A DNA stretch of 64,000 bases from positions 1 to 64,000 of the IMG/VR virus record IMGVR_UViG_3300029442_000001; one strand, written 5' to 3'. A program made the position numbers and the translations under genes. The stretch's first letter is position 1. The number at the start of each line of letters is the position of its first letter. Below, piece after piece: positions 1 to 64,000 of the stretch. This stretch comes from a virus. The notes under the pieces are model-generated. The model was given only the letters and a program-made list of their open reading frames with translations, was not told the origin of the DNA and made no database searches.

Positions 1-381
1 AACGGAAATCTTTATGTTTATTATTATGATGGAGATTCTTACCAATGGGTAACAGGAATTTCATCTATAGCTATTATCGGAGCAACTGGAGCAACATATC
101 CAACGTCAACACCAACACTAACTGGAGCAACTGGTTTAACTTTAAGTAATGCTGTTATATTTGCTAATTGTACCACTGGTTCTTTTATAATAACATTACC
201 TCCAGTTTCAACAAGTACAAATTCAATGATTACTATTAAAAAAATTGATTCAACAGCAAATACAGTTACAGTTAAAGGAAATGCTGCTGAACTAATAGAT
301 AATAGTAATACTCAAATAATAAGCACCCAATGGGTAAGTATTACAGTTGTATGTAATGGTTCAAATTGGTATATAGTGTAG
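1..381 (+). CDS. Tail-fibre-like protein, 5' end outside window
   Basis: Open from the window edge to TAG at 379-381 (126 residues visible). It contains GATGAT collagen-like triplets followed by a C-terminal domain nearly superimposable on that of the next gene: TLPPVSTSTN, then TIKKID, VKGNAAELIDNSN and a terminal W-x-x-I-x-V. Such tails are typical of trimeric phage fibre tips, so a virion surface role is inferred. It and the gene at 445 are clear tandem paralogues. No start is visible. Confidence 0.75.
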   Translation, partial: NGNLYVYYYDGDSYQWVTGISSIAIIGATGATYPTSTPTLTGATGLTLSNAVIFANCTTGSFIITLPPVSTSTNSMITIKKIDSTANTVTVKGNAAELIDNSNTQIISTQWVSITVVCNGSNWYIV

Positions 382-431
382 AGGAGACTATTGTGTCATA
401 TTTTCCAACAATAAACATTAATCTATTAGAG

Positions 432-439
432 GATAAATA
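432..439 (+). promoter_or_regulatory. T4-like late promoter GATAAATA
   Basis: The octamer lies 5 nt before the ATG at 445. With T4 late geometry (octamer at -13 to -6) transcription would begin on the A of the start codon, giving a leaderless mRNA. The GAGG at 427-430 is too far from the start to act as a ribosome-binding site. Confidence 0.65.
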
Positions 440-444
440 TTAAC

Positions 445-876
445 ATGGCACTTAACTTCCCCAATTCTCCAACTCTAGGACAAGTATATACTTCAGGATT
501 ATTTTCGTGGGCATGGGATGGGACAGTATGGGCTTCTAATACCAGCACAGTTTCAGGAGCAACTGGATTTACTGGTGCAACCGGTCCAATGTATCCAAGG
601 ACAACTACAGCAATAACTGGTGCAACTGGATTAATTCCAAGTAATGATGTTGCACTTGTTGATTGTACACTTGGACCAGTTACATTGTCGTTGCCGCCAG
701 TCGCAACAAGTACAAATGCAGTTCTTACTATTAAAAAAATTGATGGAACTACGAATAATTTAACAGTAAAAGGAAATGGATCAGAATTAATTGATGGTAG
801 TAATAAGCAAATAATTAGTTATCAATGGAGTAGTATTACAGTTATATGTAATGGTTCAAAATGGTTCATGGTATAA
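445..876 (+). CDS. Collagen-like tail-fibre protein
   Basis: 143 aa. Residues 5-30 (NFPNSPTLGQ...WDGTVW) form the short N-terminal motif seen in many phage fibre and adhesin proteins. GATG triplets follow near residues 38-65, and then a beta-rich C-terminal tip domain shared with the truncated gene upstream. Likely a trimeric appendage protein; the exact fibre is unknown. The late promoter sits immediately before the ATG and no Shine-Dalgarno is correctly placed. Confidence 0.75.
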   Translation: MALNFPNSPTLGQVYTSGLFSWAWDGTVWASNTSTVSGATGFTGATGPMYPRTTTAITGATGLIPSNDVALVDCTLGPVTLSLPPVATSTNAVLTIKKIDGTTNNLTVKGNGSELIDGSNKQIISYQWSSITVICNGSKWFMV

Positions 877-885
877 GGAAAATAA

Positions 886-2112
886 ATGGCATACTTTAAT
901 CAAACACAAGCAAATTTTAATCAATCTAATATGTCAGCTTTTGGAACTCTTGAAACTGCTGAACTAACTCCAGTTATACAAGGTGATTTCGTTTATGGAT
1001 TAAATTCTCAACTATGGAATACTGGTGTAGTTTCTGGTACTGGTGCAACTGTTGATACTAATGTTAATCGATTACGTATTCAAAGTGGGACTGTATCAAC
1101 AAATTATGCTTATATAACATCTAGAAGAATTATTAGATATAGAGCTGGTCAAGGAACATTAATACGATTTACACCATTATTTACAACAGGTGTAGCAAAC
1201 AATGATCAATTCTGGGGAGTTGGTACTGTAGCAAGTAATGCTATTTTTGATGGCTATTTCTTTGGATATCACGGAACATCATTTGGTATTGGCTATTACA
1301 ATTCAGGTGCTGCTATTAACTTTACAGCTCAAGCTTCTTGGAATGTAGATCCAATGAATGGTACTGGTCCTTCTGGACTTACTTTAGATCCAACTAAAGG
1401 TTCTCCAGTAATGATTAAATATCCATACTTGGGTTATGGATCTATATTCTTTTTTGTTGAAACTCCGTCGGGCATATGGGCTCTTGTTCATACAATTCAA
1501 TATCCAAATACATCAACTGCTACACAATTAAGTAACCCATCTATGCAATTTATTGGATTTACTGCAAATAGTGGAAATACAACAAATGTCACTATGTATT
1601 GCGCTAGTGTAGGTGCTTTTGTTTGCGGTGAAAGAAATTTTATTGGAAATCCTAAGTGGGCAATAGATAATAATAAAGCCGGTATTTCAACTACTGAAAC
1701 ATGTATTTTAAATTTGCAGAATTGCACTACATATAATACTAAAGTTAATAGAGGTTTAGTTAGACTTCAGTCGCTATCCTTGGCAACTCCTACAAATAAC
1801 ACATTAATTACTCTTCGACTAAGAATTGGTGCAACTATAGGTGGATCTCCTTCATATACTGCAATAAGTGGAACTGGAGGCGGAGCAACAATTACTTCTA
1901 GTAACTCAATTGTGTCATTTGATACTGCTGGAACAACTGCTACTGCTGGAACTTATATTTTTGCTATGCAATCAGGAGCTCAAGGTTCTCCCGTTCTAGA
2001 TTTAGCTACCTTTAATATAATTATTGCACCTGGAGAAATTTTAACCATGAGTGCAATGGCTTCAGCAAGTTCAACAGTTGGTATTTCTGTTACTTGGACA
2101 GAAGATATTTAA
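886..2112 (+). CDS. Putative tail/adhesin structural protein
   Basis: 408 aa, Gly/Ser/Thr/Asn-rich, beta-dominated, with no membrane segment. The stretch around residues 36-110 (GDFVYGLNSQLWNT, then ITSRR.I, then RFTPLFTTG) matches the layout of the protein at 7399 (DYEFNGTAQDTSMW, then YITSRRFF, then FGTVINIT), so the two are distant paralogues, perhaps with a concanavalin/laminin-like fold. It starts 9 bp after the fibre gene at 445 with AAGGAAA before the ATG and is probably co-transcribed. Structural role inferred from context. Confidence 0.65.
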   Translation: MAYFNQTQANFNQSNMSAFGTLETAELTPVIQGDFVYGLNSQLWNTGVVSGTGATVDTNVNRLRIQSGTVSTNYAYITSRRIIRYRAGQGTLIRFTPLFTTGVANNDQFWGVGTVASNAIFDGYFFGYHGTSFGIGYYNSGAAINFTAQASWNVDPMNGTGPSGLTLDPTKGSPVMIKYPYLGYGSIFFFVETPSGIWALVHTIQYPNTSTATQLSNPSMQFIGFTANSGNTTNVTMYCASVGAFVCGERNFIGNPKWAIDNNKAGISTTETCILNLQNCTTYNTKVNRGLVRLQSLSLATPTNNTLITLRLRIGATIGGSPSYTAISGTGGGATITSSNSIVSFDTAGTTATAGTYIFAMQSGAQGSPVLDLATFNIIIAPGEILTMSAMASASSTVGISVTWTEDI

Positions 2113-2113
2113 T

Positions 2114-2143
2114 TTGAAATATACTATTAGTCTGTGCTATAAT
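2114..2143 (+). promoter_or_regulatory. Sigma70-type promoter for helicase gene
   Basis: TTGAAA at 2114-2119, 18-bp spacer, TATAAT at 2138-2143. The ATG is at 2158, so the leader is only about 7-8 nt. The helicase is thus likely expressed early by the host polymerase, unlike the flanking fibre genes. Confidence 0.7.
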
Positions 2144-2157
2144 TAAATATAGTATAG

Positions 2158-3555
2158 ATGGAATACACAAATTCAGTCCAACAGTTATTTTTAGAGTTCA
2201 TAATTCAAGACCCCGAATTGTTTGTTAGAATCAGCAATATTTATAACCCAGAAAATTTTAATAAAGGGTTAAGAAAAGTTGCATCTCTAATTAAAGACCA
2301 TTCTCAAGAACATGATACTCTGCCAGATAAATCACAAATCAAAGCAATCACTGGGTTTGACTTACAAGAAATTCCAGATTTAAATTCAGGCCATATTGAT
2401 TGGTTTATGGATGAGTTTGAAAAATTCACTAAACGGCAAGAACTCGAACGTGCTATCTTAAAAGCAGCCGACTTACTTGAAAAAGGTGATTATGGACCAG
2501 TTGAAAAATTAATTACAGATGCTGTTCAAATTAGTTTAACAAGAGATCTTGGTACTGATTATTTCGCTGATCCAAAAGCTAGATTGTTGCAAATTAGAAG
2601 TCAAAATGGACAGTTTAGTACTGGTTGGAAACAGTTAGATGAAGCAATTTTTGGTGGATTTAATAGAAAAGAATTAGAAGTTATCATGGGAGTAAGTGGG
2701 TCTGGCAAATCTCTTGTATTAGGTAATCTAGCTGTAAATTGGATTTTAGCTAATTTAAATGGTTTTATTATCACTCTAGAATTATCTGAAGAATTATGCG
2801 CAATGCGTCTTGATGCCATGATGATCAGTAAATCAACTAAAGAACTATATAAAGATTTAGATGATACTGAACTAAAGATTAAAATGCTTGGTAAAAGATG
2901 CGGCCAATTATGTATTAAATATCTTCCTACCCAAAGCACAACTAATGATATCAGAGCTTATATTAAAGAAATTCAAATTAAAACTGGAATGAAACCAGAT
3001 TTTGTCATTGTTGATTATTTAGATTTGATGATGCCATCAACAGCCAAAATTAACATGGAAAATGTTTTTATTAAAGATAAAATAGTTTCTGAAGAATTAA
3101 GAAATCTTGCAAACGAATTAAATATTGTGATTGTAAGTGCTTCTCAAATCGGTCGACAAGGAACCGACGAAGTTGAATTTGGAGTTTCGGACATCAGCGG
3201 AGGAGTGAGTAAGATTTTTACTTCCGATAATATTTTAGCAATTTATACAAGTAGATCAATGAGAGAACGTGGAAAATATCAACTTCAATTAGTGAAAACT
3301 AGAAATTCAACTGGTGTTAATAAGAAAATTGATTTAGATTATGATGTCAATACTATGCGTATTACAGACAATGGTCCATCTGGAGATGATAATTCTGCAA
3401 CACCAGCCGCAACTAATATAATGAGCCAAATTAAAAACAAAAGTAGGGCTATTACTACTGAATCAATCAATAATAATTTGGGAAAAGTCCAAACTGAAGT
3501 AAAAGGGAACAAACTAAAAGAAATGTTAGCTGGATTAAAAAAGCATTCCGATTGA
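2158..3555 (+). CDS. DnaB-family replicative helicase (T4 gp41-like)
   Basis: 465 aa, the usual length for DnaB/gp41. It has an N-terminal helical domain to about residue 150, then a RecA-like core. Walker A is GVSGSGKS near residues 177-185, followed by the DnaB-type IITLELSEE segment. Walker B is VIVDYLDLM near 281-291, then SASQIGRQG. The C-terminal 50 residues are Lys-rich and probably flexible. It should unwind DNA as a hexamer at the phage fork with a primase not seen here. It has its own sigma70 promoter and is isolated among fibre and pentapeptide genes. Confidence 0.93.
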   Translation: MEYTNSVQQLFLEFIIQDPELFVRISNIYNPENFNKGLRKVASLIKDHSQEHDTLPDKSQIKAITGFDLQEIPDLNSGHIDWFMDEFEKFTKRQELERAILKAADLLEKGDYGPVEKLITDAVQISLTRDLGTDYFADPKARLLQIRSQNGQFSTGWKQLDEAIFGGFNRKELEVIMGVSGSGKSLVLGNLAVNWILANLNGFIITLELSEELCAMRLDAMMISKSTKELYKDLDDTELKIKMLGKRCGQLCIKYLPTQSTTNDIRAYIKEIQIKTGMKPDFVIVDYLDLMMPSTAKINMENVFIKDKIVSEELRNLANELNIVIVSASQIGRQGTDEVEFGVSDISGGVSKIFTSDNILAIYTSRSMRERGKYQLQLVKTRNSTGVNKKIDLDYDVNTMRITDNGPSGDDNSATPAATNIMSQIKNKSRAITTESINNNLGKVQTEVKGNKLKEMLAGLKKHSD

Positions 3556-3580
3556 TATTTCCCTGTAGATCTGCTATAAT
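3552..3580 (+). promoter_or_regulatory. Sigma70-type promoter for pentapeptide operon
   Basis: TTGATA at 3552-3557, 17-bp spacer, extended -10 TGCTATAAT ending at 3580, followed by the recurrent TAAAGAGTA block. It overlaps the end of the helicase gene. The ATG at 3592 is 11 nt after the -10, so the leader is very short. Confidence 0.75.
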
Positions 3581-3591
3581 TAAAGAGTATA

Positions 3592-3993
3592 ATGCAGATC
3601 AAATCAATAGATGGAAACTTATTGAAAACAACTGACTCTAAAACTTTGGTAAGATCTAATTTGAGTTGGAGTGCGTTGTGCAATGCAAATTTTAAAAATG
3701 CAAATTTGAATGGTGCAAATTTAAAAGGATCCAATTTGTTTGGAGCAGACTTGAGTGGAGCATCTTTAAAAGGTGCTTGTTTATCTTCTGCAATATTAAA
3801 CTTTGCAAATTTGGAATGTGCAGATCTTATGAACGCAACTCTGTATAATGCAGATTTGCGAAGTTCAAATTTAATTGGAATAAATTTTGAAAATGTAAAA
3901 GTAGATTCATTTACACGAATCGATTCAACAACACTACTTGATCAAAATCAACTTACATATTTGTTACTCAAAGGAGTTAAATATGCAAATTAA
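3592..3993 (+). CDS. Pentapeptide-repeat protein
   Basis: 133 aa. Residues about 20-105 are A(N/D)LxG-type pentapeptides (NANLNGANLKGSNLFGADLS and so on), predicted to form a right-handed quadrilateral beta-helix. The C-terminal cap FTRIDSTT...[12 protein letters not shown] recurs in most pentapeptide paralogues in the window. First of a three-gene chain; its last 11 nt overlap the next gene, and the codons for LLKGV carry the next gene's Shine-Dalgarno. Function unknown; some family members mimic DNA and bind gyrase. Confidence 0.9.
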   Translation: MQIKSIDGNLLKTTDSKTLVRSNLSWSALCNANFKNANLNGANLKGSNLFGADLSGASLKGACLSSAILNFANLECADLMNATLYNADLRSSNLIGINFENVKVDSFTRIDSTTLLDQNQLTYLLLKGVKYAN

Positions 3994-4204
3994 AAACTTA
4001 AAAGGTCAATTAATACAACCAAACAAATATGAAACATTGTCTGGTATAAATTTGCGTTATTCCGACTTGCATGGTGCAGACTTGCGTGGTGCAAACTTAC
4101 AAAATATCAAATTAAATAAAGATACTTTCATAAACGAAACAACATTAATAGACGCAGAACAGCTTACATATTTAATACTCAAAGGACTCACATATGCAAA
4201 TTAA
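3983..4204 (+). CDS. Short pentapeptide-repeat protein
   Basis: 73 aa. The ATG at 3983 is chosen because AAGGAG lies 6 nt upstream, inside the preceding gene, and because MQIKNLxGQ is the family N-terminus. Only about three pentapeptides ([16 protein letters not shown]) remain before the standard cap [13 protein letters not shown], so it looks like a contracted copy. It overlaps both neighbours by 11 nt, which implies translational coupling. Confidence 0.85.
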   Translation: MQIKNLKGQLIQPNKYETLSGINLRYSDLHGADLRGANLQNIKLNKDTFINETTLIDAEQLTYLILKGLTYAN

Positions 4205-4634
4205 AAACTTAGAAGGTCAAGTATTAAGTAATGTGTATTCTAAAAAATTGTGTTGGTTAGACTTGTGTTATATAAATTTATGTGGTGCTGAATTATCTTG
4301 TCAGAATTTACACGATTCGAGATGTAAGAATACAAATTTTAGTTATGCAAATTTAAGCTTTACTATGTTACATGCTATAGAAGGAGAAGGTGCAAATTTT
4401 GCTTATGCAGATCTGCATAATGCAGATTTAAGACTGTCAAATTTGAAAAAAGCAAACTTTATTAATGCTAACTTATCTAATGCAGATTTACGAAATACAG
4501 ATTTACGTGGTGCAGATTTTCGTGGTGCTAATTTAGAAAATGTAAAAATAGACGCGAACATAAGTATTGATTCTTCAACATTATTTGATGAGGAACAATT
4601 AACATACTTAATTTTGAGAGGACTTATATTATGA
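4194..4634 (+). CDS. Pentapeptide-repeat protein
   Basis: 146 aa. It opens MQIKNLEGQVL like the previous copy, has about 18 pentapeptides including a regular run NADLRNTDLRGADFRGANL, and ends with the cap DEEQLTYLILRGLIL. The start ATG lies within the last 11 nt of the preceding gene; AAAGGA in that gene's LKG codons serves as Shine-Dalgarno. Last member of this chain. Confidence 0.88.
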   Translation: MQIKNLEGQVLSNVYSKKLCWLDLCYINLCGAELSCQNLHDSRCKNTNFSYANLSFTMLHAIEGEGANFAYADLHNADLRLSNLKKANFINANLSNADLRNTDLRGADFRGANLENVKIDANISIDSSTLFDEEQLTYLILRGLIL

Positions 4635-4924
4635 CAGATAGAATATTTATTATTATGTGGGATTTGACTGGGTTAGAGTGTGTTGTTGATATAACAGAAG
4701 ACGAAAAAACTATCGTTTTTGAAACATTACAAGATAAATTTGAATGTTCTGTCAAGCTAAACCATATGATCGCGATGATGTTGGTGCGTGCAAGAGTAAA
4801 TTCACATCGCAATTATGAAATATATACATTACAAACATCAAATATTTCAAAAGAAGATCTAGAAGGATTGTTTGAAGATGAACCTCAAATGATTGTCAAC
4901 TTAATACGTGAAAAAAATATATAA
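4631..4924 (+). CDS. Hypothetical early protein
   Basis: 97 aa, ATGA overlap with the pentapeptide gene upstream. Mixed alpha/beta, starting MTDRIFIIMWDLTGLECVVDITED, with an acidic C-terminus (LEGLFEDEPQMIV). No recognised domain, signal peptide or membrane segment. Coupling to the upstream operon suggests early expression. Confidence 0.7.
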   Translation: MTDRIFIIMWDLTGLECVVDITEDEKTIVFETLQDKFECSVKLNHMIAMMLVRARVNSHRNYEIYTLQTSNISKEDLEGLFEDEPQMIVNLIREKNI

Positions 4925-4975
4925 GAAAGCATCACAAATGGAACAAAAAATTTTTTAACTAGTTCTGAGGCAAGT

Positions 4976-5000
4976 CCGCATCTCCTTATTAAGGATGCGG
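4976..5000 (+). other. Intergenic hairpin
   Basis: CCGCAT (4976-4981) pairs with ATGCGG (4995-5000), and the inner CCTTATTAAGG (4984-4994) forms a second stem after a 2-nt bulge. There is no T-tract, so a factor-independent terminator is doubtful. It sits just before a late promoter and may mark the end of the pentapeptide transcript. Confidence 0.5.
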
Positions 5001-5010
5001 TAGTTCACTG

Positions 5011-5018
5011 GATAAATA
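5011..5018 (+). promoter_or_regulatory. T4-like late promoter GATAAATA
   Basis: Octamer 21 nt before the TTG start at 5040, with a GAGGAG ribosome-binding site between them, so this late transcript has an ordinary leader. Confidence 0.6.
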
Positions 5019-5039
5019 TTGTTTGAGGAGTAACAACCA

Positions 5040-5423
5040 TTGCAAAATCTTGACCACAAACATATTCTAGTAACTGCTTCTGTAAAGAATCCACCTAGAT
5101 CAGAAGAATTCATTATAGATTGGCTTAGACGATTGATAGCAGCAGTTGACATGAAAATAGTTTCTGGTCCATACGCTAAATATGTTACAACTGCTGGGAA
5201 TGAAGGATTGACTGCTATAGTTTCAATTGAAACTTCGCATTCTTCAATTCATGTCTGGAGTGAAGAAGAAATTCCATTTATAAAATTTGATTTATACTCT
5301 TGTAAAACATTTGATCCTAGTGTTCCACTAAGTTTTATTAATGAATTTGAGCCACATTCGTTTGAATGGATATTACTTGATCGAAATAGTGGAATTAATG
5401 AAATTGCTCGGGGAAAAGGATAA
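5040..5423 (+). CDS. SpeD-like pyruvoyl-dependent decarboxylase
   Basis: 127 aa. The core GLTAIVSIETSHSSIHVW matches the self-cleavage region of bacterial S-adenosylmethionine decarboxylase. Ser66 would become the pyruvoyl group, His71 lies five residues on as in the family, and Cys88 in DLYSCK is the likely proton donor. In known enzymes the chain self-cleaves before the serine and decarboxylates AdoMet for spermidine synthesis; some SpeD relatives use arginine or ornithine instead. TTG start chosen from the GAGGAG upstream. Expressed from a late promoter, which is unusual for polyamine metabolism. Confidence 0.75.
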   Translation: MQNLDHKHILVTASVKNPPRSEEFIIDWLRRLIAAVDMKIVSGPYAKYVTTAGNEGLTAIVSIETSHSSIHVWSEEEIPFIKFDLYSCKTFDPSVPLSFINEFEPHSFEWILLDRNSGINEIARGKG

Positions 5424-5426
5424 ATA
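5419..5426 (+). promoter_or_regulatory. T4-like late promoter GATAAATA
   Basis: Overlaps the stop of the speD-like gene. The GTG start at 5438 follows after 11 nt. Confidence 0.55.
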
Positions 5427-5437
5427 CTAATAACAAG

Positions 5438-5686
5438 GTGAGTATTTTGAAGATATCTACGAGAACTATTTTAGAAGAAATAATTTCCGGTTTACCTGAG
5501 CACAACAGAAATTTATTAGTTGAATCACGCGGCAATCATATTATTGTTGGTGCTTTGAATTTCCTCAACAGTGTTAAGGAATCATACGGCGAACAAATTG
5601 CTGAAGAAATAGAACGTAGATTATTATCGAGTATTAAAAACAAAGACCCACAAAAATTCACTAGGGCAACTAAAAAAATTCTTTAA
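5438..5686 (+). CDS. Small hypothetical late protein
   Basis: 82 aa, largely helical and charged, with no known domain (EEIISGLPEHNRNLLVES, later EQIAEEIERRLLSSIKNKD). GTG at 5438 is taken as start because CAAGG precedes it; TTG at 5447 is possible. Alone behind a late promoter, so probably a virion or morphogenesis component. Confidence 0.6.
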   Translation: MSILKISTRTILEEIISGLPEHNRNLLVESRGNHIIVGALNFLNSVKESYGEQIAEEIERRLLSSIKNKDPQKFTRATKKIL

Positions 5687-5709
5687 TCACATACTTTTTG
5701 AATAGAAAA

Positions 5710-5717
5710 GATAAATA
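5710..5717 (+). promoter_or_regulatory. T4-like late promoter GATAAATA
   Basis: Octamer 35 nt before the ATG at 5753. The leader carries AAAAGGAG at a good distance, a strong ribosome-binding site. Confidence 0.6.
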
Positions 5718-5752
5718 ATAGTATAGCGTAAGCTAAAAGGAGATTTAATAAA

Positions 5753-6148
5753 ATGGCTGAAGTAACCCGCGTACACGGTGGTGTTGGTATAGAAGGCGTA
5801 ATTAATGGTTTAGCTGGTGCACAAGTTGGAGCATCTGTAAAGTTTTTACTAGTAACAGTAAAAGAAGTTGGGACAGCCGCTCGCGATCTGCGTCCAGAAA
5901 TGGCAGCAGGATTGGAGGGCGGTCTTGGACTAGCGGTAGAAGCAATTTTCCGCGTTTGCCCTCCAATCCTTGCATATTCTGTAGTTGATGATGCATCAGG
6001 TGTTATCAATCTAGTTGTTGACGGCCACGCTGTAACATATGATGCAGTTCAAGCTAATATTCGTGCGTTAGGCACAGTAGTTGGAGCTAATTCAATGGAC
6101 GTTAGCGGAACAACTGTAGCAGAAGGCACAGTATTCGTAGTTGCGTAA
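5753..6148 (+). CDS. Hypothetical, probably abundant late protein
   Basis: 131 aa, Ala/Gly/Val-rich, soluble, with visibly more G/C-ending codons than its neighbours. That is consistent with selection for high expression or a different origin. Its promoter, optimal Shine-Dalgarno and strong terminator make it a self-contained single-gene unit. No recognised domain; a capsid decoration or other abundant virion protein is a guess from expression signals only. Confidence 0.65.
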   Translation: MAEVTRVHGGVGIEGVINGLAGAQVGASVKFLLVTVKEVGTAARDLRPEMAAGLEGGLGLAVEAIFRVCPPILAYSVVDDASGVINLVVDGHAVTYDAVQANIRALGTVVGANSMDVSGTTVAEGTVFVVA

Positions 6149-6166
6149 TATTTAAAGTATAAAAAG

Positions 6167-6203
6167 ATAGGACTATCGATATGTAAGTAGATGGTCCTAT
6201 TTT
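6167..6203 (+). terminator. Rho-independent terminator
   Basis: ATAGGACTATC (6167-6177) pairs with GATGGTCCTAT (6190-6200), 11 bp with one wobble and a 12-nt loop, followed by TTT. It ends the transcript of the gene at 5753. Confidence 0.8.
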
Positions 6204-6234
6204 CATGAGTACCAACTCAGTAAATTATCTTTTG

Positions 6235-6242
6235 GATAAATA
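6235..6242 (+). promoter_or_regulatory. T4-like late promoter GATAAATA
   Basis: Exactly 5 nt (CTTAT) separate the octamer from the ATG at 6248; no Shine-Dalgarno lies between. Predicted leaderless transcript. Confidence 0.65.
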
Positions 6243-6247
6243 CTTAT

Positions 6248-6586
6248 ATGGAAGCAATGAAATTACCTGTTTCTCCAACAGTTGGGCAAATATATTCTCA
6301 TGATTTACGTACTTGGATATGGAATGGATTTGCTTGGGTTGCTAATATTTCTGGAGGAAACGGAGCAACTGGCGCAACTGGTACAATTGGATCTACTGGT
6401 CCTACTGGTACTGGTACAATTGGATCTACTGGAGCAACTGGTACTGGTACAATTGGATCTACTGGTCCTACTGGTACTGGTACAATTGGATCTACTGGCG
6501 CAACTGGCTTAACTGGTACAATTGGATCTACTGGAGCAACTGGAGGCGGAGCCGTTGGATTAGTAAATTATATATTTTTCTCTTAG
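6248..6586 (+). CDS. Collagen-like tail-fibre protein
   Basis: 112 aa. N-terminus [25 protein letters not shown] is the fibre-attachment motif also seen at 445. Then come about five 11-residue collagen-like units ([11 protein letters not shown] / [11 protein letters not shown], residues about 40-100) and a short hydrophobic end. The repeat units are nearly identical at DNA level (33-bp period), so copy number probably varies by slippage or recombination. Confidence 0.75.
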
Positions 6587-6599
6587 GTTATAAATTATT

Positions 6600-7388
6600 A
6601 TGTTAACACTTACAGCAACTAATACATTTAGTGGGGTAGCAGGGACCACAACAGCTATTACTTATAGCATTTTTGGAATGACATTAAAAGATGGAGTAGA
6701 AACCTTTGGTGTTCTTGCACAAGGTCAGCTTAACACGTCAGCAGCAGTATTATACACAGTTCCTGCTTCTACTTCTACTTTTATCAAAGAAGTTCATTTA
6801 GCTAATACAACAAGTAATAATGTTTCTGGTATAGTTCTTTATATAAATGGAACTGATTATATTAATCAAATTTCTGGAACTTTTAGTATTCCATCAAACG
6901 GTTCAGCAACATTAGATAGTAATGGCCGGCTTGTAGTTTGTGATTCAAATGGTAGCACATTACAGTCAATAGCTAGCCAAACAGCAACCAATTTAACTGG
7001 AACACCAATACTTCCTAATGGAACTATGGCTGTAACTCAATTAGCTGCTGATTCTTCGACAAAATTAGCTACCACAGCTTATACTGATGCAGCAGTTACA
7101 GCATATAGTGTATCGCATTCTACAATTTATCAAATAACAGTTGATTTTGGAATAAAACCTATTAAAAGTGGGAATTTTACTATTACTGGTTCTGGATGGA
7201 CAAAAGGAAAACAAGTATTAGTTGTTATGGCACCAAATAGACAAGGAAGTTTATTATATGATTCTATAGAGTTTGATCAAATAATTGCTACTGGAATTGT
7301 AATAAATAGTACAACAATAGAAGTACATTGGGGGAGCAGAACTTGGGTCTGCAATCAGTACACATTTAATTATTGGTTAGGAAATTAA
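6600..7388 (+). CDS. Putative tail-fibre protein
   Basis: 262 aa, beta-rich. Residues about 30-120 resemble phage tail proteins that describe interface values (LAQGQLNTSAAVLYTVPASTS, FIKEVHLANT). The middle contains AADSSTKLATTAYTDAAV, a common phage fibre motif before a C-terminal tip. It follows the collagen-like gene after 13 bp, with TATAAATT as a possible weak late promoter. Likely assembles with its neighbours into the same appendage. Confidence 0.7.
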   Translation: MLTLTATNTFSGVAGTTTAITYSIFGMTLKDGVETFGVLAQGQLNTSAAVLYTVPASTSTFIKEVHLANTTSNNVSGIVLYINGTDYINQISGTFSIPSNGSATLDSNGRLVVCDSNGSTLQSIASQTATNLTGTPILPNGTMAVTQLAADSSTKLATTAYTDAAVTAYSVSHSTIYQITVDFGIKPIKSGNFTITGSGWTKGKQVLVVMAPNRQGSLLYDSIEFDQIIATGIVINSTTIEVHWGSRTWVCNQYTFNYWLGN

Positions 7389-7398
7389 GGAAAATAAA

Positions 7399-8889
7399 AT
7401 GGCACTTATTGAAAATGGTAATAATGCATCAGGAATTGTTAATGTTGATGCAAATTTTGATTTAATGACAACAACACCACAAGTTAACACACGTTATGGT
7501 GGTGCAACAGGAACACCAAATTTTGTAGGTGCTTCTAGACTATTTTGTGAAAATGATCCTGGATTATTAACAGGTATTTCTTTATTGTCTTCACCATATG
7601 TAACATATGAAAATAATCTTCAAATTGGATCTTCAACTCCTTTGTTTGATTATGAATTCAATGGTACTGCGCAAGACACATCGATGTGGTATTGTGCTTT
7701 TTCTACTATGACAATAACACAATCAGGTGGATTTCTTCTTTTAAATGCAAGTAACATTGGTACAACTGGTTCCGGTGCATATATAACGTCTAGACGATTT
7801 TTTAATTTAACAGCTAATGCTGGTTTAAAGTTTGGCACAGTTATTAATATTACTCAAGCAGCGGCAGCAAATGAAATTTGGGCTATTGGTTTAGGCACGC
7901 CAGCATCAACAACTGCATTGCCAACTGACGGAGTATGGATTCAGTATTCTAGTGCTGGACTTTTTGGAGTTATAAGTTCAAATGGTGTAATCACACAAAC
8001 AGGTGCATTACCAGTTGTCAGTCCAATTTCTATTCCTATTAATGCCAATAAGTTATTGCAGATTCGAATTAATAATCGTGTAGTACATTTTCTGTATGAT
8101 GGCAATTTTATAGGTTCTCTGCCAACACCAATTGGACTAGGAATGCCATTTATGACTGCTTCTTTGCCGGTATTTGCTCAATATGTAAATACTGGTACTG
8201 TTTCTGGCGGAACATTTATGCAATTAAAAATTGGAATGATCGCTGTTGATCAGTTTGACTCTCAACTTAGTAAACCATATTCACATATCCAAGCAGGAAA
8301 AGGTTTGATGGCATATCAAGGATTACAAGGCGGCACAATGGGATCAAGTGCTAAAATGCCAAATAATGCTGCACCTGACGCTGGTGCAGCATTAGCAAAC
8401 GCATCTGCCGCATTTTTAGGTCTAGGTGGTCAATTTTCTTTTCAACCCACATTAACATCTGGTTCAGATGGTATTCTTTGTTCTTATGCTAATCCAGTTG
8501 GTAGTATTAATCAGACTCCACGTACATTATATATTACTGGAGTTAAAATTCAATCAGTAGTAACAATATTGTTTATTGGTGGTCCAGTTATTATGTTTTA
8601 TTCGCTTGCATTTGGACACACAACAGTTTCTTTAGCACAAACAGAAACAACAACATTTGCTACTGCTTCAACAAAAGCCCCTAGACGTATTCCGTTAGGA
8701 TTAGAATCATTTGTGATTACTTCTCCAATAGGTCAATTATCAGGTACACCTCCTGTTACAATGCAATTTACGTCTCCTGTTGTTATTAATCCTGGAGAAT
8801 TTGTTGCAATTGCAGCAAAAAATATAGGAACAGTAACTTCAGCTGGTGTTATCACATCTTTAGTTACTTTTGATGGTTATTTTGAATAA
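7399..8889 (+). CDS. Putative tail/adhesin structural protein
   Basis: 496 aa, beta-rich. The region DYEFNGTAQDTSMWY...GAYITSRRFFNLT parallels the protein at 886, so these are paralogues with different C-termini. Starts 10 bp after the preceding fibre gene with AAGGAAAA. No catalytic motif seen. A virion surface role is inferred from context and composition. Confidence 0.65.
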   Translation: MALIENGNNASGIVNVDANFDLMTTTPQVNTRYGGATGTPNFVGASRLFCENDPGLLTGISLLSSPYVTYENNLQIGSSTPLFDYEFNGTAQDTSMWYCAFSTMTITQSGGFLLLNASNIGTTGSGAYITSRRFFNLTANAGLKFGTVINITQAAAANEIWAIGLGTPASTTALPTDGVWIQYSSAGLFGVISSNGVITQTGALPVVSPISIPINANKLLQIRINNRVVHFLYDGNFIGSLPTPIGLGMPFMTASLPVFAQYVNTGTVSGGTFMQLKIGMIAVDQFDSQLSKPYSHIQAGKGLMAYQGLQGGTMGSSAKMPNNAAPDAGAALANASAAFLGLGGQFSFQPTLTSGSDGILCSYANPVGSINQTPRTLYITGVKIQSVVTILFIGGPVIMFYSLAFGHTTVSLAQTETTTFATASTKAPRRIPLGLESFVITSPIGQLSGTPPVTMQFTSPVVINPGEFVAIAAKNIGTVTSAGVITSLVTFDGYFE

Positions 8890-8903
8890 ATAGTTTGTAT
8901 TTT

Positions 8904-8932
8904 GATAGGGTCAAGTTAAAATTGACCCTATC
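8904..8932 (+). terminator. Strong hairpin, possible terminator
   Basis: GATAGGGTCAA and TTGACCCTATC form a perfect 11-bp stem around a 7-nt loop just after the fibre gene. No T-run follows, so it may act as an mRNA-stabilising 3' end rather than an intrinsic terminator. Confidence 0.6.
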
Positions 8933-8955
8933 ACATGGCCGGTAAATATTATTAG

Positions 8956-9396
8956 ATGTTAGAACAAGATTTTACCTTATACACATTATTTGATATAACC
9001 AAAACAGGCATAATAAAAACTTGTAATGCTGACTTTCCTACTTTTGTAGATGAAGCAGATCAACTTATACGTAATAAAAGTGAATGGGATAAGAGTAGAA
9101 ATCAACAACGAAATTGGGAAATAATAATCCAACTGTTAGGATTTAGAGCACAGCCAATTATAAAATCTCCTCCAATGAAAATACTAAATTGTGATATTTT
9201 TAAATCAAATTTTGGCTTACAAACTGTTTGGAAGTTAGACTTTAGTTCAGAGCAACCAGGTGTATATTCACTTGACTTATTTATTAATGAATTTGATAAT
9301 ATTCCTATGATTACTAACTTAAATGAAACAACAAATTTTAATAAATCAACATTAACAACACATGGAATAGAAAAAAATGTTTTATTTTTAAACTAA
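8956..9396 (+). CDS. Conserved-looking phage protein of unknown function
   Basis: 146 aa. The opening DFTLYTLFDITKTGI and NQQRNWEIIIQLLGFRAQP resemble small proteins of T4-like marine phages, but I know no function. The second half is a beta-type region (TVWKLDFSSEQPGVY). GGTAAATA, one base off the late octamer, sits 7 nt before the ATG, so it is probably late. Confidence 0.65.
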   Translation: MLEQDFTLYTLFDITKTGIIKTCNADFPTFVDEADQLIRNKSEWDKSRNQQRNWEIIIQLLGFRAQPIIKSPPMKILNCDIFKSNFGLQTVWKLDFSSEQPGVYSLDLFINEFDNIPMITNLNETTNFNKSTLTTHGIEKNVLFLN

Positions 9397-9400
9397 TTTT

Positions 9401-9408
9401 GATAAATA
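9401..9408 (+). promoter_or_regulatory. T4-like late promoter GATAAATA
   Basis: 5 nt (TTTAC) before the ATG at 9414, another leaderless configuration. Confidence 0.65.
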
Positions 9409-9413
9409 TTTAC

Positions 9414-9677
9414 ATGAGCACCATTACAGAATTAGAAAAAACAAACCTCGAAGCACACGTTGAAATTAGTGTTGAACGAGAAGAATTAATAAACATGCAA
9501 TTGCATGATATTAAGATTCAAATGATTGAAACCAATGAAGAAATTAAGCGAATTAATGCGTTAATAACTGCTATAGTTAATCATAGACAGAATCAACTAA
9601 TTACATGGGGAGCAGGTATTATTTCTGTTTTGATTAGTGCTGTAGCTTTTTTAACTTACACATTATTCAAAAAATGA
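9414..9677 (+). CDS. Small coiled-coil membrane protein
   Basis: 87 aa. Residues 1-60 are a charged helix likely to form a coiled coil (LEAHVEISVEREELINMQ), and residues about 62-85 are one transmembrane helix (GAGIISVLISAVAFLTYTLF) ending in KK. The ATG at 9414 is chosen for its 5-nt spacing from the late octamer. The topology would suit a holin-accessory or envelope-associated late protein, but nothing specific supports this. Confidence 0.65.
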   Translation: MSTITELEKTNLEAHVEISVEREELINMQLHDIKIQMIETNEEIKRINALITAIVNHRQNQLITWGAGIISVLISAVAFLTYTLFKK

Positions 9678-9684
9678 TAAAGAA

Positions 9685-9692
9685 GATAAATA
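9685..9692 (+). promoter_or_regulatory. T4-like late promoter GATAAATA
   Basis: 20 nt before the ATG at 9713; the leader contains AGGAA. Confidence 0.6.
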
Positions 9693-9712
9693 ATAATATA
9701 GGAATATAAAAT

Positions 9713-10747
9713 ATGAACTTATCTGATCTAGAGTCGAGTAATTTGTCAAATGATTTGGCTAAAATGTTGAAGAAGCAATTTGATATAACAATGCCAATAG
9801 ATGACTTGTCTCCAAGCAAGGTTGTAAAATTACATGAAAGTATTCAGAATAAGTTAGATAAATTTAGGAATACAAGTAAACTTTACTCGTCTGAACAAGA
9901 TAAAAATTACATGGCATTACTAGTTATTGAACAAACATTGCGTGCAAAGTTATCAGAAGGATTAATTACAGACATAGGAAAAGGAATTTCAACAGTGACT
10001 GGTGCAATTAAGTCACATGTTCCTGGAGCAAATGTTCAATCACCTGTTCAACATGGAAGTGCAGTAGGACATGTTAAAAATGCTGCTGGTAAATTTGGAC
10101 AACAAGTAAGTAGCCTAGCTCAAGCAAGTAAGTATGGTTTCGATAAGGTTGGTGATAAATCATCTATAAAAGACTTTGAAAAAGATCAAGCAGCTAAAAA
10201 AGTTAACTTATCAAAAGAAGATAGAAAACGTATACAACAATCGATAATTAATAAAGAGAAATTATCACCAGAAGATGAACAAAAATATAAATTATACCAG
10301 AAAGAAATTAATATGAAAAAACTTGACCCATCAATTCTAGAAGCAAAATATCGTAGACTTACAGAAAGTAGCATGGCAGATGCAGAAGTAATTCTTGCTG
10401 CTAAAGATTTAGTAGATAGAATTCAAGACATGGTTGAAACACTTGGAAAGATGGTAAACTCAGAGTTACCAGCCATTGGAGAATCAATCAGAGACGTAAT
10501 GACATCAGAACAATCAGAAGCATATGTTAGTTCTGCAACATCAATAATTAATTCCGCACTTGAAAATATTCGTAACACAAAAGATGAGCTTGATAAATCA
10601 ACACAGGTTTTAGCAGGCGAAGAAGCGGCCCCAGATTTAGAAATGGATGCTAATATGGATATGGACATGGATGATATGGACATAGAAGAACCGATTTTAC
10701 CAAAGGCGAAGAAGACTACAACACCGTCAATCAGACGAAAAAGATAA
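9713..10747 (+). CDS. Putative virion/prohead-core-like protein
   Basis: 344 aa, highly helical and charged, with no membrane segment. The section LDPSILEAKYRRLTESSMADAEVILAAKDLVDRIQDMVE resembles uncharacterised structural proteins of T4-like marine phages. The C-terminus is very acidic with a Met/Asp run (MDMDMDD) and a basic tail RRKR. A scaffold or internal head role is inferred from composition and late promoter only. Confidence 0.6.
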   Translation: MNLSDLESSNLSNDLAKMLKKQFDITMPIDDLSPSKVVKLHESIQNKLDKFRNTSKLYSSEQDKNYMALLVIEQTLRAKLSEGLITDIGKGISTVTGAIKSHVPGANVQSPVQHGSAVGHVKNAAGKFGQQVSSLAQASKYGFDKVGDKSSIKDFEKDQAAKKVNLSKEDRKRIQQSIINKEKLSPEDEQKYKLYQKEINMKKLDPSILEAKYRRLTESSMADAEVILAAKDLVDRIQDMVETLGKMVNSELPAIGESIRDVMTSEQSEAYVSSATSIINSALENIRNTKDELDKSTQVLAGEEAAPDLEMDANMDMDMDDMDIEEPILPKAKKTTTPSIRRKR

Positions 10748-10748
10748 T

Positions 10749-10776
10749 GTAGTTCGCGGTGTTATAGCACCCAACT
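10749..10776 (+). other. Intergenic hairpin
   Basis: TAGTT-CGC-GGTG-TTATAG-CACC-C-AACTA folds into an interrupted stem between the core-like gene and the HNH gene. Weak terminator or the boundary of the inserted endonuclease gene. Confidence 0.4.
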
Positions 10777-10804
10777 ACTCTATTACTGTAAAGGAGTAAC
10801 AGCA

Positions 10805-11523
10805 ATGATATTTATTGATAACGCATCAACAAAAAGATATTATGAAATAATTGAAATGGCAAAATTATTTCCGCATTATGGATATACCGAAAAACATCAT
10901 ATAATACCAAGATCATTTTATAAATCAAAAAATAAAACTGGTTGGTTAGATGGTAACCCAAATGACCCAAATGATCCAGATAATCTAGTTGTATTAACTG
11001 GCCGAGAACATTTTATATGCCATCAATTATTAACACAAATGTTATCTAAAGAACACCATGGTTATTATAAAATGTTACATGCATTCTTTGGTATGTGCAG
11101 AACAAGTTCTTCTCAAAAGAGTCGATATATCCCAACTCCAGATGAATATGAAATAGCTCGCGAATTAAATGTAAAAGCGCAAAAAGCAAAACTTGGACAA
11201 AAATATAAACCAATGTCAAATGAGGGAAAGCTAATATGTCAAAAGCACACATGGGTAAACGCAGATCTGCTGAGTCTGTATTGAAACAGCAAAAAACAAG
11301 ACGCGAAAATAATTTTCGATTATCTGCTGAATCTATTGCTAAACGAACGGCAACCAGAAAATTAAATGATGGTTACAAATATTCTGCTGAAGCAAGAGCT
11401 AATATGTCAAAATCTCATATGGGTAAAAAGTTAACACCAGAATCAATAGCAAAAAGAGAAGCAACCAAAAAATTAAAACGAGAGATAAAAACTAATATAT
11501 TAAAATCAAAATTGGATAAATAA
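10805..11523 (+). pseudogene. HNH homing endonuclease, frameshifted
   Basis: Two frames join into one protein. Frame 1 (10805-11284) holds the HNH core EKHHIIPRSF...NLVVLTGREHFICHQLL. Frame 2 (from about 11236 to 11523) holds NUMOD3-type DNA-binding repeats (MSKAHMGKRRSAES, then MSKSHMGKKLTPES). Restoring one A in GGGAAAGC near 11226-11233 gives a continuous EGKANMSKAHMGK reading. The gene has AAAGGAG upstream and sits between two late genes, as a free-standing homing endonuclease would. Either a decayed element, a frameshift-expressed one, or a sequencing error in an A-run. Confidence 0.8.
11515..11522 (+). promoter_or_regulatory. T4-like late promoter GATAAATA
   Basis: Overlaps the end of the HNH reading frame; 18 nt before the ATG at 11541 with AGGAA between. 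The downstream late gene is thus insulated from the inserted endonuclease. Confidence 0.6.
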
Positions 11524-11540
11524 TATTATAGGAATATAAA

Positions 11541-12020
11541 ATGTTTATTGTAGATAAAGACATAAGTAGAAAAATTATAATTTTCCTACAAATGTGGAGC
11601 CAAAAAGCTGGAAGATCGTCTGGCGGTGGCAAATCACAAATTAATAATACCGAGATGAGCACCAAGTTATTTCTTCAAACAATATTAAAGAATATAACTG
11701 GTCTAGAATTATCATATTTTCAATTTAGCAAGTACTATGATACTGTTCCTGAGATTAAGAATCTAATTGGTAAATTAAATCAATCAGTTATACAAGTTAA
11801 TCTTCCTGGTGAAGAAGATCATCAAGAAGTTGAAATGCCAGAAGAACCTGGTATAGACCATGAAGAAGAAGATATTACTGCGGAACCAATGGAACCAGAA
11901 GAACCTCTTGCAACTCCAACTCCTCCAATGCCACCAACTGAGTTAGGTCCTGAAGGTCCAAACTATAAAAGTATTGTAGCTAATATGGCTAAACGTGCAA
12001 GACAACGAAATACTAAGTGA
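11541..12020 (+). CDS. Hypothetical late protein with acidic tail
   Basis: 159 aa. The first 95 residues are mixed helical (SQINNTEMSTKLFLQTILKN). Residues about 95-145 are a Glu/Pro-rich acidic linker (PEEPGIDHEEEDITAEPMEPEEP), followed by a short basic C-terminus (MAKRARQRNTK). No domain recognised. Position beside the core-like gene suggests a morphogenesis role. Confidence 0.6.
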   Translation: MFIVDKDISRKIIIFLQMWSQKAGRSSGGGKSQINNTEMSTKLFLQTILKNITGLELSYFQFSKYYDTVPEIKNLIGKLNQSVIQVNLPGEEDHQEVEMPEEPGIDHEEEDITAEPMEPEEPLATPTPPMPPTELGPEGPNYKSIVANMAKRARQRNTK

Positions 12021-12045
12021 CAAATTGCTTATAACCTGCTATACT
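12017..12045 (+). promoter_or_regulatory. Sigma70-type promoter for nuclease gene
   Basis: GTGACA at 12017-12022 (containing the TGA of the upstream gene), 17-bp spacer, extended -10 TGCTATACT ending at 12045; ATG at 12059. Confidence 0.65.
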
Positions 12046-12058
12046 ATTACTAGTGTAA

Positions 12059-12742
12059 ATGATAATAAACAATTTTAATTATTCTAAGTTAAGTAGATCC
12101 AACGTAGATGGAAAACGATTATATTTAACTCCATCCGGAAAAAATGTTCCGTCGGTTACTACAATTCTAGATGTTACTAAGCCAAAAGCAAATAAACTGG
12201 CATTACAAAATTGGCGTAAAAGACTTGGTCCTGCTAAATCAACAGAAGTAACAACTCATGCTGCAGGTATGGGAACACGTATGCATAAATATTTGGAAGA
12301 ATATTTTGAAACTGATGTGTTACGAGTACCAGGTTCCCACCCATATAGTATTCAAAGTAATAAAATGGCAAGTGTTATTATTAATGAATATATTTATCCT
12401 CATATATCTAAATGCTTTGGAACTGAAGTTTCACTTTTTTATCCAGAAATTTATGCCGGAACAACTGATGCAGTTGCAAGTTGGGATAATGAATTAGCTA
12501 TTATTGATTTTAAACAAACCAATAAGAAAAAGAAAGATGAATGGGTTGAAGATTATCGATTACAACTAAGTGCATATATTTTAGCCCACGATGAAGTTTA
12601 TGGAACTAAGATTGGTAAAGGTGTTATTTTAATGTGTAGTCAAAATTTTGAACCACAACATTGGGTTATAGATGGATTAGAATTAGACAGATGTAAAGAA
12701 GCATGGGCTAGGCGCGTAGAAGAGTATTTTAATCTTGATTAG
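12059..12742 (+). CDS. PD-(D/E)XK exonuclease, RecB/Cas4-like
   Basis: 227 aa. Nuclease motifs are in the expected order: GMGTRMHKYLEEYFE helix near residue 72, PEIYAGTTDAV near 140 (first acidic residue), IIDFKQTNK near 155 (D-x-K), and the QLSAYILA motif IV helix near 175. Family members are single-strand exonucleases in recombination and repair. Its sigma70 promoter sets it apart from the late genes on either side. Confidence 0.85.
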   Translation: MIINNFNYSKLSRSNVDGKRLYLTPSGKNVPSVTTILDVTKPKANKLALQNWRKRLGPAKSTEVTTHAAGMGTRMHKYLEEYFETDVLRVPGSHPYSIQSNKMASVIINEYIYPHISKCFGTEVSLFYPEIYAGTTDAVASWDNELAIIDFKQTNKKKKDEWVEDYRLQLSAYILAHDEVYGTKIGKGVILMCSQNFEPQHWVIDGLELDRCKEAWARRVEEYFNLD

Positions 12743-12748
12743 AGTAGA

Positions 12749-12756
12749 GATAAATA
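12749..12756 (+). promoter_or_regulatory. T4-like late promoter GATAAATA
   Basis: 18 nt before the ATG at 12775; the leader contains AAGGA. Confidence 0.6.
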
Positions 12757-12774
12757 ACATACAAGGATAATAAC

Positions 12775-13290
12775 ATGGCAGTTACACAGATTTCAAAAAT
12801 TACTGTTCGTAGAGGTAAACGTGCAAACTTACCACAATTAAGTTATGGTGAAATTGGATGGGCTGTTGATACCCGACAATTATTTATTGGCAACGGTAGT
12901 TTAACTGATGGTGCCTCAGTGGAAGGCAACACTGAAATTTTAACTGAGCTAAGTGAATTAGTTGGAATACAAAATTCTGTAACGTCGGTTGTGTTAACTG
13001 ATAATACTTTTGTTGCAACATCATTTTATACTTTTAGTATAAGTTATCATCCAGCTGGGATGATTAAATACAGTATCGATCGTAATGGAGTTTACCAAGC
13101 TGGTACTATCCAATATGCATTTGATGGAACAAGTACACTAAACATAACTCACACAGGAACTCCAAGTACAACCGCTGTAGGAGTTACAATTACTGTAGCT
13201 ATTGTTGGAACTACTGCAACATTTTCATATATTTCAACAAACACAGGAAATGATGCAATAATTAAAATAAAGAGAGAAGATTATTTCTAA
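12775..13290 (+). CDS. Tail protein with Mtd-type N-terminal domain
   Basis: 171 aa. Residues 5-45 (ISKITVRRGKRANLPQLSYGEIGWAVDTRQLFIGNG) are the short fibre-base module also found at the N-terminus of the Bordetella phage tropism determinant and many tail-fibre proteins. The rest is a beta-rich domain. Likely a small fibre or fibre adaptor. The next gene starts on its final base (TAATG). Confidence 0.75.
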   Translation: MAVTQISKITVRRGKRANLPQLSYGEIGWAVDTRQLFIGNGSLTDGASVEGNTEILTELSELVGIQNSVTSVVLTDNTFVATSFYTFSISYHPAGMIKYSIDRNGVYQAGTIQYAFDGTSTLNITHTGTPSTTAVGVTITVAIVGTTATFSYISTNTGNDAIIKIKREDYF

Positions 13291-13727
13291 TGAACTGGTA
13301 TCAGGACGTTGAATTAAGAATTACAGAATGGCGAAAGTTTAGGAATGAATTACAAAGTACAGAAGATCTAATAGATGTTCAAAAACTTTGGTATTCTGCT
13401 CCGTATAAAAAAGTATCGCCACTTTTAGATGAAAATGACAATTGGCCAACACCGTGGACAATTTTTAATAATATGAGTTATTGCGATTTAGCTAAAGCAC
13501 TAGGGATGTTTTATACAATCGCATTAGCACCAAAATTATCAAAATTGCCATTACAACTAAATCTAATGCATACATTCGAGGGAGAACGTATATGTGTGGT
13601 ATCGGTTGACAACGGTAAGTTTGTGTTAAATTTCAACAAAGAAAAAATTATAAATACATCGATGATTAGTGATGAGTATCAACTCACTACTAAATATGTC
13701 AAAACAGATTTTAAATTACTAAAATAA
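13290..13727 (+). CDS. Hypothetical phage protein
   Basis: 145 aa, coupled by a 1-nt overlap to the tail protein at 12775. Contains WPTPWTIFNNMSYCDLAKALGMFYTIAL and a beta-strand C-terminus. No function recognised; co-expression implies a late, tail-related role. Confidence 0.65.
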   Translation: MNWYQDVELRITEWRKFRNELQSTEDLIDVQKLWYSAPYKKVSPLLDENDNWPTPWTIFNNMSYCDLAKALGMFYTIALAPKLSKLPLQLNLMHTFEGERICVVSVDNGKFVLNFNKEKIINTSMISDEYQLTTKYVKTDFKLLK

Positions 13728-13740
13728 TGGAGAGTATTAA

Positions 13741-13803
13741 TGAATACGTATTTGGAGAATTTTGTCTCTGAAAGTTTACCTTCTGAGTTTGTATATGACT
13801 AAT
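13741..13803 (+). CDS. 20-residue leader ORF before GIY-YIG gene
   Basis: ATG at 13741 with GGAGAG upstream encodes MNTYLENFVSESLPSEFVYD and overlaps the endonuclease start. It could be a coupling leader peptide, or a displaced N-terminus of the nrdJ gene downstream (whose own start reads MNLEKYKSDILSYEFLKQYE). The similarity is weak. Confidence 0.35.
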
Positions 13804-14463
13804 AACATTTATTATGTTTATCAATACTTAAGGACAGACAAAACGCCATATTATATTGGCAAAGGTAAAGATTATAGAGCATTTCAACCACACAATGTAG
13901 CAGTTCCAATAGATATTAATAATATTCAATTTATAGTAGAAAATGTAAATGAAGAATATGCATTTTCATTGGAAAAATATTTGATTACATTGTATGGAAG
14001 AAAAGATAATGGAACCGGTATTTTACGAAATTTAACGAATGGGGAAGAAGGTAATTCAGGGTGTGTACATTCTGAAGAGTTTAAAAAGCAGAGATCAGAA
14101 TATACAACAGGTAAAAATAATCCTATGTATGGGGTACATCGATTTGGAGAAAGTGCTCCAAATTTTGGAAAAAAACATACAAACGAAACCAAGAAAAAAA
14201 TATCTGAATCTAGAAAAGGACAACCTGGACCAAGACTTGGAGCTATTTTATCTGAAGAAACTAAGAAAAAGTTATCACTGGCTCGCAAAGGGAAGCCATT
14301 AACTGAAGATACAAAAAAGAAAATATCAATGAAATTATCAGGTGAAAATAATCCTATGTATGGGGTTCATTTAAGTGGAGATAAAAATCATTTTTTTGGT
14401 AAAAAACATACAGACGAAACTAAGAAAAAAATATCAGAATCTAAGAAAAGGAATAAAAAATGA
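13795..14463 (+). CDS. GIY-YIG homing endonuclease (Seg-like)
   Basis: 222 aa. NNIYYVYQYLR...PYYIGKGK is the GIY-YIG catalytic motif near residues 2-22. It is followed by repeated NUMOD3 DNA-binding units (KHTNETKKKISESRKG, LSEETKKKLSLARKG, HTDETKKKISESKK) and two GENNPMYGVH-type segments. ATG 13795 starts directly at the domain. Free-standing Seg enzymes commonly sit beside nucleotide-metabolism genes; this one abuts nrdJ with an ATGA overlap. Confidence 0.88.
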   Translation: MTNNIYYVYQYLRTDKTPYYIGKGKDYRAFQPHNVAVPIDINNIQFIVENVNEEYAFSLEKYLITLYGRKDNGTGILRNLTNGEEGNSGCVHSEEFKKQRSEYTTGKNNPMYGVHRFGESAPNFGKKHTNETKKKISESRKGQPGPRLGAILSEETKKKLSLARKGKPLTEDTKKKISMKLSGENNPMYGVHLSGDKNHFFGKKHTDETKKKISESKKRNKK

Positions 14464-16406
14464 ATTTAGAAAAATATAAATCTGACATTTTATCATATGA
14501 ATTTTTAAAACAATATGAAAATAAAACTCCACCATTTGGATTTAGTGGTTTAGGATATATTGTTTATAAACGAACATATGCAAGAAAAATAGAAGGTACA
14601 GATAGAACTGAAGAGTGGGCAGAAACTATAGCAAGATGTATAAATGCAGCACAATATCAAATCGATTCAAAATATACAATAGAAGAAGCACAAAGACTAT
14701 TTGATCTGATTTTTAATCTAAAATGTAGTTTCGCAGGAAGGATGTTATGGCAACTCGGTACATCAACTGTTGATAGATTTGGAGCTAACTCTTTGTTGAA
14801 CTGTTGGTTTACTACTATAAAAAAGACTGAAGATTTTTGCTTTTTATTTAACCAATTAATGTTAGGAGGTGGTGTTGGACTTTCAGTTAAGAAAGAAGAT
14901 ATCCACGAGTTACCTAAGATTAAAAAGAATGTAACTGTAACTCATAAGTTAACAAAAGATGCAGATTTTATTGTACCTGATTCAAGAGAAGGATGGGTCA
15001 CTTTACTCAGAACTGTATTATCATCGTATTTTGATAATGGCAAGTCGTTTTCGTATTCAACAATTTTAGTTCGTGGATCAGGTGAAGCAATTTCAGGATT
15101 TGGTGGTACTGCTTCTGGTCCTAGAATTTTAATTGATGGGCTTATTAAAATTTGTTCTGTTATTTCTAATAGAGAAGGTAAAAAATTACGATCTATAGAT
15201 GTCTTAGATATATGTAATATTATTGGTTCAATAGTAGTTGCAGGAAATGTCAGGAGATCCGCGGAACTTGCTATTGGTGATCCAGATGATTTTCTTTTCT
15301 TACGTGCAAAACGATGGGATTTAGGTACTATTCCAAATTGGCGTGCGATGTCTAATAACACAATTGAAGCTGATTCATATGATCAAATTTCTGAAGCAGT
15401 ATGGGATGGATTTAAAGGTAATGGAGAACCATATGGGCTATTTAATTCACCATTATCTCAAAAATATGGAAGACTTGGAGAAGAAAGAAAAGATAATTGT
15501 GAGGGACTGAATCCGTGCGCTGAAATCACCTTATCAGACAAAGAATGTTGTAATTTAGGTGAATTATATCTTAATAATATTGAAACAAAAGAAGAACTAA
15601 TAGAATGCTCAACTCTATTATACAAGACTCAAAAAGCTGTATGTGCTATGAATTTCCTACACGAAGAAACAAATGAAATAGTTCATAAGAACATGAGAAT
15701 AGGTGTAGGAGTTACAGGTATTTGTCAGTCGCTTGAAAAAATTGAATGGTTAGACGCGGCTTATTTGAACTTAAGGAAATTTGATAAACAGTGGTCCAAA
15801 CAAAATAAATGGCCTGAATCAATCAAACTAACTACCACAAAACCAAGTGGAACCTTGAGTTTATTGGCAGGATCAACACCTGGAGTTCATCCAGGTTTCT
15901 CTCGTTTTTTTATCAGACGAGTGCGTATGTCATCTGATGATAAATTAATTCAATTTTGTAAAAATTTAGGATATCCTATTGAATATGCTAAGAATTTTGA
16001 TGGAACTGAAAATTATGATACTTGTATTGTATCTTTTCCATGTAATTTTAGTGAAGGAACACTTCTAACAAAAGATATGAAAGCTACTGATCAGCTTAAA
16101 CTAGTAAAGAAAATTCAAACTGTTTGGGCTGATAATTCAATTTCAGTAACAGTGTATTATAAGAAAGAAGAATTACCTGAAATAAAAGAATGGCTTAAGG
16201 AAAATTATGAAACCTCAGTTAAATCAATTTCGTTTATGTTACATACTGGACATGGTTTTTTACAAGCACCATATGAAGAGATTGATGAAATGAAATATAA
16301 ATTATTAATTAGTAAATTAAAAACGTCAAAGTCAGAAGTAATTGAATTTTCAGATAAAGCTTTAGAAGGGCTTGAATGCGCTGCTGGAATTTGCCCTGTG
16401 AAATGA
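14460..16406 (+). CDS. nrdJ: Class II (B12-dependent) ribonucleotide reductase
   Basis: 648 aa, near the size of monomeric RTPR-type enzymes. Motifs: NSLLNCWFT (Cys about 115, first redox thiol), LMLGGGVGLSV, LNPCAEITLSDKECC (Cys about 353, thiyl radical site with Asn and Glu), TTKPSGTLSLLAG (phosphate loop), and a C-terminal GLECAAGICPVK Cys pair for re-reduction. It reduces NTPs to dNTPs with adenosylcobalamin and needs no oxygen or small subunit. AAAGGA before the ATG lies in the GIY-YIG gene, so translation is coupled. Confidence 0.95.
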   Translation: MNLEKYKSDILSYEFLKQYENKTPPFGFSGLGYIVYKRTYARKIEGTDRTEEWAETIARCINAAQYQIDSKYTIEEAQRLFDLIFNLKCSFAGRMLWQLGTSTVDRFGANSLLNCWFTTIKKTEDFCFLFNQLMLGGGVGLSVKKEDIHELPKIKKNVTVTHKLTKDADFIVPDSREGWVTLLRTVLSSYFDNGKSFSYSTILVRGSGEAISGFGGTASGPRILIDGLIKICSVISNREGKKLRSIDVLDICNIIGSIVVAGNVRRSAELAIGDPDDFLFLRAKRWDLGTIPNWRAMSNNTIEADSYDQISEAVWDGFKGNGEPYGLFNSPLSQKYGRLGEERKDNCEGLNPCAEITLSDKECCNLGELYLNNIETKEELIECSTLLYKTQKAVCAMNFLHEETNEIVHKNMRIGVGVTGICQSLEKIEWLDAAYLNLRKFDKQWSKQNKWPESIKLTTTKPSGTLSLLAGSTPGVHPGFSRFFIRRVRMSSDDKLIQFCKNLGYPIEYAKNFDGTENYDTCIVSFPCNFSEGTLLTKDMKATDQLKLVKKIQTVWADNSISVTVYYKKEELPEIKEWLKENYETSVKSISFMLHTGHGFLQAPYEEIDEMKYKLLISKLKTSKSEVIEFSDKALEGLECAAGICPVK

Positions 16407-16468
16407 TTTATTGATTACAAAATAATTGATCCTAAGATTTGTCCGATAAAATAATTAAAAGAGGAAAT

Positions 16469-16771
16469 ATGAATTATACACCAAATGTTAGTGTAGTTTC
16501 GTTTAAGGTGATTGGCGGAGAAGAAATTGTTGCCAAATTTATTACAGAAGATGATGTTTCATTCACTATCTTTAAGCCACTTAGTATGGTAGCAAGTGAA
16601 AGAGGGTTAGCAATGACTCAAACTATGTTTAGCTCGAAGTTAGACAACGAGTTGAAGCTAAATAAGAATGCAGTTATTATGCACTCTCAATCACGAGATG
16701 AGATCGTTAATGGTTGGTACGAAGCAACTTCGGGAATTAAAACACCGAAGTCACAAATTTTAATGGGGTAA
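16469..16771 (+). CDS. Small beta-barrel phage protein (Lsm-like?)
   Basis: 100 aa. ATG 16469 chosen because GAGGA lies 3 nt upstream. NVSVVSFKVIGGEEIVAKFITEDDVSFTIFKPLSMV has the strand pattern of Sm/Hfq-like folds ('modify by context: ...iigk...'), and similar proteins occur in T4-like marine phages. RNA binding is only a possibility. Followed after 7 bp by the PAAR gene. Confidence 0.55.
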   Translation: MNYTPNVSVVSFKVIGGEEIVAKFITEDDVSFTIFKPLSMVASERGLAMTQTMFSSKLDNELKLNKNAVIMHSQSRDEIVNGWYEATSGIKTPKSQILMG

Positions 16772-16778
16772 CAAAAAT

Positions 16779-17045
16779 ATGCCGGGGTGGCCAAGACTTG
16801 GAGATAAAGACAGTGCGGGAGCACCAATTATAGCTGGTGTTGCTACCACTGTTTTTATAAATGGAAGACCAGCAGCTTTATTAGGAAGCAAATGTTCTCC
16901 TCACCCCGTCAATCATCCTATGTCATCATTGATAGGATGTTCTAAAACAATAATATGTCAAGGTAAACCAGCTGGAATTCAATTCGGCGTCCAAAGTTGT
17001 GGGCATATTCAAATCCAAGCAAGTACGGATGTAATTATATCATGA
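16779..17045 (+). CDS. PAAR-domain spike-tip protein
   Basis: 88 aa, the normal length for a single PAAR repeat protein. It has LGDKDSAGAPIIAGVATTVFINGRPAALLGSKCSPHP and later TIICQGKPAGIQ. His/Cys residues (C47, H50, H54 and a late CGH) fit metal binding at the tip. PAAR proteins sharpen the gp5-type needle of contractile tails, so this places the spike/baseplate module here. Confidence 0.9.
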   Translation: MPGWPRLGDKDSAGAPIIAGVATTVFINGRPAALLGSKCSPHPVNHPMSSLIGCSKTIICQGKPAGIQFGVQSCGHIQIQASTDVIIS

Positions 17046-17182
17046 ATACCGACACTAATCTCTTACTTTGTTTAGAAAAAATTAAAAAATCAAATGATAA
17101 TGTTGAACTCAAACATCTAACTGAAGAGCTTACTGATATATTATTTAAGAAGCAGATACTTAATCAAACTCCTGATAAATAA
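17042..17182 (+). CDS. Small helical protein next to PAAR
   Basis: 46 aa starting at the ATGA that overlaps the PAAR stop (MNTDTNLLLCLEKIKKSND...). Amphipathic helix, no domain recognised. Tight coupling suggests a baseplate or spike accessory. Confidence 0.6.
   Translation: MNTDTNLLLCLEKIKKSNDNVELKHLTEELTDILFKKQILNQTPDK
17174..17181 (+). promoter_or_regulatory. T4-like late promoter GATAAATA
   Basis: Overlaps the stop of the 46-aa gene; 7 nt before the ATG at 17189, so the leader would be about 2 nt. Confidence 0.6.
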
Positions 17183-17188
17183 TATTGA

Positions 17189-18745
17189 ATGTATAACAAC
17201 TTTTTTAGCGGCCTACAAATCAAAGCACTTACAGGAACCTTATTTGATGAAGGGATGGCCGCACCAGAAATTTCTACGTTAAGAACTAGATATGAATCAT
17301 TAGCCGCAGTATCTAATTGGAGAGATGTATTCGGATCTTTAGCTACTGTTCCACAATATGATACATTGCAAACATTCAATGGTTTAGTTAATGCACAATG
17401 GACAAGTGGTAGTAATTGGGCATCTGGAATTACTGTTAGATATCTCCGAAATGTTTATGCAACAACTGGAACATTAACTCAGCCATTAACTCCATATGCC
17501 AATTTTAATGAAGAATTTACAGCAGGTTGGTGGTCGCCACTTCCAGTAGATCCATACAGAATATTTTCAGTTGATCCTGGTCAATTATGGTATACAAAAC
17601 AACTATTAGCTGTTAATAGTGGCGCATATACAGAACCTAAAGATTATAAATTCTCTGATGATTTAACAACAATCACTTTTAGTAATCCTCCACTCATTGC
17701 TGATACTATTAATATTCAATTAAGACTACGTGATGTATTTTACACTGCTGGTGATGAATTTCCATATATGTTTGGATGTATTCCAACTGTTTTTACAGAT
17801 AATTTAGGAAAAGGTAATTTGATTGATATCACTTACCCAAGAACTGTATCTTTGTTTCCGCAAACAGTGGTTAGCTTTGATGGTAGCGACAATGCAATTG
17901 TAGTACCAACTCCATTTAATTGTTTAAATATTCCACACGGTTTAGAAACAGGAAAATCAGTTAAATATACTGTTAGTGCAGGAAATGTAGCTATTGGCGG
18001 AATGAGTGCTGGAACTTTATACTTTGCGGTTGCAATAGATAGTTCAACTTTACAACTTTCACTTACTAGAGAAGATGCATTACTTGATAATCCGAAAGTT
18101 ATTGAAATTACTGGAACAGGTATTGGAAATAGTCATCAAATATCTTTGAGTACGTATGGAATCAGAAAGTTTAGTTCTTTGTTGTCACAAGCAGTTGGAT
18201 ATGCAACAGCTAATAATTTAATAATGCCAAGTGCTGCCACCGCAACATTTAGTCAATTTGGTGATGCTAATTACTTAGTAACTGGTGGCCTTAGTGCAAT
18301 GGGCGGAGTTAATCAAGCTGAATTTAATGCAGTTGGTCAAGCATTTTCTCAGACTGGCTCATTAGTAGATATGGGCGCTCCAAATGCAGCATTTAGTAAT
18401 AATCAAGTATTAAGTTTATTACAAAGTAAAAATGCAGAATATGTTGGAAATTCGCACTTAAAATTATTTGATCAAGTATTAAGCGACACACAAGGAACAA
18501 ATATTATTTTAAATACTAATACATTAGATGCATTAAGGTCTCCTATTCCAAATGTATTTGCAGTTACTGATAGTATGATCGGTGTAACAACATTAACAAA
18601 TAGTTCTCTTAATAAATTATTACCTAATTCGGGCGATAAATCTCTTAAAGATATTAATAACAATATTAATAATTTACTTACTCCCGAAGTAAACTTCCAA
18701 ACACTTGGAGATCAGCTAGTTCCTTTTGATGGAGGAAAGGTATAA
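17189..18745 (+). CDS. Putative baseplate/tail structural protein
   Basis: 518 aa. N-terminal half has aromatic-rich beta segments (GWWSPLPVDPYRIFSVDPGQLWYTKQLLA). A middle domain, residues about 230-320, has the phage-type sequence FNCLNIPHGLETGKSVKYTVSAGN...ALYFAV. The C-terminal part is Ala/Asn-rich and helical. No enzyme motif. First gene of a three-gene run after PAAR with end-to-start coupling, so probably part of the baseplate or spike. Confidence 0.6.
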   Translation: MYNNFFSGLQIKALTGTLFDEGMAAPEISTLRTRYESLAAVSNWRDVFGSLATVPQYDTLQTFNGLVNAQWTSGSNWASGITVRYLRNVYATTGTLTQPLTPYANFNEEFTAGWWSPLPVDPYRIFSVDPGQLWYTKQLLAVNSGAYTEPKDYKFSDDLTTITFSNPPLIADTINIQLRLRDVFYTAGDEFPYMFGCIPTVFTDNLGKGNLIDITYPRTVSLFPQTVVSFDGSDNAIVVPTPFNCLNIPHGLETGKSVKYTVSAGNVAIGGMSAGTLYFAVAIDSSTLQLSLTREDALLDNPKVIEITGTGIGNSHQISLSTYGIRKFSSLLSQAVGYATANNLIMPSAATATFSQFGDANYLVTGGLSAMGGVNQAEFNAVGQAFSQTGSLVDMGAPNAAFSNNQVLSLLQSKNAEYVGNSHLKLFDQVLSDTQGTNIILNTNTLDALRSPIPNVFAVTDSMIGVTTLTNSSLNKLLPNSGDKSLKDINNNINNLLTPEVNFQTLGDQLVPFDGGKV

Positions 18746-19863
18746 TGACTAATTTAAATGATGTAACTCCAGGGTTAACTAATAGCACACAAATTCTAAA
18801 TAAAGCAGCACCTCAGTTATTAAATAAAGGAGGTTCGCTCCTAAATACATTTGGTTCAAGTGCATTGCCTAATATACCGTCTGTAGTGAATGGTAAAGGT
18901 ATATCGGGAATGATACCAACATCATTTGGTAAAATTTTACCAACAAATGTAGGAAGTTTAGCTAATGTAGACAAGACTATTGGACAACTTGGAGACAAAT
19001 CATTAAGTTCATCAGATGTAAGTAGTTTAAAAAGACAATTTAACTTAACTGGACCAGTAGGAGATAATGTCTCTAAATTTAGTGACTTATCTAATCCTAC
19101 TAAAATATTTTCTAGTCCAGTTGCTGGAGTTAGTTCTTCTCCAGCTACAATACTTAATTCAAATTTATCATCATTTGCAAGTAAGACAAGTCCAACACCA
19201 GGTATAGCTGCATTGCCAATGGATTTATCGTTGCCAAGTTTATTATCAAATGGATTAAGTGGGATAAAAAGTGGAGGTTGTTTGGGATGTATGTCTGGAG
19301 GATTATCTGGAGGATTAGGAGCACTTGGTGGACTTGGAGGTCTAAGCTCTATTGCTGGAGTTAGTACAATTCCATCGTTACCAGGAATGCCAGCACCTCT
19401 TGCTGGACCACTCGAGAGTGTTTCTAAATTCACACCGCCTGGTTTATCTAGTTTACCTAGCCCGCCGTCTTTATCAGGAGTACCAGGATTGCCATCTACA
19501 GGAATTTCATCTAGTTTAACATCTCTACCAGGTGCTCCATCTCTACTTAGAGTACCAAGTATTCCAGGCGTTCCGTCAAGTTTAGCAACTATACCTGGTA
19601 CACAAAATTTAACTAATAGTTTATCTAAACAATTACCTGGATCAACCACAAATGTAATATCTACAATTGGAGCATCACCAAATAAAGCAATTCCATCAGC
19701 AACTTCATTGTTACCAAAAAGTGTATCTACTTTGTTGCCTAAAGGAACATCTACCTTAACTCCTTCGGTTAATTCATTGCTGGGTTCTTTCGGTAATATT
19801 TCAAAACCTGTAATAAGTACAGTAAATACCGTTTTACCAAAATTTACAAAAGGAATTAAATAA
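18745..19863 (+). CDS. Low-complexity Ser/Gly/Pro-rich structural protein
   Basis: 372 aa, almost devoid of charged residues in the middle, dominated by GLSG, SLPG and PSIPGVP motifs, with Cys in GGCLGCMSGG. Start overlaps the preceding stop (TAATG). A disordered or fibrous linker is likely. The antisense frame is open for about 386 codons because of the biased composition and is not a gene. Confidence 0.6.
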   Translation: MTNLNDVTPGLTNSTQILNKAAPQLLNKGGSLLNTFGSSALPNIPSVVNGKGISGMIPTSFGKILPTNVGSLANVDKTIGQLGDKSLSSSDVSSLKRQFNLTGPVGDNVSKFSDLSNPTKIFSSPVAGVSSSPATILNSNLSSFASKTSPTPGIAALPMDLSLPSLLSNGLSGIKSGGCLGCMSGGLSGGLGALGGLGGLSSIAGVSTIPSLPGMPAPLAGPLESVSKFTPPGLSSLPSPPSLSGVPGLPSTGISSSLTSLPGAPSLLRVPSIPGVPSSLATIPGTQNLTNSLSKQLPGSTTNVISTIGASPNKAIPSATSLLPKSVSTLLPKGTSTLTPSVNSLLGSFGNISKPVISTVNTVLPKFTKGIK

Positions 19864-20685
19864 ATGGCCGAATTTTTAAGTGAAGTTGGATTAGCGATGA
19901 CTAAGATTAAAACTTTAGAAGGACTATCTAAAGTTTTAACATTATCTGAACCTGTAACTTCAACTGAGTTCAATCAGCTAACAGATCGTTACGGAAAAGG
20001 CCAAGGAGATAATGCTAAACTAACCGCAGGAGATTGTTTAGGTAACACCAATTACGTAACAGTTCTGAATGATGTTATATCACTTATAATGGTCTTTCAA
20101 GGTGGAGCTACTATGAATGCAGTTCAATTAAAAGTACTATCACTTAAAACTGCTATACTTGCAAATTCTTATGCGCCTTTTGGATCGTGGCACGAATTGA
20201 TTATAGATTACAAAAATACAATTGACGCATTAGCTAAAACACTAAATGAAGAAACAATAGCACGTAAAAAAGATGGGCTGTGTCACCAATATAATTTATT
20301 AGCTGAATCACATAATACAAGTGCAAAGATTTATATTGATGCGCCTTTTTATCCAACAGCAATTAGTGATAAAAATCAAGCTTGTCCTGCTTTTTGTAAA
20401 GATTTACATTCAATTGGTGCCAACTCAGATAATTTTAATTCAGATATCATAATAGAGGAATGTGGGCAGCTTGAATTAACAACAGGTCAAGCTATTATAG
20501 CTGCTGAAAGAGAAGGAAAAAATATAAACATATTAAATGATATTGGTATTGTTACTGATTCATTTGCAAGTAACGGCAATGGCATTCAACCTAAAGAATC
20601 AGCACCAAAATTACCATCTGGTGGACGATGGTCACCACCAGTTGATAAATATTCTTCTTTGCCAACTGGATCATCTAGTTTCTAA
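19864..20685 (+). CDS. Putative virion protein
   Basis: 273 aa, coupled to the low-complexity gene by zero spacing. Mostly helical; contains ANSYAPFGSWHELIIDYKNTID and a Cys pair (ACPAFC), then a Pro/Ser-rich tail (LPSGGRWSPPVDKYSSLP). No domain recognised. Co-transcription with baseplate-like genes suggests a structural role. Confidence 0.55.
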   Translation: MAEFLSEVGLAMTKIKTLEGLSKVLTLSEPVTSTEFNQLTDRYGKGQGDNAKLTAGDCLGNTNYVTVLNDVISLIMVFQGGATMNAVQLKVLSLKTAILANSYAPFGSWHELIIDYKNTIDALAKTLNEETIARKKDGLCHQYNLLAESHNTSAKIYIDAPFYPTAISDKNQACPAFCKDLHSIGANSDNFNSDIIIEECGQLELTTGQAIIAAEREGKNINILNDIGIVTDSFASNGNGIQPKESAPKLPSGGRWSPPVDKYSSLPTGSSSF

Positions 20686-20691
20686 CATATT

Positions 20692-21318
20692 ATGATACCT
20701 AATAACAGAAAAGAGTTTAATAAATCCTGGTTAGTAGAAATGCCTGAAGGCATTGGCAATATTGAAATATTTGATATGATCCACTATAATATTAAAGATC
20801 AGATTCGTAATGGTGCTAAAGTGAATAATGTTACAAATCAACTTAGAAAAATTGTAGGATCACAAACAGCTTATTATTGGTTTGAAAATAATGGAGAAAT
20901 TATTCTTGGCGCTGAGTTCTCAATTAATTCACAAAACTATACAGTAAATGCAGTAGCTAAGTCACCAAACTGGCGTAAAAAAACACCATATGCTACCGAT
21001 TTATATAAAGCAGTATTAGATGATACAAACAAAAGTATTCGTATATTCAGAGATTATCAAATGAGTAATTCTGGATTAGATATGTGGAAAAAATTATTAG
21101 ATAGTGGTTGTCATATTAGTGTATATGATAGTAAAAATCCTGGAGTATCTTTTAAAGAAATACACGATACAATAGAACTTGAAAATTACTTTAAAGACGA
21201 TGATACTAATTTTCGTCGTTACCAATATGTATTAAGTGAAGGACAGGTTCATTTAGATGTAATTGGATTCTTTAATACCAGACGAATGAGAGAATTAAGT
21301 GGTATAAGTTTAATCTAA
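20692..21318 (+). CDS. Hypothetical phage protein
   Basis: 208 aa. Alternating strand/helix pattern: GAEFSINSQNYTVNAVAKSPNWRKKTPYATDLYKAVLDDTNKSIRIFRDYQMS and LWKKL-type helix. The layout is reminiscent of an acyltransferase-like fold, but no acetyl-CoA loop can be identified. Last plus-strand gene before a convergent minus-strand operon. Confidence 0.55.
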   Translation: MIPNNRKEFNKSWLVEMPEGIGNIEIFDMIHYNIKDQIRNGAKVNNVTNQLRKIVGSQTAYYWFENNGEIILGAEFSINSQNYTVNAVAKSPNWRKKTPYATDLYKAVLDDTNKSIRIFRDYQMSNSGLDMWKKLLDSGCHISVYDSKNPGVSFKEIHDTIELENYFKDDDTNFRRYQYVLSEGQVHLDVIGFFNTRRMRELSGISLI

Positions 21319-21345
21319 CGTTCGTATTTAAGTCCCAATTTGGAT

Positions 21346-21734
21346 TTAATATGCATATTTTAAACCTTTGAGTATCAAATAAGTTAACTGTTCAGGATCA
21401 ACATAAGTAGATCTAGAAATTTTAGTAAATGAATTTATTTCAACGCCTTCAAAATTTACACCACATAGATATGTTCCATATAAAATTGCTCCATTTAATG
21501 AAGCGCCAGATAGATTAACATTACCTAAATCAGCGAGACTTAAATCAACACCTGTTAAATTAGCACCACTTAAATTAGAATTCGATAAATTTGCATTTCT
21601 TAGAGAAGAATAGCTTAAATTGCATCCACGTAAATCTAAATCATTTAATTTATACACCAAGATAAATCTGAGTTACAAAGAGTTTCATCGTTGATTGTAT
21701 ATAATAATACTCCTCTAATAGATGTAATAAACAT
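21346..21734 (-). pseudogene. Pentapeptide-repeat gene, frameshifted
   Basis: Frame 1 from ATG 21734 reads MFITSIRGVLLYTINDET then LCNSDLSWCIN-stop. This is the family N-terminus, with the start overlapping the upstream stop (TAATG). A second frame resumes near 21660 with NDLDLRGCNLSYSSLRNANL and runs to the standard cap [15 protein letters not shown]. One missing base near 21650-21660 would join them. This is the only minus-strand member of the pentapeptide family here. Confidence 0.75.
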
Positions 21735-22234
21735 TATTGTCTTGTTAAAAGTTCAGTGAATCTAATTAATTTGAAATCATCATCAAACAATGTTCCATCA
21801 CACTGTAAACCATTATGCGTTCCGCTCCCATTTCCAAGATTAATTCCAGTATTTTTAAACATATTAAAACAACTAATACGGTGTTCACCTGAGTGTGTTA
21901 ATTTTAGTCGGATGTACCAACCCGGATAATTTCGAGGAACATCTTTTTTATATCCACCCCAATTAGTTTCTTTACCAATTGGTGCACTATGAGAATTAGA
22001 AACTTCGTCGGACCAAGTAAAGCTATAGAAATCAACTGAAATCGCACTCGGAAATTTTGAAGTGTCAATTTCTTTGTCTTTTTTAAAAGATTCATGATAC
22101 CAGCCATTTGCTAAAAAATAATTCCAATGTTCAATTATAAATTCAACTAATTCAACTCTTGATGCAACAGTATTTCGCATTTTCTCGAAAACTGGTTTAA
22201 CTACCATTGGGATTTCATCACATGTTAAAATCAT
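21734..22234 (-). CDS. Hypothetical early protein
   Basis: 166 aa. Trp/Tyr-rich central part (SVDFYSFTWSDEVSNSHSAPIGKETNWGGY) and RLKLTHSGEHRISCFNMF. No recognised domain. Follows the zinc-finger-like gene by 2 bp in a minus-strand operon driven from the promoter at 22764-22792. Confidence 0.6.
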   Translation of the reverse strand: MILTCDEIPMVVKPVFEKMRNTVASRVELVEFIIEHWNYFLANGWYHESFKKDKEIDTSKFPSAISVDFYSFTWSDEVSNSHSAPIGKETNWGGYKKDVPRNYPGWYIRLKLTHSGEHRISCFNMFKNTGINLGNGSGTHNGLQCDGTLFDDDFKLIRFTELLTRQ

Positions 22235-22236
22235 AA

Positions 22237-22452
22237 TTAGTCTTTTTCTCTTTTTGATTTACGTCCTATGTGGTAATATCCGCACCAAGGGCAAGTGTAA
22301 ATATTATAAGTTCGTCCAGGACGAATACACTCTAACGAATACGCTTGTTTTGTAGCAACCAATTGACTCACATATTTCAATTTGGTCAGACATTGATAAA
22401 ATTCAGTAAGCCGATTTTTGTACAAATCAACATCTTTTCTATCAACTGGCAT
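22237..22452 (-). CDS. Small zinc-finger-like protein
   Basis: 71 aa. The C-terminal YTCPWCGYYHIGRKSKRE holds one CxxC and a following His; with the upstream Cys (LEC) this could bind zinc. N-terminal helix is charged. A small nucleic-acid-binding or host-takeover protein is possible; not identified. Confidence 0.6.
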   Translation of the reverse strand: MPVDRKDVDLYKNRLTEFYQCLTKLKYVSQLVATKQAYSLECIRPGRTYNIYTCPWCGYYHIGRKSKREKD

Positions 22453-22460
22453 AATTTTAC

Positions 22461-22619
22461 CTACTGCTCGTATTTTTCAAGCCACCGGATACCATAAGTT
22501 TCTGCATCATTCTTTTCAATCCAATCTTCAAGTGCAGCTTCATCTTCGAACTTCTTTGTCCATCTAAGACAATTCATGCCCTTAATGCCGTATGCTTCAA
22601 TAGTATTTTTGCGTTTCAT
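22461..22619 (-). CDS. Small hypothetical protein
   Basis: 52 aa, MKRKNTIEAYGIKGMNCLRWTKKFE..., with ATGA overlap to the upstream microprotein and an 8-bp gap to the next gene. Acidic C-terminal helix. Unknown function; retained because start, stop and spacing all fit the operon. Confidence 0.6.
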   Translation of the reverse strand: MKRKNTIEAYGIKGMNCLRWTKKFEDEAALEDWIEKNDAETYGIRWLEKYEQ

Positions 22620-22735
22620 TTCGAGTCCATCCAATTTCCAAATTTTTCTAGAATTTTTTCGAACCCACCAGTAATCAATACCACTCCAGCACAGAATGCC
22701 AAAAAATACACAAGCGAAAGAAAGTCAGCTAACAT
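22616..22735 (-). CDS. Membrane microprotein
   Basis: 39 aa: MLADFLSLVYFLAFCAGVVL then a short amphipathic tail. One transmembrane helix. The strong Shine-Dalgarno (AAAAGGAGA on the minus strand at 22742-22750) and consensus promoter show that it is a real early gene. Confidence 0.65.
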   Translation of the reverse strand: MLADFLSLVYFLAFCAGVVLITGGFEKILEKFGNWMDSK

Positions 22736-22763
22736 TTTAAATCTCCTTTTCTAGTACTCTTTA

Positions 22764-22792
22764 AGTATAGCAAACATAAAAATCATTGTCAA
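22764..22792 (-). promoter_or_regulatory. Sigma70-type promoter, minus strand
   Basis: On the minus strand TTGACA (22787-22792), 17-bp spacer, extended -10 TGCTATACT-like (22764-22769) and the TTAAAGAGTACTAG block identical to that at 23223. Diverges from the 128-bp element and the promoter at 22924. Confidence 0.8.
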
Positions 22793-22800
22793 CGCCTATT

Positions 22801-22928
22801 CTAAGTCGTTTGTTTTCAGTGCTTAATTCAACACAAAACGTCGTATAACGCAGTTTTTAACTGGAGTTGGGGCTCTTATACCAGATATGCCCTAAGAATT
22901 GCTTAAATGACGTTTTATTTTGGTTGAC
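22801..22928 (+). ncRNA. 128-bp repeated structured element, copy 1
   Basis: Copy 2 is at 50592-50719 with only four substitutions and no indels. The ends GTCGTTT and AAATGAC pair. CTGG/CCAG and GGGC/GCCC interleave as an H-type pseudoknot (22861-22892). AAAAC...GTTTT encloses CGT-ATA-ACG. It runs into the -35 of the promoter at 22924. Could be an RNA element, a terminator-like structure or a DNA site; strand unproven. Confidence 0.6.
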
Positions 22929-22953
22929 TTCTTCTCAACCAAACTGCTATACT
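22924..22953 (+). promoter_or_regulatory. Sigma70-type promoter
   Basis: TTGACT at 22924-22929, 18-bp spacer, TATACT at 22948-22953. The ATG at 22960 is 6 nt after the -10, so the transcript would be leaderless. Confidence 0.75.
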
Positions 22954-22959
22954 TAAATT

Positions 22960-23202
22960 ATGCTTATTGAAGTTAAAACTGGTGTGTATGCATCTTTTGA
23001 ATATGAAAACCAAGTTATTTTTTATCTTGGCAATCCCGCAGGCCCAGAATATGAACGTGGGTATGATGGGTTTGATAAAATTATTGGTACATGGAATCCA
23101 GTGAATAAGACGGTGACTGTATACTTCAAAGTTGGCAGTATCGACTCAGAAACAATTGAAAATATCCCGACTTTTTTGGATGCAGTCCCGTTTATGATTT
23201 GA
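22960..23202 (+). CDS. Small hypothetical early protein
   Basis: 80 aa. Beta-strand pattern (VYASFEYENQVIFYLGNP, TVTVYFKVGSIDSETIENIPTFLDAVP). No domain recognised. First gene behind repeat copy 1; its stop overlaps the next promoter's -35 (TTGACA at 23199), so each small gene here has its own promoter. Confidence 0.65.
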   Translation: MLIEVKTGVYASFEYENQVIFYLGNPAGPEYERGYDGFDKIIGTWNPVNKTVTVYFKVGSIDSETIENIPTFLDAVPFMI

Positions 23203-23228
23203 CATTTGATTATCAAAACTGCTATACT
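23199..23228 (+). promoter_or_regulatory. Sigma70-type promoter
   Basis: TTGACA 23199-23204, 18-bp spacer, TATACT 23223-23228, then TTAAAGAGTACTAG and a GGAG ribosome-binding site before the ATG at 23257. Confidence 0.8.
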
Positions 23229-23256
23229 TAAAGAGTACTAGAAAAGGAGATTTAAA

Positions 23257-23424
23257 ATGGGCGATTGGCGTTATAGGCAATGGTTGGTTTCTTATACTAT
23301 TCCAGGACAATGTTTACAAAAGATGGTTGTGACAGCTGATGGCGTTAATACTGCAAGAGAGCTTGTCAAGGCAATGTTTGGTGGTAAGGTTATCATTGGA
23401 TATATTGAGGAAGTTAGGAATTGA
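23257..23424 (+). CDS. Small hypothetical early protein
   Basis: 55 aa, MGDWRYRQWLVSYTIPGQCLQ..., ending IIGYIEEVRN. AAAAGGAGA precedes the ATG at ideal spacing. Beta-alpha-beta pattern like other tiny early phage proteins; function unknown. The TGA lies within the next promoter's -35 hexamer. Confidence 0.65.
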   Translation: MGDWRYRQWLVSYTIPGQCLQKMVVTADGVNTARELVKAMFGGKVIIGYIEEVRN

Positions 23425-23449
23425 CATTTTGAATTCAAACTGCTATACT
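23421..23449 (+). promoter_or_regulatory. Sigma70-type promoter
   Basis: TTGACA 23421-23426, 17-bp spacer, extended -10 TGCTATACT ending 23449, then the TTAAAGAGTA block; CAGGAGA before the ATG at 23482. Confidence 0.8.
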
Positions 23450-23481
23450 TAAAGAGTAGAGAAATAAACAGGAGATTTAAA

Positions 23482-23802
23482 ATGTTTTTAGTTGGTGACA
23501 AAATGAATTACCGTTTTATTGGCTGGTGTCATGATCCAAAAGAAAATCACGATAAAGTATGGGCGGTGATTATTATCAACAATAAGTATGGCGATTGTAA
23601 AGTTGCAACCATTTGGGGACGACGTGGCAAAACATTACAATCAAAAATTATTGAAACTACGTCTTGGGATCTTGATACTTTAGTTAGATCAAAACAAAAG
23701 AAAGGCTACGAAAGTTATTCTAAAAGTCAACTAGATAATGTGTATCCAAATTTCGAACAGGATTTGGAAATGACAACTAGTTGGGCAATGTTGAAATCAT
23801 AA
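23482..23802 (+). CDS. WGR-like domain protein
   Basis: 106 aa. KVWAVIIINNKYGDCKVATIWGRRGKTLQSKI contains the W-G-R signature at about residues 56-58 with the preceding strand pattern of WGR domains, followed by a Lys-rich helix. WGR domains occur in PARPs, where they contact DNA ends, and in many stand-alone bacterial proteins. A second WGR-like gene follows and then DNA ligase, so a DNA-end role is plausible. Confidence 0.7.
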   Translation: MFLVGDKMNYRFIGWCHDPKENHDKVWAVIIINNKYGDCKVATIWGRRGKTLQSKIIETTSWDLDTLVRSKQKKGYESYSKSQLDNVYPNFEQDLEMTTSWAMLKS

Positions 23803-23803
23803 T

Positions 23804-23980
23804 ATGAAATACAAAATAGTAGTTTCATGTTATCGATATGTATTAGAACAGATGGTAAATGACCATATTAAAGAAGGTTGGATTCCAACTGGCGGAGTCT
23901 ATATTGAAGAATGCTCTACATCAGGTAGATATGGTCAAGCAATGATAAATATGCTGCATAATCAAAATGAAAATTTGTAA
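23804..23980 (+). CDS. DUF1737-like small protein
   Basis: 58 aa, MKYKIVVSCYRYVLEQMVNDHIKEGWIPTGGVYIEEC. The pattern 'YKIV...V...I.EGW.P.GGV' matches small DUF1737-type proteins found in phages and bacteria. Function unknown. Lies between the two WGR-like genes and overlaps the second by 14 nt. Confidence 0.65.
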   Translation: MKYKIVVSCYRYVLEQMVNDHIKEGWIPTGGVYIEECSTSGRYGQAMINMLHNQNENL

Positions 23981-24272
23981 TATATTAATTAGACATTCTA
24001 AAAAACGATCAAACTTTTGGGCAATAGTTGATTGCTCGGGTAACGATTATGGTTATAAAAGATATGTTTATGTTTGGGGGAGAGTTGGTCACGCCAGTAG
24101 ACATTTAGTGAAATTGAGTGACCTACTTTATAATAGAAAACTTCGTAGGGCCAAATATAATCATAATTATGATGATTTAAGTCCTAGCAATTCAACTTAT
24201 AATACAATAGTTGATGATATCGGAAAGTATATAACTATTAAAACATTAGAAGGAAAAATTAAATCTAAATGA
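23967..24272 (+). CDS. WGR-like domain protein
   Basis: 101 aa. NFWAIVDCSGNDYGYKRYVYVWGRVGHASRHLVKLSDL resembles the protein at 23482 (WGR at about residues 37-39), though the two differ greatly in sequence. Basic overall. The stop overlaps the DNA ligase start by ATGA, the strongest contextual hint that it works with DNA ends or the ligase. Confidence 0.65.
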   Translation: MKICNILIRHSKKRSNFWAIVDCSGNDYGYKRYVYVWGRVGHASRHLVKLSDLLYNRKLRRAKYNHNYDDLSPSNSTYNTIVDDIGKYITIKTLEGKIKSK

Positions 24273-25582
24273 TGAAACCATGGGAAGTAATTGAACAGTT
24301 GGACGCTACGCCATCGCGTACAAATAAAGAAGCAATTTTATTGAGTGAAGCCAAAGCTAACAATGATGAATTATTTGCTGGATTTATGCTGGCATACAAT
24401 TCTTTTTTAACATTTGGATTAAAGCAAATTCCAGAAGCTACAGTTGATGGTCCGGGTATTGATTGGTTTGATTTTTTGAATCTAACTGACCAACTTATTG
24501 ATCGAAAATTAACTGGAAATGCTGCAAGAGATGCAGTAGAAGTATTGATGAAGAAGTCAACTGTCAGGGCTTGGAACAAGTGGTTTCGTCCAATTCTAAT
24601 CCGTGATATGCGTTGCAGTACATCAGATTCTACAGTTAATAAGGTTGCTAAGAAATCCAATAAGCCCGAATATGCTATTCCACTATTTGAAGTTCAATTA
24701 GCATTTGATGGCGCAAATCACGCAGAAAAGATTGTTGGAAAGAAGATTATTCAATCTAAGCTTGATGGTGTTCGTCTTATCACTATTGTGTATCCAACTG
24801 GTGTTGTTGAACAGTTTACCAGGAACGGAAAAGTGATGGATAATTTTCCACATATCAGAGATCAATTTGCTTCAGTAGCAGATAAAATTGAGGAACCTTG
24901 GGTATTTGATGGTGAAATTATGTCTTCATCATTCCAAGATTTGATGAAGCAAACCCAACGTAAATCAAATATTCAAACAAAAGATTCAATTTTGAATTTG
25001 TTTGATTGTTTAAGTTTGGTAGATTTTAAGAAAGGCATTTGCACAGATTCGCAAGTAGCAAGAGCAGCATGTTTGGATTATTGGTACAATGAATGTAAAG
25101 ATAAACTGCCAAATGTTAATGTATTGGGATATGAGATTGTCGACCTTAATACTGACATTGGTCAAAAGCGATTTAACGAAATTAATAATTTGGCTATTGC
25201 TGCTGGGTTTGAAGGAATTCTAATTAAGGATCCCAATGCACCATATGAATGCAAACGATCTGTTGCTTGGCTTAAACGAAAGCCGTTTATTACAGTAGAT
25301 TTGACTGTAGTTGGTATTGAGGAAGGTACTGGTAAGTACGAAAAGATGATGGGTGCATTAGTTTGTGAAGGTACCGATCAAAGACGTCTAATCCAAGTAA
25401 ATGTTGGTAGCGGTTTTACTGACGAAGAACGAGATATTATTTGGAATAATCAAAGTAATGTGTTAAATCAAATTGTAGAAATAAAAGCAGACGTAATAAC
25501 AAAAAATCAAAATGGAACTTATAGTTTGCGCTTTCCACGATTTGAACGTTGGCGCGGTTTTGAGCCAGGAGAAAAGATGTGA
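24269..25582 (+). CDS. ATP-dependent DNA ligase
   Basis: 437 aa, in the T4 gp30 size class. Nucleotidyltransferase motif I KLDGVR (Lys about 164 is the AMP-accepting residue), motif III WVFDGEIM near 211, motif IV/V FEGILIKDPNAPYECKRS...WLKRK near 314-338, then an OB-fold domain. An N-terminal helical DNA-binding region precedes motif I. It seals nicks using ATP in replication and repair. Confidence 0.93.
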   Translation: MMKPWEVIEQLDATPSRTNKEAILLSEAKANNDELFAGFMLAYNSFLTFGLKQIPEATVDGPGIDWFDFLNLTDQLIDRKLTGNAARDAVEVLMKKSTVRAWNKWFRPILIRDMRCSTSDSTVNKVAKKSNKPEYAIPLFEVQLAFDGANHAEKIVGKKIIQSKLDGVRLITIVYPTGVVEQFTRNGKVMDNFPHIRDQFASVADKIEEPWVFDGEIMSSSFQDLMKQTQRKSNIQTKDSILNLFDCLSLVDFKKGICTDSQVARAACLDYWYNECKDKLPNVNVLGYEIVDLNTDIGQKRFNEINNLAIAAGFEGILIKDPNAPYECKRSVAWLKRKPFITVDLTVVGIEEGTGKYEKMMGALVCEGTDQRRLIQVNVGSGFTDEERDIIWNNQSNVLNQIVEIKADVITKNQNGTYSLRFPRFERWRGFEPGEKM

Positions 25583-25773
25583 GCGTTAAAGATGGTCCAT
25601 GGGATGCAAAGTTTACAGCGTCCTTGCTATTAAGTAATTTTGCTGAACAATTTACTCCAGAAATTAAACATTATACAATCGAACAAGGTAATTTGATACA
25701 TTTCTATGCAGATAAAATTGCAAAAGAATTGTGCGAAACACCTGGTAAGTATAAGTATACAGAAAGAAAATAG
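25579..25773 (+). CDS. Small hypothetical protein
   Basis: 64 aa with a GTG start overlapping the ligase stop (GTGA) and GGAG upstream. Contains FTASLLLSNFAEQFTPEIKHYTIEQG; no domain recognised. Part of the ligase operon. Confidence 0.6.
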   Translation: MSVKDGPWDAKFTASLLLSNFAEQFTPEIKHYTIEQGNLIHFYADKIAKELCETPGKYKYTERK

Positions 25774-25774
25774 T

Positions 25775-25993
25775 ATGTTTGAACAATTAATACAGGAAGG
25801 ATATTATATCATGGAAGTACCAAAGTTAGCACAAGAAGTTTTTAATGTATTTGGAGTAGGAGAAAATTCCAATGGTCCATTGGAAGCTGTCCGACTAGAG
25901 ATTATTGGCCGTAACTGGCTTAATTTTTGGGCATTGTCTCAAGAAGAGTACGAATTCATTAAGTTTCATAATAATTATGTAAATCAGTTCTAA
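25775..25993 (+). CDS. Small hypothetical protein
   Basis: 72 aa from the ATG at 25775, 1 bp after the preceding stop. MFEQLIQEGYYIMEVPKLAQEVFNVFGVG then an acidic helix ending HNNYVNQF. Not recognised. Last gene of the ligase operon before a late unit. Confidence 0.6.
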   Translation: MFEQLIQEGYYIMEVPKLAQEVFNVFGVGENSNGPLEAVRLEIIGRNWLNFWALSQEEYEFIKFHNNYVNQF

Positions 25994-26003
25994 AAAGATA
26001 TTT

Positions 26004-26056
26004 GCGATCCTCAGTGTGATTTCAAACTATTGATAAATAATAGTAAAGAGGATCGC
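26004..26056 (+). promoter_or_regulatory. Hairpin that can mask the RBS of the fibre gene
   Basis: GCGATCCTC (26004-26012) is perfectly complementary to GAGGATCGC (26048-26056), which contains the GAGG ribosome-binding site of the gene at 26059. The late promoter lies between the arms, so late transcripts (start about 26045) lack the upstream arm and should be translated, while read-through from the ligase operon would be masked. T4 genes e and soc use this scheme. Confidence 0.6.
26032..26039 (+). promoter_or_regulatory. T4-like late promoter GATAAATA
   Basis: Inside the loop of the 26004-26056 inverted repeat; 19 nt before the ATG at 26059 with GAGG between. Confidence 0.65.
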
Positions 26057-26058
26057 GA

Positions 26059-27579
26059 ATGTCTTATATACTCAATAAAACAGATGGTGAAGTTTTAATA
26101 ACTTTAGCGGATGGTACGATAGATACTTCTACATCATTATCATTGATTGGTAGAAATGTTTCATCTTATGGCGAACGACAAAATGAAAATTTCATAAAAT
26201 TACTAGAAAATTTTGCTAATTCGGCAGTGCCGCCAGGAGCAGATTATCTATCTGGACAAGTATGGTACGATACTACACTTGGAATAAAGCAATTAAAAGT
26301 TTATAACGGATCCAAGTGGCTAGGCATTGGATCAATCACAAAAGCTGCACCAGAACCTACCTTACCTATTCGCCCATTGGATCCAAATTCTGCATATTAT
26401 GATAATGGTGATATGTGGTATAATACAACTACTAGACAATTATATATAAATGATAATTTTATATGGAAATTGATCGGACCATTAGCTCCAGTAGGAATAA
26501 ATGGCGTTGAAATTATTGCTGAAGTAATAACTGATATCTTTGCTGTTGATCACGTTGTGTTAAGCTTTTATATTAATACCAGTAGATTAGCAATGTTTAG
26601 TCCAGATGAAGTATTTACTCCAGCAGCACCAGGACAATCTGGTTATGCAACTATTAGTAGTGGATTAAATTTTAATACTAATTTTGGTAATATAACCATA
26701 AGTGGATTAGCAAGTCTTGGTGTTCTAGGTACAGTAACAGCAGGCAATTTATCTACAAGTGGAACATTACTTGTTACAGGTAACGCAACAGTTGGTAATA
26801 TTTCTTCTGGCGCTGGTTCATTTAGTGGTGCAATAACTGGCTCAACTACAATTAATATTACTGGAAATGCAACTGTTGGAAATTTAACATCTAATGCTAA
26901 AATAACTTCTTCAACCCTAATTGTTACAGGAAATGCAACTGTTGGTAATATTTCAACTGGAATTGGTCTCTTTTCTGGAGCAATAACTGGGTCAACAACA
27001 ATTAATATTAGTGGAGTTGCAACTGTTGGAAGTTTAGTTTCAGGTGCAGCAGCATTTGGTGGTGCAATAACTGGCGCAACAACACTTGGAATTACAGGAA
27101 ACGCAACTGTTGGAAATTTAACTGCTTCATCAATAGTTGGATCAATAATAACAGCAACCCAACCACAAATAACAACAGTTGGAACGTTAAATGGATTAAA
27201 TGTAACGGGCGGAATAGTTGCAAGTCAATCAATTAGATCAACAACATTAGTAACAAATACAGCAGGTGGCACAGTATCATTAAGTGCAACCACAACAAAT
27301 CATCAATTAAATATTACTGGTGCTGTTTCTTTATTGACAATCACAGATTTAACTAATCCTGGTCAAACTATGAGAATTATGTTAATTGGTACAGAGAATG
27401 GTGTAACATTTGATTCTTCAAATAATATATATTGGCCAAATAATGCAGTTCCAAATTTTACTAACGGAAGTAGAGGAATAACAATTGTGACATTAACTAA
27501 ACCATCGTCTTCAGGATATCCTATAACTGGTGCACGTACTTCTAATGATATTCTTCTAGCAACTTATGTGAGCTATTAA
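26059..27579 (+). CDS. Long tail-fibre protein
   Basis: 506 aa. Residues 1-150 have the N-terminal module seen in T4-like marine phage fibres (LNKTDGEVLITLADGTIDTSTSL, then GRNVSSYGERQNENFIKLLENFAN, then two GQVWYDTT / GDMWYNTT units). Residues about 215-370 are beta-helix-like repeats (VTGNATVGNIS, ITGNATVGNLT). The C-terminus is a small tip domain. Late-expressed with a conditional ribosome-binding site; followed 2 bp later by the giant adhesin. Confidence 0.8.
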   Translation: MSYILNKTDGEVLITLADGTIDTSTSLSLIGRNVSSYGERQNENFIKLLENFANSAVPPGADYLSGQVWYDTTLGIKQLKVYNGSKWLGIGSITKAAPEPTLPIRPLDPNSAYYDNGDMWYNTTTRQLYINDNFIWKLIGPLAPVGINGVEIIAEVITDIFAVDHVVLSFYINTSRLAMFSPDEVFTPAAPGQSGYATISSGLNFNTNFGNITISGLASLGVLGTVTAGNLSTSGTLLVTGNATVGNISSGAGSFSGAITGSTTINITGNATVGNLTSNAKITSSTLIVTGNATVGNISTGIGLFSGAITGSTTINISGVATVGSLVSGAAAFGGAITGATTLGITGNATVGNLTASSIVGSIITATQPQITTVGTLNGLNVTGGIVASQSIRSTTLVTNTAGGTVSLSATTTNHQLNITGAVSLLTITDLTNPGQTMRIMLIGTENGVTFDSSNNIYWPNNAVPNFTNGSRGITIVTLTKPSSSGYPITGARTSNDILLATYVSY

Positions 27580-27581
27580 TT

Positions 27582-30500
27582 ATGCCAAATCAAGGTGATA
27601 CTATTGAAATTCAATGTTGCAGTGGAGATTCACTGATATTAATATATGCTTATGGTCCTTTTAACGATTTTTTACAAGAGGGATCATACTCTGGAGTTAC
27701 CGCTCCATACAGGAGTGGATATTACGGGTATGGTTGGATTATAGCTAGCGGGTCTTGTCCTGAAGGTGACACTGGAGAAAATTGTAATGCTGGTCCAACT
27801 GCACCAACAATAAGTATTTTTCCTAGTCAATTATATTTTGACGCATATCGAACAGGTATAATCCATGTTATACAATCTCCAACAAATTATGATTGGACTG
27901 GTACAGTTTCAGGCGGTGCTCCTTGGCTACATATTGCACAAAAATATCATGATCCAAATCCAAATAATGTCAATGCAGATTATGTATATTTAAGTGTAGA
28001 TATTAATACAACGCAATCTATTAGAACTGCAACAATTTCTGTTGGAGATAATATATGTACAATTACACAAGCTGCCGCTCCTCCTCCACCAGCCCTTTCA
28101 GTAACATTAAATATAAATTCAGATCTAGCTGGTGCTGAAGTTTCGTTGTCTGGTGATGTTTTAGTAACTCCAGACACAGGTTTAGCTAGTTGGGATGTAC
28201 AAGTTGTTTGCGATAATACTAGTTGGGTATCTTATACTATTGTAGGAAATACATTTACTTGGCACGTACAACCTAATACAGATACTTCTTCTAGAAACGT
28301 ATCATTTTATATCGGAAATAATGCTCAATATGCAAATGGAGGAACTAAAACATTTGTCTTAGAACAAGCAGGTTTGATAACTGACCCTAATATCGGTGAT
28401 ACTTTAACAATACCATGTTGCGATCTTGTTAACGATTTAATTGTAACTTGGGCTTATGATACAACTCCTAAATTAAAAATTGGAGATAATCCAGTAATAC
28501 ATCATAATCCAATTTATAGTTACAACGGTTTATCTACAGGTTGGTCAATTACTACGCCTTGTCCTGTTATAGGTGATATTGGTAATTGCGATCAAAACAA
28601 TCCAAATTACAATACTGTAACCGCATTAAATGCGACAAGTTTGTCATTTGAAGCAGCAGGAAGAAACAATTTTCCAATACTTGTTAGCACATTTCCTCAG
28701 ACTTACTCAGACTGGAAAATAGTTTATACTGAAACTTGGCTAAGATTTAGTAATAAAGAAGTTGTAGTAAATGGATATCAAATATTTCTTACTGTTGATG
28801 CTAATACTACATACTATCCTAGATCAGCTATGGTTCAAATTGGTGAACAAACATTAACAATATCTCAAGTTGGACAAATTAAACCTCCTACACCTAATGT
28901 AACTGTGAGTCCTCAAATAGGTAATATTCCAGCATATGGTGGAACCATAAGTTTAAGTATTACTCCAACTGTAGTTGGTCATTCGTGGTATATAGACGTA
29001 ATAGATAAAGATTGGTTCTCTGTAAGTCCAAAGAATGGCCTTGGAAATACAACTGAAACAGTTACTATAACTGTTCTCCCAAGTGATGGAAATCCAAGAA
29101 GAGGAGAAATATTAATCAACACTCCCTTTGTTGATGAATATGGTAGAAACGTTTACAACCAAGTTGATTTCAAAGTATATCAGGAAGAAGGCGCTGCATC
29201 TCCAACTACAATGCCTCACAATGATGGTGATATATTAACTATTCCTTGTTGTCAAGCTGGTTACAATATGACTTTTGTATGGAGACAAGGTCCTTGGCAA
29301 ATGTTACCAGGCGGGCAACTTATAAATACAAATGGTTATTTACAAATAAATGATCCTGTATATCAAGTAACAGATGCATTGTTAGCAGGTTCATATCCTA
29401 CAGTGGGACCATTTGATGGTCCTTGGTTAACAAACAACAGCCCTGGTGCAATAAATTTTCATCAAACTACTCAAACAGTTCCTAGTACTTCTTCAACAGT
29501 TGGTGAACGTGTGCAAGTATGGCAAATGGTAAGTGGCGTCCTTACATTAGTTACAACTACATTAGCTGTCCCTCCAGTAGCACCTGAAGGTGGATCAGAT
29601 CCTATGGGATCTTGTTGGGGATGGTTTTTACAAAATGAATGCCCAGTTGGTTCTGATAAAGGATTAGACTGTGGTGGAATCCCAACCACAGATTTCAATT
29701 TTATGCCAGTTACATTTATCAATGATAGAACTGGCCCACCAACTTATGCTGAATCTGGAGGAGTATTATACACTTTAGTTGGAACAAAAACTCTTGTAAA
29801 ATCGTTAACAGCATATGTATTAAATGGTAATTCACAACTAGTACCTAGACCAGCTACACAAATTGATTTGGGTAGCTCGGCACCAACATTTTTCTCACAT
29901 GTACTTGTTAAACCAAAATTTGTTACTAAACAAAACGTGTTATATATTGAATGGACAATAATTAATAAAACATATATTCCATACATAGAATGGTATAATA
30001 TGCCAGCACCAATAACTGTTCATATTCCTTATAATACTGATACTCTTATTGATTTATCGAGCCAAGTACTTGATACAGGTAATCCAGATTCGTCAAGCGA
30101 TACATATTTTTCAGTATATAATGGCGGAACATTTTTACAACATGGACATTTTATATCTTGGAATGGATTAGGTGGGGTATATAGACCAGACAATGGTTAT
30201 ACAGGATTAGATAATTTCTGGTATTATTGGAAAGTAAATGCTGACAAGGTTGGGGCCGTAAATATTATCATTGATCCCCCAACAGTGACAGATTTACAAG
30301 CAGCTACTTATACAGCAACTATTCCTTATCCAGATCTTTCTGTTTCAATTGATTTATTAACTTTAGTTAGTGCGTCAGTTCAAGGACAGCGAGTATCGAA
30401 TCGAACTGGTAGTTTTAGTATAGCTGATATTAATAATATTTCATCAGCAACAGCAACTTTAGTTGGTTCGGTTTTAACATATACTCTTACAGGTCCAAGA

Positions 30501-33155
30501 AATAGTTATACAACAGCGTTGAGTGATGTTGTTAGATATACTTTCGTAGATACTAGTAATGCATTAACTCCCGCGTCTAATAATATAACTATTTTAGTTG
30601 CACCATATATTCCACCACCACCAACTCCAACTATTAATTCTTTTACAGCAACACCACAGAATGTTTGTACTGGTGCAACCACTACTTTATCTTGGTCAAC
30701 TGTTGATGCTACTCAATGTAGTATAGATGGTCTAGCGGCGATTGCAACTCAAGGTTCTATTTCAACAGTTGGTCCAATTTCAGTTCCAACAACTTATACA
30801 TTACATGCTTATAATCAATATGGATCTACTACAGCAACAGTTGTAGTAACACCAAATATATCAAACCCGGTTGCCACAGACTTAACAGTTACAACAAATT
30901 TTTGGGATGGTATATCTTCTCCTAGACCAATAGCACATATTTTTCCAATCTATACTGGAAGTGTTACTGGAGCTTCAATTGTAACTCCTCCAACAAAAGG
31001 TTATTTAGTTGGTACTTTAAATATAGATTCACCAATTGCATATTATGTTAATAGTTATGCAACTGGAACTGATACATTTACATATAAAGTTTCTGGTCCG
31101 TGTGGAGATAGCGCACCAGCTAATATTACTGTAACGATTACTCCAGGAACAGTTCCAATTATAAGTGCAGGCAATATAACATGTAATTATGGTACTATTG
31201 GATCAGTAGGTGGAACAGTTTCAGCAGCGATTGCAAGTTCAGTATATATAAGTTCTTTCCCAACTCATGGTGCTGTTACCTTTGATAATACTGGTTTACC
31301 ATCAAACACATTTATTGTAAATTATACACCATATTTTGGTTTTATTGGGAATGATACATTTTCTATAGTTGCAGCAGGAATAGCAGGTGAAAGTAATATA
31401 GTAATTATTCCAGTAACTGTAATAGCACCTCCTTGCTCAGTACCTATTAGTACAAGTACTTCAACTCCATATAATACACCAGTACCTATTGTGTTCACCT
31501 ACACAGGTTATGCAAGTGGAGTTGAAATTGTAAGTGGACCAGCAGCATTTCAAGGAGTATTAACTGGACCAGTAGTAGGCAATTTATACTTATGGAACTT
31601 TACTCCAGCTGCAAGTGGTTATTCAGGTGTAGTTGGTATTTCTTTTAGAACATATAATGCAGATCATTCAATGCTATGCAGTTCAGTTGGAACTGTATCA
31701 GTTACAGTTGGTGCAGCACCTGTTATTAGTAGACCAACTCATGTATTATTTGATTCAGCTGCTGGTCAAGGATCTGCAGTTACATATCAAACTGAATCTT
31801 GGACAATGACAGGTAATTATGGAAGTTACGTTGGTGATTACACAGTAAAAGTAGAATGTTTAAATGATAGTTATACCGGTGGAAATATTGATGCGTTAAC
31901 TGCGGCACACGTAATTGGTATTAGACGAACTAGAGGAATAGTAGTTTCTAATTCTTCAGGTAATACGCTAACAGATGTACAAGATGGTGATATTATTGAA
32001 GTAAGAGTTATAACTGCAACACAAATAGCAAATATAAATAGAACACTTAATTTTAAAGTTTCGGTTTCAGGACGAACAGATACCTATATTGGAATGGATC
32101 CTTTATATCTAGGATACAGTGATTTTTCAAATTTCAATATTATTACAAATTCAGGTGACATTGTACCAGATGCATTTGACTTCTTTGATCAATCCAATTT
32201 AGAAATTAGCACAGCATTAAACACAAATACAGTAACAATTACTGGTGTTGATGTTAACTTATATGTACCAATTAGAGTTACACCAAGTGCAAATATTATT
32301 GTAAATGATGTACAGTTTGGTGATAGTACAACTGTTCAAAAATTTGATGTAGTAAAGATTAGAGCACTAACAAGTGGTTCTTATAATACAGATATAGTGT
32401 ATACTGTATTGATGGGAACAACTACTCCTGGTGGAAACGCGTCAGCGGTTGTTGATACTTTTACTTATTCAACAAGACCACCACATGGAACTTGTATTAA
32501 AGATATGGATTTTGGTATAAAAACAGGTTTGGAATTAAATACAAACACTTTAACAAATTCAGTTACTTGGATTAGTCCAGATTTGCCTAGTCTAGGTTTT
32601 AGTGTAAATAATGGCGCAAGTATTTGGATAAATGGTTCAAATCTAGGTGTTAGTAGTGCAACAGTAAACAGTGGTGCAACTATAGCATTTGAAGGATTAA
32701 CTTCTCCAGTATATAATACACCAGTTAAATATACAGTTTCAGTAAGTCCTAATAATTTAACTTGTGGTGTTAATCCAGTTACTGGTAATAGTAGAACTGG
32801 TGAGTTTGTTTTTGTTACAAGACCAAAAAGAACAACTGTAACATTAGGTGTATTCACAGATATTATTAATCAGCAACTTTCAACAACAGTTACAAGTAAC
32901 ACAATTACTATTGATGGAAATATTGATGGAACAACTGCTATCACTTTAACAGGTGGTGGACAACTTAGTATAAACGGAAATTTGAGCGGAACTAGTAATG
33001 TAGTAAATAATAATGATGAAGTTGCAATTGTAGCAACTACAAATATTGATTATTATACAACCAATACATATTCGGTACATTGTGGTGCAATAACATCGAA
33101 CTGGAATGTACGAACTAAGAGCAACGACGATTTATTATTACTTTCAGTGGACTAA
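27582..33155 (+). CDS. Giant multidomain adhesin/tail protein with BACON and Ig-like domains
   Basis: 1857 aa, no signal peptide. Three modules begin with a paired-Cys strand (EIQCCSGDSLILIYAYG at about 8, LTIPCCDLVNDLIVTWAYD at about 275, LTIPCCQAGYNMTFVWRQG at about 550), each followed further on by another Cys pair. Between them lie BACON-type domains (LSFEAAGRNNFPILVS...ISQVG). From about 900 come Ig/cadherin-like repeats ending in T-[IV]-x-[IV]-x-P linkers; one reads INSFTATPQNVCTGATTTLSWS. Probably a carbohydrate-binding fibre determining host contact. Confidence 0.8.
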   Translation: MPNQGDTIEIQCCSGDSLILIYAYGPFNDFLQEGSYSGVTAPYRSGYYGYGWIIASGSCPEGDTGENCNAGPTAPTISIFPSQLYFDAYRTGIIHVIQSPTNYDWTGTVSGGAPWLHIAQKYHDPNPNNVNADYVYLSVDINTTQSIRTATISVGDNICTITQAAAPPPPALSVTLNINSDLAGAEVSLSGDVLVTPDTGLASWDVQVVCDNTSWVSYTIVGNTFTWHVQPNTDTSSRNVSFYIGNNAQYANGGTKTFVLEQAGLITDPNIGDTLTIPCCDLVNDLIVTWAYDTTPKLKIGDNPVIHHNPIYSYNGLSTGWSITTPCPVIGDIGNCDQNNPNYNTVTALNATSLSFEAAGRNNFPILVSTFPQTYSDWKIVYTETWLRFSNKEVVVNGYQIFLTVDANTTYYPRSAMVQIGEQTLTISQVGQIKPPTPNVTVSPQIGNIPAYGGTISLSITPTVVGHSWYIDVIDKDWFSVSPKNGLGNTTETVTITVLPSDGNPRRGEILINTPFVDEYGRNVYNQVDFKVYQEEGAASPTTMPHNDGDILTIPCCQAGYNMTFVWRQGPWQMLPGGQLINTNGYLQINDPVYQVTDALLAGSYPTVGPFDGPWLTNNSPGAINFHQTTQTVPSTSSTVGERVQVWQMVSGVLTLVTTTLAVPPVAPEGGSDPMGSCWGWFLQNECPVGSDKGLDCGGIPTTDFNFMPVTFINDRTGPPTYAESGGVLYTLVGTKTLVKSLTAYVLNGNSQLVPRPATQIDLGSSAPTFFSHVLVKPKFVTKQNVLYIEWTIINKTYIPYIEWYNMPAPITVHIPYNTDTLIDLSSQVLDTGNPDSSSDTYFSVYNGGTFLQHGHFISWNGLGGVYRPDNGYTGLDNFWYYWKVNADKVGAVNIIIDPPTVTDLQAATYTATIPYPDLSVSIDLLTLVSASVQGQRVSNRTGSFSIADINNISSATATLVGSVLTYTLTGPRNSYTTALSDVVRYTFVDTSNALTPASNNITILVAPYIPPPPTPTINSFTATPQNVCTGATTTLSWSTVDATQCSIDGLAAIATQGSISTVGPISVPTTYTLHAYNQYGSTTATVVVTPNISNPVATDLTVTTNFWDGISSPRPIAHIFPIYTGSVTGASIVTPPTKGYLVGTLNIDSPIAYYVNSYATGTDTFTYKVSGPCGDSAPANITVTITPGTVPIISAGNITCNYGTIGSVGGTVSAAIASSVYISSFPTHGAVTFDNTGLPSNTFIVNYTPYFGFIGNDTFSIVAAGIAGESNIVIIPVTVIAPPCSVPISTSTSTPYNTPVPIVFTYTGYASGVEIVSGPAAFQGVLTGPVVGNLYLWNFTPAASGYSGVVGISFRTYNADHSMLCSSVGTVSVTVGAAPVISRPTHVLFDSAAGQGSAVTYQTESWTMTGNYGSYVGDYTVKVECLNDSYTGGNIDALTAAHVIGIRRTRGIVVSNSSGNTLTDVQDGDIIEVRVITATQIANINRTLNFKVSVSGRTDTYIGMDPLYLGYSDFSNFNIITNSGDIVPDAFDFFDQSNLEISTALNTNTVTITGVDVNLYVPIRVTPSANIIVNDVQFGDSTTVQKFDVVKIRALTSGSYNTDIVYTVLMGTTTPGGNASAVVDTFTYSTRPPHGTCIKDMDFGIKTGLELNTNTLTNSVTWISPDLPSLGFSVNNGASIWINGSNLGVSSATVNSGATIAFEGLTSPVYNTPVKYTVSVSPNNLTCGVNPVTGNSRTGEFVFVTRPKRTTVTLGVFTDIINQQLSTTVTSNTITIDGNIDGTTAITLTGGGQLSINGNLSGTSNVVNNNDEVAIVATTNIDYYTTNTYSVHCGAITSNWNVRTKSNDDLLLLSVD

Positions 33156-33245
33156 ATGGAAACTTTGCTTTTATTAACATTAGTTGCAATTTTTTGTTGG
33201 CATTATCTTACAAATCCGATACGTTTTGAATTTAAGGAGTTATGA
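33156..33245 (+). CDS. Membrane microprotein
   Basis: 29 aa, METLLLLTLVAIFCWHYLTN..., one hydrophobic helix, ATG directly after the adhesin stop and TGA directly before the next ATG. AAGGAG at its 3' end serves the next gene. May be a coupling peptide or a membrane partner of the protein at 33246. Confidence 0.55.
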   Translation: METLLLLTLVAIFCWHYLTNPIRFEFKEL

Positions 33246-34634
33246 ATGTTAGACTATTCTGCTTTGCTAATTGCATTATTGATTAGTACAGTAAGTGCCT
33301 ATTATAGTATTAGTGGATTAATGGCCATATTTTCGACCGCTCAAATACCTATTATTATTATGGGTGGTGCGTTAGAATTAGGTAAAGTTATTACCACAAT
33401 GTGGGTTAGAAAAAATTGGAGTATTCTTGGTTATGCTAGTAAAAGTTATCTTGTAGCATGTATCATAATATTAATGCTTGTCACAAGTTTAGGTACTTTT
33501 GGATTTTTGTCAAAGAGCCATTTGGATCAAGGTGTACCATCAGCTGATGCACAAGATCAAGTTTCTTTATTTGATGAAAAAATTAAAAATGAAAGAGAAA
33601 CAATAACATTAAATCGTAACTTGATGGCACAAATGGATAATGCAGTAACAGAAATATTAGGTAGAAGCAAAGATCAAAATGGAGCAGAACGCGCAACAGT
33701 AATTAGACGAACTCAAAGTAATGATAGAACGAGATTACAAAAAGAAAATGATTTATCTCAGCAGAAGATTCAACAGTTGCAAGCTGATAGAGCTCCAATT
33801 GCATCTAAGGTAAGAAAAATTGAAGCTGAAGTTGGTCCTATAAAATATGTAGCTGCAATGATTTATGGTGATAATCCGAGCATTGATTTGTTAGAGCGAG
33901 CAGTTAGGTGGATTATCATTATTATTATAATTGTATTTGATCCACTTGCATTAACTTTATTATTAGCTGTGAGCAAAAAAATTGAGCTTTCAAAAATTCA
34001 AAAAGAAGATACTGTCCAAACAGAAGTAATCAAAGAAGTTCTGGTAGAAGTAATCAAAGAAGTGGAAGTAATTAAAGAAGTAGCAGGTCCAGAACGAATT
34101 GTAGAAGTAATCAAAGAAGTGGAAGTAATTAAAGAAGTAGTAGGTCCAGAACGAATTGTAGAAGTAATTAAAGAAGTGGAAGTGGTAGGTCCAGAACGAA
34201 TTGTAGAAGTAATTAAAGAAGTGGAAGTGGTAGGTCCAGAACGAATTGTAGAAGTAATCAAAGAAGTGGAAGTGGTAGGTCCAGAACGAATTGTAGAAGT
34301 AATCAAAGAAGTTTCAGCAGAAGTAAGTCAAGAAGAAAATCCGTTGTTAGTTAAATTGCGTGAATTAGCAGGTCATGTAGATTTGTTAGATACTGAAAGT
34401 TCTTACAATTCTAAATTTGGAACTGCATTTCCTAGAAATCCTAGACGTGGAGATACATTTTTAAGAGTAGACACAGACCCAAATACATTATATAGATTCA
34501 ATGGTCAATCTTGGTTTTCAGTTGCTGATTTGAATGCTACTAGATTATTACAATTGATTTTGTCGGGTGATTTAACATTAGAAGATTTAACCCCAGTTCA
34601 AGTTCAAATGGTTAAAAGTATCATGAAAAAATAA
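33246..34634 (+). CDS. Membrane coiled-coil protein with 15-residue repeats
   Basis: 462 aa. Three N-terminal hydrophobic helices (residues about 5-30, 33-50, 68-90), a long coiled coil (about 100-200), and one strongly hydrophobic helix with an Ile run (about 220-245). Then come near-identical 15-residue units VEVIKEVEVVGPERI (about 260-355), and a C-terminal NPRRGDTFLRVDTDPNTLYRFNGQSWF module like those in fibre proteins. Similar membrane proteins occur in T4-like marine phages with unknown role. It may link virion or tail to membrane, or act in lysis timing. Confidence 0.7.
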   Translation: MLDYSALLIALLISTVSAYYSISGLMAIFSTAQIPIIIMGGALELGKVITTMWVRKNWSILGYASKSYLVACIIILMLVTSLGTFGFLSKSHLDQGVPSADAQDQVSLFDEKIKNERETITLNRNLMAQMDNAVTEILGRSKDQNGAERATVIRRTQSNDRTRLQKENDLSQQKIQQLQADRAPIASKVRKIEAEVGPIKYVAAMIYGDNPSIDLLERAVRWIIIIIIIVFDPLALTLLLAVSKKIELSKIQKEDTVQTEVIKEVLVEVIKEVEVIKEVAGPERIVEVIKEVEVIKEVVGPERIVEVIKEVEVVGPERIVEVIKEVEVVGPERIVEVIKEVEVVGPERIVEVIKEVSAEVSQEENPLLVKLRELAGHVDLLDTESSYNSKFGTAFPRNPRRGDTFLRVDTDPNTLYRFNGQSWFSVADLNATRLLQLILSGDLTLEDLTPVQVQMVKSIMKK

Positions 34635-34674
34635 AATATTGTGCGAAGATAGTAGCTAAAGGTAAATATATGTA

Positions 34675-35916
34675 ATGCGGAAAGAAACAACAATGCCTAA
34701 TAAATGCAGCTTTTGCAATAAAACTCGCGAAGAAGCTACCAAGTTGATCATTAGCGGTGCTACCGCAGCAATTTGCGATGAGTGCGTTGAATTGTGCTCA
34801 AATTTATTAATAAATCAGCAAAATGTAAATATTAAAAAAGACAAAAAACTTGCAAAACACACTAACCCAATTAGAATAAAACAGTATCTGGACCAATTTG
34901 TTATTGGTCAAGAAGATGCTAAGATTGCAATTAGTGTTGGGGTTGCAAATCATTATAAGAGATTATTTTATACAAGTGCAATTGCAATTGAGAAAAGTAA
35001 TATATTATTACATGGACCAACAGGAACAGGGAAAACGCTATTAGCCAAAACAATTGCAGATTTCTTAGATGTTCCTTTTATTATTGCTAATGCAACTGGA
35101 CTTACCGAAGCTGGATATGTTGGCGATGATGTTGAAAGTATTCTAAGTAGATTATTATTAGCAGCAGATGGTGATATCGAAAAAGCACAACACGGCATTA
35201 TCTTTTTAGATGAAATTGATAAAATTGGTAAAAAAAACGACGGATCAACTGCTAACAGAGACATAACTGGAGAAGGTGTACAACAAGCATTATTGAAAAT
35301 AATTGAGGGCGCTGTTATTTCAGTACCAACAGATGGCGGCAAAAAACATGCTGGTTCATCTGTTGTCGATATTGACACAACAGGAATATTATTTATTGCT
35401 AGTGGTTCATTTGTTGGTTTATCAGATGTTATAACAAGACGCAATAAAGAAAACTCAATTGGTTTTGGATCTACAAAAGTAAATAAAGTCCAGTCTTCAA
35501 CAGCATCAGTAGACGATTTAATTAAGTTTGGTATGATTCCAGAATTTATGGGTAGGTTCCCAGTTATTGTTTATACTAATGTGTTAACAACACCCGAATT
35601 GATAAAAGTATTAACTAGTACTAAAAATAACTTAATTAGTCAATATAAATTTTATTTTACAATTGATGGAATTGAAATTTGCTTTACACAAGAAGCATTA
35701 GAAAGTATTGCTGGAAAAGCAAGCATATTGAAAACAGGCGCAAGGGCACTAAAAAATATTTTAGAAAATAGTTTGATGCCACATTTATTTGCATTACCAA
35801 AATATAAAGAACAAAAAGTAGTGGAAATTACATTTACCGCAGGTGTTTTCAACACAAATGCATCACCAGAATTTTCATATAAATCAAAAGCTAAACAAGT
35901 TTTAACAGCAGGTTAA
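34675..35916 (+). CDS. clpX: ClpX-like AAA+ unfoldase
   Basis: 413 aa, like bacterial ClpX. N-terminal C4 zinc finger (CSFCNKTREE...CDECVELC), Walker A GPTGTGKT near 113, GYVGDDVES pore-1 region near 145, Walker B IIFLDEIDKIGKK near 175, and sensor/GAR region with TGARALKNILE near 360. It unfolds tagged substrates and feeds ClpP; a ClpP-like gene is at 60959. ATG 34675 or, equally plausible, ATG 34693 (MPNKCSFC). GGTAAATA upstream is a near-match to the late octamer. Confidence 0.93.
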   Translation: MRKETTMPNKCSFCNKTREEATKLIISGATAAICDECVELCSNLLINQQNVNIKKDKKLAKHTNPIRIKQYLDQFVIGQEDAKIAISVGVANHYKRLFYTSAIAIEKSNILLHGPTGTGKTLLAKTIADFLDVPFIIANATGLTEAGYVGDDVESILSRLLLAADGDIEKAQHGIIFLDEIDKIGKKNDGSTANRDITGEGVQQALLKIIEGAVISVPTDGGKKHAGSSVVDIDTTGILFIASGSFVGLSDVITRRNKENSIGFGSTKVNKVQSSTASVDDLIKFGMIPEFMGRFPVIVYTNVLTTPELIKVLTSTKNNLISQYKFYFTIDGIEICFTQEALESIAGKASILKTGARALKNILENSLMPHLFALPKYKEQKVVEITFTAGVFNTNASPEFSYKSKAKQVLTAG

Positions 35917-35943
35917 TTTTCAAAGGTAAGGTACTAAATCAAA

Positions 35944-36192
35944 ATGAAAGAAAGAGATGGAATTGTTGTTGATGTTCTAAATGGAGATCTAGAGCGTGCA
36001 TTAAAGAAGCTCAAGAAAAAAGTCAATAACGAAGGGATTATGCAGATCCTTAAAGATAAAGAAGGTTTTATTAAACCAAGCGAAATGAAACGACGTGATA
36101 GAGCAAGATCTATTAGCAAGGCTAAGAAACAAGCCAGACTAGATAATTCAGATTTTTACACTCAAGAATATACAGAAAAAACAAAAAATTAA
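35944..36192 (+). CDS. rpsU: Ribosomal protein bS21 homologue
   Basis: 82 aa, slightly longer than bacterial bS21. IVVDVLNGDLERALKKLKKKVNNEGIM and KDKEGFIKPSEMKRRDRARS align with the family almost end to end, followed by an extra tail (FYTQEYTEKTKN). bS21 sits by the anti-Shine-Dalgarno on the 30S platform; phage copies are known in aquatic phages and may bias host ribosomes toward phage mRNAs. Lies between clpX and hsp20. Confidence 0.9.
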   Translation: MKERDGIVVDVLNGDLERALKKLKKKVNNEGIMQILKDKEGFIKPSEMKRRDRARSISKAKKQARLDNSDFYTQEYTEKTKN

Positions 36193-36226
36193 TTTTACCA
36201 AAAAGTTAAAATTTTATATTAAATTG

Positions 36227-36235
36227 TGTTATAAT
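36227..36235 (+). promoter_or_regulatory. Extended -10 promoter for hsp20
   Basis: TGTTATAAT at 36227-36235 is an extended -10; no good -35 is visible. The 60-nt leader ends with AAGGAG before the ATG at 36300. Confidence 0.5.
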
Positions 36236-36299
36236 AAATACAGTAAGGTGCTCATTATGAGGCCTTACAATTAAATACTTGCTTAAGGAGAAGTTATTT

Positions 36300-36734
36300 A
36301 TGAAAAATACATTTACATATACTACGTTTCCAAATTTTGGAAAATATTTTATTGGGTTTGATCGAATATTTGATTCAGCTAACCAATGGACAAATATTCC
36401 ACAGACTGGATATCCTCCATATAACGTAATCCAAACTACAGATGACAAATTTCAAATTGAATTATCTGTGGCTGGATTCAATGAAGATGAATTGACCATT
36501 TCTCTTGATAACAGAATTTTAATTATTTCTGGAAATCAAGAGCAAAAAGATGAAAATATTCAATATGTACATCGTGGGTTAAGTCATCGAAAATTCCAAC
36601 GTGAATTTCAACTTGAAGAACATATTGAAGTAAAATCAGCAGCAGTAAAAAATGGAATTTTGAGAGTTGATTTAGAGAGGATTATTCCTGAAGAATTAAA
36701 GCCTCGTAGTATTGCAATTACATTTACAAAGTAG
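36300..36734 (+). CDS. Hsp20 / alpha-crystallin small heat-shock protein
   Basis: 144 aa. Alpha-crystallin domain from about residue 40 (YNVIQTTDDKFQIELSVAGFNEDELTISLDNRILIISGNQE) to the ...KNGILRVDLERIIPEE segment, ending with the RSIAI variant of the C-terminal IxI motif. Holdase chaperones of this class are common in T4-like marine phages and may protect structural proteins during assembly. ATG 36300 chosen from AAGGAG 9 nt upstream. Confidence 0.93.
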   Translation: MKNTFTYTTFPNFGKYFIGFDRIFDSANQWTNIPQTGYPPYNVIQTTDDKFQIELSVAGFNEDELTISLDNRILIISGNQEQKDENIQYVHRGLSHRKFQREFQLEEHIEVKSAAVKNGILRVDLERIIPEELKPRSIAITFTK

Positions 36735-36743
36735 TATAATTAG

Positions 36744-36768
36744 TTAAGGGGATAACTTCCCCCTTTAA
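36744..36768 (+). terminator. Hairpin after hsp20
   Basis: TTAAGGGG (36744-36751) pairs with CCCCCTTTAA (36759-36768) apart from one extra base. GC-rich stem without a long T-run, directly before the clpS leader; terminator or attenuator. Confidence 0.5.
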
Positions 36769-36780
36769 CAACAATAAAAT

Positions 36781-37086
36781 ATGACTGATACAATTGAAAA
36801 AACCAAAATTATTAATAATACAGATCTTTCAGAACCATCACAATATAAAGTTATTTATATCAATGATGAAATAACCACTTTCGAGTTTGTTATTTCATCA
36901 TTAATGGAAATCTTTAACTATAACGAAGAAACAAGTTATTCTATTGCTAAAAAAGTTCATGATGATGGTAGTGGAGTTGTTGCAGTCATGCCATATGAAC
37001 TTGCTGAACAGAAAGTTCTAGAAGCAACCATTTTAGCAAGAGTATATGGATTTCCATTGGTTGTCAAAATAGAAGCTGAAAATTAA
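36781..37086 (+). CDS. clpS: ClpS N-degron adaptor
   Basis: 101 aa. PSQYKVIYINDEITTFEFVISSLMEIFNY contains the ClpS core; the N/D-D region and the KVHDDGSGVVAVMPYELAEQKVLEATILARVYGFPLVVKIE half complete the fold. Canonical ClpS binds N-terminal Leu, Phe, Tyr or Trp and delivers to ClpA. No ClpA is visible here, so it may commandeer host ClpAP or pair with the phage ClpX. Confidence 0.9.
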   Translation: MTDTIEKTKIINNTDLSEPSQYKVIYINDEITTFEFVISSLMEIFNYNEETSYSIAKKVHDDGSGVVAVMPYELAEQKVLEATILARVYGFPLVVKIEAEN

Positions 37087-37131
37087 TCCTTTGTTATACT
37101 ACCTGGTAAATAGTTATAAAGGAAATAAATA

Positions 37132-38241
37132 ATGTTTAAAAAAATTTTTAATTATTTCAGGCCTGTTCCTGAATCTATTCCATATATAAATGTCTTATTG
37201 GTATATAAGAATATGTCACCAGTAAGAGATTCTTGTTCACATGTTGGATTAGGTGTGACTGCAATGAATCTTTGTAAAAATCTACTAAATTCTGGTATTC
37301 AAGTAGAAGTAAAGTCTGTATTCGACGGCTACGAATTAAGAGATAAATTTTTACCTAATTCAGAATATACTCATGTAGTTATGTTAGCACCTTGGGTAGA
37401 TACACCTTTCTTACAAGGGTTATTAAGAAAATTTCCTTTAATTTCTTTTTCAGTTGTATATCATAGTAATGTAGGATTTCTTCAAGCAGATAGATATGCT
37501 GTAAAGTTAATTAGAGAACAAATAGAATTAGAATTATCTAATCATAATTTCCATGTTGCATGTAATTCTTTAAGATTAACCAATGCAATCATTGATACCT
37601 TCAGAAGACCTGCGGTATGCTTACCTAATATGTATTTTTTAGAAAAAGAACCAACATATCCACGAGTAATTCAATATGGTGACACACTGAAAATTGGTGT
37701 ATTTGGTGCTATGCGGCCACAAAAGAATATGCTATCTGCAGTTTGGGCAGGTATTCAAATGTCAACAATGCTGAATGCTGAATGTGAAATTTCTATTAAT
37801 GCAGGTAGAGTAGAAGGTGGCGAATCTGTTCTGGGTGCAATAAATGAATTAGTGAAAGATGTAGATAAAGTAACTTTGAAAAATATTGGGTGGGTAACAT
37901 GGCCTAGATTTCGAGAGATTGTAAAACATCAACACTTATTAATTTCTCCTTCATATACAGAAAGTTTTTGTAATGTTACTGCTGATGGTATTGCGGAAGG
38001 AGTTCCAAGTGTTGTTACTCAAGCAATGCCATGGGCACCAAAAGAATGGAAAGCAGATCCAGATAGTGTAGAAAGTATTGTTAGAGTTGGTTTTGATGTT
38101 ATGTTGAACAATAAGATACGTCGAAAAGGATATCAAAAATTAGTAGATCACAATATATTTGCTATTAAACAATGGAAAGAATATTTGATTAATACTGGAG
38201 TACACAAAAATAAAGATCATGATGGAAGAGACAAATATTAA
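37132..38241 (+). CDS. Glycosyltransferase, GT4-like
   Basis: 369 aa. N-terminal Rossmann part starts INVLLVYKNMSPVRDS...GLGVTAMNLCKNL. The C-terminal domain has GVFGAMRPQKNML near 195 and the GT4 donor-site motif SPSYTESFCNVTADGIAEGVPSVVTQAMPW near 275 (E-x7-E). Likely transfers a sugar to phage DNA, a virion protein or the host envelope. GGTAAATA at about 37104 and GGAAA before the ATG suggest late expression. Confidence 0.85.
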   Translation: MFKKIFNYFRPVPESIPYINVLLVYKNMSPVRDSCSHVGLGVTAMNLCKNLLNSGIQVEVKSVFDGYELRDKFLPNSEYTHVVMLAPWVDTPFLQGLLRKFPLISFSVVYHSNVGFLQADRYAVKLIREQIELELSNHNFHVACNSLRLTNAIIDTFRRPAVCLPNMYFLEKEPTYPRVIQYGDTLKIGVFGAMRPQKNMLSAVWAGIQMSTMLNAECEISINAGRVEGGESVLGAINELVKDVDKVTLKNIGWVTWPRFREIVKHQHLLISPSYTESFCNVTADGIAEGVPSVVTQAMPWAPKEWKADPDSVESIVRVGFDVMLNNKIRRKGYQKLVDHNIFAIKQWKEYLINTGVHKNKDHDGRDKY

Positions 38242-38587
38242 AAAAGAAAAAACTTTTATTGCTACAATTTATGTTGGGCTCCAAAAAGGATACGCTGGTT
38301 CTTGGTGCTCAAAAGATACCGCGGTGCGAATAATTCAAGCTTATGTAAATGAAGTTGGTTTATGTGTTACCGTTAAGGATACCACGTTTATATACAGTCT
38401 TGGTGGAGAAGATGGTTTAGAAATCGGACTAACTAATTATCCAAGATTTCCGTCATCTCCAGAAAAAATTGTAAATCTTTCCTTAGAGTTGGCAGATTTG
38501 CTAATGAAAGAATTGTGCCAAAATCGAGTAACAGTTGTTACAACAGATACAACTTATATGTTAACTAATCATATTCAATACGATTAA
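38219..38587 (+). CDS. Hypothetical protein
   Basis: 122 aa, overlapping the glycosyltransferase end by 23 nt. Beta-alpha pattern (FIATIYVGLQKGYAGSWCSKDTAVRIIQAYVNEVGLCVTVKDTTF). It resembles small phage proteins of unknown function; no motif identifiable. Confidence 0.6.
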   Translation: MMEETNIKKEKTFIATIYVGLQKGYAGSWCSKDTAVRIIQAYVNEVGLCVTVKDTTFIYSLGGEDGLEIGLTNYPRFPSSPEKIVNLSLELADLLMKELCQNRVTVVTTDTTYMLTNHIQYD

Positions 38588-38590
38588 TAG

Positions 38591-38619
38591 TTGACATAAT
38601 AGAACAAGTTTAGTATAAT
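38591..38619 (+). promoter_or_regulatory. Sigma70-type promoter
   Basis: TTGACA 38591-38596, 17-bp spacer, TATAAT 38614-38619; GAGGAAA before the ATG at 38650. Confidence 0.8.
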
Positions 38620-38649
38620 TAAATAGTAAGTAAAAGAGGAAATAATAAT

Positions 38650-38910
38650 ATGCTTGATGTAAAGAACTACAATGTTACAACAGAATCAGATGTAGAAGTT
38701 ACTGAACTATGGGCTGGTGAGACCTTTTTAGGAATGCTAGAAAATGTAGACGGCGAGGAAGTTGAAGGGCTGTTTCTAGTATTAGGAGATACTGTAGTAT
38801 GTCTCGAATCTGTAGAGTCTGAATTTCCTTCCCGTGCTGATATGGAAGGCGTCCGGATTGTAAATTACAAGGACTGTAAGGCAGTAGTTACAGTTAGCAA
38901 CATTAGCTAA
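38650..38910 (+). CDS. Small acidic hypothetical protein
   Basis: 86 aa, strongly acidic (MLDVKNYNVTTESDVEVTELWAGETFLG, ENVDGEEVEG), beta-rich. A consensus promoter, good ribosome-binding site and strong terminator make it a single-gene early unit. Acidic early proteins often mimic DNA or bind host polymerase; that is only a possibility. Confidence 0.65.
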   Translation: MLDVKNYNVTTESDVEVTELWAGETFLGMLENVDGEEVEGLFLVLGDTVVCLESVESEFPSRADMEGVRIVNYKDCKAVVTVSNIS

Positions 38911-38936
38911 TTATATTATAATTAGTTTATTAGATG

Positions 38937-38974
38937 GGTAATACATTGCTCCACGACAATGTATTACCTATTTT
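38937..38974 (+). terminator. Rho-independent terminator
   Basis: GGTAATACATTG (38937-38948) pairs perfectly with CAATGTATTACC (38957-38968) around an 8-nt loop, followed by TATTTT. Confidence 0.88.
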
Positions 38975-38991
38975 GATTTAAGGAGTATACA

Positions 38992-39204
38992 ATGAACATT
39001 TATACTATTCCTGGCGCAAAAGTTATTTTCTCATATCCTACAAATGGTTATGATGGAGACAATCTTATAGGAAGACAATATTTAACAGTTGGGTACGAAT
39101 ATACTGTTCAAAGAGTGAGCATCGGAAGATCATCTTCTAGAGTATATTTGAAAGAAGTTCCTGACATTGGGTTTAATACATGTATGTTTGAGGATATTAT
39201 ATGA
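38992..39204 (+). CDS. Small hypothetical protein
   Basis: 70 aa. AAGGAG precedes the ATG. Sequence VIFSYPTNGYDGDNLIGRQYLTVGYEYTVQRVSIGRSSSRVYLKEVPD suggests a small SH3-like beta-barrel (short strands, Gly/Tyr turns). The stop overlaps the NADAR start (ATGA). Confidence 0.65.
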   Translation: MNIYTIPGAKVIFSYPTNGYDGDNLIGRQYLTVGYEYTVQRVSIGRSSSRVYLKEVPDIGFNTCMFEDII

Positions 39205-39689
39205 ACGAAAAGTTTACATTTTTTTGGAGCGGACCATTTTCACAGTGGTATCATTCTCCGTTTGAGAGTGGCGGAGTTACATTTCAAAATGCAGAAATGT
39301 ATATGATGTATTATAAAGCAATACGCTTTAATGATAAAGAAACTGCTGAACAAATATTAGTAGCTCCTACGCCAAAAGAAGTTAAAGCATTAGGTCGTAA
39401 AGTTGCAAATTTTGATAAGTCTGCATGGGATGACATTGCGCCACTCATTGTATATGAAGGGAACAAACTTAAATTCCAAACACATTCAGATATTAGAAAA
39501 CTTTTACTTGATACAATAGGAACAACTTTAGTAGAAGCATCTCCATTTGATACAATCTGGGGAATTGGTTTAAGTGAAGACAACCCAAATGCATTGCAAC
39601 GTGAAACGTGGAGAGGTACAAATTGGTTAGGTGAAATTCTTACTCTTGTAAGAGAAGATCTAATGGAAAATTATGATAACTCAAAATGA
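39201..39689 (+). CDS. NADAR-family protein (YbiA-like)
   Basis: 162 aa, full length for the family. FFWSGPFSQWYHSPFESGGVTFQNAEMYMMYYKA at the N-terminus, then PKEVKALGRKVANFDKSAWDD, then the C-terminal SPFDTIWGIGLSEDNP...WRGTNWLGEILTLVRE. NADAR proteins act on ADP-ribose compounds or riboflavin intermediates, and some remove ADP-ribose from guanine in DNA, reversing DarT-type toxins. An anti-defence role is therefore plausible in a phage. Confidence 0.9.
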   Translation: MNEKFTFFWSGPFSQWYHSPFESGGVTFQNAEMYMMYYKAIRFNDKETAEQILVAPTPKEVKALGRKVANFDKSAWDDIAPLIVYEGNKLKFQTHSDIRKLLLDTIGTTLVEASPFDTIWGIGLSEDNPNALQRETWRGTNWLGEILTLVREDLMENYDNSK

Positions 39690-39801
39690 AACTATTTTTG
39701 CTGGTATACTGCTCGTGATTTGTCTAGGTAGAATTATTTGGGTGCATTGGCATAATTATAAAGTTAGAAAAAACAAACAAATCGAAAAGTATTTGCTATA
39801 A
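39673..39801 (+). CDS. Membrane microprotein
   Basis: 42 aa, MITQNETIFAGILLVICLGRIIWV..., one transmembrane helix then a basic tail (HNYKVRKNKQIEK). Starts inside the NADAR gene with TCTAATGGAAAA upstream. Function unknown. Confidence 0.5.
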   Translation: MITQNETIFAGILLVICLGRIIWVHWHNYKVRKNKQIEKYLL

Positions 39802-40015
39802 TTGTGAATATTATAAATTTCATTTACATAAAGCTGATCAATGTGAACATCCAAAACACATAATTAAAGAGAAAGAAACTACAAATTATATTATAGGAGA
39901 CGTAATTCCTGAGTGGTACAGATCACAAAATTGTTCTTTATTCAATAGAGATGGAAAGTGTCCAGTTTTCAAATCTACACAATTACTTTCAGCGGCTGAT
40001 ATTTCAAACCAGTAG
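39791..40015 (+). CDS. Cys-rich putative zinc protein, start unclear
   Basis: An open frame encodes CYNCEYYKFHLHKADQCEHPKH, later WYRSQNCSLFNRDGKCPVFKS, ending DISNQ. The Cys spacing looks like a real zinc-binding protein, but no ATG, GTG or TTG exists in frame after the upstream stop. ATT at 39791 is shown as a placeholder. Either a rare start codon or a gene that lost its 5' end. It overlaps the convergent metallophosphatase-like gene by 41 bp. Confidence 0.4.
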   Translation: MCYNCEYYKFHLHKADQCEHPKHIIKEKETTNYIIGDVIPEWYRSQNCSLFNRDGKCPVFKSTQLLSAADISNQ

Positions 40016-40721
40016 AATTTTTAACATTGCCACGTGGATTGCTAACAAATTCACAATCATTTATAGTAGTTTTCATTGGCTTGTGATGGCCATATACCCA
40101 AGTACTAATTTTATGATTTTTATCTTCTGATTCGATATACTTTTGTGAATTGCTACTAAGCTTAGAACAATCAGCATCAAATATCAAATTTTTATCTGGT
40201 ACTGTATGGCTAATCATTACAATATTTGTAATATCTGGAGAGTTCTGCATTTTTTTAACAGAATGTTGTAAATATTCCAAATCGTTATTATGAATAGTAT
40301 ATAGTTTCATATCATCCATCCAACTACCAGAATCTAATGTTCCGTTGTTATTACTATTTTCTGGTCCCCACCAAAGATTTGCTGCCAAAAAGCTTGTTGA
40401 ATTAATGATTAAAATATGTTCAAATAAATAACTCATATTTTCAATTTTTGATAGTTTATTTCCAAGATAATCTCTATTACTTTGAATATTATCAAAATTG
40501 TTTTGGTGTTCTAAATCTCCATCAATATATAAAACATGTTTATACACTGAAGAAATCTGCTTTAGTTCATATACTGTTCGATCCAGATCTGAACTAACGT
40601 CACCAGCTACTACTGCAATCAAACTGGTTGGGAATGCTTTCCAATTAATACTGGTTGGCCATTCTTCAACATATAAGTCGGAAATCAAATCAAACGATAA
40701 TAGGGGATGTTGGCTACGCAT
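39975..40721 (-). CDS. Metallophosphatase-like protein
   Basis: 248 aa from ATG 40721, chosen because AAAGGAG lies 10 nt upstream; an upstream ATG at 40757 would add 12 residues. Calcineurin-like order: FDLISDLYVEEW, VVAGDVSSDL, YIDGDLEHQ, MISHTVPD and VYGHHKP. Family metal ligands D-x-H and GNH[ED] appear as D-x-Y and G-D-x-E here, so activity may be altered. The 5' end lies in a 110-bp tandem duplication. Confidence 0.7.
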   Translation of the reverse strand: MRSQHPLLSFDLISDLYVEEWPTSINWKAFPTSLIAVVAGDVSSDLDRTVYELKQISSVYKHVLYIDGDLEHQNNFDNIQSNRDYLGNKLSKIENMSYLFEHILIINSTSFLAANLWWGPENSNNNGTLDSGSWMDDMKLYTIHNNDLEYLQHSVKKMQNSPDITNIVMISHTVPDKNLIFDADCSKLSSNSQKYIESEDKNHKISTWVYGHHKPMKTTINDCEFVSNPRGNVKNSTGLKYQPLKVIV

Positions 40722-40750
40722 TTTAATAGAACTCCTTTGTTCTTTTGATA

Positions 40751-40779
40751 TTGACATTTATCATATAATCTGTTATACT
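40751..40779 (+). promoter_or_regulatory. Sigma70-type promoter (duplicated at 40861-40889)
   Basis: TTGACA 40751-40756, 17 bp, TATACT 40774-40779, ATG 6 nt later at 40786 (leaderless). The duplicate has TTGATA 40861-40866 and TATACT 40884-40889, ATG at 40896. Confidence 0.75.
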
Positions 40780-40785
40780 AAAGAT

Positions 40786-40836
40786 ATGGATGTCAAACTT
40801 GCTGGCTGCTATTGGGAAGTTGGCTACGCATTTTAA
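40786..40836 (+). pseudogene. Truncated duplicate of the gene at 40896
   Basis: MDVKLAGCYWE then VGYAF and stop: the first 10 residues equal those of the full gene, after which the tandem unit runs into phosphatase-gene sequence. A by-product of the duplication, though still preceded by an intact promoter. Confidence 0.75.
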
Positions 40837-40895
40837 TAGAACTCCTTTGTTCTTTTGATATTGATATTTATCATATAATCTGTTATACTAAAGAT

Positions 40896-41120
40896 ATGGA
40901 TGTCAAACTTGCTGGCTGCTATTGGGATGTTGAATACAAACGGGACGGAGTCATGTTGAGTTTAGATTCAACGTTGCTGTTTCACCCAGCATATCAAACA
41001 GCATATCAAAATATAAGAGAATTTATACTATTAACTGAAATTGGCAAGCAGGTAAGTTTTAGACAAATTTGGTTATATAAAGCTGAATATTTAGAATTAC
41101 TAATTTTGAGCAAGAGTTAA
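40896..41120 (+). CDS. Small hypothetical early protein
   Basis: 74 aa, MDVKLAGCYWDVEYKRDGVMLSLDSTLLFHPAYQ..., intact copy behind the second duplicated promoter. Leaderless by promoter position. No domain recognised. Confidence 0.65.
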   Translation: MDVKLAGCYWDVEYKRDGVMLSLDSTLLFHPAYQTAYQNIREFILLTEIGKQVSFRQIWLYKAEYLELLILSKS

Positions 41121-41146
41121 CATTGGGACAGAAATTTATTTTTGAC

Positions 41147-41302
41147 ATGACATCAGGTATAATCCTAGATTGGAATTGGTGGATTATGAGTGGTCCAGAA
41201 ATTGACACATGGATTGTTAAAAATTATATTATTCGAACTGGTTCAGTATTATACTTTCCAAACGAAGAAGTAAAAGTGTTGTTTGTACTTAAATGGTTAT
41301 GA
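41147..41302 (+). CDS. Divergent member of the WLxENIG/FLLRWG small-protein family
   Basis: 51 aa (MTSGIILDWNWWIMSGPEIDTWIVKNYIIRTG...EEVKVLFVLKWL). It keeps the helix IDTWIVKNY and the final strand KVLFVLKW of the family. TTG at 41124 is an alternative start. The stop overlaps the next gene (ATGA). Confidence 0.55.
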   Translation: MTSGIILDWNWWIMSGPEIDTWIVKNYIIRTGSVLYFPNEEVKVLFVLKWL

Positions 41303-41628
41303 ATTTAGAAAATAGAATTATATATAGCAATTATAATAATATAACGGAAATATTATACCAAAAATTTGTATATTTAATAGTATCAAGAGGAGTTCCTGCA
41401 GTCTCGTTTGATTACTATGTTAAACATAGTTATTCTCTTATAAATTTGTTAATTAATTTAAAACTTCCATTTGTATTGATTACTAATTACAAATCTTCAG
41501 ATATACTAGATAAAATTTATTGGTGTGAAGACGTATTTGATGATGCTTTTATTTGGACTCAAGATCAAATATTTTTTGAAAAAGAAGAACAAGTTACTTT
41601 ATTCCATCTAAGATGGGGTGGCAAATGA
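41299..41628 (+). CDS. Hypothetical protein with family C-terminus
   Basis: 110 aa (ATG 41299 overlapping the previous TGA; ATG 41293 possible). The first 80 residues are unrelated helical sequence; the last 20 (QIFFEKEEQVTLFHLRWGGK) match the end motif of the small-protein family next to it, suggesting fusion. RWGG codons supply GGGGTGG before the next start. Confidence 0.6.
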   Translation: MNLENRIIYSNYNNITEILYQKFVYLIVSRGVPAVSFDYYVKHSYSLINLLINLKLPFVLITNYKSSDILDKIYWCEDVFDDAFIWTQDQIFFEKEEQVTLFHLRWGGK

Positions 41629-41810
41629 GTATTGCATTTGATATCCATTGTAAGTATAACGGTACTAAGTTAGCACAAATAATTGATTGGCTAGAAACTA
41701 ATGTGGGAGCTCAACATTATCAATGGATATGGGGTTGCAAAGAAGGAACCGTTTTTATATTAGACGAAAAAGTAGCGTTGGCGTTTGCATTGGTGTGGGG
41801 TGTGAAATAA
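41625..41810 (+). CDS. WLxENIG/FLLRWG family small protein
   Basis: 61 aa: IAFDIHCKYNGTKLAQIIDWLETNVGAQHYQWIW, then EGTVFILDEKVALAFALVWGVK. Family pattern: helix [IL]xxWLxxN[IV]G, W-x-W strand, D[DE]x-[KE] turn, hydrophobic strand ending WG. ATGA overlap with the gene before. Confidence 0.65.
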   Translation: MSIAFDIHCKYNGTKLAQIIDWLETNVGAQHYQWIWGCKEGTVFILDEKVALAFALVWGVK

Positions 41811-41998
41811 TTGTTGGATACAGTAATCAATATAGAAGTGAAGTCATTGATTGGTTGCATGAAAACGTCGGGAGTTATGGAAAAGGATGGTATTGGCCAG
41901 CGTATAGTCCAGTTAATACTATAATAACAGGTCCTGTAGTTAACATCGTTCAAGAAAGTCATGCAATAGCATTTTTATTAACTTGGGGAGGAAAATGA
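41795..41998 (+). CDS. WLxENIG/FLLRWG family small protein
   Basis: 67 aa if GTG 41795 is used. Contains EVIDWLHENVGSYGKGWYW and ends SHAIAFLLTWGGK. The start is uncertain because no ATG lies near the family N-terminus. GGGGAGG in the WGG codons is the next gene's ribosome-binding site. Confidence 0.6.
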   Translation: MGCEIIVGYSNQYRSEVIDWLHENVGSYGKGWYWPAYSPVNTIITGPVVNIVQESHAIAFLLTWGGK

Positions 41999-42183
41999 CC
42001 ATCAATAATATCAGAGATGATAAAGACTATCCACCTGTCAACTCACCCGAGATAACAACCTGGTTGTATGATAATATAGGTCGGTATGGTGATGGGTGGC
42101 GATGGGATCACACAGTAATCAATAGCCCTATTCAAATTGATGACGAGAAAAATATTACAGCATTTTTATTGAGATGGGGATAA
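41995..42183 (+). CDS. WLxENIG/FLLRWG family small protein
   Basis: 62 aa: PEITTWLYDNIGRYGDGWRWD, then QIDDEKNITAFLLRWG. ATG overlaps the preceding stop (ATGA) with GGGGAGGAAA directly upstream. Confidence 0.68.
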   Translation: MTINNIRDDKDYPPVNSPEITTWLYDNIGRYGDGWRWDHTVINSPIQIDDEKNITAFLLRWG

Positions 42184-42186
42184 AAT

Positions 42187-42366
42187 ATGCTAGTTAAATA
42201 TAATGTAATGCAAAATCAAACCCAAATTATTAACTGGTTAATTGAGAATGTAGGGAAGTATAATTGTGGTTGGTCGTGGGTTCAACCAATATCTACAGAT
42301 TATTTTATTCAAATTGACAATGAAAAAGATGCGATAGCATTTTTATTAAGATGGAGTGAAGAATGA
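42187..42366 (+). CDS. WLxENIG/FLLRWG family small protein
   Basis: 59 aa: QIINWLIENVGKYNCGWSWVQP, then QIDNEKDAIAFLLRWSEE. Starts 3 bp after the previous stop with GGGGATAAA upstream. Overlaps the next gene by 11 nt. Confidence 0.65.
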   Translation: MLVKYNVMQNQTQIINWLIENVGKYNCGWSWVQPISTDYFIQIDNEKDAIAFLLRWSEE

Positions 42367-42538
42367 TATTATTGAATACAGCACACATCACAAATTAAAC
42401 GATATAATCAAATGGTTACATAAAAATATAGGTTCATACGATCTTGGATGGCGTTGGGATAACAGTACTCCTGATAATAATAATGTTTGCATAGATGATG
42501 AGAAGAATGCTGTAATATTTGCGTTACTTTGGAAATAA
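42356..42538 (+). CDS. WLxENIG/FLLRWG family small protein
   Basis: 60 aa with GTG start in the 11-nt overlap. DIIKWLHKNIGSYDLGWRWDN, then CIDDEKNAVIFALLWK. AGATGGAGTG places the ribosome-binding site in the RWSE codons of the previous copy. Confidence 0.65.
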   Translation: MKNDIIEYSTHHKLNDIIKWLHKNIGSYDLGWRWDNSTPDNNNVCIDDEKNAVIFALLWK

Positions 42539-42539
42539 G

Positions 42540-42725
42540 ATGAGAGTTGAATTTAAAGACAAGACAGATTTATACAACCTAATCGATTGGTTATATGAAA
42601 ATATAGGTCCTTTAGAATCTAAGGAGTGGAGATGGGAATTAAAACCTACACCATTCAATAATTTTATCTACATCAAAAATAAAAAACATGTCACAGCATT
42701 CTTACTGAGATGGGGTGGAAAGTGA
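42540..42725 (+). CDS. WLxENIG/FLLRWG family small protein
   Basis: 61 aa: NLIDWLYENIGPLESKEWRWELK, then YIKNKKHVTAFLLRWGGK. ATG is 1 bp after the previous stop. The W-x-W strand and the final FLLRWGGK are intact. Confidence 0.68.
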   Translation: MRVEFKDKTDLYNLIDWLYENIGPLESKEWRWELKPTPFNNFIYIKNKKHVTAFLLRWGGK

Positions 42726-42889
42726 TAATTGATTACAGAAAGTATCCAAGTGAACAAGACATCAAAATAGTTGTTTGGTTAAATGAAAATATAGGTTCTC
42801 ATGGCCATGGTTGGTATTGGACATATAATCATTCTCTTTATATAGACGATGAAAGTAATGGAATAGCATTTTTATTAAATTGGGCATAA
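42722..42889 (+). CDS. WLxENIG/FLLRWG family small protein
   Basis: 55 aa with GTG start overlapping the previous TGA (GTGA) and GGGGTGGAAA upstream. IVVWLNENIGSHGHGWYWT, then YIDDESNGIAFLLNWA. Last copy in this tandem run. Confidence 0.65.
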   Translation: MIIDYRKYPSEQDIKIVVWLNENIGSHGHGWYWTYNHSLYIDDESNGIAFLLNWA

Positions 42890-42895
42890 TATATT

Positions 42896-42924
42896 TTGAC
42901 AAGCTTATAACTACCTGCTATACT
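42896..42924 (+). promoter_or_regulatory. Sigma70-type promoter
   Basis: TTGACA 42896-42901, 17-bp spacer, TATACT 42919-42924, TTAAAGAGTA block, then an 80-nt leader with a small hairpin (TCTATCC 42971-42977 / GGATAGA 42983-42989) and AAGGAAA before the ATG at 43008. Confidence 0.82.
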
Positions 42925-43007
42925 TAAAGAGTAATAATTATTGTAACAAGATAATTTATTAACGATAAGATCTATCCACAAAGGATAGAAAAGGAAATTG
43001 AAACACA

Positions 43008-43247
43008 ATGCCATTTACGCAAATTCGTAGTACACAGAATGATTTTTTAGTTAATTATCTACGGGGTACTAATGTAGAACTAAGTTCCGCTCAGGCGAGC
43101 AGCCTGTACGGTATTCGGAACTTACGGGCTCGTATTAGTGAGCTTCGTGGTATGGGCCTTCGCGTTCGTACTCGTATTAACACAACCAATCATACTTCAT
43201 ATGCAGTTTCTGCACGTGATATTTTTGGGAGCAGAGCTCAGCTCTAA
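43008..43247 (+). CDS. Helix-turn-helix regulator-like protein
   Basis: 79 aa, basic. FLVNYLRGTNVELSSAQASSLYGIRNLRARISELRGMGLRVRTRI fits the small phage HTH_39-type winged helix (helix, turn, recognition helix LRARISELR). Its own consensus promoter, structured leader and terminator suggest an early transcriptional regulator. Confidence 0.78.
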   Translation: MPFTQIRSTQNDFLVNYLRGTNVELSSAQASSLYGIRNLRARISELRGMGLRVRTRINTTNHTSYAVSARDIFGSRAQL

Positions 43248-43255
43248 TTTAGAAC

Positions 43256-43290
43256 AAATGGCGGTAGGTTAGAAAGGCTTACCGCCATTT
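43256..43290 (+). terminator. Strong hairpin terminator
   Basis: AAATGGCGGTA (43256-43266) pairs with TACCGCCATTT (43280-43290), 11 bp, GC-rich. Only a short T-run follows. Confidence 0.75.
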
Positions 43291-43305
43291 GAATTGGTGA
43301 ATATT

Positions 43306-43632
43306 ATGATACATTTTGATACAGCATTTGGAAAAGTTGGTATTTCTTTTCAACACAATTTACCAACAGTTAAAGTGGTAACTCAAAACAATCGACTAGC
43401 AAGTACTAAAATTAAAGTATTTCCAGGAAATACTAATTGTTTGCTAACCATTGAGCAAGATGGATGTACAAATGAATTTGCTGGTAGTTCAACCCTTCAT
43501 CCTGAGGACCAGTATAATAACGAAATTGGACGTAGACTTTCTTTAGAACGTGCAATTCATGAAGCAAAGTTTGCATTTCAACTACGTGATCAGAATGTAA
43601 GAGAAATTTGGTCAAAGTATTACGCTCGATAA
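43306..43632 (+). CDS. Hypothetical protein
   Basis: 108 aa. Beta N-terminus (MIHFDTAFGKVGISFQHNLPTVKVVTQ...), C-terminal helix with ERAIHEAKFAFQLRDQNVREIWSKYYAR. Resembles early phage proteins of unknown role. TTG 43294 is an alternative start. Confidence 0.62.
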   Translation: MIHFDTAFGKVGISFQHNLPTVKVVTQNNRLASTKIKVFPGNTNCLLTIEQDGCTNEFAGSSTLHPEDQYNNEIGRRLSLERAIHEAKFAFQLRDQNVREIWSKYYAR

Positions 43633-43644
43633 ATTGAGGAGATT

Positions 43645-43956
43645 ATGGTAACTGTTCATACTATTAAGTTAACTCGCGCTGAAGGAACTGTTATCAAATG
43701 TCAGTATCCAGTCTATGAAAAAACATTTGAAGATGCAACTAAAGTATTAGTAGACTGGAGTAAAACAGCTCCGTTGTCACAATTTGGACATCATAAAGTT
43801 GATTTTGTTATATATTTTTCAGATGGGTATGATTATGTTGGAACGTATCCATTAACGCAAGATGGTTTTCATTCCTTAAAAGAATATTGCAAATCAAATA
43901 TTGGTTGGGCGAGATTCAATCAATCAAACGAAATTTTAGATACTTATTTTAATTAA
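43645..43956 (+). CDS. Hypothetical protein
   Basis: 103 aa. VHTIKLTRAEGTVIKCQYPVYEKTFEDATKVLVDWSKTAPLSQFGHHKVDFVIYFSDGYDYVGTYPL resembles a small polyvalent phage/plasmid domain that reports numeric ranges of beta sheet, function unknown. GAGGAG before the ATG. Confidence 0.62.
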   Translation: MVTVHTIKLTRAEGTVIKCQYPVYEKTFEDATKVLVDWSKTAPLSQFGHHKVDFVIYFSDGYDYVGTYPLTQDGFHSLKEYCKSNIGWARFNQSNEILDTYFN

Positions 43957-43957
43957 T

Positions 43958-44155
43958 ATGCCTACAAAAATTGAATTATCAAGATTACAATTAGCTGATG
44001 ATGCCCATAAATTAGAAGTTAAGGCATTGAAAGATACGATTGAACGTCAAAAGAAAACAATTGTTTTTCTTACGAGAGTTGCGTGCATGGCAACAAGAAA
44101 AATGCGAGAAGCTGCTGATGGTTTAGAATTCGATATTGAACGAGGAACAGAATGA
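43958..44155 (+). CDS. Small coiled-coil protein
   Basis: 65 aa, one long charged helix (LADDAHKLEVKALKDTIERQKKTIVFL). ATG lies 1 bp after the preceding stop; the stop overlaps the next start (ATGA). Unknown. Confidence 0.58.
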   Translation: MPTKIELSRLQLADDAHKLEVKALKDTIERQKKTIVFLTRVACMATRKMREAADGLEFDIERGTE

Positions 44156-44568
44156 AATTATTAATATTATTTATTATTCTAATTTCTGTTGGATATAGCC
44201 AACAGATAGTAACTTTAACAACCCCAAAAGGACAATTAGTTGTACAACTAGATGATTCACTTTTTATAGATACTAGTGTTACACCTCCAAAGTTAAAGGT
44301 AAGACCTGTAACAAAGGATGTTCTTCGAGTATACAACATGAAATCAACTCAAAATTATTTTGATTTAGTTGATCCATCTGGTGGTGTTGTTGATACTTCA
44401 ACTGTTGAATTTATGAGAAATGGATTAACACTTACAAATTCCATAGATTATACTATCAAAGGAACAGTATTAACATGTATAGTTTCTTCATGTACTGTAG
44501 TTGCTTCAGATGTTATTCGTATCAAATTTAAAGCAAGTATTAAATATCCATTATCAAAAAGTCTATAA
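44152..44568 (+). CDS. Secreted hypothetical protein
   Basis: 138 aa. Residues 1-17 (MKLLILFIILISVGYSQ) are a typical signal peptide with SYS-Q style cleavage. The mature part is beta-rich with one Cys pair (CIVSSC). Followed 7 bp later by another secreted protein. Exported phage proteins at this position could act in the envelope (superinfection exclusion or lysis); not determinable. Confidence 0.65.
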   Translation: MKLLILFIILISVGYSQQIVTLTTPKGQLVVQLDDSLFIDTSVTPPKLKVRPVTKDVLRVYNMKSTQNYFDLVDPSGGVVDTSTVEFMRNGLTLTNSIDYTIKGTVLTCIVSSCTVVASDVIRIKFKASIKYPLSKSL

Positions 44569-44575
44569 TTATAAA

Positions 44576-45559
44576 ATGAATAAACTATTATTAGTATTAC
44601 TATTGAGTTTTCCATTATGGTCTCAGACATTAGTTAAACAAGAACAACTTCAATCACAGACTCATCTATCAAATGAAGGAGATTGGTGTCCAGTTTCTAT
44701 TTTTACCCGAACTTCAGATACTATAATTACTTTCACTAAGGATGCTCCAACTACAAGATCTTGTTTCTTACATTTCTCACTTACTTCAACTATTCTATGG
44801 ACTAAATCAGATACAATTATGATTTTGGATAATTCGACTCCGTTAAATGATCTTGTATTTTTTTACTGGTTAGGTCCTGATCTTCATATATCTTCGAGAA
44901 CTCCTTTTTTCTCTTGTACGATTTGTAAAATTGATGCTCCACGTGTTTTAGATGTATTTCCAGCAAATGCTTTAATAGCTGGTATGTACAATGTTATTAA
45001 CGGAAGATGGGATTTATCTGGCCATCCAATTTTTAATCAACATCAAATAATTGGGTCTCCAATGGCAATTACTTATATTCCAAATCAAGGTTATACTTTT
45101 ACTTTTGATATTACTAATCCTAAAGTAGTAGCAGCAACAGAGGCAATCAATAATCTAGCTCCTACTGTTAATAAGTCTCTAACTATGATCCAAAATGCTA
45201 CAACTACTGGAATTAATGAAGTTCAAACTCATGTAAAAAAAGCTGGAGCAATGCCTTCAGATGTTAATATTCAAAAAGCACAAACTCAATTATTAGAAAT
45301 ACAAACAAAAATAGCAGATTTAAATAATCAAATTAAAATAATAAATCCACAAAGTATATATCGTCGTGACCAATATGATTCACAACAGATGAATTTAATA
45401 CAATCATATATGATAAATTTAGGTATGAAACGCAAAGTCGAAATACCTAAAACATCAACTTCTACTTGTATTTTAGGTGATTGGTCAATCTCAAATACCT
45501 TTCTTTATCTTTGTACTGAAAATTGGAGAAGAATACCTCTTGATAATTCTACATGGTAA
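44576..45559 (+). CDS. Secreted hypothetical protein with C-terminal coiled coil
   Basis: 327 aa from ATG 44576. Signal peptide MNKLLLVLLLSFPLWSQ. Beta-rich Cys-containing domain to about 175, coiled coil about 195-265 (QTQLLEIQTKIADLNNQIKI), small C-terminal domain with Cys pairs (TCILGDWS...YLCTENWRRIP). Probably acts in the periplasm with the protein before it. The stop TAATG overlaps a pentapeptide gene. Confidence 0.65.
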   Translation: MNKLLLVLLLSFPLWSQTLVKQEQLQSQTHLSNEGDWCPVSIFTRTSDTIITFTKDAPTTRSCFLHFSLTSTILWTKSDTIMILDNSTPLNDLVFFYWLGPDLHISSRTPFFSCTICKIDAPRVLDVFPANALIAGMYNVINGRWDLSGHPIFNQHQIIGSPMAITYIPNQGYTFTFDITNPKVVAATEAINNLAPTVNKSLTMIQNATTTGINEVQTHVKKAGAMPSDVNIQKAQTQLLEIQTKIADLNNQIKIINPQSIYRRDQYDSQQMNLIQSYMINLGMKRKVEIPKTSTSTCILGDWSISNTFLYLCTENWRRIPLDNSTW

Positions 45560-45918
45560 TGAAGATTAAAACAAAACACGGTGATGTACTTTTTGAATTT
45601 GCTGGTGATACATTAGTTGGCGCTCAATTAGAATATGCATATTTAAATTACGCATATTTGCGTGATAAGAACTTACAAGATGCCAACTTTAAAAATGCAT
45701 ATTTATATGGGGTTGATTTTCGAGATGCAAATTTGAGTGGAGCGGATATGCGTGGCGCATATTTATGTAAAGCAGATCTGCGTGGCGCCAAACTAGATGG
45801 CGTATTAATAAATGATATGACACAAATTAGTTCAGCGACCAAACTTGATCCCGAACATCTTACATATCTGTTGCTCAAAGGGATTAAATTTTCGAAATAT
45901 TCTAAATATGATTATTAG
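45559..45918 (+). CDS. Pentapeptide-repeat protein
   Basis: 119 aa. [24 protein letters not shown] is the family N-terminus; about 11 pentapeptides follow ([24 protein letters not shown]) and then the cap [23 protein letters not shown] 45559 in the TAATG of the secreted protein. Its last 11 nt overlap the next paralogue. Confidence 0.88.
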
Positions 45919-46384
45919 AACATTAAAGAATGTAGTACGGCATACATTACCATCTGATACATTTGTTGGTGCAGAGTTAAGTTATCTAAATTTAAATGAC
46001 GCAGATTTACAAGGTGCAGATTTAAGCAAAGCATACATGTATTATACAAGGCTAGGTAGTGCAGATTTAAGTTATTCAATTTTATATAGAACAAATTTAT
46101 ATTGTGCTACTTTAATTGGTGCAAATTTATATTGTGCTGATCTACATGAAGTCAATTTACGTGGAGCAGATCTAAGTGATGTGGATTTACGTGGAGCAAA
46201 TTTAGAATGTGCCAATTTATGTGGCGTCAATTTGACTGGTGCAGATTTACGTGGAGCTAATTTTACAGGTGTAGAAATAAATCGCAACACAACATTTCAT
46301 GAAACTACTAGATTCGATCCTGAGCTAATCACATATTTGATCCTAAAAGGATTAACATATTTCCCTTTTGCTGTCAACTGTTAA
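45908..46384 (+). CDS. Pentapeptide-repeat protein
   Basis: 158 aa. Longest regular beta-helix in this pair: [15 protein letters not shown] ... [37 protein letters not shown], cap [22 protein letters not shown] in an 11-nt overlap, with AAAGGGA in the upstream LLKG codons as ribosome-binding site. Confidence 0.88.
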
Positions 46385-46400
46385 TTTATAATAATTTTAG

Positions 46401-46430
46401 TTGACATATAGCTGGTCGAACTGCTATAAT
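46401..46430 (+). promoter_or_regulatory. Sigma70-type promoter overlapping a start codon
   Basis: TTGACA 46401-46406, 18-bp spacer, extended -10 TGCTATAAT 46422-46430. The ATG at 46429 lies inside the -10, so transcripts from here start downstream of it. Confidence 0.7.
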
Positions 46431-46716
46431 GGAAAACAAATTAACAGTTTCAACAGTACGGGAAGCATTACAATATTATATTGGTGTGTCAAGACTAAAA
46501 ACTGGTGAAATTATAATCCGCAAAGGATTTTATTATCACCACGGATATGACTGCCGTCAACTAGCTGATTTTGTTACCGAGAAGCTGCAAGCTGCTGGAA
46601 TTAAAGCAGTTATTGTTGATAGGGGAGAGAAATGGAAGCCTTTTAGGGGCGGTTCAACACTTGCCAACAGTAGCCATTGGTTTGTTATAGTTAAAGCGCT
46701 GGTTGACATTTCCTAA
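46429..46716 (+). CDS. Hypothetical early protein
   Basis: 95 aa if ATG 46429 is used, but that codon lies in the promoter -10. GTG 46486 (VSRLKTGEIIIRKGFYYHHG) may be the real start for early mRNA. Core GEIIIRKGFYYHHGYDCRQLADFV...AVIVDRGEKWKPFRGGSTLANSSHWFV looks like a small phage domain of unknown function with conserved aromatic and His residues. Confidence 0.6.
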   Translation: MENKLTVSTVREALQYYIGVSRLKTGEIIIRKGFYYHHGYDCRQLADFVTEKLQAAGIKAVIVDRGEKWKPFRGGSTLANSSHWFVIVKALVDIS

Positions 46717-46731
46717 CCAAACTGCTATACT
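46703..46731 (+). promoter_or_regulatory. Sigma70-type promoter
   Basis: TTGACA 46703-46708, 17-bp spacer, TATACT 46726-46731, TTAAAGAGTA block; ATG at 46747. Overlaps the 3' end of the gene at 46429. Confidence 0.82.
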
Positions 46732-46746
46732 TAAAGAGTAAACATT

Positions 46747-46971
46747 ATGACATTGCGAAAAACAGTAGAAATTAAAAAAGTTGTTGACAAAGCAAACGAG
46801 ATGTTGAAAAATTCAACATGTTCTCCAGCTGAACGAAACATGCTTTCTTCGTTTATTGGTTCATTGCTCCATGACATTGACATGTATCAAGGATTTACAT
46901 ATTTGGACATGCCATATAAACCAGGTGTCACAGATGAATCGCGTAGGCATTATTTTCTTAGATGCTATTAA
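46747..46971 (+). CDS. Small hypothetical early protein
   Basis: 74 aa, helical: VDKANEMLKNSTCSPAERNMLSSFIGSLLHDIDMY, then YKPGVTDESRRHYFLRCY. The DESRR(H/F)YF ending is familiar from small early phage proteins, without known function. Confidence 0.62.
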   Translation: MTLRKTVEIKKVVDKANEMLKNSTCSPAERNMLSSFIGSLLHDIDMYQGFTYLDMPYKPGVTDESRRHYFLRCY

Positions 46972-46975
46972 GTAT

Positions 46976-47137
46976 TATTTTCAAAGCGCACAAAAAGTTA
47001 TTGGGAAGGGTGATCTCCAACTCAGTAATAAATGTTCAGGGGTTCGACTCCCTTGTCAGCGTTACAGCTGAACGGGTCCATGTAGAATTAGTGGCCACTG
47101 AGTCTCATACATTGAATTTTGGTGCGCTTTGAAAATA
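46976..47137 (+). ncRNA. Candidate structured RNA closed by a 16-bp stem
   Basis: TATTTTCAAAGCGCAC (46976-46991) is the perfect reverse complement of GTGCGCTTTGAAAATA (47122-47137). Inside, ACTCAGT pairs with ACTGAGT, GTTCAG with CTGAAC, and GGG-TTCGACT-CCC resembles a tRNA T-arm. No long reading frame crosses it. Not matched to a known RNA class. Confidence 0.55.
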
Positions 47138-47139
47138 TT

Positions 47140-47430
47140 ATGAAAATTTTTACGGATGAAATCGACAGCAGAGCAGAATTGTTTGTTAATGACAATTTTA
47201 GCAATCCAACAGACAACGTCAGATTGATTGTCAAAACAGCTATGCTCATTGGGGCGTCTATCACAGTAGAATACAATAGCAACTGTTCAAATATTAGTTC
47301 AAAAATCTCAGAAATTAGTATTGACGGCAGAAAAAGATGCTATTATGTATTAGGTGTTTATTGTCCGTATGATGTAGTTAATGAAGCAATATGTGATTCA
47401 TGTATTGCTTGTGGACGACTTGGAGATTAA
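47140..47430 (+). CDS. Hypothetical protein
   Basis: 96 aa from ATG 47140, directly after the closing stem of the candidate RNA, which may therefore control its translation. DNVRLIVKTAMLIGASITVEYNSNCSNISSKISEISIDGRKRCYYVLGVYC; C-terminal CDSCIACG could bind metal. Unknown. Confidence 0.6.
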   Translation: MKIFTDEIDSRAELFVNDNFSNPTDNVRLIVKTAMLIGASITVEYNSNCSNISSKISEISIDGRKRCYYVLGVYCPYDVVNEAICDSCIACGRLGD

Positions 47431-47434
47431 AAAT

Positions 47435-48451
47435 ATGAGCGACATAACACGAAAATTAGCGACAGTTAGAAAAATTTCAAATATTACTGCAATCCCAGAC
47501 GCAGACAACATTGTCTGCGCTCAGGTTGATGGATGGAAGGTTGTTGTCCTAAAGGATCAATTTAGGATTGGCGAGTATGCAGTGTACTTTGAAATTGATT
47601 CTTGGATTCCAAAAGACATTGCTCCGTTCCTAACTAAGCCTGGACAACCTGCCAAAGAATATGAAGGCGTTGTTGGTAATCGGCTTAAGACTATTCGATT
47701 GAGAAATCAATTATCTCAAGGACTGTTGATGCCGTTATCTGTTCTACCTTCAGACGTTAATTATGAACTTGGTTCAGATGTCACAGACTTGTTAGGCATT
47801 CTCAAATATGAAGCTCCTGTACCGAACGAAATCGCAGCTCAAGTAAAAGGTCACTTTCCAAATTTCATTGGCAAAACTGATCAAGAACGTTGCCAAAATT
47901 TAACGAACGAAATTGAACAATGGTCATCGGATCCAACAATGACATGGGAAGTAACAGAAAAGATCGATGGAAAATCTATCACATTTTTTCAAAGAAATGG
48001 TGAGGTTAGTTACTGTGGACGGAACTACGAGTTCAAAGATGTAACAACTCATTCTATTTCTAATGTTAATATTGAAACAATGTTTGCTGATAAAAGTCTG
48101 AACATTGCAATTCAAGGCGAAAAAGTTGGACCAGGAATTCAGAACAACAAGTACAAACTAAACAAGCACTTCTTTTATGTGTTTGATATTTTTGATATCG
48201 ACAATCAAACGTATTTCACACCAGCAGATCGGCAGAAATATGTTATGGACCATAATCTGTTGCATGTTCCAATCTTAAATAAAACTGCTAATTTGAAATC
48301 AGTTGATGAACTGTTAGCAGACGCAGACGGCAAATCAATTGTTTGCTCAACACTGGACCGTGAAGGAATGGTATTTAAGGCTAACAATGGACGAGGTAAT
48401 TTTAAGGCAATCTCAAATAAATTTCTTTTGAAATATTCTGACAGAGATTAA
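47435..48451 (+). CDS. RNA ligase, DraRnl (DRB0094) type
   Basis: 338 aa, start at ATG 47435. N-terminal OB-like domain typical of this subfamily (TVRKISNITAIPDADNIVCAQVDGWKVVVLKDQF), followed by NRLKTIRLRNQLSQGLLMPL. Nucleotidyltransferase motif I EKIDGKS (Lys about 176 adenylated), CGRNYEF, IQGEKVGPGIQ (motif IIIa/IV), and REGMVFKAN...FKAISNKFLL (motifs IV-V). Seals 3'-OH/5'-PO4 nicks in RNA-containing duplexes. T4-like phages use such ligases to repair tRNAs cut by host nucleases. Confidence 0.88.
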   Translation: MSDITRKLATVRKISNITAIPDADNIVCAQVDGWKVVVLKDQFRIGEYAVYFEIDSWIPKDIAPFLTKPGQPAKEYEGVVGNRLKTIRLRNQLSQGLLMPLSVLPSDVNYELGSDVTDLLGILKYEAPVPNEIAAQVKGHFPNFIGKTDQERCQNLTNEIEQWSSDPTMTWEVTEKIDGKSITFFQRNGEVSYCGRNYEFKDVTTHSISNVNIETMFADKSLNIAIQGEKVGPGIQNNKYKLNKHFFYVFDIFDIDNQTYFTPADRQKYVMDHNLLHVPILNKTANLKSVDELLADADGKSIVCSTLDREGMVFKANNGRGNFKAISNKFLLKYSDRD

Positions 48452-48452
48452 A

Positions 48453-48659
48453 ATGCAAGGTGAAATAATTCCTATTTCAGTAGAAAAACATTTAAACACT
48501 TTTTTAGAGCTCGTTGAGTTTGAAACTTGGATGACTAATCACATTGGTCGTAAACATTATTCATGGGAGAGGATGTATTTTGACTTAATAATTAATGTAT
48601 GTTATTTCAAAGTTCGTAGTAAGAAAAAACGACTGTGGGTTTTACTTAGATGGGGTTAA
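48453..48659 (+). CDS. WLxENIG/FLLRWG family small protein (divergent)
   Basis: 68 aa. FETWMTNHIGRKHYSWERM, then YFKVRSKKKRLWVLLRWG; same architecture as the family at 41.1-42.9 kb but with Arg/Lys in place of the acidic turn. Follows RNA ligase by 1 bp. Confidence 0.62.
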   Translation: MQGEIIPISVEKHLNTFLELVEFETWMTNHIGRKHYSWERMYFDLIINVCYFKVRSKKKRLWVLLRWG

Positions 48660-48660
48660 T

Positions 48661-48867
48661 ATGTCCAGGAATATTATCAAAATTAAAATGCTAGATAATA
48701 CACGATGGTTTGATCAAATGGTTATTATCGATGATTGGATGTCAGAAAATATTGGACGGAGAGGATATACCTGGAGGAGAATTGGTAGGGATTTTGTTAA
48801 CCATGAAATGTCTTATTCAATTCGAAGTAAGAAAAAAGCTACTTGGGTATCACTAAAGTGGGGCTAA
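48661..48867 (+). CDS. WLxENIG/FLLRWG family small protein (divergent)
   Basis: 68 aa. VIIDDWMSENIGRRGYTWRRIG, then YSIRSKKKATWVSLKWG. Starts 1 bp after the previous copy's stop with GATGGGGT upstream. With the copy before it, this is a basic sub-branch linked to RNA ligase rather than to the main array. Confidence 0.64.
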   Translation: MSRNIIKIKMLDNTRWFDQMVIIDDWMSENIGRRGYTWRRIGRDFVNHEMSYSIRSKKKATWVSLKWG

Positions 48868-49125
48868 ATGTCAGTACATATTCCTAATAGACCAAATTTG
48901 ACATTTGCAGAACATTGTAAACATTTTGACATCACATATAGATTTCTAAAATATAAAGGAAATACATATCTTATTGTGACAAGTCAAGCAGGTTATATTG
49001 ACATGTTTTACTATCACAACTACATCATACGTCCATATTTTCCAAATGCAAAAATTACAAAACATAATAGGTTTCAAACGTCTTTCAAGCTTGGATCAAT
49101 TTTTGATATTATGAGTCAACTTTAA
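48868..49125 (+). CDS. Small hypothetical protein
   Basis: 85 aa, zero spacing from the family protein before it; GTGGGGC upstream. LTFAEHCKHFDITYRFLKYKGNTYLIVTSQAG..., basic and aromatic. No domain recognised. Confidence 0.58.
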   Translation: MSVHIPNRPNLTFAEHCKHFDITYRFLKYKGNTYLIVTSQAGYIDMFYYHNYIIRPYFPNAKITKHNRFQTSFKLGSIFDIMSQL

Positions 49126-49126
49126 T

Positions 49127-49558
49127 ATGGAAATAAGATCTAGACTTGGTAAGGTATTATATAAATCAAATTCCATAACATTAGATTATTCAGACTTAAA
49201 TAATTTAGATTTGCGTGAAGCACAGTTAAGCTATTGTAATTTACGTCTTATAAATTTCAGCGGAGCAAACTTGAGTGGTGCTGATTTGTTTGATTCATAT
49301 TTACATTTATCTAATTTAACTAATGCAGATTTAAGTTATGCAAATTTATTTGCAACAGAAGTAATTGAGGTTGATTTTTGTGGAGCAGATTTAAGTTATG
49401 CTAATTTGGAGTCTGCAATATTATGTGATTCAGATTTACGTGGAGCAAAATTAGACGGTGTCAAAGTAAACGACAGAACTAGAATTAATTCATCTACTAA
49501 ACTTGATCCAGAACAACTCACATACTTAATACTCGTGGGACTCAAATATGGAGATTAG
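49127..49558 (+). CDS. Pentapeptide-repeat protein
   Basis: 143 aa. MEIRSRLGKVLYKSNSITLDYSDL then about 16 pentapeptides (NLSGADLFDSYLHLSNLTNADLSYANL) and the cap SSTKLDPEQLTYLILVGLKYGD. First of a three-gene chain; overlaps the next by 11 nt. Confidence 0.88.
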   Translation: MEIRSRLGKVLYKSNSITLDYSDLNNLDLREAQLSYCNLRLINFSGANLSGADLFDSYLHLSNLTNADLSYANLFATEVIEVDFCGADLSYANLESAILCDSDLRGAKLDGVKVNDRTRINSSTKLDPEQLTYLILVGLKYGD

Positions 49559-50069
49559 ATCTAAATTAGGAAACGTATTGTGTAATGTTGATAGCTCTAT
49601 ATTAGCTGGAGCGGATTTAAGTCATCACACATTACAAAATGCAGATTTACGTGGAGCAAAATTAGACGGTGCAGATCTATCAAACGCTGATTTAAGAAGT
49701 GCAACTCTTCGCGAAGCTGATTTTAGTAATGCAGATTTACACCATGCAAATCTTCATTATGCAAATTTACACGATTCAAATTTTAGTAATGCCAATTTAA
49801 ATTTTGCTAATTTACATTCCACAGATATATATGGTGCAAATTTTAGAGGTGCTGATTTATCCAGAGCTAGATTGGATAATTCAGACATGATGTATTCAGA
49901 TTTTCGTTTTGCAAATTTAACTGGTACAAATTTGAGAGGAGCAGATCTAAGAGGAGCAAATTTAGACGATATAAAAATTAATCAAGAAACAGTAATTAAT
50001 TCAGCTACTAAACTTGATCCAGAAAAGCTAACATATTTTATTTTGTCAGGTGTCCATTATGGTAATTAA
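49548..50069 (+). CDS. Pentapeptide-repeat protein
   Basis: 173 aa, longest paralogue: about 24 pentapeptides with a very regular centre (NADLHHANLHYANLHDSNFSNANL), cap [22 protein letters not shown]. Starts and ends in 11-nt overlaps. Confidence 0.88.
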   Translation: MEIRSKLGNVLCNVDSSILAGADLSHHTLQNADLRGAKLDGADLSNADLRSATLREADFSNADLHHANLHYANLHDSNFSNANLNFANLHSTDIYGANFRGADLSRARLDNSDMMYSDFRFANLTGTNLRGADLRGANLDDIKINQETVINSATKLDPEKLTYFILSGVHYGN

Positions 50070-50595
50070 ATCATTAACTGGCGAAAACATATACAGCACT
50101 CACTTCACTACATTAGTTAATGCAGATTTAAGTCTATTAAATTTAGATTGGGCAGATTTTCATAACAGAGATTTAAGTGAAGCAGATTTACATGGATCTG
50201 ATTTACGAAGTTCAAATTTGAGTGGAGCACGTTTTCGTGGTGCCAATTTATGCGATACAGATTTGTATAATGCAGATTTGAGTTGTGCAGATCTAAGCGG
50301 AGCAAATTTAACTGGTGCAGCTTTACATTATGCAGAGTTGCGCTATGCAAATTTGTATAATGCAGATTTGAGTTGTGCAGATCTAAGCGGAGCAATTTTA
50401 TCTGAAGCAATACTATGTAATGCTAATTTATCAAATGTAGATTTATGTAGTGTGGATTTGAGGTTTGCGAATTTAAAGGGTGCAATCTTAGAGGGAATAA
50501 AAATAGATGAATTTACCTGAATTGATTCAACTACGCATATTGAGCCTGAACAGTTAACATACCTGTTTCTCAAAGGGCTTAAATATAGAGGCTAA
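50059..50595 (+). pseudogene. Pentapeptide-repeat gene with premature TGA
   Basis: MVIKSLTGENIYSTHFTTL... runs to TGA at 50518-50520 (154 codons before it). The same frame continues IDSTTHIEPEQLTYLFLKGLKYRG to TAA at 50593-50595, the normal family cap. Paralogues read FTR-I-D/S at this point, so the TGA is most simply a CGA-to-TGA nonsense change. The helix is complete; only the cap is lost. An internal duplication (NADLSCADLSGA twice) is present. Confidence 0.82.
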
Positions 50596-50719
50596 GTCGT
50601 TTGTTTTCAGTGCTTAACTCGACACAAAACGTCGTATAACGCAGTTTTTAACTGGAGTTGGGGCTCTTGTACCAGATATGCCCTAAGAATTGCTTAAACG
50701 ACGTTTTATTTTGGTTGAC
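50592..50719 (+). ncRNA. 128-bp repeated structured element, copy 2
   Basis: Differs from 22801-22928 at four positions. The closing helix GTCGTTT/AAACGAC is fully Watson-Crick here, where copy 1 has a G-U pair. The interleaved CTGG/CCAG and GGGC/GCCC pairing is unchanged. Again it merges into a promoter -35 (50715). It starts at the stop of the pentapeptide pseudogene. Confidence 0.6.
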
Positions 50720-50744
50720 ATTTAACCAACCAAAATGCTATACT
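50715..50744 (+). promoter_or_regulatory. Sigma70-type promoter
   Basis: TTGACA 50715-50720, 18-bp spacer, TATACT 50739-50744, TTAAAGAGTA; ATG at 50754 only 9 nt after the -10, and no Shine-Dalgarno fits. Confidence 0.8.
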
Positions 50745-50753
50745 TAAAGAGTA

Positions 50754-51221
50754 ATGAAAACCTACACAGAAGCTGAAATTAGACACAAACTAGCAACTGA
50801 TGAGCGTTGGGTACGAAGGGCACTCATTAGATTGTACGAACGCCAAACACAATCTGAGCAGAGCGCAGAGTCCACTCAAAATCACAACTGCAAGGGCTTT
50901 GCTCCGTGCGACGCTAAATGGTTTTCTCGTTTGGCAGTGTTCGTAACAAAGTACCCCAAAAAGCAGTTGACTCCAAAACAGTTGGCGTTGGTTTGGCGTC
51001 CATTTAAGAACCAGCCCGCCATAACAAAGTATGCTGGTCAGCTTATGAAGGTGATGGCAGAAGACGCAGCGGTAAAGCCAACAGTAGCCCAAATGAATTC
51101 AGCTTGCATTAGGTGTGGTGAAGAGCAGCCCATGTGTAAGTGCGAACGGAAAGCAATGGATGTTGAACACGAACGGTTGATGGAAGAAAAGGCGTTCATG
51201 TCCGAAATGATGTATTCATAA
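50754..51221 (+). CDS. Hypothetical early protein with zinc-like motif
   Basis: 155 aa. Less AT-rich than its neighbours. MKTYTEAEIRHKLATDERWVRRALIRLYERQTQSEQ, a central RLAVFVTKYPKKQLTPKQLALVWRPF helix pair, then CIRCGEEQPMCKC (possible zinc site). Probably nucleic-acid binding; not identified. Its G/C-rich codon use suggests recent acquisition. Confidence 0.65.
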   Translation: MKTYTEAEIRHKLATDERWVRRALIRLYERQTQSEQSAESTQNHNCKGFAPCDAKWFSRLAVFVTKYPKKQLTPKQLALVWRPFKNQPAITKYAGQLMKVMAEDAAVKPTVAQMNSACIRCGEEQPMCKCERKAMDVEHERLMEEKAFMSEMMYS

Positions 51222-51224
51222 TTT

Positions 51225-51395
51225 ATGGTCCAACCAATCACAAAAGTTTCTTTAAATAAAGTTATTTCTGGAGTTATCAAAGATTCGATAAGAACGCATG
51301 GTGACATCACGCCACAAACAATGTCATCGTTCTCAAAAAGGTTAACTGGAGAGATGACTGCTGTATTACGTAGAGCTGGTTTCGAGGTTAATTGA
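51225..51395 (+). CDS. Small hypothetical protein
   Basis: 56 aa, MVQPITKVSLNKVISGVIKDSIRTHG...SFSKRLTGEMTAVLRRAGFEVN; two basic helices. 3 bp after the preceding gene; TGATG overlap with the next. Unknown. Confidence 0.58.
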   Translation: MVQPITKVSLNKVISGVIKDSIRTHGDITPQTMSSFSKRLTGEMTAVLRRAGFEVN

Positions 51396-51580
51396 TGTAC
51401 GTTAAAACACAATTCGAAAAAGATTCTCTGATTGTTCGATACGAGCACGAACTTGTTTGGTTGAAAAATAAAATTGAGGAATTGAAATTGAAGCTAGATA
51501 AAAAACCATCAACTTCAAAACAAATTAAAGACTTGCAACGTCAAATTCGCCAAACTGAAGTTTTCATTGCATTCATTTGA
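51395..51580 (+). CDS. Small coiled-coil protein
   Basis: 61 aa, charged helix throughout (ELVWLKNKIEELKLKLDKKPSTSKQIKDLQRQIRQTEVFIAFI). ATG in a TGATG overlap. The next promoter's -35 overlaps its stop. Confidence 0.58.
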   Translation: MYVKTQFEKDSLIVRYEHELVWLKNKIEELKLKLDKKPSTSKQIKDLQRQIRQTEVFIAFI

Positions 51581-51605
51581 AAATATAAAAAAGATATGTT
51601 ATAAT
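51577..51605 (+). promoter_or_regulatory. Sigma70-type promoter
   Basis: TTGAAA 51577-51582, 17-bp spacer, extended -10 TGTTATAAT ending 51605; ATG 6 nt later, so leaderless. Confidence 0.75.
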
Positions 51606-51611
51606 AGTATT

Positions 51612-51976
51612 ATGAAATGTTTATTGTTAATGTTGTTTTCTGTAGGAGCATTGGCGCAATCGTTTGATATCTCAGACAAGAAGTTATTTTATTATTCGGT
51701 TGCAGCTCATGGTACTGGAACATATATCTAGATGCTTGGTCATCTTGGAATCAAAATGAGGCCAATCAAACACTCCAAGGTGCAAACGGTAAATTTGATG
51801 CAAAAGGTGTTGCTATCAAAAGTGCATTCTTTGCTGGAACAACTGTTGTTGAGCTATTAATTCTGAAAAAGTATCATCCAAAATGGTTGGTAAAGACTTT
51901 TACTGTTGCCAACTTTGCTTTAGGTGGAGAATATACTGCAATAGCTATTAGTAACAAGTACAGACAAAACAATTAA
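51612..51976 (+). pseudogene. Exported protein gene, frameshifted
   Basis: Frame 1: MKCLLLMLFSVGALAQSFDI..., a clear signal peptide, stops at TAG in ACATATATCTAGATGC (near 51719-51734). Another frame continues LDAWSSWNQNEANQTLQGANGKFDAKGVAIKSAFFAGTTVVELL... to 51976, with a hydrophobic segment. Removing one AT dinucleotide from TATATC restores a single protein of about 120 aa. Decayed gene or sequence error. Confidence 0.65.
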
Positions 51977-51978
51977 TA

Positions 51979-52368
51979 ATGCAAATCAAATCCAAATCTG
52001 GTAAAATACTACATACATTTGATGATAAGACAGATCTGTATGGAGCAAATTTAGATCGATTACATTTGCACAATGCAGATTTACGTGGAGCAGATTTGAC
52101 TTGGGCAACTTTATGTCACACAAATCTGAATGACGCCGATTTAAGCCATTCAAATTTGTGGTGGGCAGATTTGAGTTTTACATTGATGAGTGGTACAAAT
52201 CTACATGGAGCAAATTTAGATTGTGTAAACATGTATTGTGCGGATCTACGTGGAGCAAATTTAGAAAATATAGTACTAAACGAAAATACTAATATTGGTC
52301 CATCAACTAAACTTGATCCTGAGCAGCTTACATATTTGATGTTAAGAGGAATTAGATATGGAGATTAA
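51979..52368 (+). CDS. Pentapeptide-repeat protein
   Basis: 129 aa. MQIKSKSGKILHTFDDKTDLYGANL, about 14 pentapeptides (NADLRGADLTWATL...), cap PSTKLDPEQLTYLMLRGIRYGD. First of a chain of three; 11-nt overlap with the next. Confidence 0.88.
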   Translation: MQIKSKSGKILHTFDDKTDLYGANLDRLHLHNADLRGADLTWATLCHTNLNDADLSHSNLWWADLSFTLMSGTNLHGANLDCVNMYCADLRGANLENIVLNENTNIGPSTKLDPEQLTYLMLRGIRYGD

Positions 52369-52804
52369 AACAAAATTTGGTGCAGTAATATTTATAACAT
52401 TTAATGATACATTGGTTGGTGAAAATTTATGGGGAGCCGACTTTAGTCATGCAGATTTCAATGGTATGAATTTAAGTTATGTAAATTTGTGTGAATCAAA
52501 TTTATATTCTGTAAATTTCTGTCAAGCAGATTTAAGTGGAGCAGACTTACTTGGAGCAAACTTATGTAAATCTGATTTACGTGGAGCTAATTTATTTGGA
52601 GCAGATTTATTTTGTACAAATCTAATAGGTGCTAATTTAAGTGGAGCAAATTTATGTAATGTTGATTTACGTGGAGTCGATTTACGTGGAGCAAAGTTAG
52701 ATAATGTTATAATAGATCGATTTACAAGAATTAGCAGTACAACTAAAATAAGTAAAAAACAACTTACTTATCTATTATTAATTGGTCTCAAATATGCAAA
52801 TTAA
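52358..52804 (+). CDS. Pentapeptide-repeat protein
   Basis: 148 aa. Regular helix SGADLLGANLCKSDLRGANLFGADLFCTNLIGANLSGANL. The cap is the variant STTKISKKQLTYLLLIGLKYAN (ISKKQ instead of LDPEQ), shared only with the next gene, which marks these two as the most recent duplicates. Confidence 0.88.
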   Translation: MEIKTKFGAVIFITFNDTLVGENLWGADFSHADFNGMNLSYVNLCESNLYSVNFCQADLSGADLLGANLCKSDLRGANLFGADLFCTNLIGANLSGANLCNVDLRGVDLRGAKLDNVIIDRFTRISSTTKISKKQLTYLLLIGLKYAN

Positions 52805-53144
52805 CACAACAATAAGATCATTAACTGGTGAATTATTGCATGTTGGTCCCGAACTAATTCTATCCAATTTGGATTTAAGTTATGCTAATTTATATGGTAG
52901 ACGTTTGAGTTTTACATTGATGAGTGGTACAAATCTACTTGGGGCAGATTTATTTGGAGCAAACTTACGTGGTGCAGATTTAAGTGGTGCAGATTTAAGT
53001 GGTGCTGATATGCGGCAAGCAGATCTACGTGGAGCAAAGTTAGATAATGTGAAAATAGATGACGATACAAGAATTAGCAGTACAACTAAAATAAGTAAAA
53101 AACAACTTACATATTTACTTTTGTTGGGCCTTAATTATGGGTAG
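52794..53144 (+). CDS. Pentapeptide-repeat protein
   Basis: 116 aa. MQINTTIRSLTGELLHVG, then [45 protein letters not shown], cap STTKISKKQLTYLLLLGLNYG. It shares the SFTLMSGTNL segment with the protein at 51979 as well, evidence of recombination among copies. Confidence 0.88.
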   Translation: MQINTTIRSLTGELLHVGPELILSNLDLSYANLYGRRLSFTLMSGTNLLGADLFGANLRGADLSGADLSGADMRQADLRGAKLDNVKIDDDTRISSTTKISKKQLTYLLLLGLNYG

Positions 53145-53152
53145 CATAAATA
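53145..53152 (+). promoter_or_regulatory. Possible late promoter CATAAATA
   Basis: One base from the local GATAAATA consensus, 24 nt before the tRNA-like sequence at 53176. Confidence 0.35.
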
Positions 53153-53175
53153 AAATTGTAGATAGGAAATTAATT

Positions 53176-53247
53176 GCGAGGTTCGTCTAATCAGGACGCC
53201 ACCCATTCCCGGTGGAAATGGAAGTTGAACGCTTTCACTTCGCTCCA
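53176..53247 (+). tRNA. Degenerate tRNA-Glu(UUC)-like gene with encoded CCA
   Basis: Perfect cloverleaf pairing: acceptor GCGAGGT/ACTTCGC (one G-U), D-stem GTCT/GGAC, anticodon stem CCACC/GGTGG, T-stem GGAAG/CTTTC, then T73 and CCA. TTCGTCTA and the stems follow bacterial tRNA-Glu. Oddities: loop CATTCCC lacks U33 and A37, the D-loop is only AATCA without GG, and the T-loop is TTGAACG. Pseudo-tRNA or a specialised tRNA-like RNA. Confidence 0.6.
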
Positions 53248-53254
53248 AACAAAC

Positions 53255-53443
53255 ATGCCTTTATATGAATATCGATGTTCGAAATGTAATAAATTATTAG
53301 AATTGTTTAGACCAATGGATAATCACCCAGCGTGCTGTCCAACTTGCTATGAACCTAAGGGACTAGTTTTATTACCAAGCAGAAGTTCTTTTAAATTGAA
53401 AGGTACCGGTTGGTATCAGACTGATTACGCTGGAAAGAAATGA
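53255..53443 (+). CDS. FmdB-type zinc-ribbon protein
   Basis: 62 aa. MPLYEYRCSKCNKLLELFRPMDNHPACCPTCYEPKG is the FmdB/CxxC zinc ribbon (C8, C11, then CCPTC), ending GTGWYQTDYAGKK as in bacterial FmdB homologues and T4-like marine phage proteins. Start at ATG 53255, 7 nt after the tRNA CCA. Possible transcription or nucleic-acid accessory; function unproven. Confidence 0.82.
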   Translation: MPLYEYRCSKCNKLLELFRPMDNHPACCPTCYEPKGLVLLPSRSSFKLKGTGWYQTDYAGKK

Positions 53444-53829
53444 GTTTGTGCTCAATAATTGGCGATTCAATAGCAGTGGGAATAGCTCAGTTTAGACCTG
53501 ATTGTGTTTCTTTTGCTAAACAAGGTGTAGCATTATATTCAATAAATAATCAATTATTTCACGTGAGTAAAAATACAAATACACTTATTATAAGCACAGG
53601 AAGTAATGATTCATACCTAACTGTAACAGATGTAGTTAATTTTAGATCACAAATTACAGCTAAAGAAGTTATTTGGATTTTACCAATGAAAAAAGCCAAT
53701 AAGAAGATTATAAAACAAGTATCAAATCAATTTAAAGATTCATTTATAGATTTTTCAACAGTAGTAAGTACAGACCGGATTCATCCAACATTTAAAGGAT
53801 ATAAGCGGATAGCTGAGCTAACAAAATGA
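53440..53829 (+). CDS. SGNH/GDSL-like hydrolase
   Basis: 129 aa, compact. Block I GDS at 8-10 (nucleophile Ser10), block III GSND at 54-57, block V DRIHPTFKGY with Asp112 and His115. The family hydrolyses esters on sugars or lipids; in phages such domains often deacetylate surface glycans. ATGA overlaps on both sides tie it to the zinc-ribbon genes. Short for the family, so partners or a reduced fold are possible. Confidence 0.75.
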   Translation: MSLCSIIGDSIAVGIAQFRPDCVSFAKQGVALYSINNQLFHVSKNTNTLIISTGSNDSYLTVTDVVNFRSQITAKEVIWILPMKKANKKIIKQVSNQFKDSFIDFSTVVSTDRIHPTFKGYKRIAELTK

Positions 53830-54125
53830 GAGTATTAACAGCAAGAGAATTATTAAGCAAGAAACTTGTGTTTGGAGATCCCAAACAAATTGAAGCATTA
53901 ACTGTATTAAGAGTATTAAATCATCTTAACGAATTAAAGCAAAAATATCCAAATATTGATTATACTTGTGATGAATGTGATGGTTCGGGTTATTTCTATG
54001 ATAATGACACAGATGATTGTGATGTCTGTGACGGTAAAGGTCATGTTGAATTATTTAATTTGGAATATGTAGATCAATATCAAATTGAAGATCAAATTCA
54101 ATTTATAATGGAACATTGTAAGTAA
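53826..54125 (+). CDS. DnaJ-type zinc-finger protein
   Basis: 99 aa. YTCDECDGSGYFYDNDTDDCDVCDGKGH carries two CxxCxGxG-like units as in the DnaJ cysteine-rich domain. N- and C-terminal parts are helical (QYQIEDQIQFIMEHCK). Likely a small protein-binding zinc module; partner unknown. Confidence 0.75.
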   Translation: MRVLTARELLSKKLVFGDPKQIEALTVLRVLNHLNELKQKYPNIDYTCDECDGSGYFYDNDTDDCDVCDGKGHVELFNLEYVDQYQIEDQIQFIMEHCK

Positions 54126-54138
54126 ATTAAGTCCTAAA

Positions 54139-54146
54139 GATAAATA
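54139..54146 (+). promoter_or_regulatory. T4-like late promoter GATAAATA
   Basis: 5 nt (CTTAT) before the ATG at 54152; same pentamer as at 6243. Heads the whole ART-like cassette, leaderless. Confidence 0.68.
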
Positions 54147-54151
54147 CTTAT

Positions 54152-55630
54152 ATGATATTACGAGAACTCTATGAGCAATTATCTGAAGGAATCAACGACC
54201 CTCATAATTTTAAAGCACTTATTACAATAGGGGCCCCTGGTTCAGGAAAATCTAGTGTTGTTAAAATATTAACAGCTGGTAGTGGTTTAACTAAGGTTGA
54301 TCCAGATCAATTTTATGAAATGTTTAAATCACGACACGGATATAAAGAATTTGAAACCCCTCCTGACATTGAAAAAGATCCAGACTGGGAAAAAGCCAAG
54401 TTATCACAGCGCTCCAGACGAGCAAATCTATTAGAAGCCCATCGTGGTATAATTCTAGATACAACTGGAAGATATGTAGAAGCTGTAATTAGAGATATAT
54501 CTAGATTACGTAGCGAAGGGTATGATGTCGCTATGTTATATGTTGATGTGTCAACAAAAACTGCTATAGATAGACAACAATTAAGAAGCCGAAAAGTAAA
54601 TCCTGACATTGTTGAACAATTTCACAATGAAGTAAAAGCTAATATATCAGAATATAAATCAATATTAGGTGATAATTTTGTAATATATAATAATGATTTA
54701 GGTAATATTGATACTAGCGACCCAAATAGATTTAAATCTAATATACCAAATACAACTCCTAGAAAATGGATTACTAAATGGCTTAACACACCAGTTAATA
54801 ATGAAAAAGCGAATAAATGGAGAGCAACACAGAAACCAGCTGCTGGAAGACGTGATAATCCATTACATGAAACCATTACTGTGCCGTCTGATCCATCTAG
54901 TGATGCAAATATACAAGAACTAGCAGATATAATCAAAAAAAAATGTAGTAAATATCTAGAGTCTGTTCAACCAGGTCAATTTCTATGGCATGGAACTAGT
55001 AGTAAAACAAAAGATATGGTGTATGCATCGAAAAGTCGTGCTGTTAGAATACCAGTTGACAGTGATAAATTTATAACATCTTTGTTTGATAAAGCATTAA
55101 ATGAACATGGGTTTATTGCTACCAGAAGTAATAGTATATTTGTAATTGGCGACAAAAACGCCGCTGAAGAGTATGGAACATTATATGCTATTTTTCCAAT
55201 AAACGGTTTTAATTTTACCTGGTCTATGTCACACAATGATGTAATATTAAGTAAAAATACTGGATTAAGATATAAATTATTTAATCCCGAAAAATTACAA
55301 CAAATCTTGAAGAATAAACTCGCTCACTGTTCTTCAATTGATATAGCAAATAAAGATAACATCAATCAGTTTTTAAAAGGTAATATTAAAAAATTGTACG
55401 GAATAACCTTCACTCCTAAAGAAATTCAAACAATGTTTGATAGTGATGTAGCAATGAAGAATTTCAATTTTTCAAAAGAAAACTTATCAAAAGCAATTAA
55501 TAGCGAAAATGAAATATATTTAAGTGGAAAATATATTGCTATACGTGGTGGACTAGTTTTATCTAGGGTATGCTCTATATTATTCCCAATGGTAAAACCT
55601 CCACATATAAAGAAAAGGCGTCATTCATGA
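54152..55630 (+). CDS. P-loop kinase (zeta/PNK-like) fused to ADP-ribosyltransferase-like domain
   Basis: 492 aa. N-terminal tag MILREL. Residues about 20-190 are a P-loop kinase: GAPGSGKS at 27-34, VDPDQF, GIILDTTGR near 105, MLYVDVSTKTAIDRQQLRSRK lid. Residues about 265-470 match the three downstream paralogues: LWHGTSS near 278 (His in place of Arg), ATRSNSIF near 322, NEIYLSGKYIAIRG near 451. This order resembles ART motifs R/H, STS and ExE. Kinase plus ART-like on one chain suggests a two-activity effector; both activities unproven. Confidence 0.6.
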   Translation: MILRELYEQLSEGINDPHNFKALITIGAPGSGKSSVVKILTAGSGLTKVDPDQFYEMFKSRHGYKEFETPPDIEKDPDWEKAKLSQRSRRANLLEAHRGIILDTTGRYVEAVIRDISRLRSEGYDVAMLYVDVSTKTAIDRQQLRSRKVNPDIVEQFHNEVKANISEYKSILGDNFVIYNNDLGNIDTSDPNRFKSNIPNTTPRKWITKWLNTPVNNEKANKWRATQKPAAGRRDNPLHETITVPSDPSSDANIQELADIIKKKCSKYLESVQPGQFLWHGTSSKTKDMVYASKSRAVRIPVDSDKFITSLFDKALNEHGFIATRSNSIFVIGDKNAAEEYGTLYAIFPINGFNFTWSMSHNDVILSKNTGLRYKLFNPEKLQQILKNKLAHCSSIDIANKDNINQFLKGNIKKLYGITFTPKEIQTMFDSDVAMKNFNFSKENLSKAINSENEIYLSGKYIAIRGGLVLSRVCSILFPMVKPPHIKKRRHS

Positions 55631-56541
55631 GAATTTTTGAAGTATCAGAAAAAACTCAATTAATAGATTCTGATGTTTTTAGAAAAGCTCTAAATTTATT
55701 AAAAGAACATAATATTGGGTCTAGGGCATTCAATTTTGCTATATCTCCATTGGTCGACGAATTAATATTTGATTGTCATCAATTTTATAATACATTAATA
55801 ACGCAGAGTAGCAAGTTCTTAAACGAAATGAAAAATTCTGGAACTTTACCATTTAGAGGAAGTGAAAGTGCTTCTGTCGAAAACGGTATTGGTATTTTTC
55901 AATCAGCATCCATTGAGAATCGTCGTCCAATGTCAAGTGTATCTACTTTACAAACTCAACTAAGTGCAGCAATGTCGTCAGCTGGGATTAAAGCTACAAG
56001 AAGTAATAGTATATTCACAACAGGAAGATATGAACACGCTAATTCATATGGTATAGTTAGTGTTATATTTCCAAAAAATACAGCCAATTTTAGTTGGTCT
56101 GATTCAGAAGATTACAAAGATATTATATTAAATTTACGTGATGAGGGTGTAACTAATACATTTAAAGATTCTGAAATATATAAGAAAGCACTATCATTAG
56201 TAAAAACTTATCCAGAAAAATACGATTTAAATAGATTACTTAGTAAAAAATGTGGAGAAGCTTCTATTTCATATTATGATTTTAAATTCAAGCATAAAGA
56301 CATTGCTAGTATGTCTGGTTTTTATAAGCATCAATTTGAAGAATTTATACATCTAGATACTATTAGACTTCTTAAAGAAATGAATATTAAGACTTCAAAC
56401 TTTTCAGCAGCATTAGATGCAGCTGGAGAAATTTTAATTAATGGAGAATATATCAGTATACGAACAGATTCATATATTATATTAAATTATATTTTTCCTG
56501 ATCTACCTCGACTTCCGTCTCCACCATTTGATCAATATTAA
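55627..56541 (+). CDS. ADP-ribosyltransferase-like protein
   Basis: 304 aa from ATG 55627 (ATGA overlap). Tag MRIFEV. Candidate ART motifs: FRGSES near 77 (Arg), IENRR near 98, ATRSNSIFTTG near 123 followed by HANSYG, and AGEILINGEYISI near 265 (catalytic Glu candidate). The region between motifs 2 and 3 has helices and FSWSD, F.D.I..LRD. T4 Alt, ModA and ModB are the precedent for phage ARTs that modify host RNA polymerase and ribosomes. Confidence 0.55.
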   Translation: MRIFEVSEKTQLIDSDVFRKALNLLKEHNIGSRAFNFAISPLVDELIFDCHQFYNTLITQSSKFLNEMKNSGTLPFRGSESASVENGIGIFQSASIENRRPMSSVSTLQTQLSAAMSSAGIKATRSNSIFTTGRYEHANSYGIVSVIFPKNTANFSWSDSEDYKDIILNLRDEGVTNTFKDSEIYKKALSLVKTYPEKYDLNRLLSKKCGEASISYYDFKFKHKDIASMSGFYKHQFEEFIHLDTIRLLKEMNIKTSNFSAALDAAGEILINGEYISIRTDSYIILNYIFPDLPRLPSPPFDQY

Positions 56542-56549
56542 GGATAATT

Positions 56550-57440
56550 ATGATACTAAACGAATTACTAGCGCCTGGTGAAAAGAAACCATTAACATTC
56601 AGAAGTGATAGGCGTGCGCTTGACAAGTCTAGTAGTGATAAAATAATGCAAATTTACGATCCGATAATTCAACACATTTTTACTGATTGTAGCAGATTCT
56701 TAGAAGAGATAAAAGGTACAAAATGTTTATGCTATCATGGTTCCAATGATGTTAGGAAAAATAATTCTCCAATTTTTATGGGAAAATCAATGAATGATCG
56801 ACGGGCTAGAAATTCATCTACATTATCAACAATGATATTTAATAATGCACTATCTAAGATTGGTATTAAAGCAAACAGAAGTAACAGTTTATTTGTGGTG
56901 TCTGACTATACCGCAGCAAAAGGATATGGAAATAAAGTTTATGTAATATTTCCAAAAAATACTTCTGATTATTGTTGGACTAAGTATCTAGACTTGATTT
57001 TACCTGGTGTTTCATATCTGCCAGTTGATAATAAAATAGATTATTCAGATGAATACAAACTACTTATTAAAATGGCATCTGCACTGCCTGAAAGTATTGA
57101 AAAAGAAAATCTATTAGAAAAAATTAAAGAGTTACCAGAAAAAAATCTAGAAGAAATATTAGAAACTTTAAAGTATGATATCAAATGGGAAGAGACTGGG
57201 GCAGACCTATTAGAAAAATCGGGCATGGATGAATTATTAAATGAAGAGAACCCAAAATTAATAAAGTATTTTCCAATGGATACTGCTTCTTTTGTTGAGA
57301 AGTATCAACCAAAAAATACAGATTTACAAACAGCATTAATAAGAGCTGTAGAAATATATATACATGGTGAATACATAGCAATTGAAGTATCTATGTACGA
57401 GAATTTACGAAAATATTATCCGGAGTTACCAACAGAATGA
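56550..57440 (+). CDS. ADP-ribosyltransferase-like protein
   Basis: 296 aa. Tag MILNEL. Motifs: CYHGSND near 60, RRARNSS near 90, ANRSNSLFVVSDYTAAKGYG near 109, VEIYIHGEYIAIE near 268. Like the fused protein it has His where two paralogues have Arg, so the family splits into H-type and R-type members. AAGGATAA precedes the ATG; 3' end overlaps the next gene by ATGA. Confidence 0.55.
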   Translation: MILNELLAPGEKKPLTFRSDRRALDKSSSDKIMQIYDPIIQHIFTDCSRFLEEIKGTKCLCYHGSNDVRKNNSPIFMGKSMNDRRARNSSTLSTMIFNNALSKIGIKANRSNSLFVVSDYTAAKGYGNKVYVIFPKNTSDYCWTKYLDLILPGVSYLPVDNKIDYSDEYKLLIKMASALPESIEKENLLEKIKELPEKNLEEILETLKYDIKWEETGADLLEKSGMDELLNEENPKLIKYFPMDTASFVEKYQPKNTDLQTALIRAVEIYIHGEYIAIEVSMYENLRKYYPELPTE

Positions 57441-58294
57441 GACTACTAGAATTTTCAAATACAACAATCATACCGAAATCAAGTCAATATTCTGATTTAA
57501 AAAATATTACTGTTGAGATATTAACTCCACTTGTTAATCAGATCAATGATAACTGTGGTGATTGTCTAGAAGCGATGCATGTGTCACAATGTACAGCATG
57601 GCGAGGCTTTAGGAATCAATTTGACTTAGCTTTTTCTGCAGAGTCAGTTGAAAATAGAAGAGTTAAAGATAGTGATCCAATTCTAACTGCTAAAGTTGAT
57701 AGTATATTACAAAAAAATGGAATAGAAGCTCGTAGGAGTAACAGCATATTTGTTACAAGTAAACAAGGATTAGCATCTGTTTATGGAAGAGTCTATGCTA
57801 TATTCCCATATGATTATGCAGAATTTAGTTGGTCATCCAATGAAAAGTTTGACGATGTAGTACTTAATCCACGTGATTCCGGTATGTCAAGATGGTTAAT
57901 AAATCAGTTAAAAAATTATGAAGTATTTAGAAATATATTTAATAATGTACATAATAATCCTGATAATGAATATAGTAAAAAAGACAGAACATATATATTA
58001 AATATACTAAAACAAATAAGTGAAGAAGATTACGCCACAGCAGAAGTTAGTTTGCGGTCATTATCGTTAGCATTTAGCGATTTAGCTGATGAACTTGGTT
58101 ATGATGATGATACTTTTATTCAATATTTTTCAATAGATGAAAAAGCAATGATGAATGATTTACGAATTAAAACTACTGACTTTGCAAGTGCTCTATCTAA
58201 TGAAGGTGAAATTTTAATAAATGGGGAATATATTGCAGTAAGTGAAAAATTATACTTACGAATACAAGAACTTTTTCCAGGGATTTTTAGATAA
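57437..58294 (+). CDS. ADP-ribosyltransferase-like protein
   Basis: 285 aa. Tag MRLLEF. Motifs: AWRGFRN near 54 (Arg), VENRR near 72, ARRSNSIFVTSKQGLASVYG near 98, GEILINGEYIAVSE near 257. Closest to the protein at 55627 in motif 3. The TAATG overlap with the next gene maintains coupling. Confidence 0.55.
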   Translation: MRLLEFSNTTIIPKSSQYSDLKNITVEILTPLVNQINDNCGDCLEAMHVSQCTAWRGFRNQFDLAFSAESVENRRVKDSDPILTAKVDSILQKNGIEARRSNSIFVTSKQGLASVYGRVYAIFPYDYAEFSWSSNEKFDDVVLNPRDSGMSRWLINQLKNYEVFRNIFNNVHNNPDNEYSKKDRTYILNILKQISEEDYATAEVSLRSLSLAFSDLADELGYDDDTFIQYFSIDEKAMMNDLRIKTTDFASALSNEGEILINGEYIAVSEKLYLRIQELFPGIFR

Positions 58295-58524
58295 TGAAAC
58301 TACTAGAATTTTCTATGTATGTTATTAATAATGACATAGAATCTATATCAAAATTTGACACCATTGTAAGAGGTATGATTGATGTTAATTTTACTGATAA
58401 AGAAATATGGCATGAACAACATACCAGTCATTGGAAATCATTGAAAGACCAAGTAAAGAAAGCATTCATAACTTTGTATCCTGAATTTAAATCATATACA
58501 TGGAGACATGTAGGTCCTGGTTAA
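58294..58524 (+). CDS. Small tagged protein in effector cassette
   Basis: 76 aa. Tag MKLLEF identical in pattern to its neighbours, then an unrelated helical region ending TLYPEFKSYTWRHVGPG. It lacks the ART-like motifs. Possibly a truncated relative or an independent cargo protein. Confidence 0.58.
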   Translation: MKLLEFSMYVINNDIESISKFDTIVRGMIDVNFTDKEIWHEQHTSHWKSLKDQVKKAFITLYPEFKSYTWRHVGPG

Positions 58525-58535
58525 TATAAAATAAT

Positions 58536-58754
58536 ATGGAAAAATTAACGTTATTTGATCTAATCTCCAATGAAGTAATTTGGGATTCAAGTTACTGTTA
58601 CTATTGTGAAAACGAAATTGAATTACCTGGCGATGATAACAATGAACTATTAATTAGAGTTTATCGTGGAGGTCATGATCACTTAATCTTTGTGGTATTC
58701 CACAAGTCGTGTTATGATAACTTCTTAAAAGTTTGTGGACCGTTATTTACTTAA
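58536..58754 (+). CDS. Small Cys-rich protein
   Basis: 72 aa. SSYCYYCENEIELPGDDNNELLIRVYRGGHDHLIFVVFHKSCYDNFLK: CxxC plus His/Cys later (FHKSC) suggests a treble-clef zinc site. No N-terminal tag. Unknown role. Confidence 0.6.
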   Translation: MEKLTLFDLISNEVIWDSSYCYYCENEIELPGDDNNELLIRVYRGGHDHLIFVVFHKSCYDNFLKVCGPLFT

Positions 58755-58757
58755 TGG

Positions 58758-58765
58758 GATAAATA
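58758..58765 (+). promoter_or_regulatory. T4-like late promoter GATAAATA
   Basis: 5 nt (GTTAT) before the ATG at 58771; leaderless. Confidence 0.65.
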
Positions 58766-58770
58766 GTTAT

Positions 58771-59475
58771 ATGCGAATAAAAGAGCTATTAATGGAAGGT
58801 GGTAATGTATTTGATGGCACAACTCCATTTAACCACAACGTAATTCCAGATATTTTGAAGATTATTAATGGAGCCTTAAAGGAAACTGGAATCAAAGTTA
58901 TTCCCGTTGGGTCTGGTGCAACTCCAACTCCAGGAAAAATTAGTAACGATCTAGACGCAATGGTAGACGAAGCTGATGTACTTGCTTATTTTAAAGCTGC
59001 TGATGCTAAAACTGGAAGGCAAGCATTAGGTAAATTCTTAAAAGCTAAAAATTTAGACGTTACACTCAATGGTGTAAATGTCCACGTTAAAGTCCCAGTT
59101 GGTGATGAATTTCATCAAGTTGATTTAATGGTAGTTCCAAACGCAAGCAAGATAGCAAAATTTCACACACATAAACTTCCAGCTAATAGTCCATTCAAAG
59201 GTGTTAACAAACAATTGATGTTGGCTATCTTAGCTAAAGAACATAACATGATGTGGTCGGCCTGGCAAGGACTTTTTTCAAGGAATGCTGAAGGTAAGAA
59301 AGACAAATTTTTAGGTAATGATATTGATCAAATTGCGAAGTTATTATTTGGAAAAAATGCAACTGGTGCTAATTTAGATTCAGTTGAAAGTATTTTGAAG
59401 TCATTACCAAAAGATAAAGCAGACAGCTTATTAGCAAAATGTAGATTAGATCCAAATTGGAAAGAAATCAAATGA
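58771..59475 (+). CDS. Nucleotidyltransferase-fold protein
   Basis: 234 aa, start chosen by the late promoter spacing. Tag MRIKEL. GSGATPTPGKISNDLDAMVD (Asp60, Asp62) and HQVDLMVV (Asp118) form the metal triad of pol-beta-type nucleotidyltransferases. The C-terminal half is helical (KGVNKQLMLAILAKEHNMMWSAWQGLF). Similar proteins occur in T4-like marine phages. Substrate unknown; such enzymes can nucleotidylate proteins, RNAs or antibiotics. Confidence 0.7.
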   Translation: MRIKELLMEGGNVFDGTTPFNHNVIPDILKIINGALKETGIKVIPVGSGATPTPGKISNDLDAMVDEADVLAYFKAADAKTGRQALGKFLKAKNLDVTLNGVNVHVKVPVGDEFHQVDLMVVPNASKIAKFHTHKLPANSPFKGVNKQLMLAILAKEHNMMWSAWQGLFSRNAEGKKDKFLGNDIDQIAKLLFGKNATGANLDSVESILKSLPKDKADSLLAKCRLDPNWKEIK

Positions 59476-59831
59476 AGCTAACTGAAATTAATCCGCCAGG
59501 AAAGATGTTAGAAAATTTCTTGAGCTTTGCTAAAGATAAGCTTAAACTAACTAAGCTACCAAAAATACAATTTAAAGAAAAAGCAAAAGATGTTAACAGC
59601 TTTGGTTACTATGATGTTGGAACTGATTCAATTGTTATAGCAATCGAAAAACGCCACCCAATGGATATATTTAGAACACTTGCTCATGAATTAGTTCATC
59701 ATACGCAACGTATGAATAATGAAATTAATAATAAGAGTGGGCAAACTGGTAGTCCACAAGAAAATGATGCAAATTCACTAGCTGGAGTGTTAATGCGTGA
59801 ATTTTCTAAAAAGTATCCTGAATATATTTAA
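59472..59831 (+). CDS. HExxH metallopeptidase-like protein
   Basis: 119 aa. Tag MKLTEI. HELVH at 72-76 gives the zinc site, preceded by IEKRHPMDIFRTLA; a downstream acidic ENDAN near 104 could give the third ligand. Small single-domain gluzincin-like proteins of this kind occur in T4-like phages. Coupled to the nucleotidyltransferase (ATGA). Its stop meets the convergent gene at 59828. Confidence 0.72.
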   Translation: MKLTEINPPGKMLENFLSFAKDKLKLTKLPKIQFKEKAKDVNSFGYYDVGTDSIVIAIEKRHPMDIFRTLAHELVHHTQRMNNEINNKSGQTGSPQENDANSLAGVLMREFSKKYPEYI

Positions 59832-60940
59832 CGTTTAGCTCTAGTTTTAACTGGTTCTGGATTTTGTTGTTTACGTGCTGTCTTTGTGACACTTAGATCT
59901 TTTGGCTTACTTGGTGCGCCTGGTTCAGTAGCAATAGCTTTGCCAGCTTTTGCAGTTCCAACAATATCAATCTTAGGAGAAACGCTACCTTCTGGCCCCC
60001 ACAATTGAATACTTTCAACTTTTACATTATTGATATTTTGTGTGTAATCACTAAAACATAATGATGTTTGTGTAGTTGTTCTAATACATAACATCAGCTC
60101 AAAATTTGAATATGTTTTATAATTTTCAAATATAGCTACAGCCCAAGCTTTACGTAATTCAGGTTCAGAACCACTCATTATTTGTTTTCGTAATGTATCT
60201 GTTATGCTTGTATCTTTTACAAATTTAAAAGTTGATTTAACTATAACATCTGCTACTTCAGCTTTTTGTTTTGATTTTGGTCCATAAGTATCGCGAACAG
60301 TTATCCATCGTGGACCAGTTAAACTTGCTTTTGATTCTTCAAGTTCAGCAAATAATTCAGGATAATTTTTTTCTAATGATCTAGATATGCTTGTCATATC
60401 AAGTTTAGCTTTTCTAGGATCACCCCATCTCCCACCAGACGTAATTGAATCTTTTAGTTCAACATGTTTAGAATTGATAACTAAATCGCCACCACCCGAT
60501 TTACTACCAATGCTTGTAATATTTGGACTAAGAACAGATAGTGCTAATTCACCAGGACCAATTCCTTGAGCAGTTATTACATTCAATTCATTAAATATTT
60601 TTAATGCAAACGGATCAGTAATTATATCACTTAAATTTTGAATTTTATTGAGAGTAAGTAATTTACTGATGTTGATGAACCCTTTTGAGTAATTATCAAC
60701 AAATCTAGTCTTATCTTCTAAAGTTCCTTCAGTTTGTACTATTACCTTACTTAGATGATTAAAAATCTTACTAGCATCAGGATCTGCTTTTAATATAGTA
60801 GACAACCTAGTAAGTAATGTTCCAGATTGCAAAGTAGAAGACACTTTTTTCAAAAGTGAAATATCTGTTTCTTTCTCTACACTTTGTTTGATATCTTTTT
60901 TTAGATCTGCTAAGTTTTCGTCAACTTCGAATATTCTCAT
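59828..60940 (-). CDS. PD-(D/E)XK-nuclease-like protein
   Basis: 370 aa. Tag MRIFEV. Helical N-terminus (about 1-120), then GIGPGELALSVL...GGGDLVINSKHVELKDS near 125-165. E-x(n)-GDL-x(n)-VELK has the order of a restriction-endonuclease-like core. WGDPRKAKL and a Lys/Arg-rich disordered tail (KTARKQQNPEPVKTRAKR) follow. Late, leaderless by promoter spacing. Could be packaged and act on host DNA; cleavage activity is not shown. Confidence 0.6.
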   Translation of the reverse strand: MRIFEVDENLADLKKDIKQSVEKETDISLLKKVSSTLQSGTLLTRLSTILKADPDASKIFNHLSKVIVQTEGTLEDKTRFVDNYSKGFINISKLLTLNKIQNLSDIITDPFALKIFNELNVITAQGIGPGELALSVLSPNITSIGSKSGGGDLVINSKHVELKDSITSGGRWGDPRKAKLDMTSISRSLEKNYPELFAELEESKASLTGPRWITVRDTYGPKSKQKAEVADVIVKSTFKFVKDTSITDTLRKQIMSGSEPELRKAWAVAIFENYKTYSNFELMLCIRTTTQTSLCFSDYTQNINNVKVESIQLWGPEGSVSPKIDIVGTAKAGKAIATEPGAPSKPKDLSVTKTARKQQNPEPVKTRAKR

Positions 60941-60945
60941 ACAAG

Positions 60946-60953
60946 TATTTATC
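60946..60953 (-). promoter_or_regulatory. T4-like late promoter GATAAATA, minus strand
   Basis: TATTTATC on the plus strand; 5 nt before the ATG at 60940 on the minus strand, and just after the ClpP-like gene. Confidence 0.65.
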
Positions 60954-60958
60954 CAAAT

Positions 60959-61600
60959 TTACTTCTTCTTGCTATCTGTGTTATATGGATAATACGAAGA
61001 AATATTGTCAGCAATGCCAATTTTAACAGCTTCTTTAGCTTCTAAGAATACATCTGATGGTGGCAATAAGTGAGTTCTAATATCTTCTTCTGCTTTTAAG
61101 TTAGTACAATGTTTGATATGATTGATTAAACGTCTTTCAGTTCTTACCATCTCTTCATTCATTGCAATTAGTTCGTGTGTTTTGCCAGATGTTCCCCAGC
61201 TAAATTGATGGCTAAGGATACTAGTATTTGGAGTTATTGTTCTGTGGCCTTTAACTCCAGCAATAAATGCAAATAATCCACAACTTGATATCGATCCAAT
61301 CCCAACTGTATGAACCGGAATACTACTTCCTTTCATGACATCAATAAGAGCAAAACAAGCAGATAGGTCGCCACCTGTACTCATAATTACTAATGTTATA
61401 TACTTTGGTGTTTTACCAAAGGTCTGTAAATTTTTTGATAAGATAAACTTTATCACTTTTGATACTGAATAAAAAGAAAATTCTTCTGAAAAAACATATA
61501 TACCACTTTGATTTAAAATTGCGTCTGAATCTAAGTCTAATGAAATTTGATTTTCAAAATATTCATCTTCTATGTTTGCTTCTACTCTGTTAGGCATCAT
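60959..61600 (-). CDS. ClpP-like serine protease
   Basis: 213 aa. STGGDLSACFALIDVMK, then the nucleophile region GIGSISSCGLFAFIAG (Ser106), SILSHQFSW (His131) and PPSDVFLEAKEAVKIGIAD (Asp183): a complete ClpP triad in standard spacing. N-terminal extension of about 20 residues. Expected to form a barrel with ClpX (34675) or the host's. GCTAAATA before the start resembles a late promoter. Confidence 0.88.
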   Translation of the reverse strand: MMPNRVEANIEDEYFENQISLDLDSDAILNQSGIYVFSEEFSFYSVSKVIKFILSKNLQTFGKTPKYITLVIMSTGGDLSACFALIDVMKGSSIPVHTVGIGSISSCGLFAFIAGVKGHRTITPNTSILSHQFSWGTSGKTHELIAMNEEMVRTERRLINHIKHCTNLKAEEDIRTHLLPPSDVFLEAKEAVKIGIADNISSYYPYNTDSKKK

Positions 61601-61602
61601 AA

Positions 61603-61995
61603 TTATTTAGCGGGAGAACACGTCAGACATAAAGTTATTACTCTTCCAAAATGGCGTTTCATTCCAGTACCGCCGCACATCTCGCAAGTTATTGCACTTT
61701 TATTTTCATATTCATAAATAGTATCAAAGAATTTCTTTTCGTGATTTGATAATAAATTAAATGTTTTTTCTTCAGGTGATAAATTATTTATTTGATACTC
61801 TGTATAGAAACACAAGCTTCCAAACTTTTCTTTACATTGCTGTACGTTACCGTTCCAACCTAACTCAAATAGCTTATTGCATAATTCTTTTACCAAAGGT
61901 TTCCACCCTTTACCAAATTGACAATGTGCAATAAATTCATCTACTGAAAGTTCTGTTACATCTTCATAAAAACCGTATATTATTTTGCGTTCCAT
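61603..61995 (-). CDS. Conserved-looking phage zinc protein
   Basis: 130 aa. WKPLVKELCNKLFELGWNGNVQQCKEKFGSLCFYTEY is a pattern known from phage and bacterial hypothetical proteins; the C-terminus CEMCGGTGMKRHFGRVITLCLTC carries two CxxC pairs and likely binds zinc. ATG abuts the stop of the microprotein upstream. Unknown role. Confidence 0.68.
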   Translation of the reverse strand: MERKIIYGFYEDVTELSVDEFIAHCQFGKGWKPLVKELCNKLFELGWNGNVQQCKEKFGSLCFYTEYQINNLSPEEKTFNLLSNHEKKFFDTIYEYENKSAITCEMCGGTGMKRHFGRVITLCLTCSPAK

Positions 61996-62145
61996 TTAAT
62001 TTTTTCGGACAAGTGATAGTAAATTTTCCCCTGTATGAATTCCATGTGATGTCAAAAACCAAACTATAGCTGCTGTGACTAACATTGATAAAAGTATAAC
62101 TACTGTTAAATCATTTATTAGCCAAAATAAATTTTCAGATTTCAT
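61996..62145 (-). CDS. Membrane microprotein B
   Basis: 49 aa: MKSENLFWLINDLTVVILLS, hydrophobic helix to about 33, then SHGIHTGENLLSLVRKN. The LFWLI[NS]DL..VILLS core repeats in the 26-aa protein at 62215. Late octamer exactly 5 nt upstream of the ATG. Possibly a holin/antiholin-like pair or membrane anchor; no direct evidence. Confidence 0.62.
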   Translation of the reverse strand: MKSENLFWLINDLTVVILLSMLVTAAIVWFLTSHGIHTGENLLSLVRKN

Positions 62146-62150
62146 AATAT

Positions 62151-62158
62151 TATTTATC
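62151..62158 (-). promoter_or_regulatory. T4-like late promoter GATAAATA, minus strand
   Basis: 5 nt before the ATG at 62145 on the minus strand. Confidence 0.65.
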
Positions 62159-62214
62159 ATTTAATACTGAAAATATTTACACCACTTTGGTTTTATAAAT
62201 ACATTCTTTGAAAA

Positions 62215-62295
62215 TTATAACACTATTGCGACTAATAGTAATAATGATAAAAGTATAATCATAGACAAATCACTAATAAGCCAAAACAATTTCAT
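62215..62295 (-). CDS. Membrane microprotein A
   Basis: 26 aa, MKLFWLISDLSMIILLSLLL..., a single hydrophobic helix; a paralogue of the protein at 61996 lacking its C-terminal tail. Own late promoter at the same 5-nt spacing. The shared FWLI-x-DL core in two promoter-linked copies makes this tiny frame credible. Confidence 0.58.
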   Translation of the reverse strand: MKLFWLISDLSMIILLSLLLLVAIVL

Positions 62296-62300
62296 AATCT

Positions 62301-62308
62301 TATTTATC
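62301..62308 (-). promoter_or_regulatory. T4-like late promoter GATAAATA, minus strand
   Basis: 5 nt before the ATG at 62295; overlaps the last bases of the radical SAM gene. Confidence 0.65.
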
Positions 62309-63275
62309 AAATTTCTGTATATTCGACTTGTGGTAACGTACCAGAGAGAATTGCATTACCACAAGTGATGCGTCCTAGATCTTCTTCTGCAGATGCGATA
62401 AATGTTAGCACTTCATATCCTGCTGATTTCAGAGCCTCTTCATGATGTAAGTACGGACGAAAGTCCGTATAGTCTCCATCAGTTTGGATATTGTTGTCCA
62501 ATGCTGTTGTCGTCTTATGCATAGGAGTCAACTTGACTATGTAATAGTCTGGATCAAAGTATTTCAAAAGGACACTCGGATCAATCTCATATCCAGCCAC
62601 AGCAAAATTTAATGTAATTTTTCTTCCAACAGGATTAGGTAGTCGATCCATGATACGTGCAATGCCAGCTAACTCATGTGAGTTACCAGAAAACATTTGA
62701 TCACGTTCGTAATCACTAGTGGAGTTAATAGACAACTGTAACCCTGCATTCCCGCCATACATATCATTCTTAATGTGCATCCACTCTTTAAGAAAACCAT
62801 GAAGTCTATTATTCTTCCACGGCATCATAGTTGACACAACTGGATGAACATTGAATTCAGGATTGAGCGAGTAATTGAATTGCTGAGCAGCTAGAATAAC
62901 AGCCGGATTCCAAGTTGGCTCACCCATACGAGCAAAATGGATATTAAGACGATCTGTCTGCTTGATTCCTGGATGAAGATCTTCTAGTGCTACAAATACT
63001 TGATTTACTAAATCATTAAATGTCGCATTCTTTCCGGGTCCAACTTTAGGTACATCACAAAATGTACAACCCATAGAACAACCATATTGAGTTGAAACAG
63101 TGACCACCCATTTTTTAGTTAGTGGTAAAATCTCACAATGTTTAACTGGCTTGTGTTGATTAAGATTTATATCTTGACCATAATCTCCCAACGAAAGGAA
63201 CTCTAATTGTCCGAGATCTCCTTTAACTATGCAAATATCTCCAGTGGGTACAGTTAATCGTCTTAAAATTTCCAT
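62307..63275 (-). CDS. RlmN/Cfr-like radical SAM protein
   Basis: 322 aa. CSMGCTFC at Cys66, Cys70, Cys73 is the 4Fe-4S site; DRLNIHFARMGEPTWNP, LQLSINSTSDYERDQMF and KITLNFAVAGYEIDPS follow the RlmN order. RlmN methylates A2503 of 23S rRNA and some tRNAs through a methyl-Cys intermediate; this protein lacks the N-terminal extension of cellular RlmN. With phage bS21 and RNA ligase it adds to a translation-related set. Confidence 0.82.
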   Translation of the reverse strand: MEILRRLTVPTGDICIVKGDLGQLEFLSLGDYGQDINLNQHKPVKHCEILPLTKKWVVTVSTQYGCSMGCTFCDVPKVGPGKNATFNDLVNQVFVALEDLHPGIKQTDRLNIHFARMGEPTWNPAVILAAQQFNYSLNPEFNVHPVVSTMMPWKNNRLHGFLKEWMHIKNDMYGGNAGLQLSINSTSDYERDQMFSGNSHELAGIARIMDRLPNPVGRKITLNFAVAGYEIDPSVLLKYFDPDYYIVKLTPMHKTTTALDNNIQTDGDYTDFRPYLHHEEALKSAGYEVLTFIASAEEDLGRITCGNAILSGTLPQVEYTEI

Positions 63276-63280
63276 AATAA

Positions 63281-63493
63281 TTAATGCTTCAAAAACATAG
63301 ATGTATATTCAGTCTTAGAAAGTAGCAAGCAACGTTCTGCAATAGCGGATATATTATCTTGTATTGTTGGATCTACATTATCCCAACTTTCATGCACCCA
63401 AGGATAATTCCCTAGATGAAATTTAATACAACGTTCTCGCGGGGTTAACGAATCCCATAATTCAACAACAGTTGTTGCCTTAGTCGATTTCAT
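63281..63493 (-). CDS. Small hypothetical protein
   Basis: 70 aa from ATG 63493, chosen because AAAAGGAAAG lies just upstream. TTVVELWDSLTPRERCIKFHLGNYPWVHESWDNVDPTIQD, helical C-terminus. Unknown; overlaps the 49-aa gene by 14 nt. Confidence 0.6.
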   Translation of the reverse strand: MKSTKATTVVELWDSLTPRERCIKFHLGNYPWVHESWDNVDPTIQDNISAIAERCLLLSKTEYTSMFLKH

Positions 63494-63629
63494 TTCTTTC
63501 CTTTTGTAACTGTAACTTCTCTTTAATAAATTTTCGATTAAGCAGAATTTCATGTGCCATTACTTTTATTTCTGCTTCAGTTGCGAAGCCATTGAATCCA
63601 ATGGCTTGCAAAGTAAAATTTGTGATCAT
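63480..63629 (-). CDS. Small helical protein coupled to prs
   Basis: 49 aa, MITNFTLQAIGFNGFATEAEIKVMAHEILL..., ending in a charged helix (KEKLQLQKERNEID). ATG overlaps the prs stop (ATGA). Unknown. Confidence 0.55.
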   Translation of the reverse strand: MITNFTLQAIGFNGFATEAEIKVMAHEILLNRKFIKEKLQLQKERNEID

Positions 63630-64000
63630 TTGCATTTGCAGGCCTCAAAGGAATCAAACACTGTTACATTCTTGCAGTTTTCTTTTGCCATAAATTTCAT
63701 GTCAGCAGATGATCGAATTGAATCAGTAGTAAAAATTTGATTAAAATACTTAAAAATAATCTCCATACCCTTAGAGAAAATTCCATGCGTTACATATAAC
63801 CCCATGTATAAATTCCTCTGTCGCTTCCTAATAATATCTGCGATACCAATAAAAGTACCGCCGCCATCACAAATATCATCAATGATCAAAACATTATCGT
63901 ATAAGAATTCATTTGCTTCTGGAACATTGAAACCTTCAAACAATCCAGTTTCAGGATTTCTCTTCTTTGTTGCAAACAAGACCTGTACTGGCCACTGTCC
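63626..64000 (-). CDS. prs: PRPP synthetase, C-terminal part (5' end outside window)
   Basis: 124 codons to the window edge. VLIIDDICDGGGTFIGIADIIRKR is the PRPP-binding loop of the phosphoribosyltransferase fold, then VTHGIFSKGMEIIFKYFNQIFTTDSI as in Prs. The enzyme makes PRPP from ribose 5-phosphate and ATP. Many T4-like phages pair Prs with a nicotinamide phosphoribosyltransferase (NadV) to rebuild NAD+. That partner would lie outside this window, so the pairing is not seen. Confidence 0.85.
   Translation of the reverse strand, partial: GQWPVQVLFATKKRNPETGLFEGFNVPEANEFLYDNVLIIDDICDGGGTFIGIADIIRKRQRNLYMGLYVTHGIFSKGMEIIFKYFNQIFTTDSIRSSADMKFMAKENCKNVTVFDSFEACKCK

Follow-up and report, generated by a model that had tools for sequence, protein, structure and literature searches.

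A dispersed dyad-symmetric element at gene ends and early-type promoters of a phage, a candidate protein-bound boundary cassette

The phage DNA analyzed here (the window: 64,000 nucleotides, positions 1 to 64,000 of IMG/VR record IMGVR_UViG_3300029442_000001) carries two copies of an element that proves to belong to a dispersed family, with ten copies in the genome of the same or a nearly identical phage. Its members are built of conserved boxes at nearly fixed spacing, with a dyad axis common to arms and center; they adjoin early-type promoters and often begin with the stop codon of the preceding gene, and at one locus a gene has been gained or lost exactly at the left edge of the element. 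Judging from these sequence comparisons, we hold the chances to be about even that the element is a DNA-level, protein-bound boundary and promoter-control cassette. Of the alternatives raised by a first-pass annotation of this DNA, “a DNA site” is the best fit.

The two window copies, 22801-22928 and 50592-50719, agree at 124 of 128 positions without an indel, as had been noted, and differ at positions 27, 30, 78, and 108. Each copy does run into a promoter -35 at its end (TTGACT in the first, TTGACA in the second), with TATACT following after 18 nt, and the similarity continues through the -10 to give 157 nt at 94% identity. The natural left edge is a TAA at 22802/50593, position 22801 being a C common to both copies. 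Their longest common exact run is 47 nt, as against a longest exact repeat of 15-19 nt in each of 15 Markov-simulated windows, which excludes chance. The features of the two copies are as follows.

22802 to 22819, plus strand: 5' box TAAGTCGTTTGTTTTCAG of copy 1, conserved in 11 of 13 copies and always 33 bp before the core start
22835 to 22916, plus strand: 82-bp dyad-symmetric core of copy 1, in register about an axis between 22875 and 22876
22835 to 22852, plus strand: left arm AAAACGTCGTATAACGCA of copy 1, mean pairwise identity 0.87 among copies
22867 to 22884, plus strand: center TTGGGGCTCTTATACCAG of copy 1, conserved in sequence and inverted in copy 152258
22899 to 22916, plus strand: right arm TTGCTTAAATGACGTTTT of copy 1, mean pairwise identity 0.86
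22924 to 22953, plus strand: early-type promoter of copy 1, TTGACT-18-TATACT
22764 to 22792, minus strand: divergent promoter to the left of copy 1, TTGACA-17-TATACT
50593 to 50610, plus strand: 5' box of copy 2, its TAA closing the pentapeptide-repeat reading frame that lies upstream
50626 to 50707, plus strand: 82-bp core of copy 2 (arms 50626-50643 and 50690-50707, center 50658-50675)
50715 to 50744, plus strand: early-type promoter of copy 2, TTGACA-18-TATACT

The description of the element as two-copy proved too narrow. Sequence searches recovered further copies within the window's own 171.7-kb record, and the 242-kb IMG/VR record 3300022555_000003, whose phage is identical to that of the window or nearly so (coordinates shifted by +69,552 from those of the window), carries ten: 43074+, 50788+, 51403+, 92353+ (copy 1 of the window), 120144+ (copy 2), 137715-, 150617-, 152258-, 155856+, and 231083+. 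Three more distinct copies lie on fragments of related phages (G005:385, G005:14601, and G006:3252), so that all family comparisons below rest on 13 copies. These three are orthologs by locus of 150617, 137715, and 43074, respectively, in relatives diverged enough that the flanking proteins are mostly ~40-84% identical. The copies themselves are 65-78% identical to their partners, with the identity concentrated in the boxes, which argues that the element is kept in place and is not merely spreading. Beyond these phages, searches of INPHARED (phages) and PLSDB (plasmids) found no relatives of the element, and pattern searches of GTDB (prokaryotes) gave zero or chance matches. It is also absent from 21 distant-phage records, a weak test because most have one protein in common with this phage at 23-30% identity. 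An empty-site comparison with a 61% relative, G007, found no other gene in common within the parts read. One structural protein of this phage has weak matches, mainly in cyanophages.

In 11 of the 13 copies the element opens with a 5' box, TAAGTCnTTTGTTTTCAA, followed by 15-16 variable bases and a dyad-symmetric core; copies 50788 and 51403 lack the box, which in all 11 others starts exactly 33 bp before the core. The core comprises inverted half-sites, AAAACGYCGTWTAA, flanking TTGGGGc..aTGTACCAg, and reads in order: left arm AAAACGYCGTATAAYGCA, 14 variable bases, center TTGGGGc.aaTGTACCAg, ~14 variable bases, and right arm TTGCTTAAACGACGTTTT. Eleven copies have a core of 82 bp and two a core of 81 bp, and a single axis serves arms and center in register. 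Mean pairwise identity is 0.86-0.89 in the box and arms, 0.68 in the center, and 0.44-0.60 in the spacers, where the three variable segments have taken 125 or more substitutions and two 1-base indels. Near-invariant spacing despite nearly random spacers suggests that the spacing itself is selected, as it would be in a protein-DNA complex. Shared ancestry may account for part of the scarcity of indels, and if indels are assumed to arise at 5-10% per substitution, the expectation is only ~6-12, against the two observed. On the promoter side, TTTTRTTTT is conserved. We also considered an inverted GAAAACAAAG near some other promoters and in the two core-only copies; this is largely coding (ENKE) and not a separate motif.

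The association with promoters extends throughout the family. A sigma70-like TTGAC..TATACT promoter lies to the right of the element at a nearly fixed distance in 12 copies, the gap being 10 bp shorter, about one helical turn, in copy 51403; the thirteenth has its promoter on the left, so that all 13 adjoin one on at least one side. Three copies have a promoter on the element's other side. Eleven have a gene end on one side and, on the other, a promoter that points the same way; 92353 and 231083 lie between divergent promoters, and 155856, whose promoter is on the other side, lies between two minus-strand genes. Many promoters of the same early type have no element, which indicates that it is not needed for promoter activity. 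Promoter-leader units have likewise been copied without it, as seen in a promoter and ribosome-binding leader repeated in inverted orientation at 22733-22785 and 23207-23259 (53 nt, 89%). Other observations on these promoters are short inverted repeats around the -35 of many of them (TTTGG..CCAAA, TTTGA..TCAAA; e.g., 22924-22947, 23199-23222, and 46699-46722), a possible operator, and start codons only 6-9 nt past the -10 hexamer (22948-22962 and 50739-50756), so that these early mRNAs may have little or no leader. Outside the window the same phage carries six tRNA genes (Glu, Ala, Met, Leu, and two Ser; L092:2387-12068), with an early promoter directly after a tRNA-Ser, and within it 40704-40923 consists of two tandem 110-nt copies that are 98% identical.

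At the left edge of the element, its first TAA is the stop codon of the upstream gene in 43074, 150617, 152258, G005:385, and G006:3252. Copy 2 had the same arrangement before a nonsense TGA arose at 50518-50520 in the pentapeptide-repeat gene 50050-50595: the frame is open beyond it to the TAA at 50593, and this continuing frame encodes the C-terminus of the paralogs. Genes upstream of the element are often of this pentapeptide-repeat type. A comparison of one orthologous pair, G001 and G006, captures an exchange at this edge. The element's TAA closes a 698-aa gene in G006. The G001 ortholog of that gene (74% identical) ends in TGA, and a pentapeptide-repeat gene of ~141 aa starts one base past that TGA and itself ends at the element's TAA. 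Thus, a gene has been gained or lost exactly at the left edge while the element was retained. At L094:7486-10176 a reversed copy of the element stands between an AAA ATPase gene and a following DUF2201 metallopeptidase/VWA-like gene.

Two copies depart from the family plan. Copy 152258 (J152258) has two right-type arms and an inverted center (reverse score 35.1, forward 7.7, shuffle maximum 10.4), and copy G006:3252 has two left-type arms. Template switching at a quasi-palindrome, most simply during replication, would be expected to homogenize arms and invert a center in this way. Arm homogenization and spacer inversion are the described products of template switching at inverted repeats in yeast genes, and the same two derived forms are seen here (PMC8604942). 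This is a mutational process acting on the element rather than its function, and these copies offer clean natural examples of it in phage DNA. That the center is kept in either orientation favors a DNA site in which the orientation of the center is not essential.

The first-pass annotation was right that the element is real, repeated, and linked to early-type promoters; its predicted H-type pseudoknot and closing helix are not supported. The strings in question (CTGG/CCAG, GGGC/GCCC, and GTCGTTT/AAAYGAC) are indeed present and can pair in both window copies, but do so inconsistently in the others. Across the 13 copies the interleaved helices are paired in 36.5% (CTGG/CCAG) and 75% (GGGC/GCCC) of cells, no measure for either beats shuffles, and no proposed RNA helix shows covariation. 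The closing helix reaches 83.5% pairing through the sequence conservation of its two strands; it is broken in five copies at a variable position, again with no measure above shuffles, and the right arm AAACGACGTTTT pairs with the left-arm AAAACGYCGT and not with the 5' GTCGTTT. The inner segments of one copy pair with each other no better than with those from other copies (p = 0.32), and Rfam covariance models gave no match at the gathering score over the window and none at E <= 1 for copy 2. As one copy moreover carries the reverse complement of the center, a structured small RNA or 3'-end RNA is largely refuted. What remains on the RNA side is a simple arm hairpin, paired in 90% of cells without covariation, with a C-A mismatch recurring in four copies. 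Such a hairpin brings in the main rival to the protein-bound cassette, an intrinsic terminator fused to the early promoter, that is, a promoter early stem-loop (PeSL) in the strict sense, in which the upstream RNA would fold AAAACGUCGU...ACGACGUUUU and be released at the UUUUAUUUU tract immediately ahead of the -35. The layout of A-tract, stem, and T-tract, with its conserved TTTTRTTTT, speaks for this, as does the placement of most copies between a gene end and a same-direction promoter; a terminator would likewise suit the T-rich tract TTTTATTTT and the location between tandem genes, which to that extent count against the cassette. Also in its favor, ordinary terminators elsewhere are at chance level: over the two scanned stretches of the window, 20000-39999 and 44001-64000, intrinsic-terminator-like sites do not exceed shuffles (10 versus 8.0 and 11 versus 7.3), even at the convergent gene ends 21318/21346. 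Yet the stem would close a fixed, poorly structured stretch of ~46 nt, a slow-folding design; it neither covaries nor avoids the mismatch; termination requires neither a fixed loop length nor a conserved center; the two copies between divergent promoters have nothing to terminate; and a terminator is missing ahead of most other early promoters. We therefore regard the terminator as possible but rather doubtful.

Explanations centered on the movement or copying of the DNA fare less well. Dispersed copies, the close identity of the 157-bp unit of element and promoter in two unrelated contexts, and the gene exchange at the left edge would all suit a gene-moving recombination site or mobile repeat, whether attC-like, IS200/REP-like, or some other mobile cassette. 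Against this, the 242-kb record has no match to the tyrosine recombinase, serine resolvase, or Y1 transposase families, no target duplication is obvious, and three copies occupy orthologous loci in diverged phages, making such a role improbable. In particular, integron attC sites combine RYYYAAC/GTTRRRY boxes with a tyrosine integrase, whereas the arms read GTATAAC and GCTTAAAC and PF00589 has no match in that record; an IS200/REP-type hairpin element likewise finds no PF01797 (Y1 transposase) match there, with a transposase acting in trans being possible. Large dyad symmetry beside promoters is common at phage origins, and the homogenized arms indicate that replication meets the element as a hairpin. 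A replication origin or replication-protein loading site is nevertheless very unlikely, given ten copies on both strands that follow the direction of local transcription and are associated with gene ends and early-type promoters.

Lack of helix covariation, near-fixed spacing, an invertible center, and orthologous retention all count in favor of the DNA-level cassette. Under this proposal, the 5' box and the dyad core would probably be the site of a phage or host protein binding as a dimer or larger oligomer, with a constant interval between these boxes and the downstream -35 of an early promoter that would be read by a host-type sigma70 polymerase. The cassette would mark the end of one gene and the start of the next early transcription unit, and it may insulate or control the adjoining promoter; we infer the binding, the transcriptional effect, and the direction of that effect alike. 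Its arms and center have at times been homogenized or inverted, most simply via template switching in replication. A more specific version, which we put forward tentatively, is a phage-specific nucleoprotein boundary in which a protein seated on four regularly spaced boxes (the 5' box plus left arm, center, and right arm, the latter three sharing a dyad axis) might set the timing of the early promoter, with the left edge serving as both stop codon and standard gene-exchange junction. The adjacent pentapeptide genes and the footprint-sized module also invite the speculation that the element is a gyrase site. In large phages, which reshuffle their small early genes fast, a standard module providing stop codon, boundary, and promoter would be one way for a new arrival to gain proper boundaries and timing, and the dyad with its fixed spacing points to a putative DNA-binding regulator.

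Several repeat families of phages provide a frame for these observations. The PeSL cassettes of T4-type phages are reportedly the subject of primary studies by Arbiol in 2010 and Comeau in 2014. They are joined by a related motif in the haloarchaeal virus HGTV-1 (PMC4503421, PMC3950731). PeSLs share with our element the plan of a dispersed intergenic module that combines an inverted repeat with an early promoter at gene-swap junctions. Here we find an early sigma70-type promoter adjoining the inverted repeat (right in 12 of 13 copies, left in the thirteenth) and dispersed copies at gene-exchange junctions (ten copies, with the pentapeptide gene present in G001 and absent in G006); the layout would also be compatible with a stem-loop acting as a terminator. 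Set against PeSLs, our element is much larger (82-bp core plus 5' box), has nearly fixed internal spacing and a conserved center on the dyad, lacks covariation, and numbers only ~10 copies per genome; the likeness is one of layout. Cluster O mycobacteriophages also carry many copies of a dyad-symmetric DNA repeat, but these 17-bp repeats are short, exact, often inside genes, and not tied to promoters (PMC4351075). The extended start-associated sequences (ESAS) of Cluster K mycobacteriophages have 17-bp half-sites with variable spacers of 4-13 bp and lie beside a 13-bp SAS at the translation start (PMC3203893). Our element, with its long and fixed spacers in an 82-bp core and its link to a promoter rather than a translation start, falls outside that definition; like ESAS, it is an imperfect inverted repeat that recurs in front of some, but not all, small phage genes and stays at the same gene in relatives (PMC3203893). 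By analogy, then, the element appears similar in layout to both the PeSLs and the ESAS repeats.
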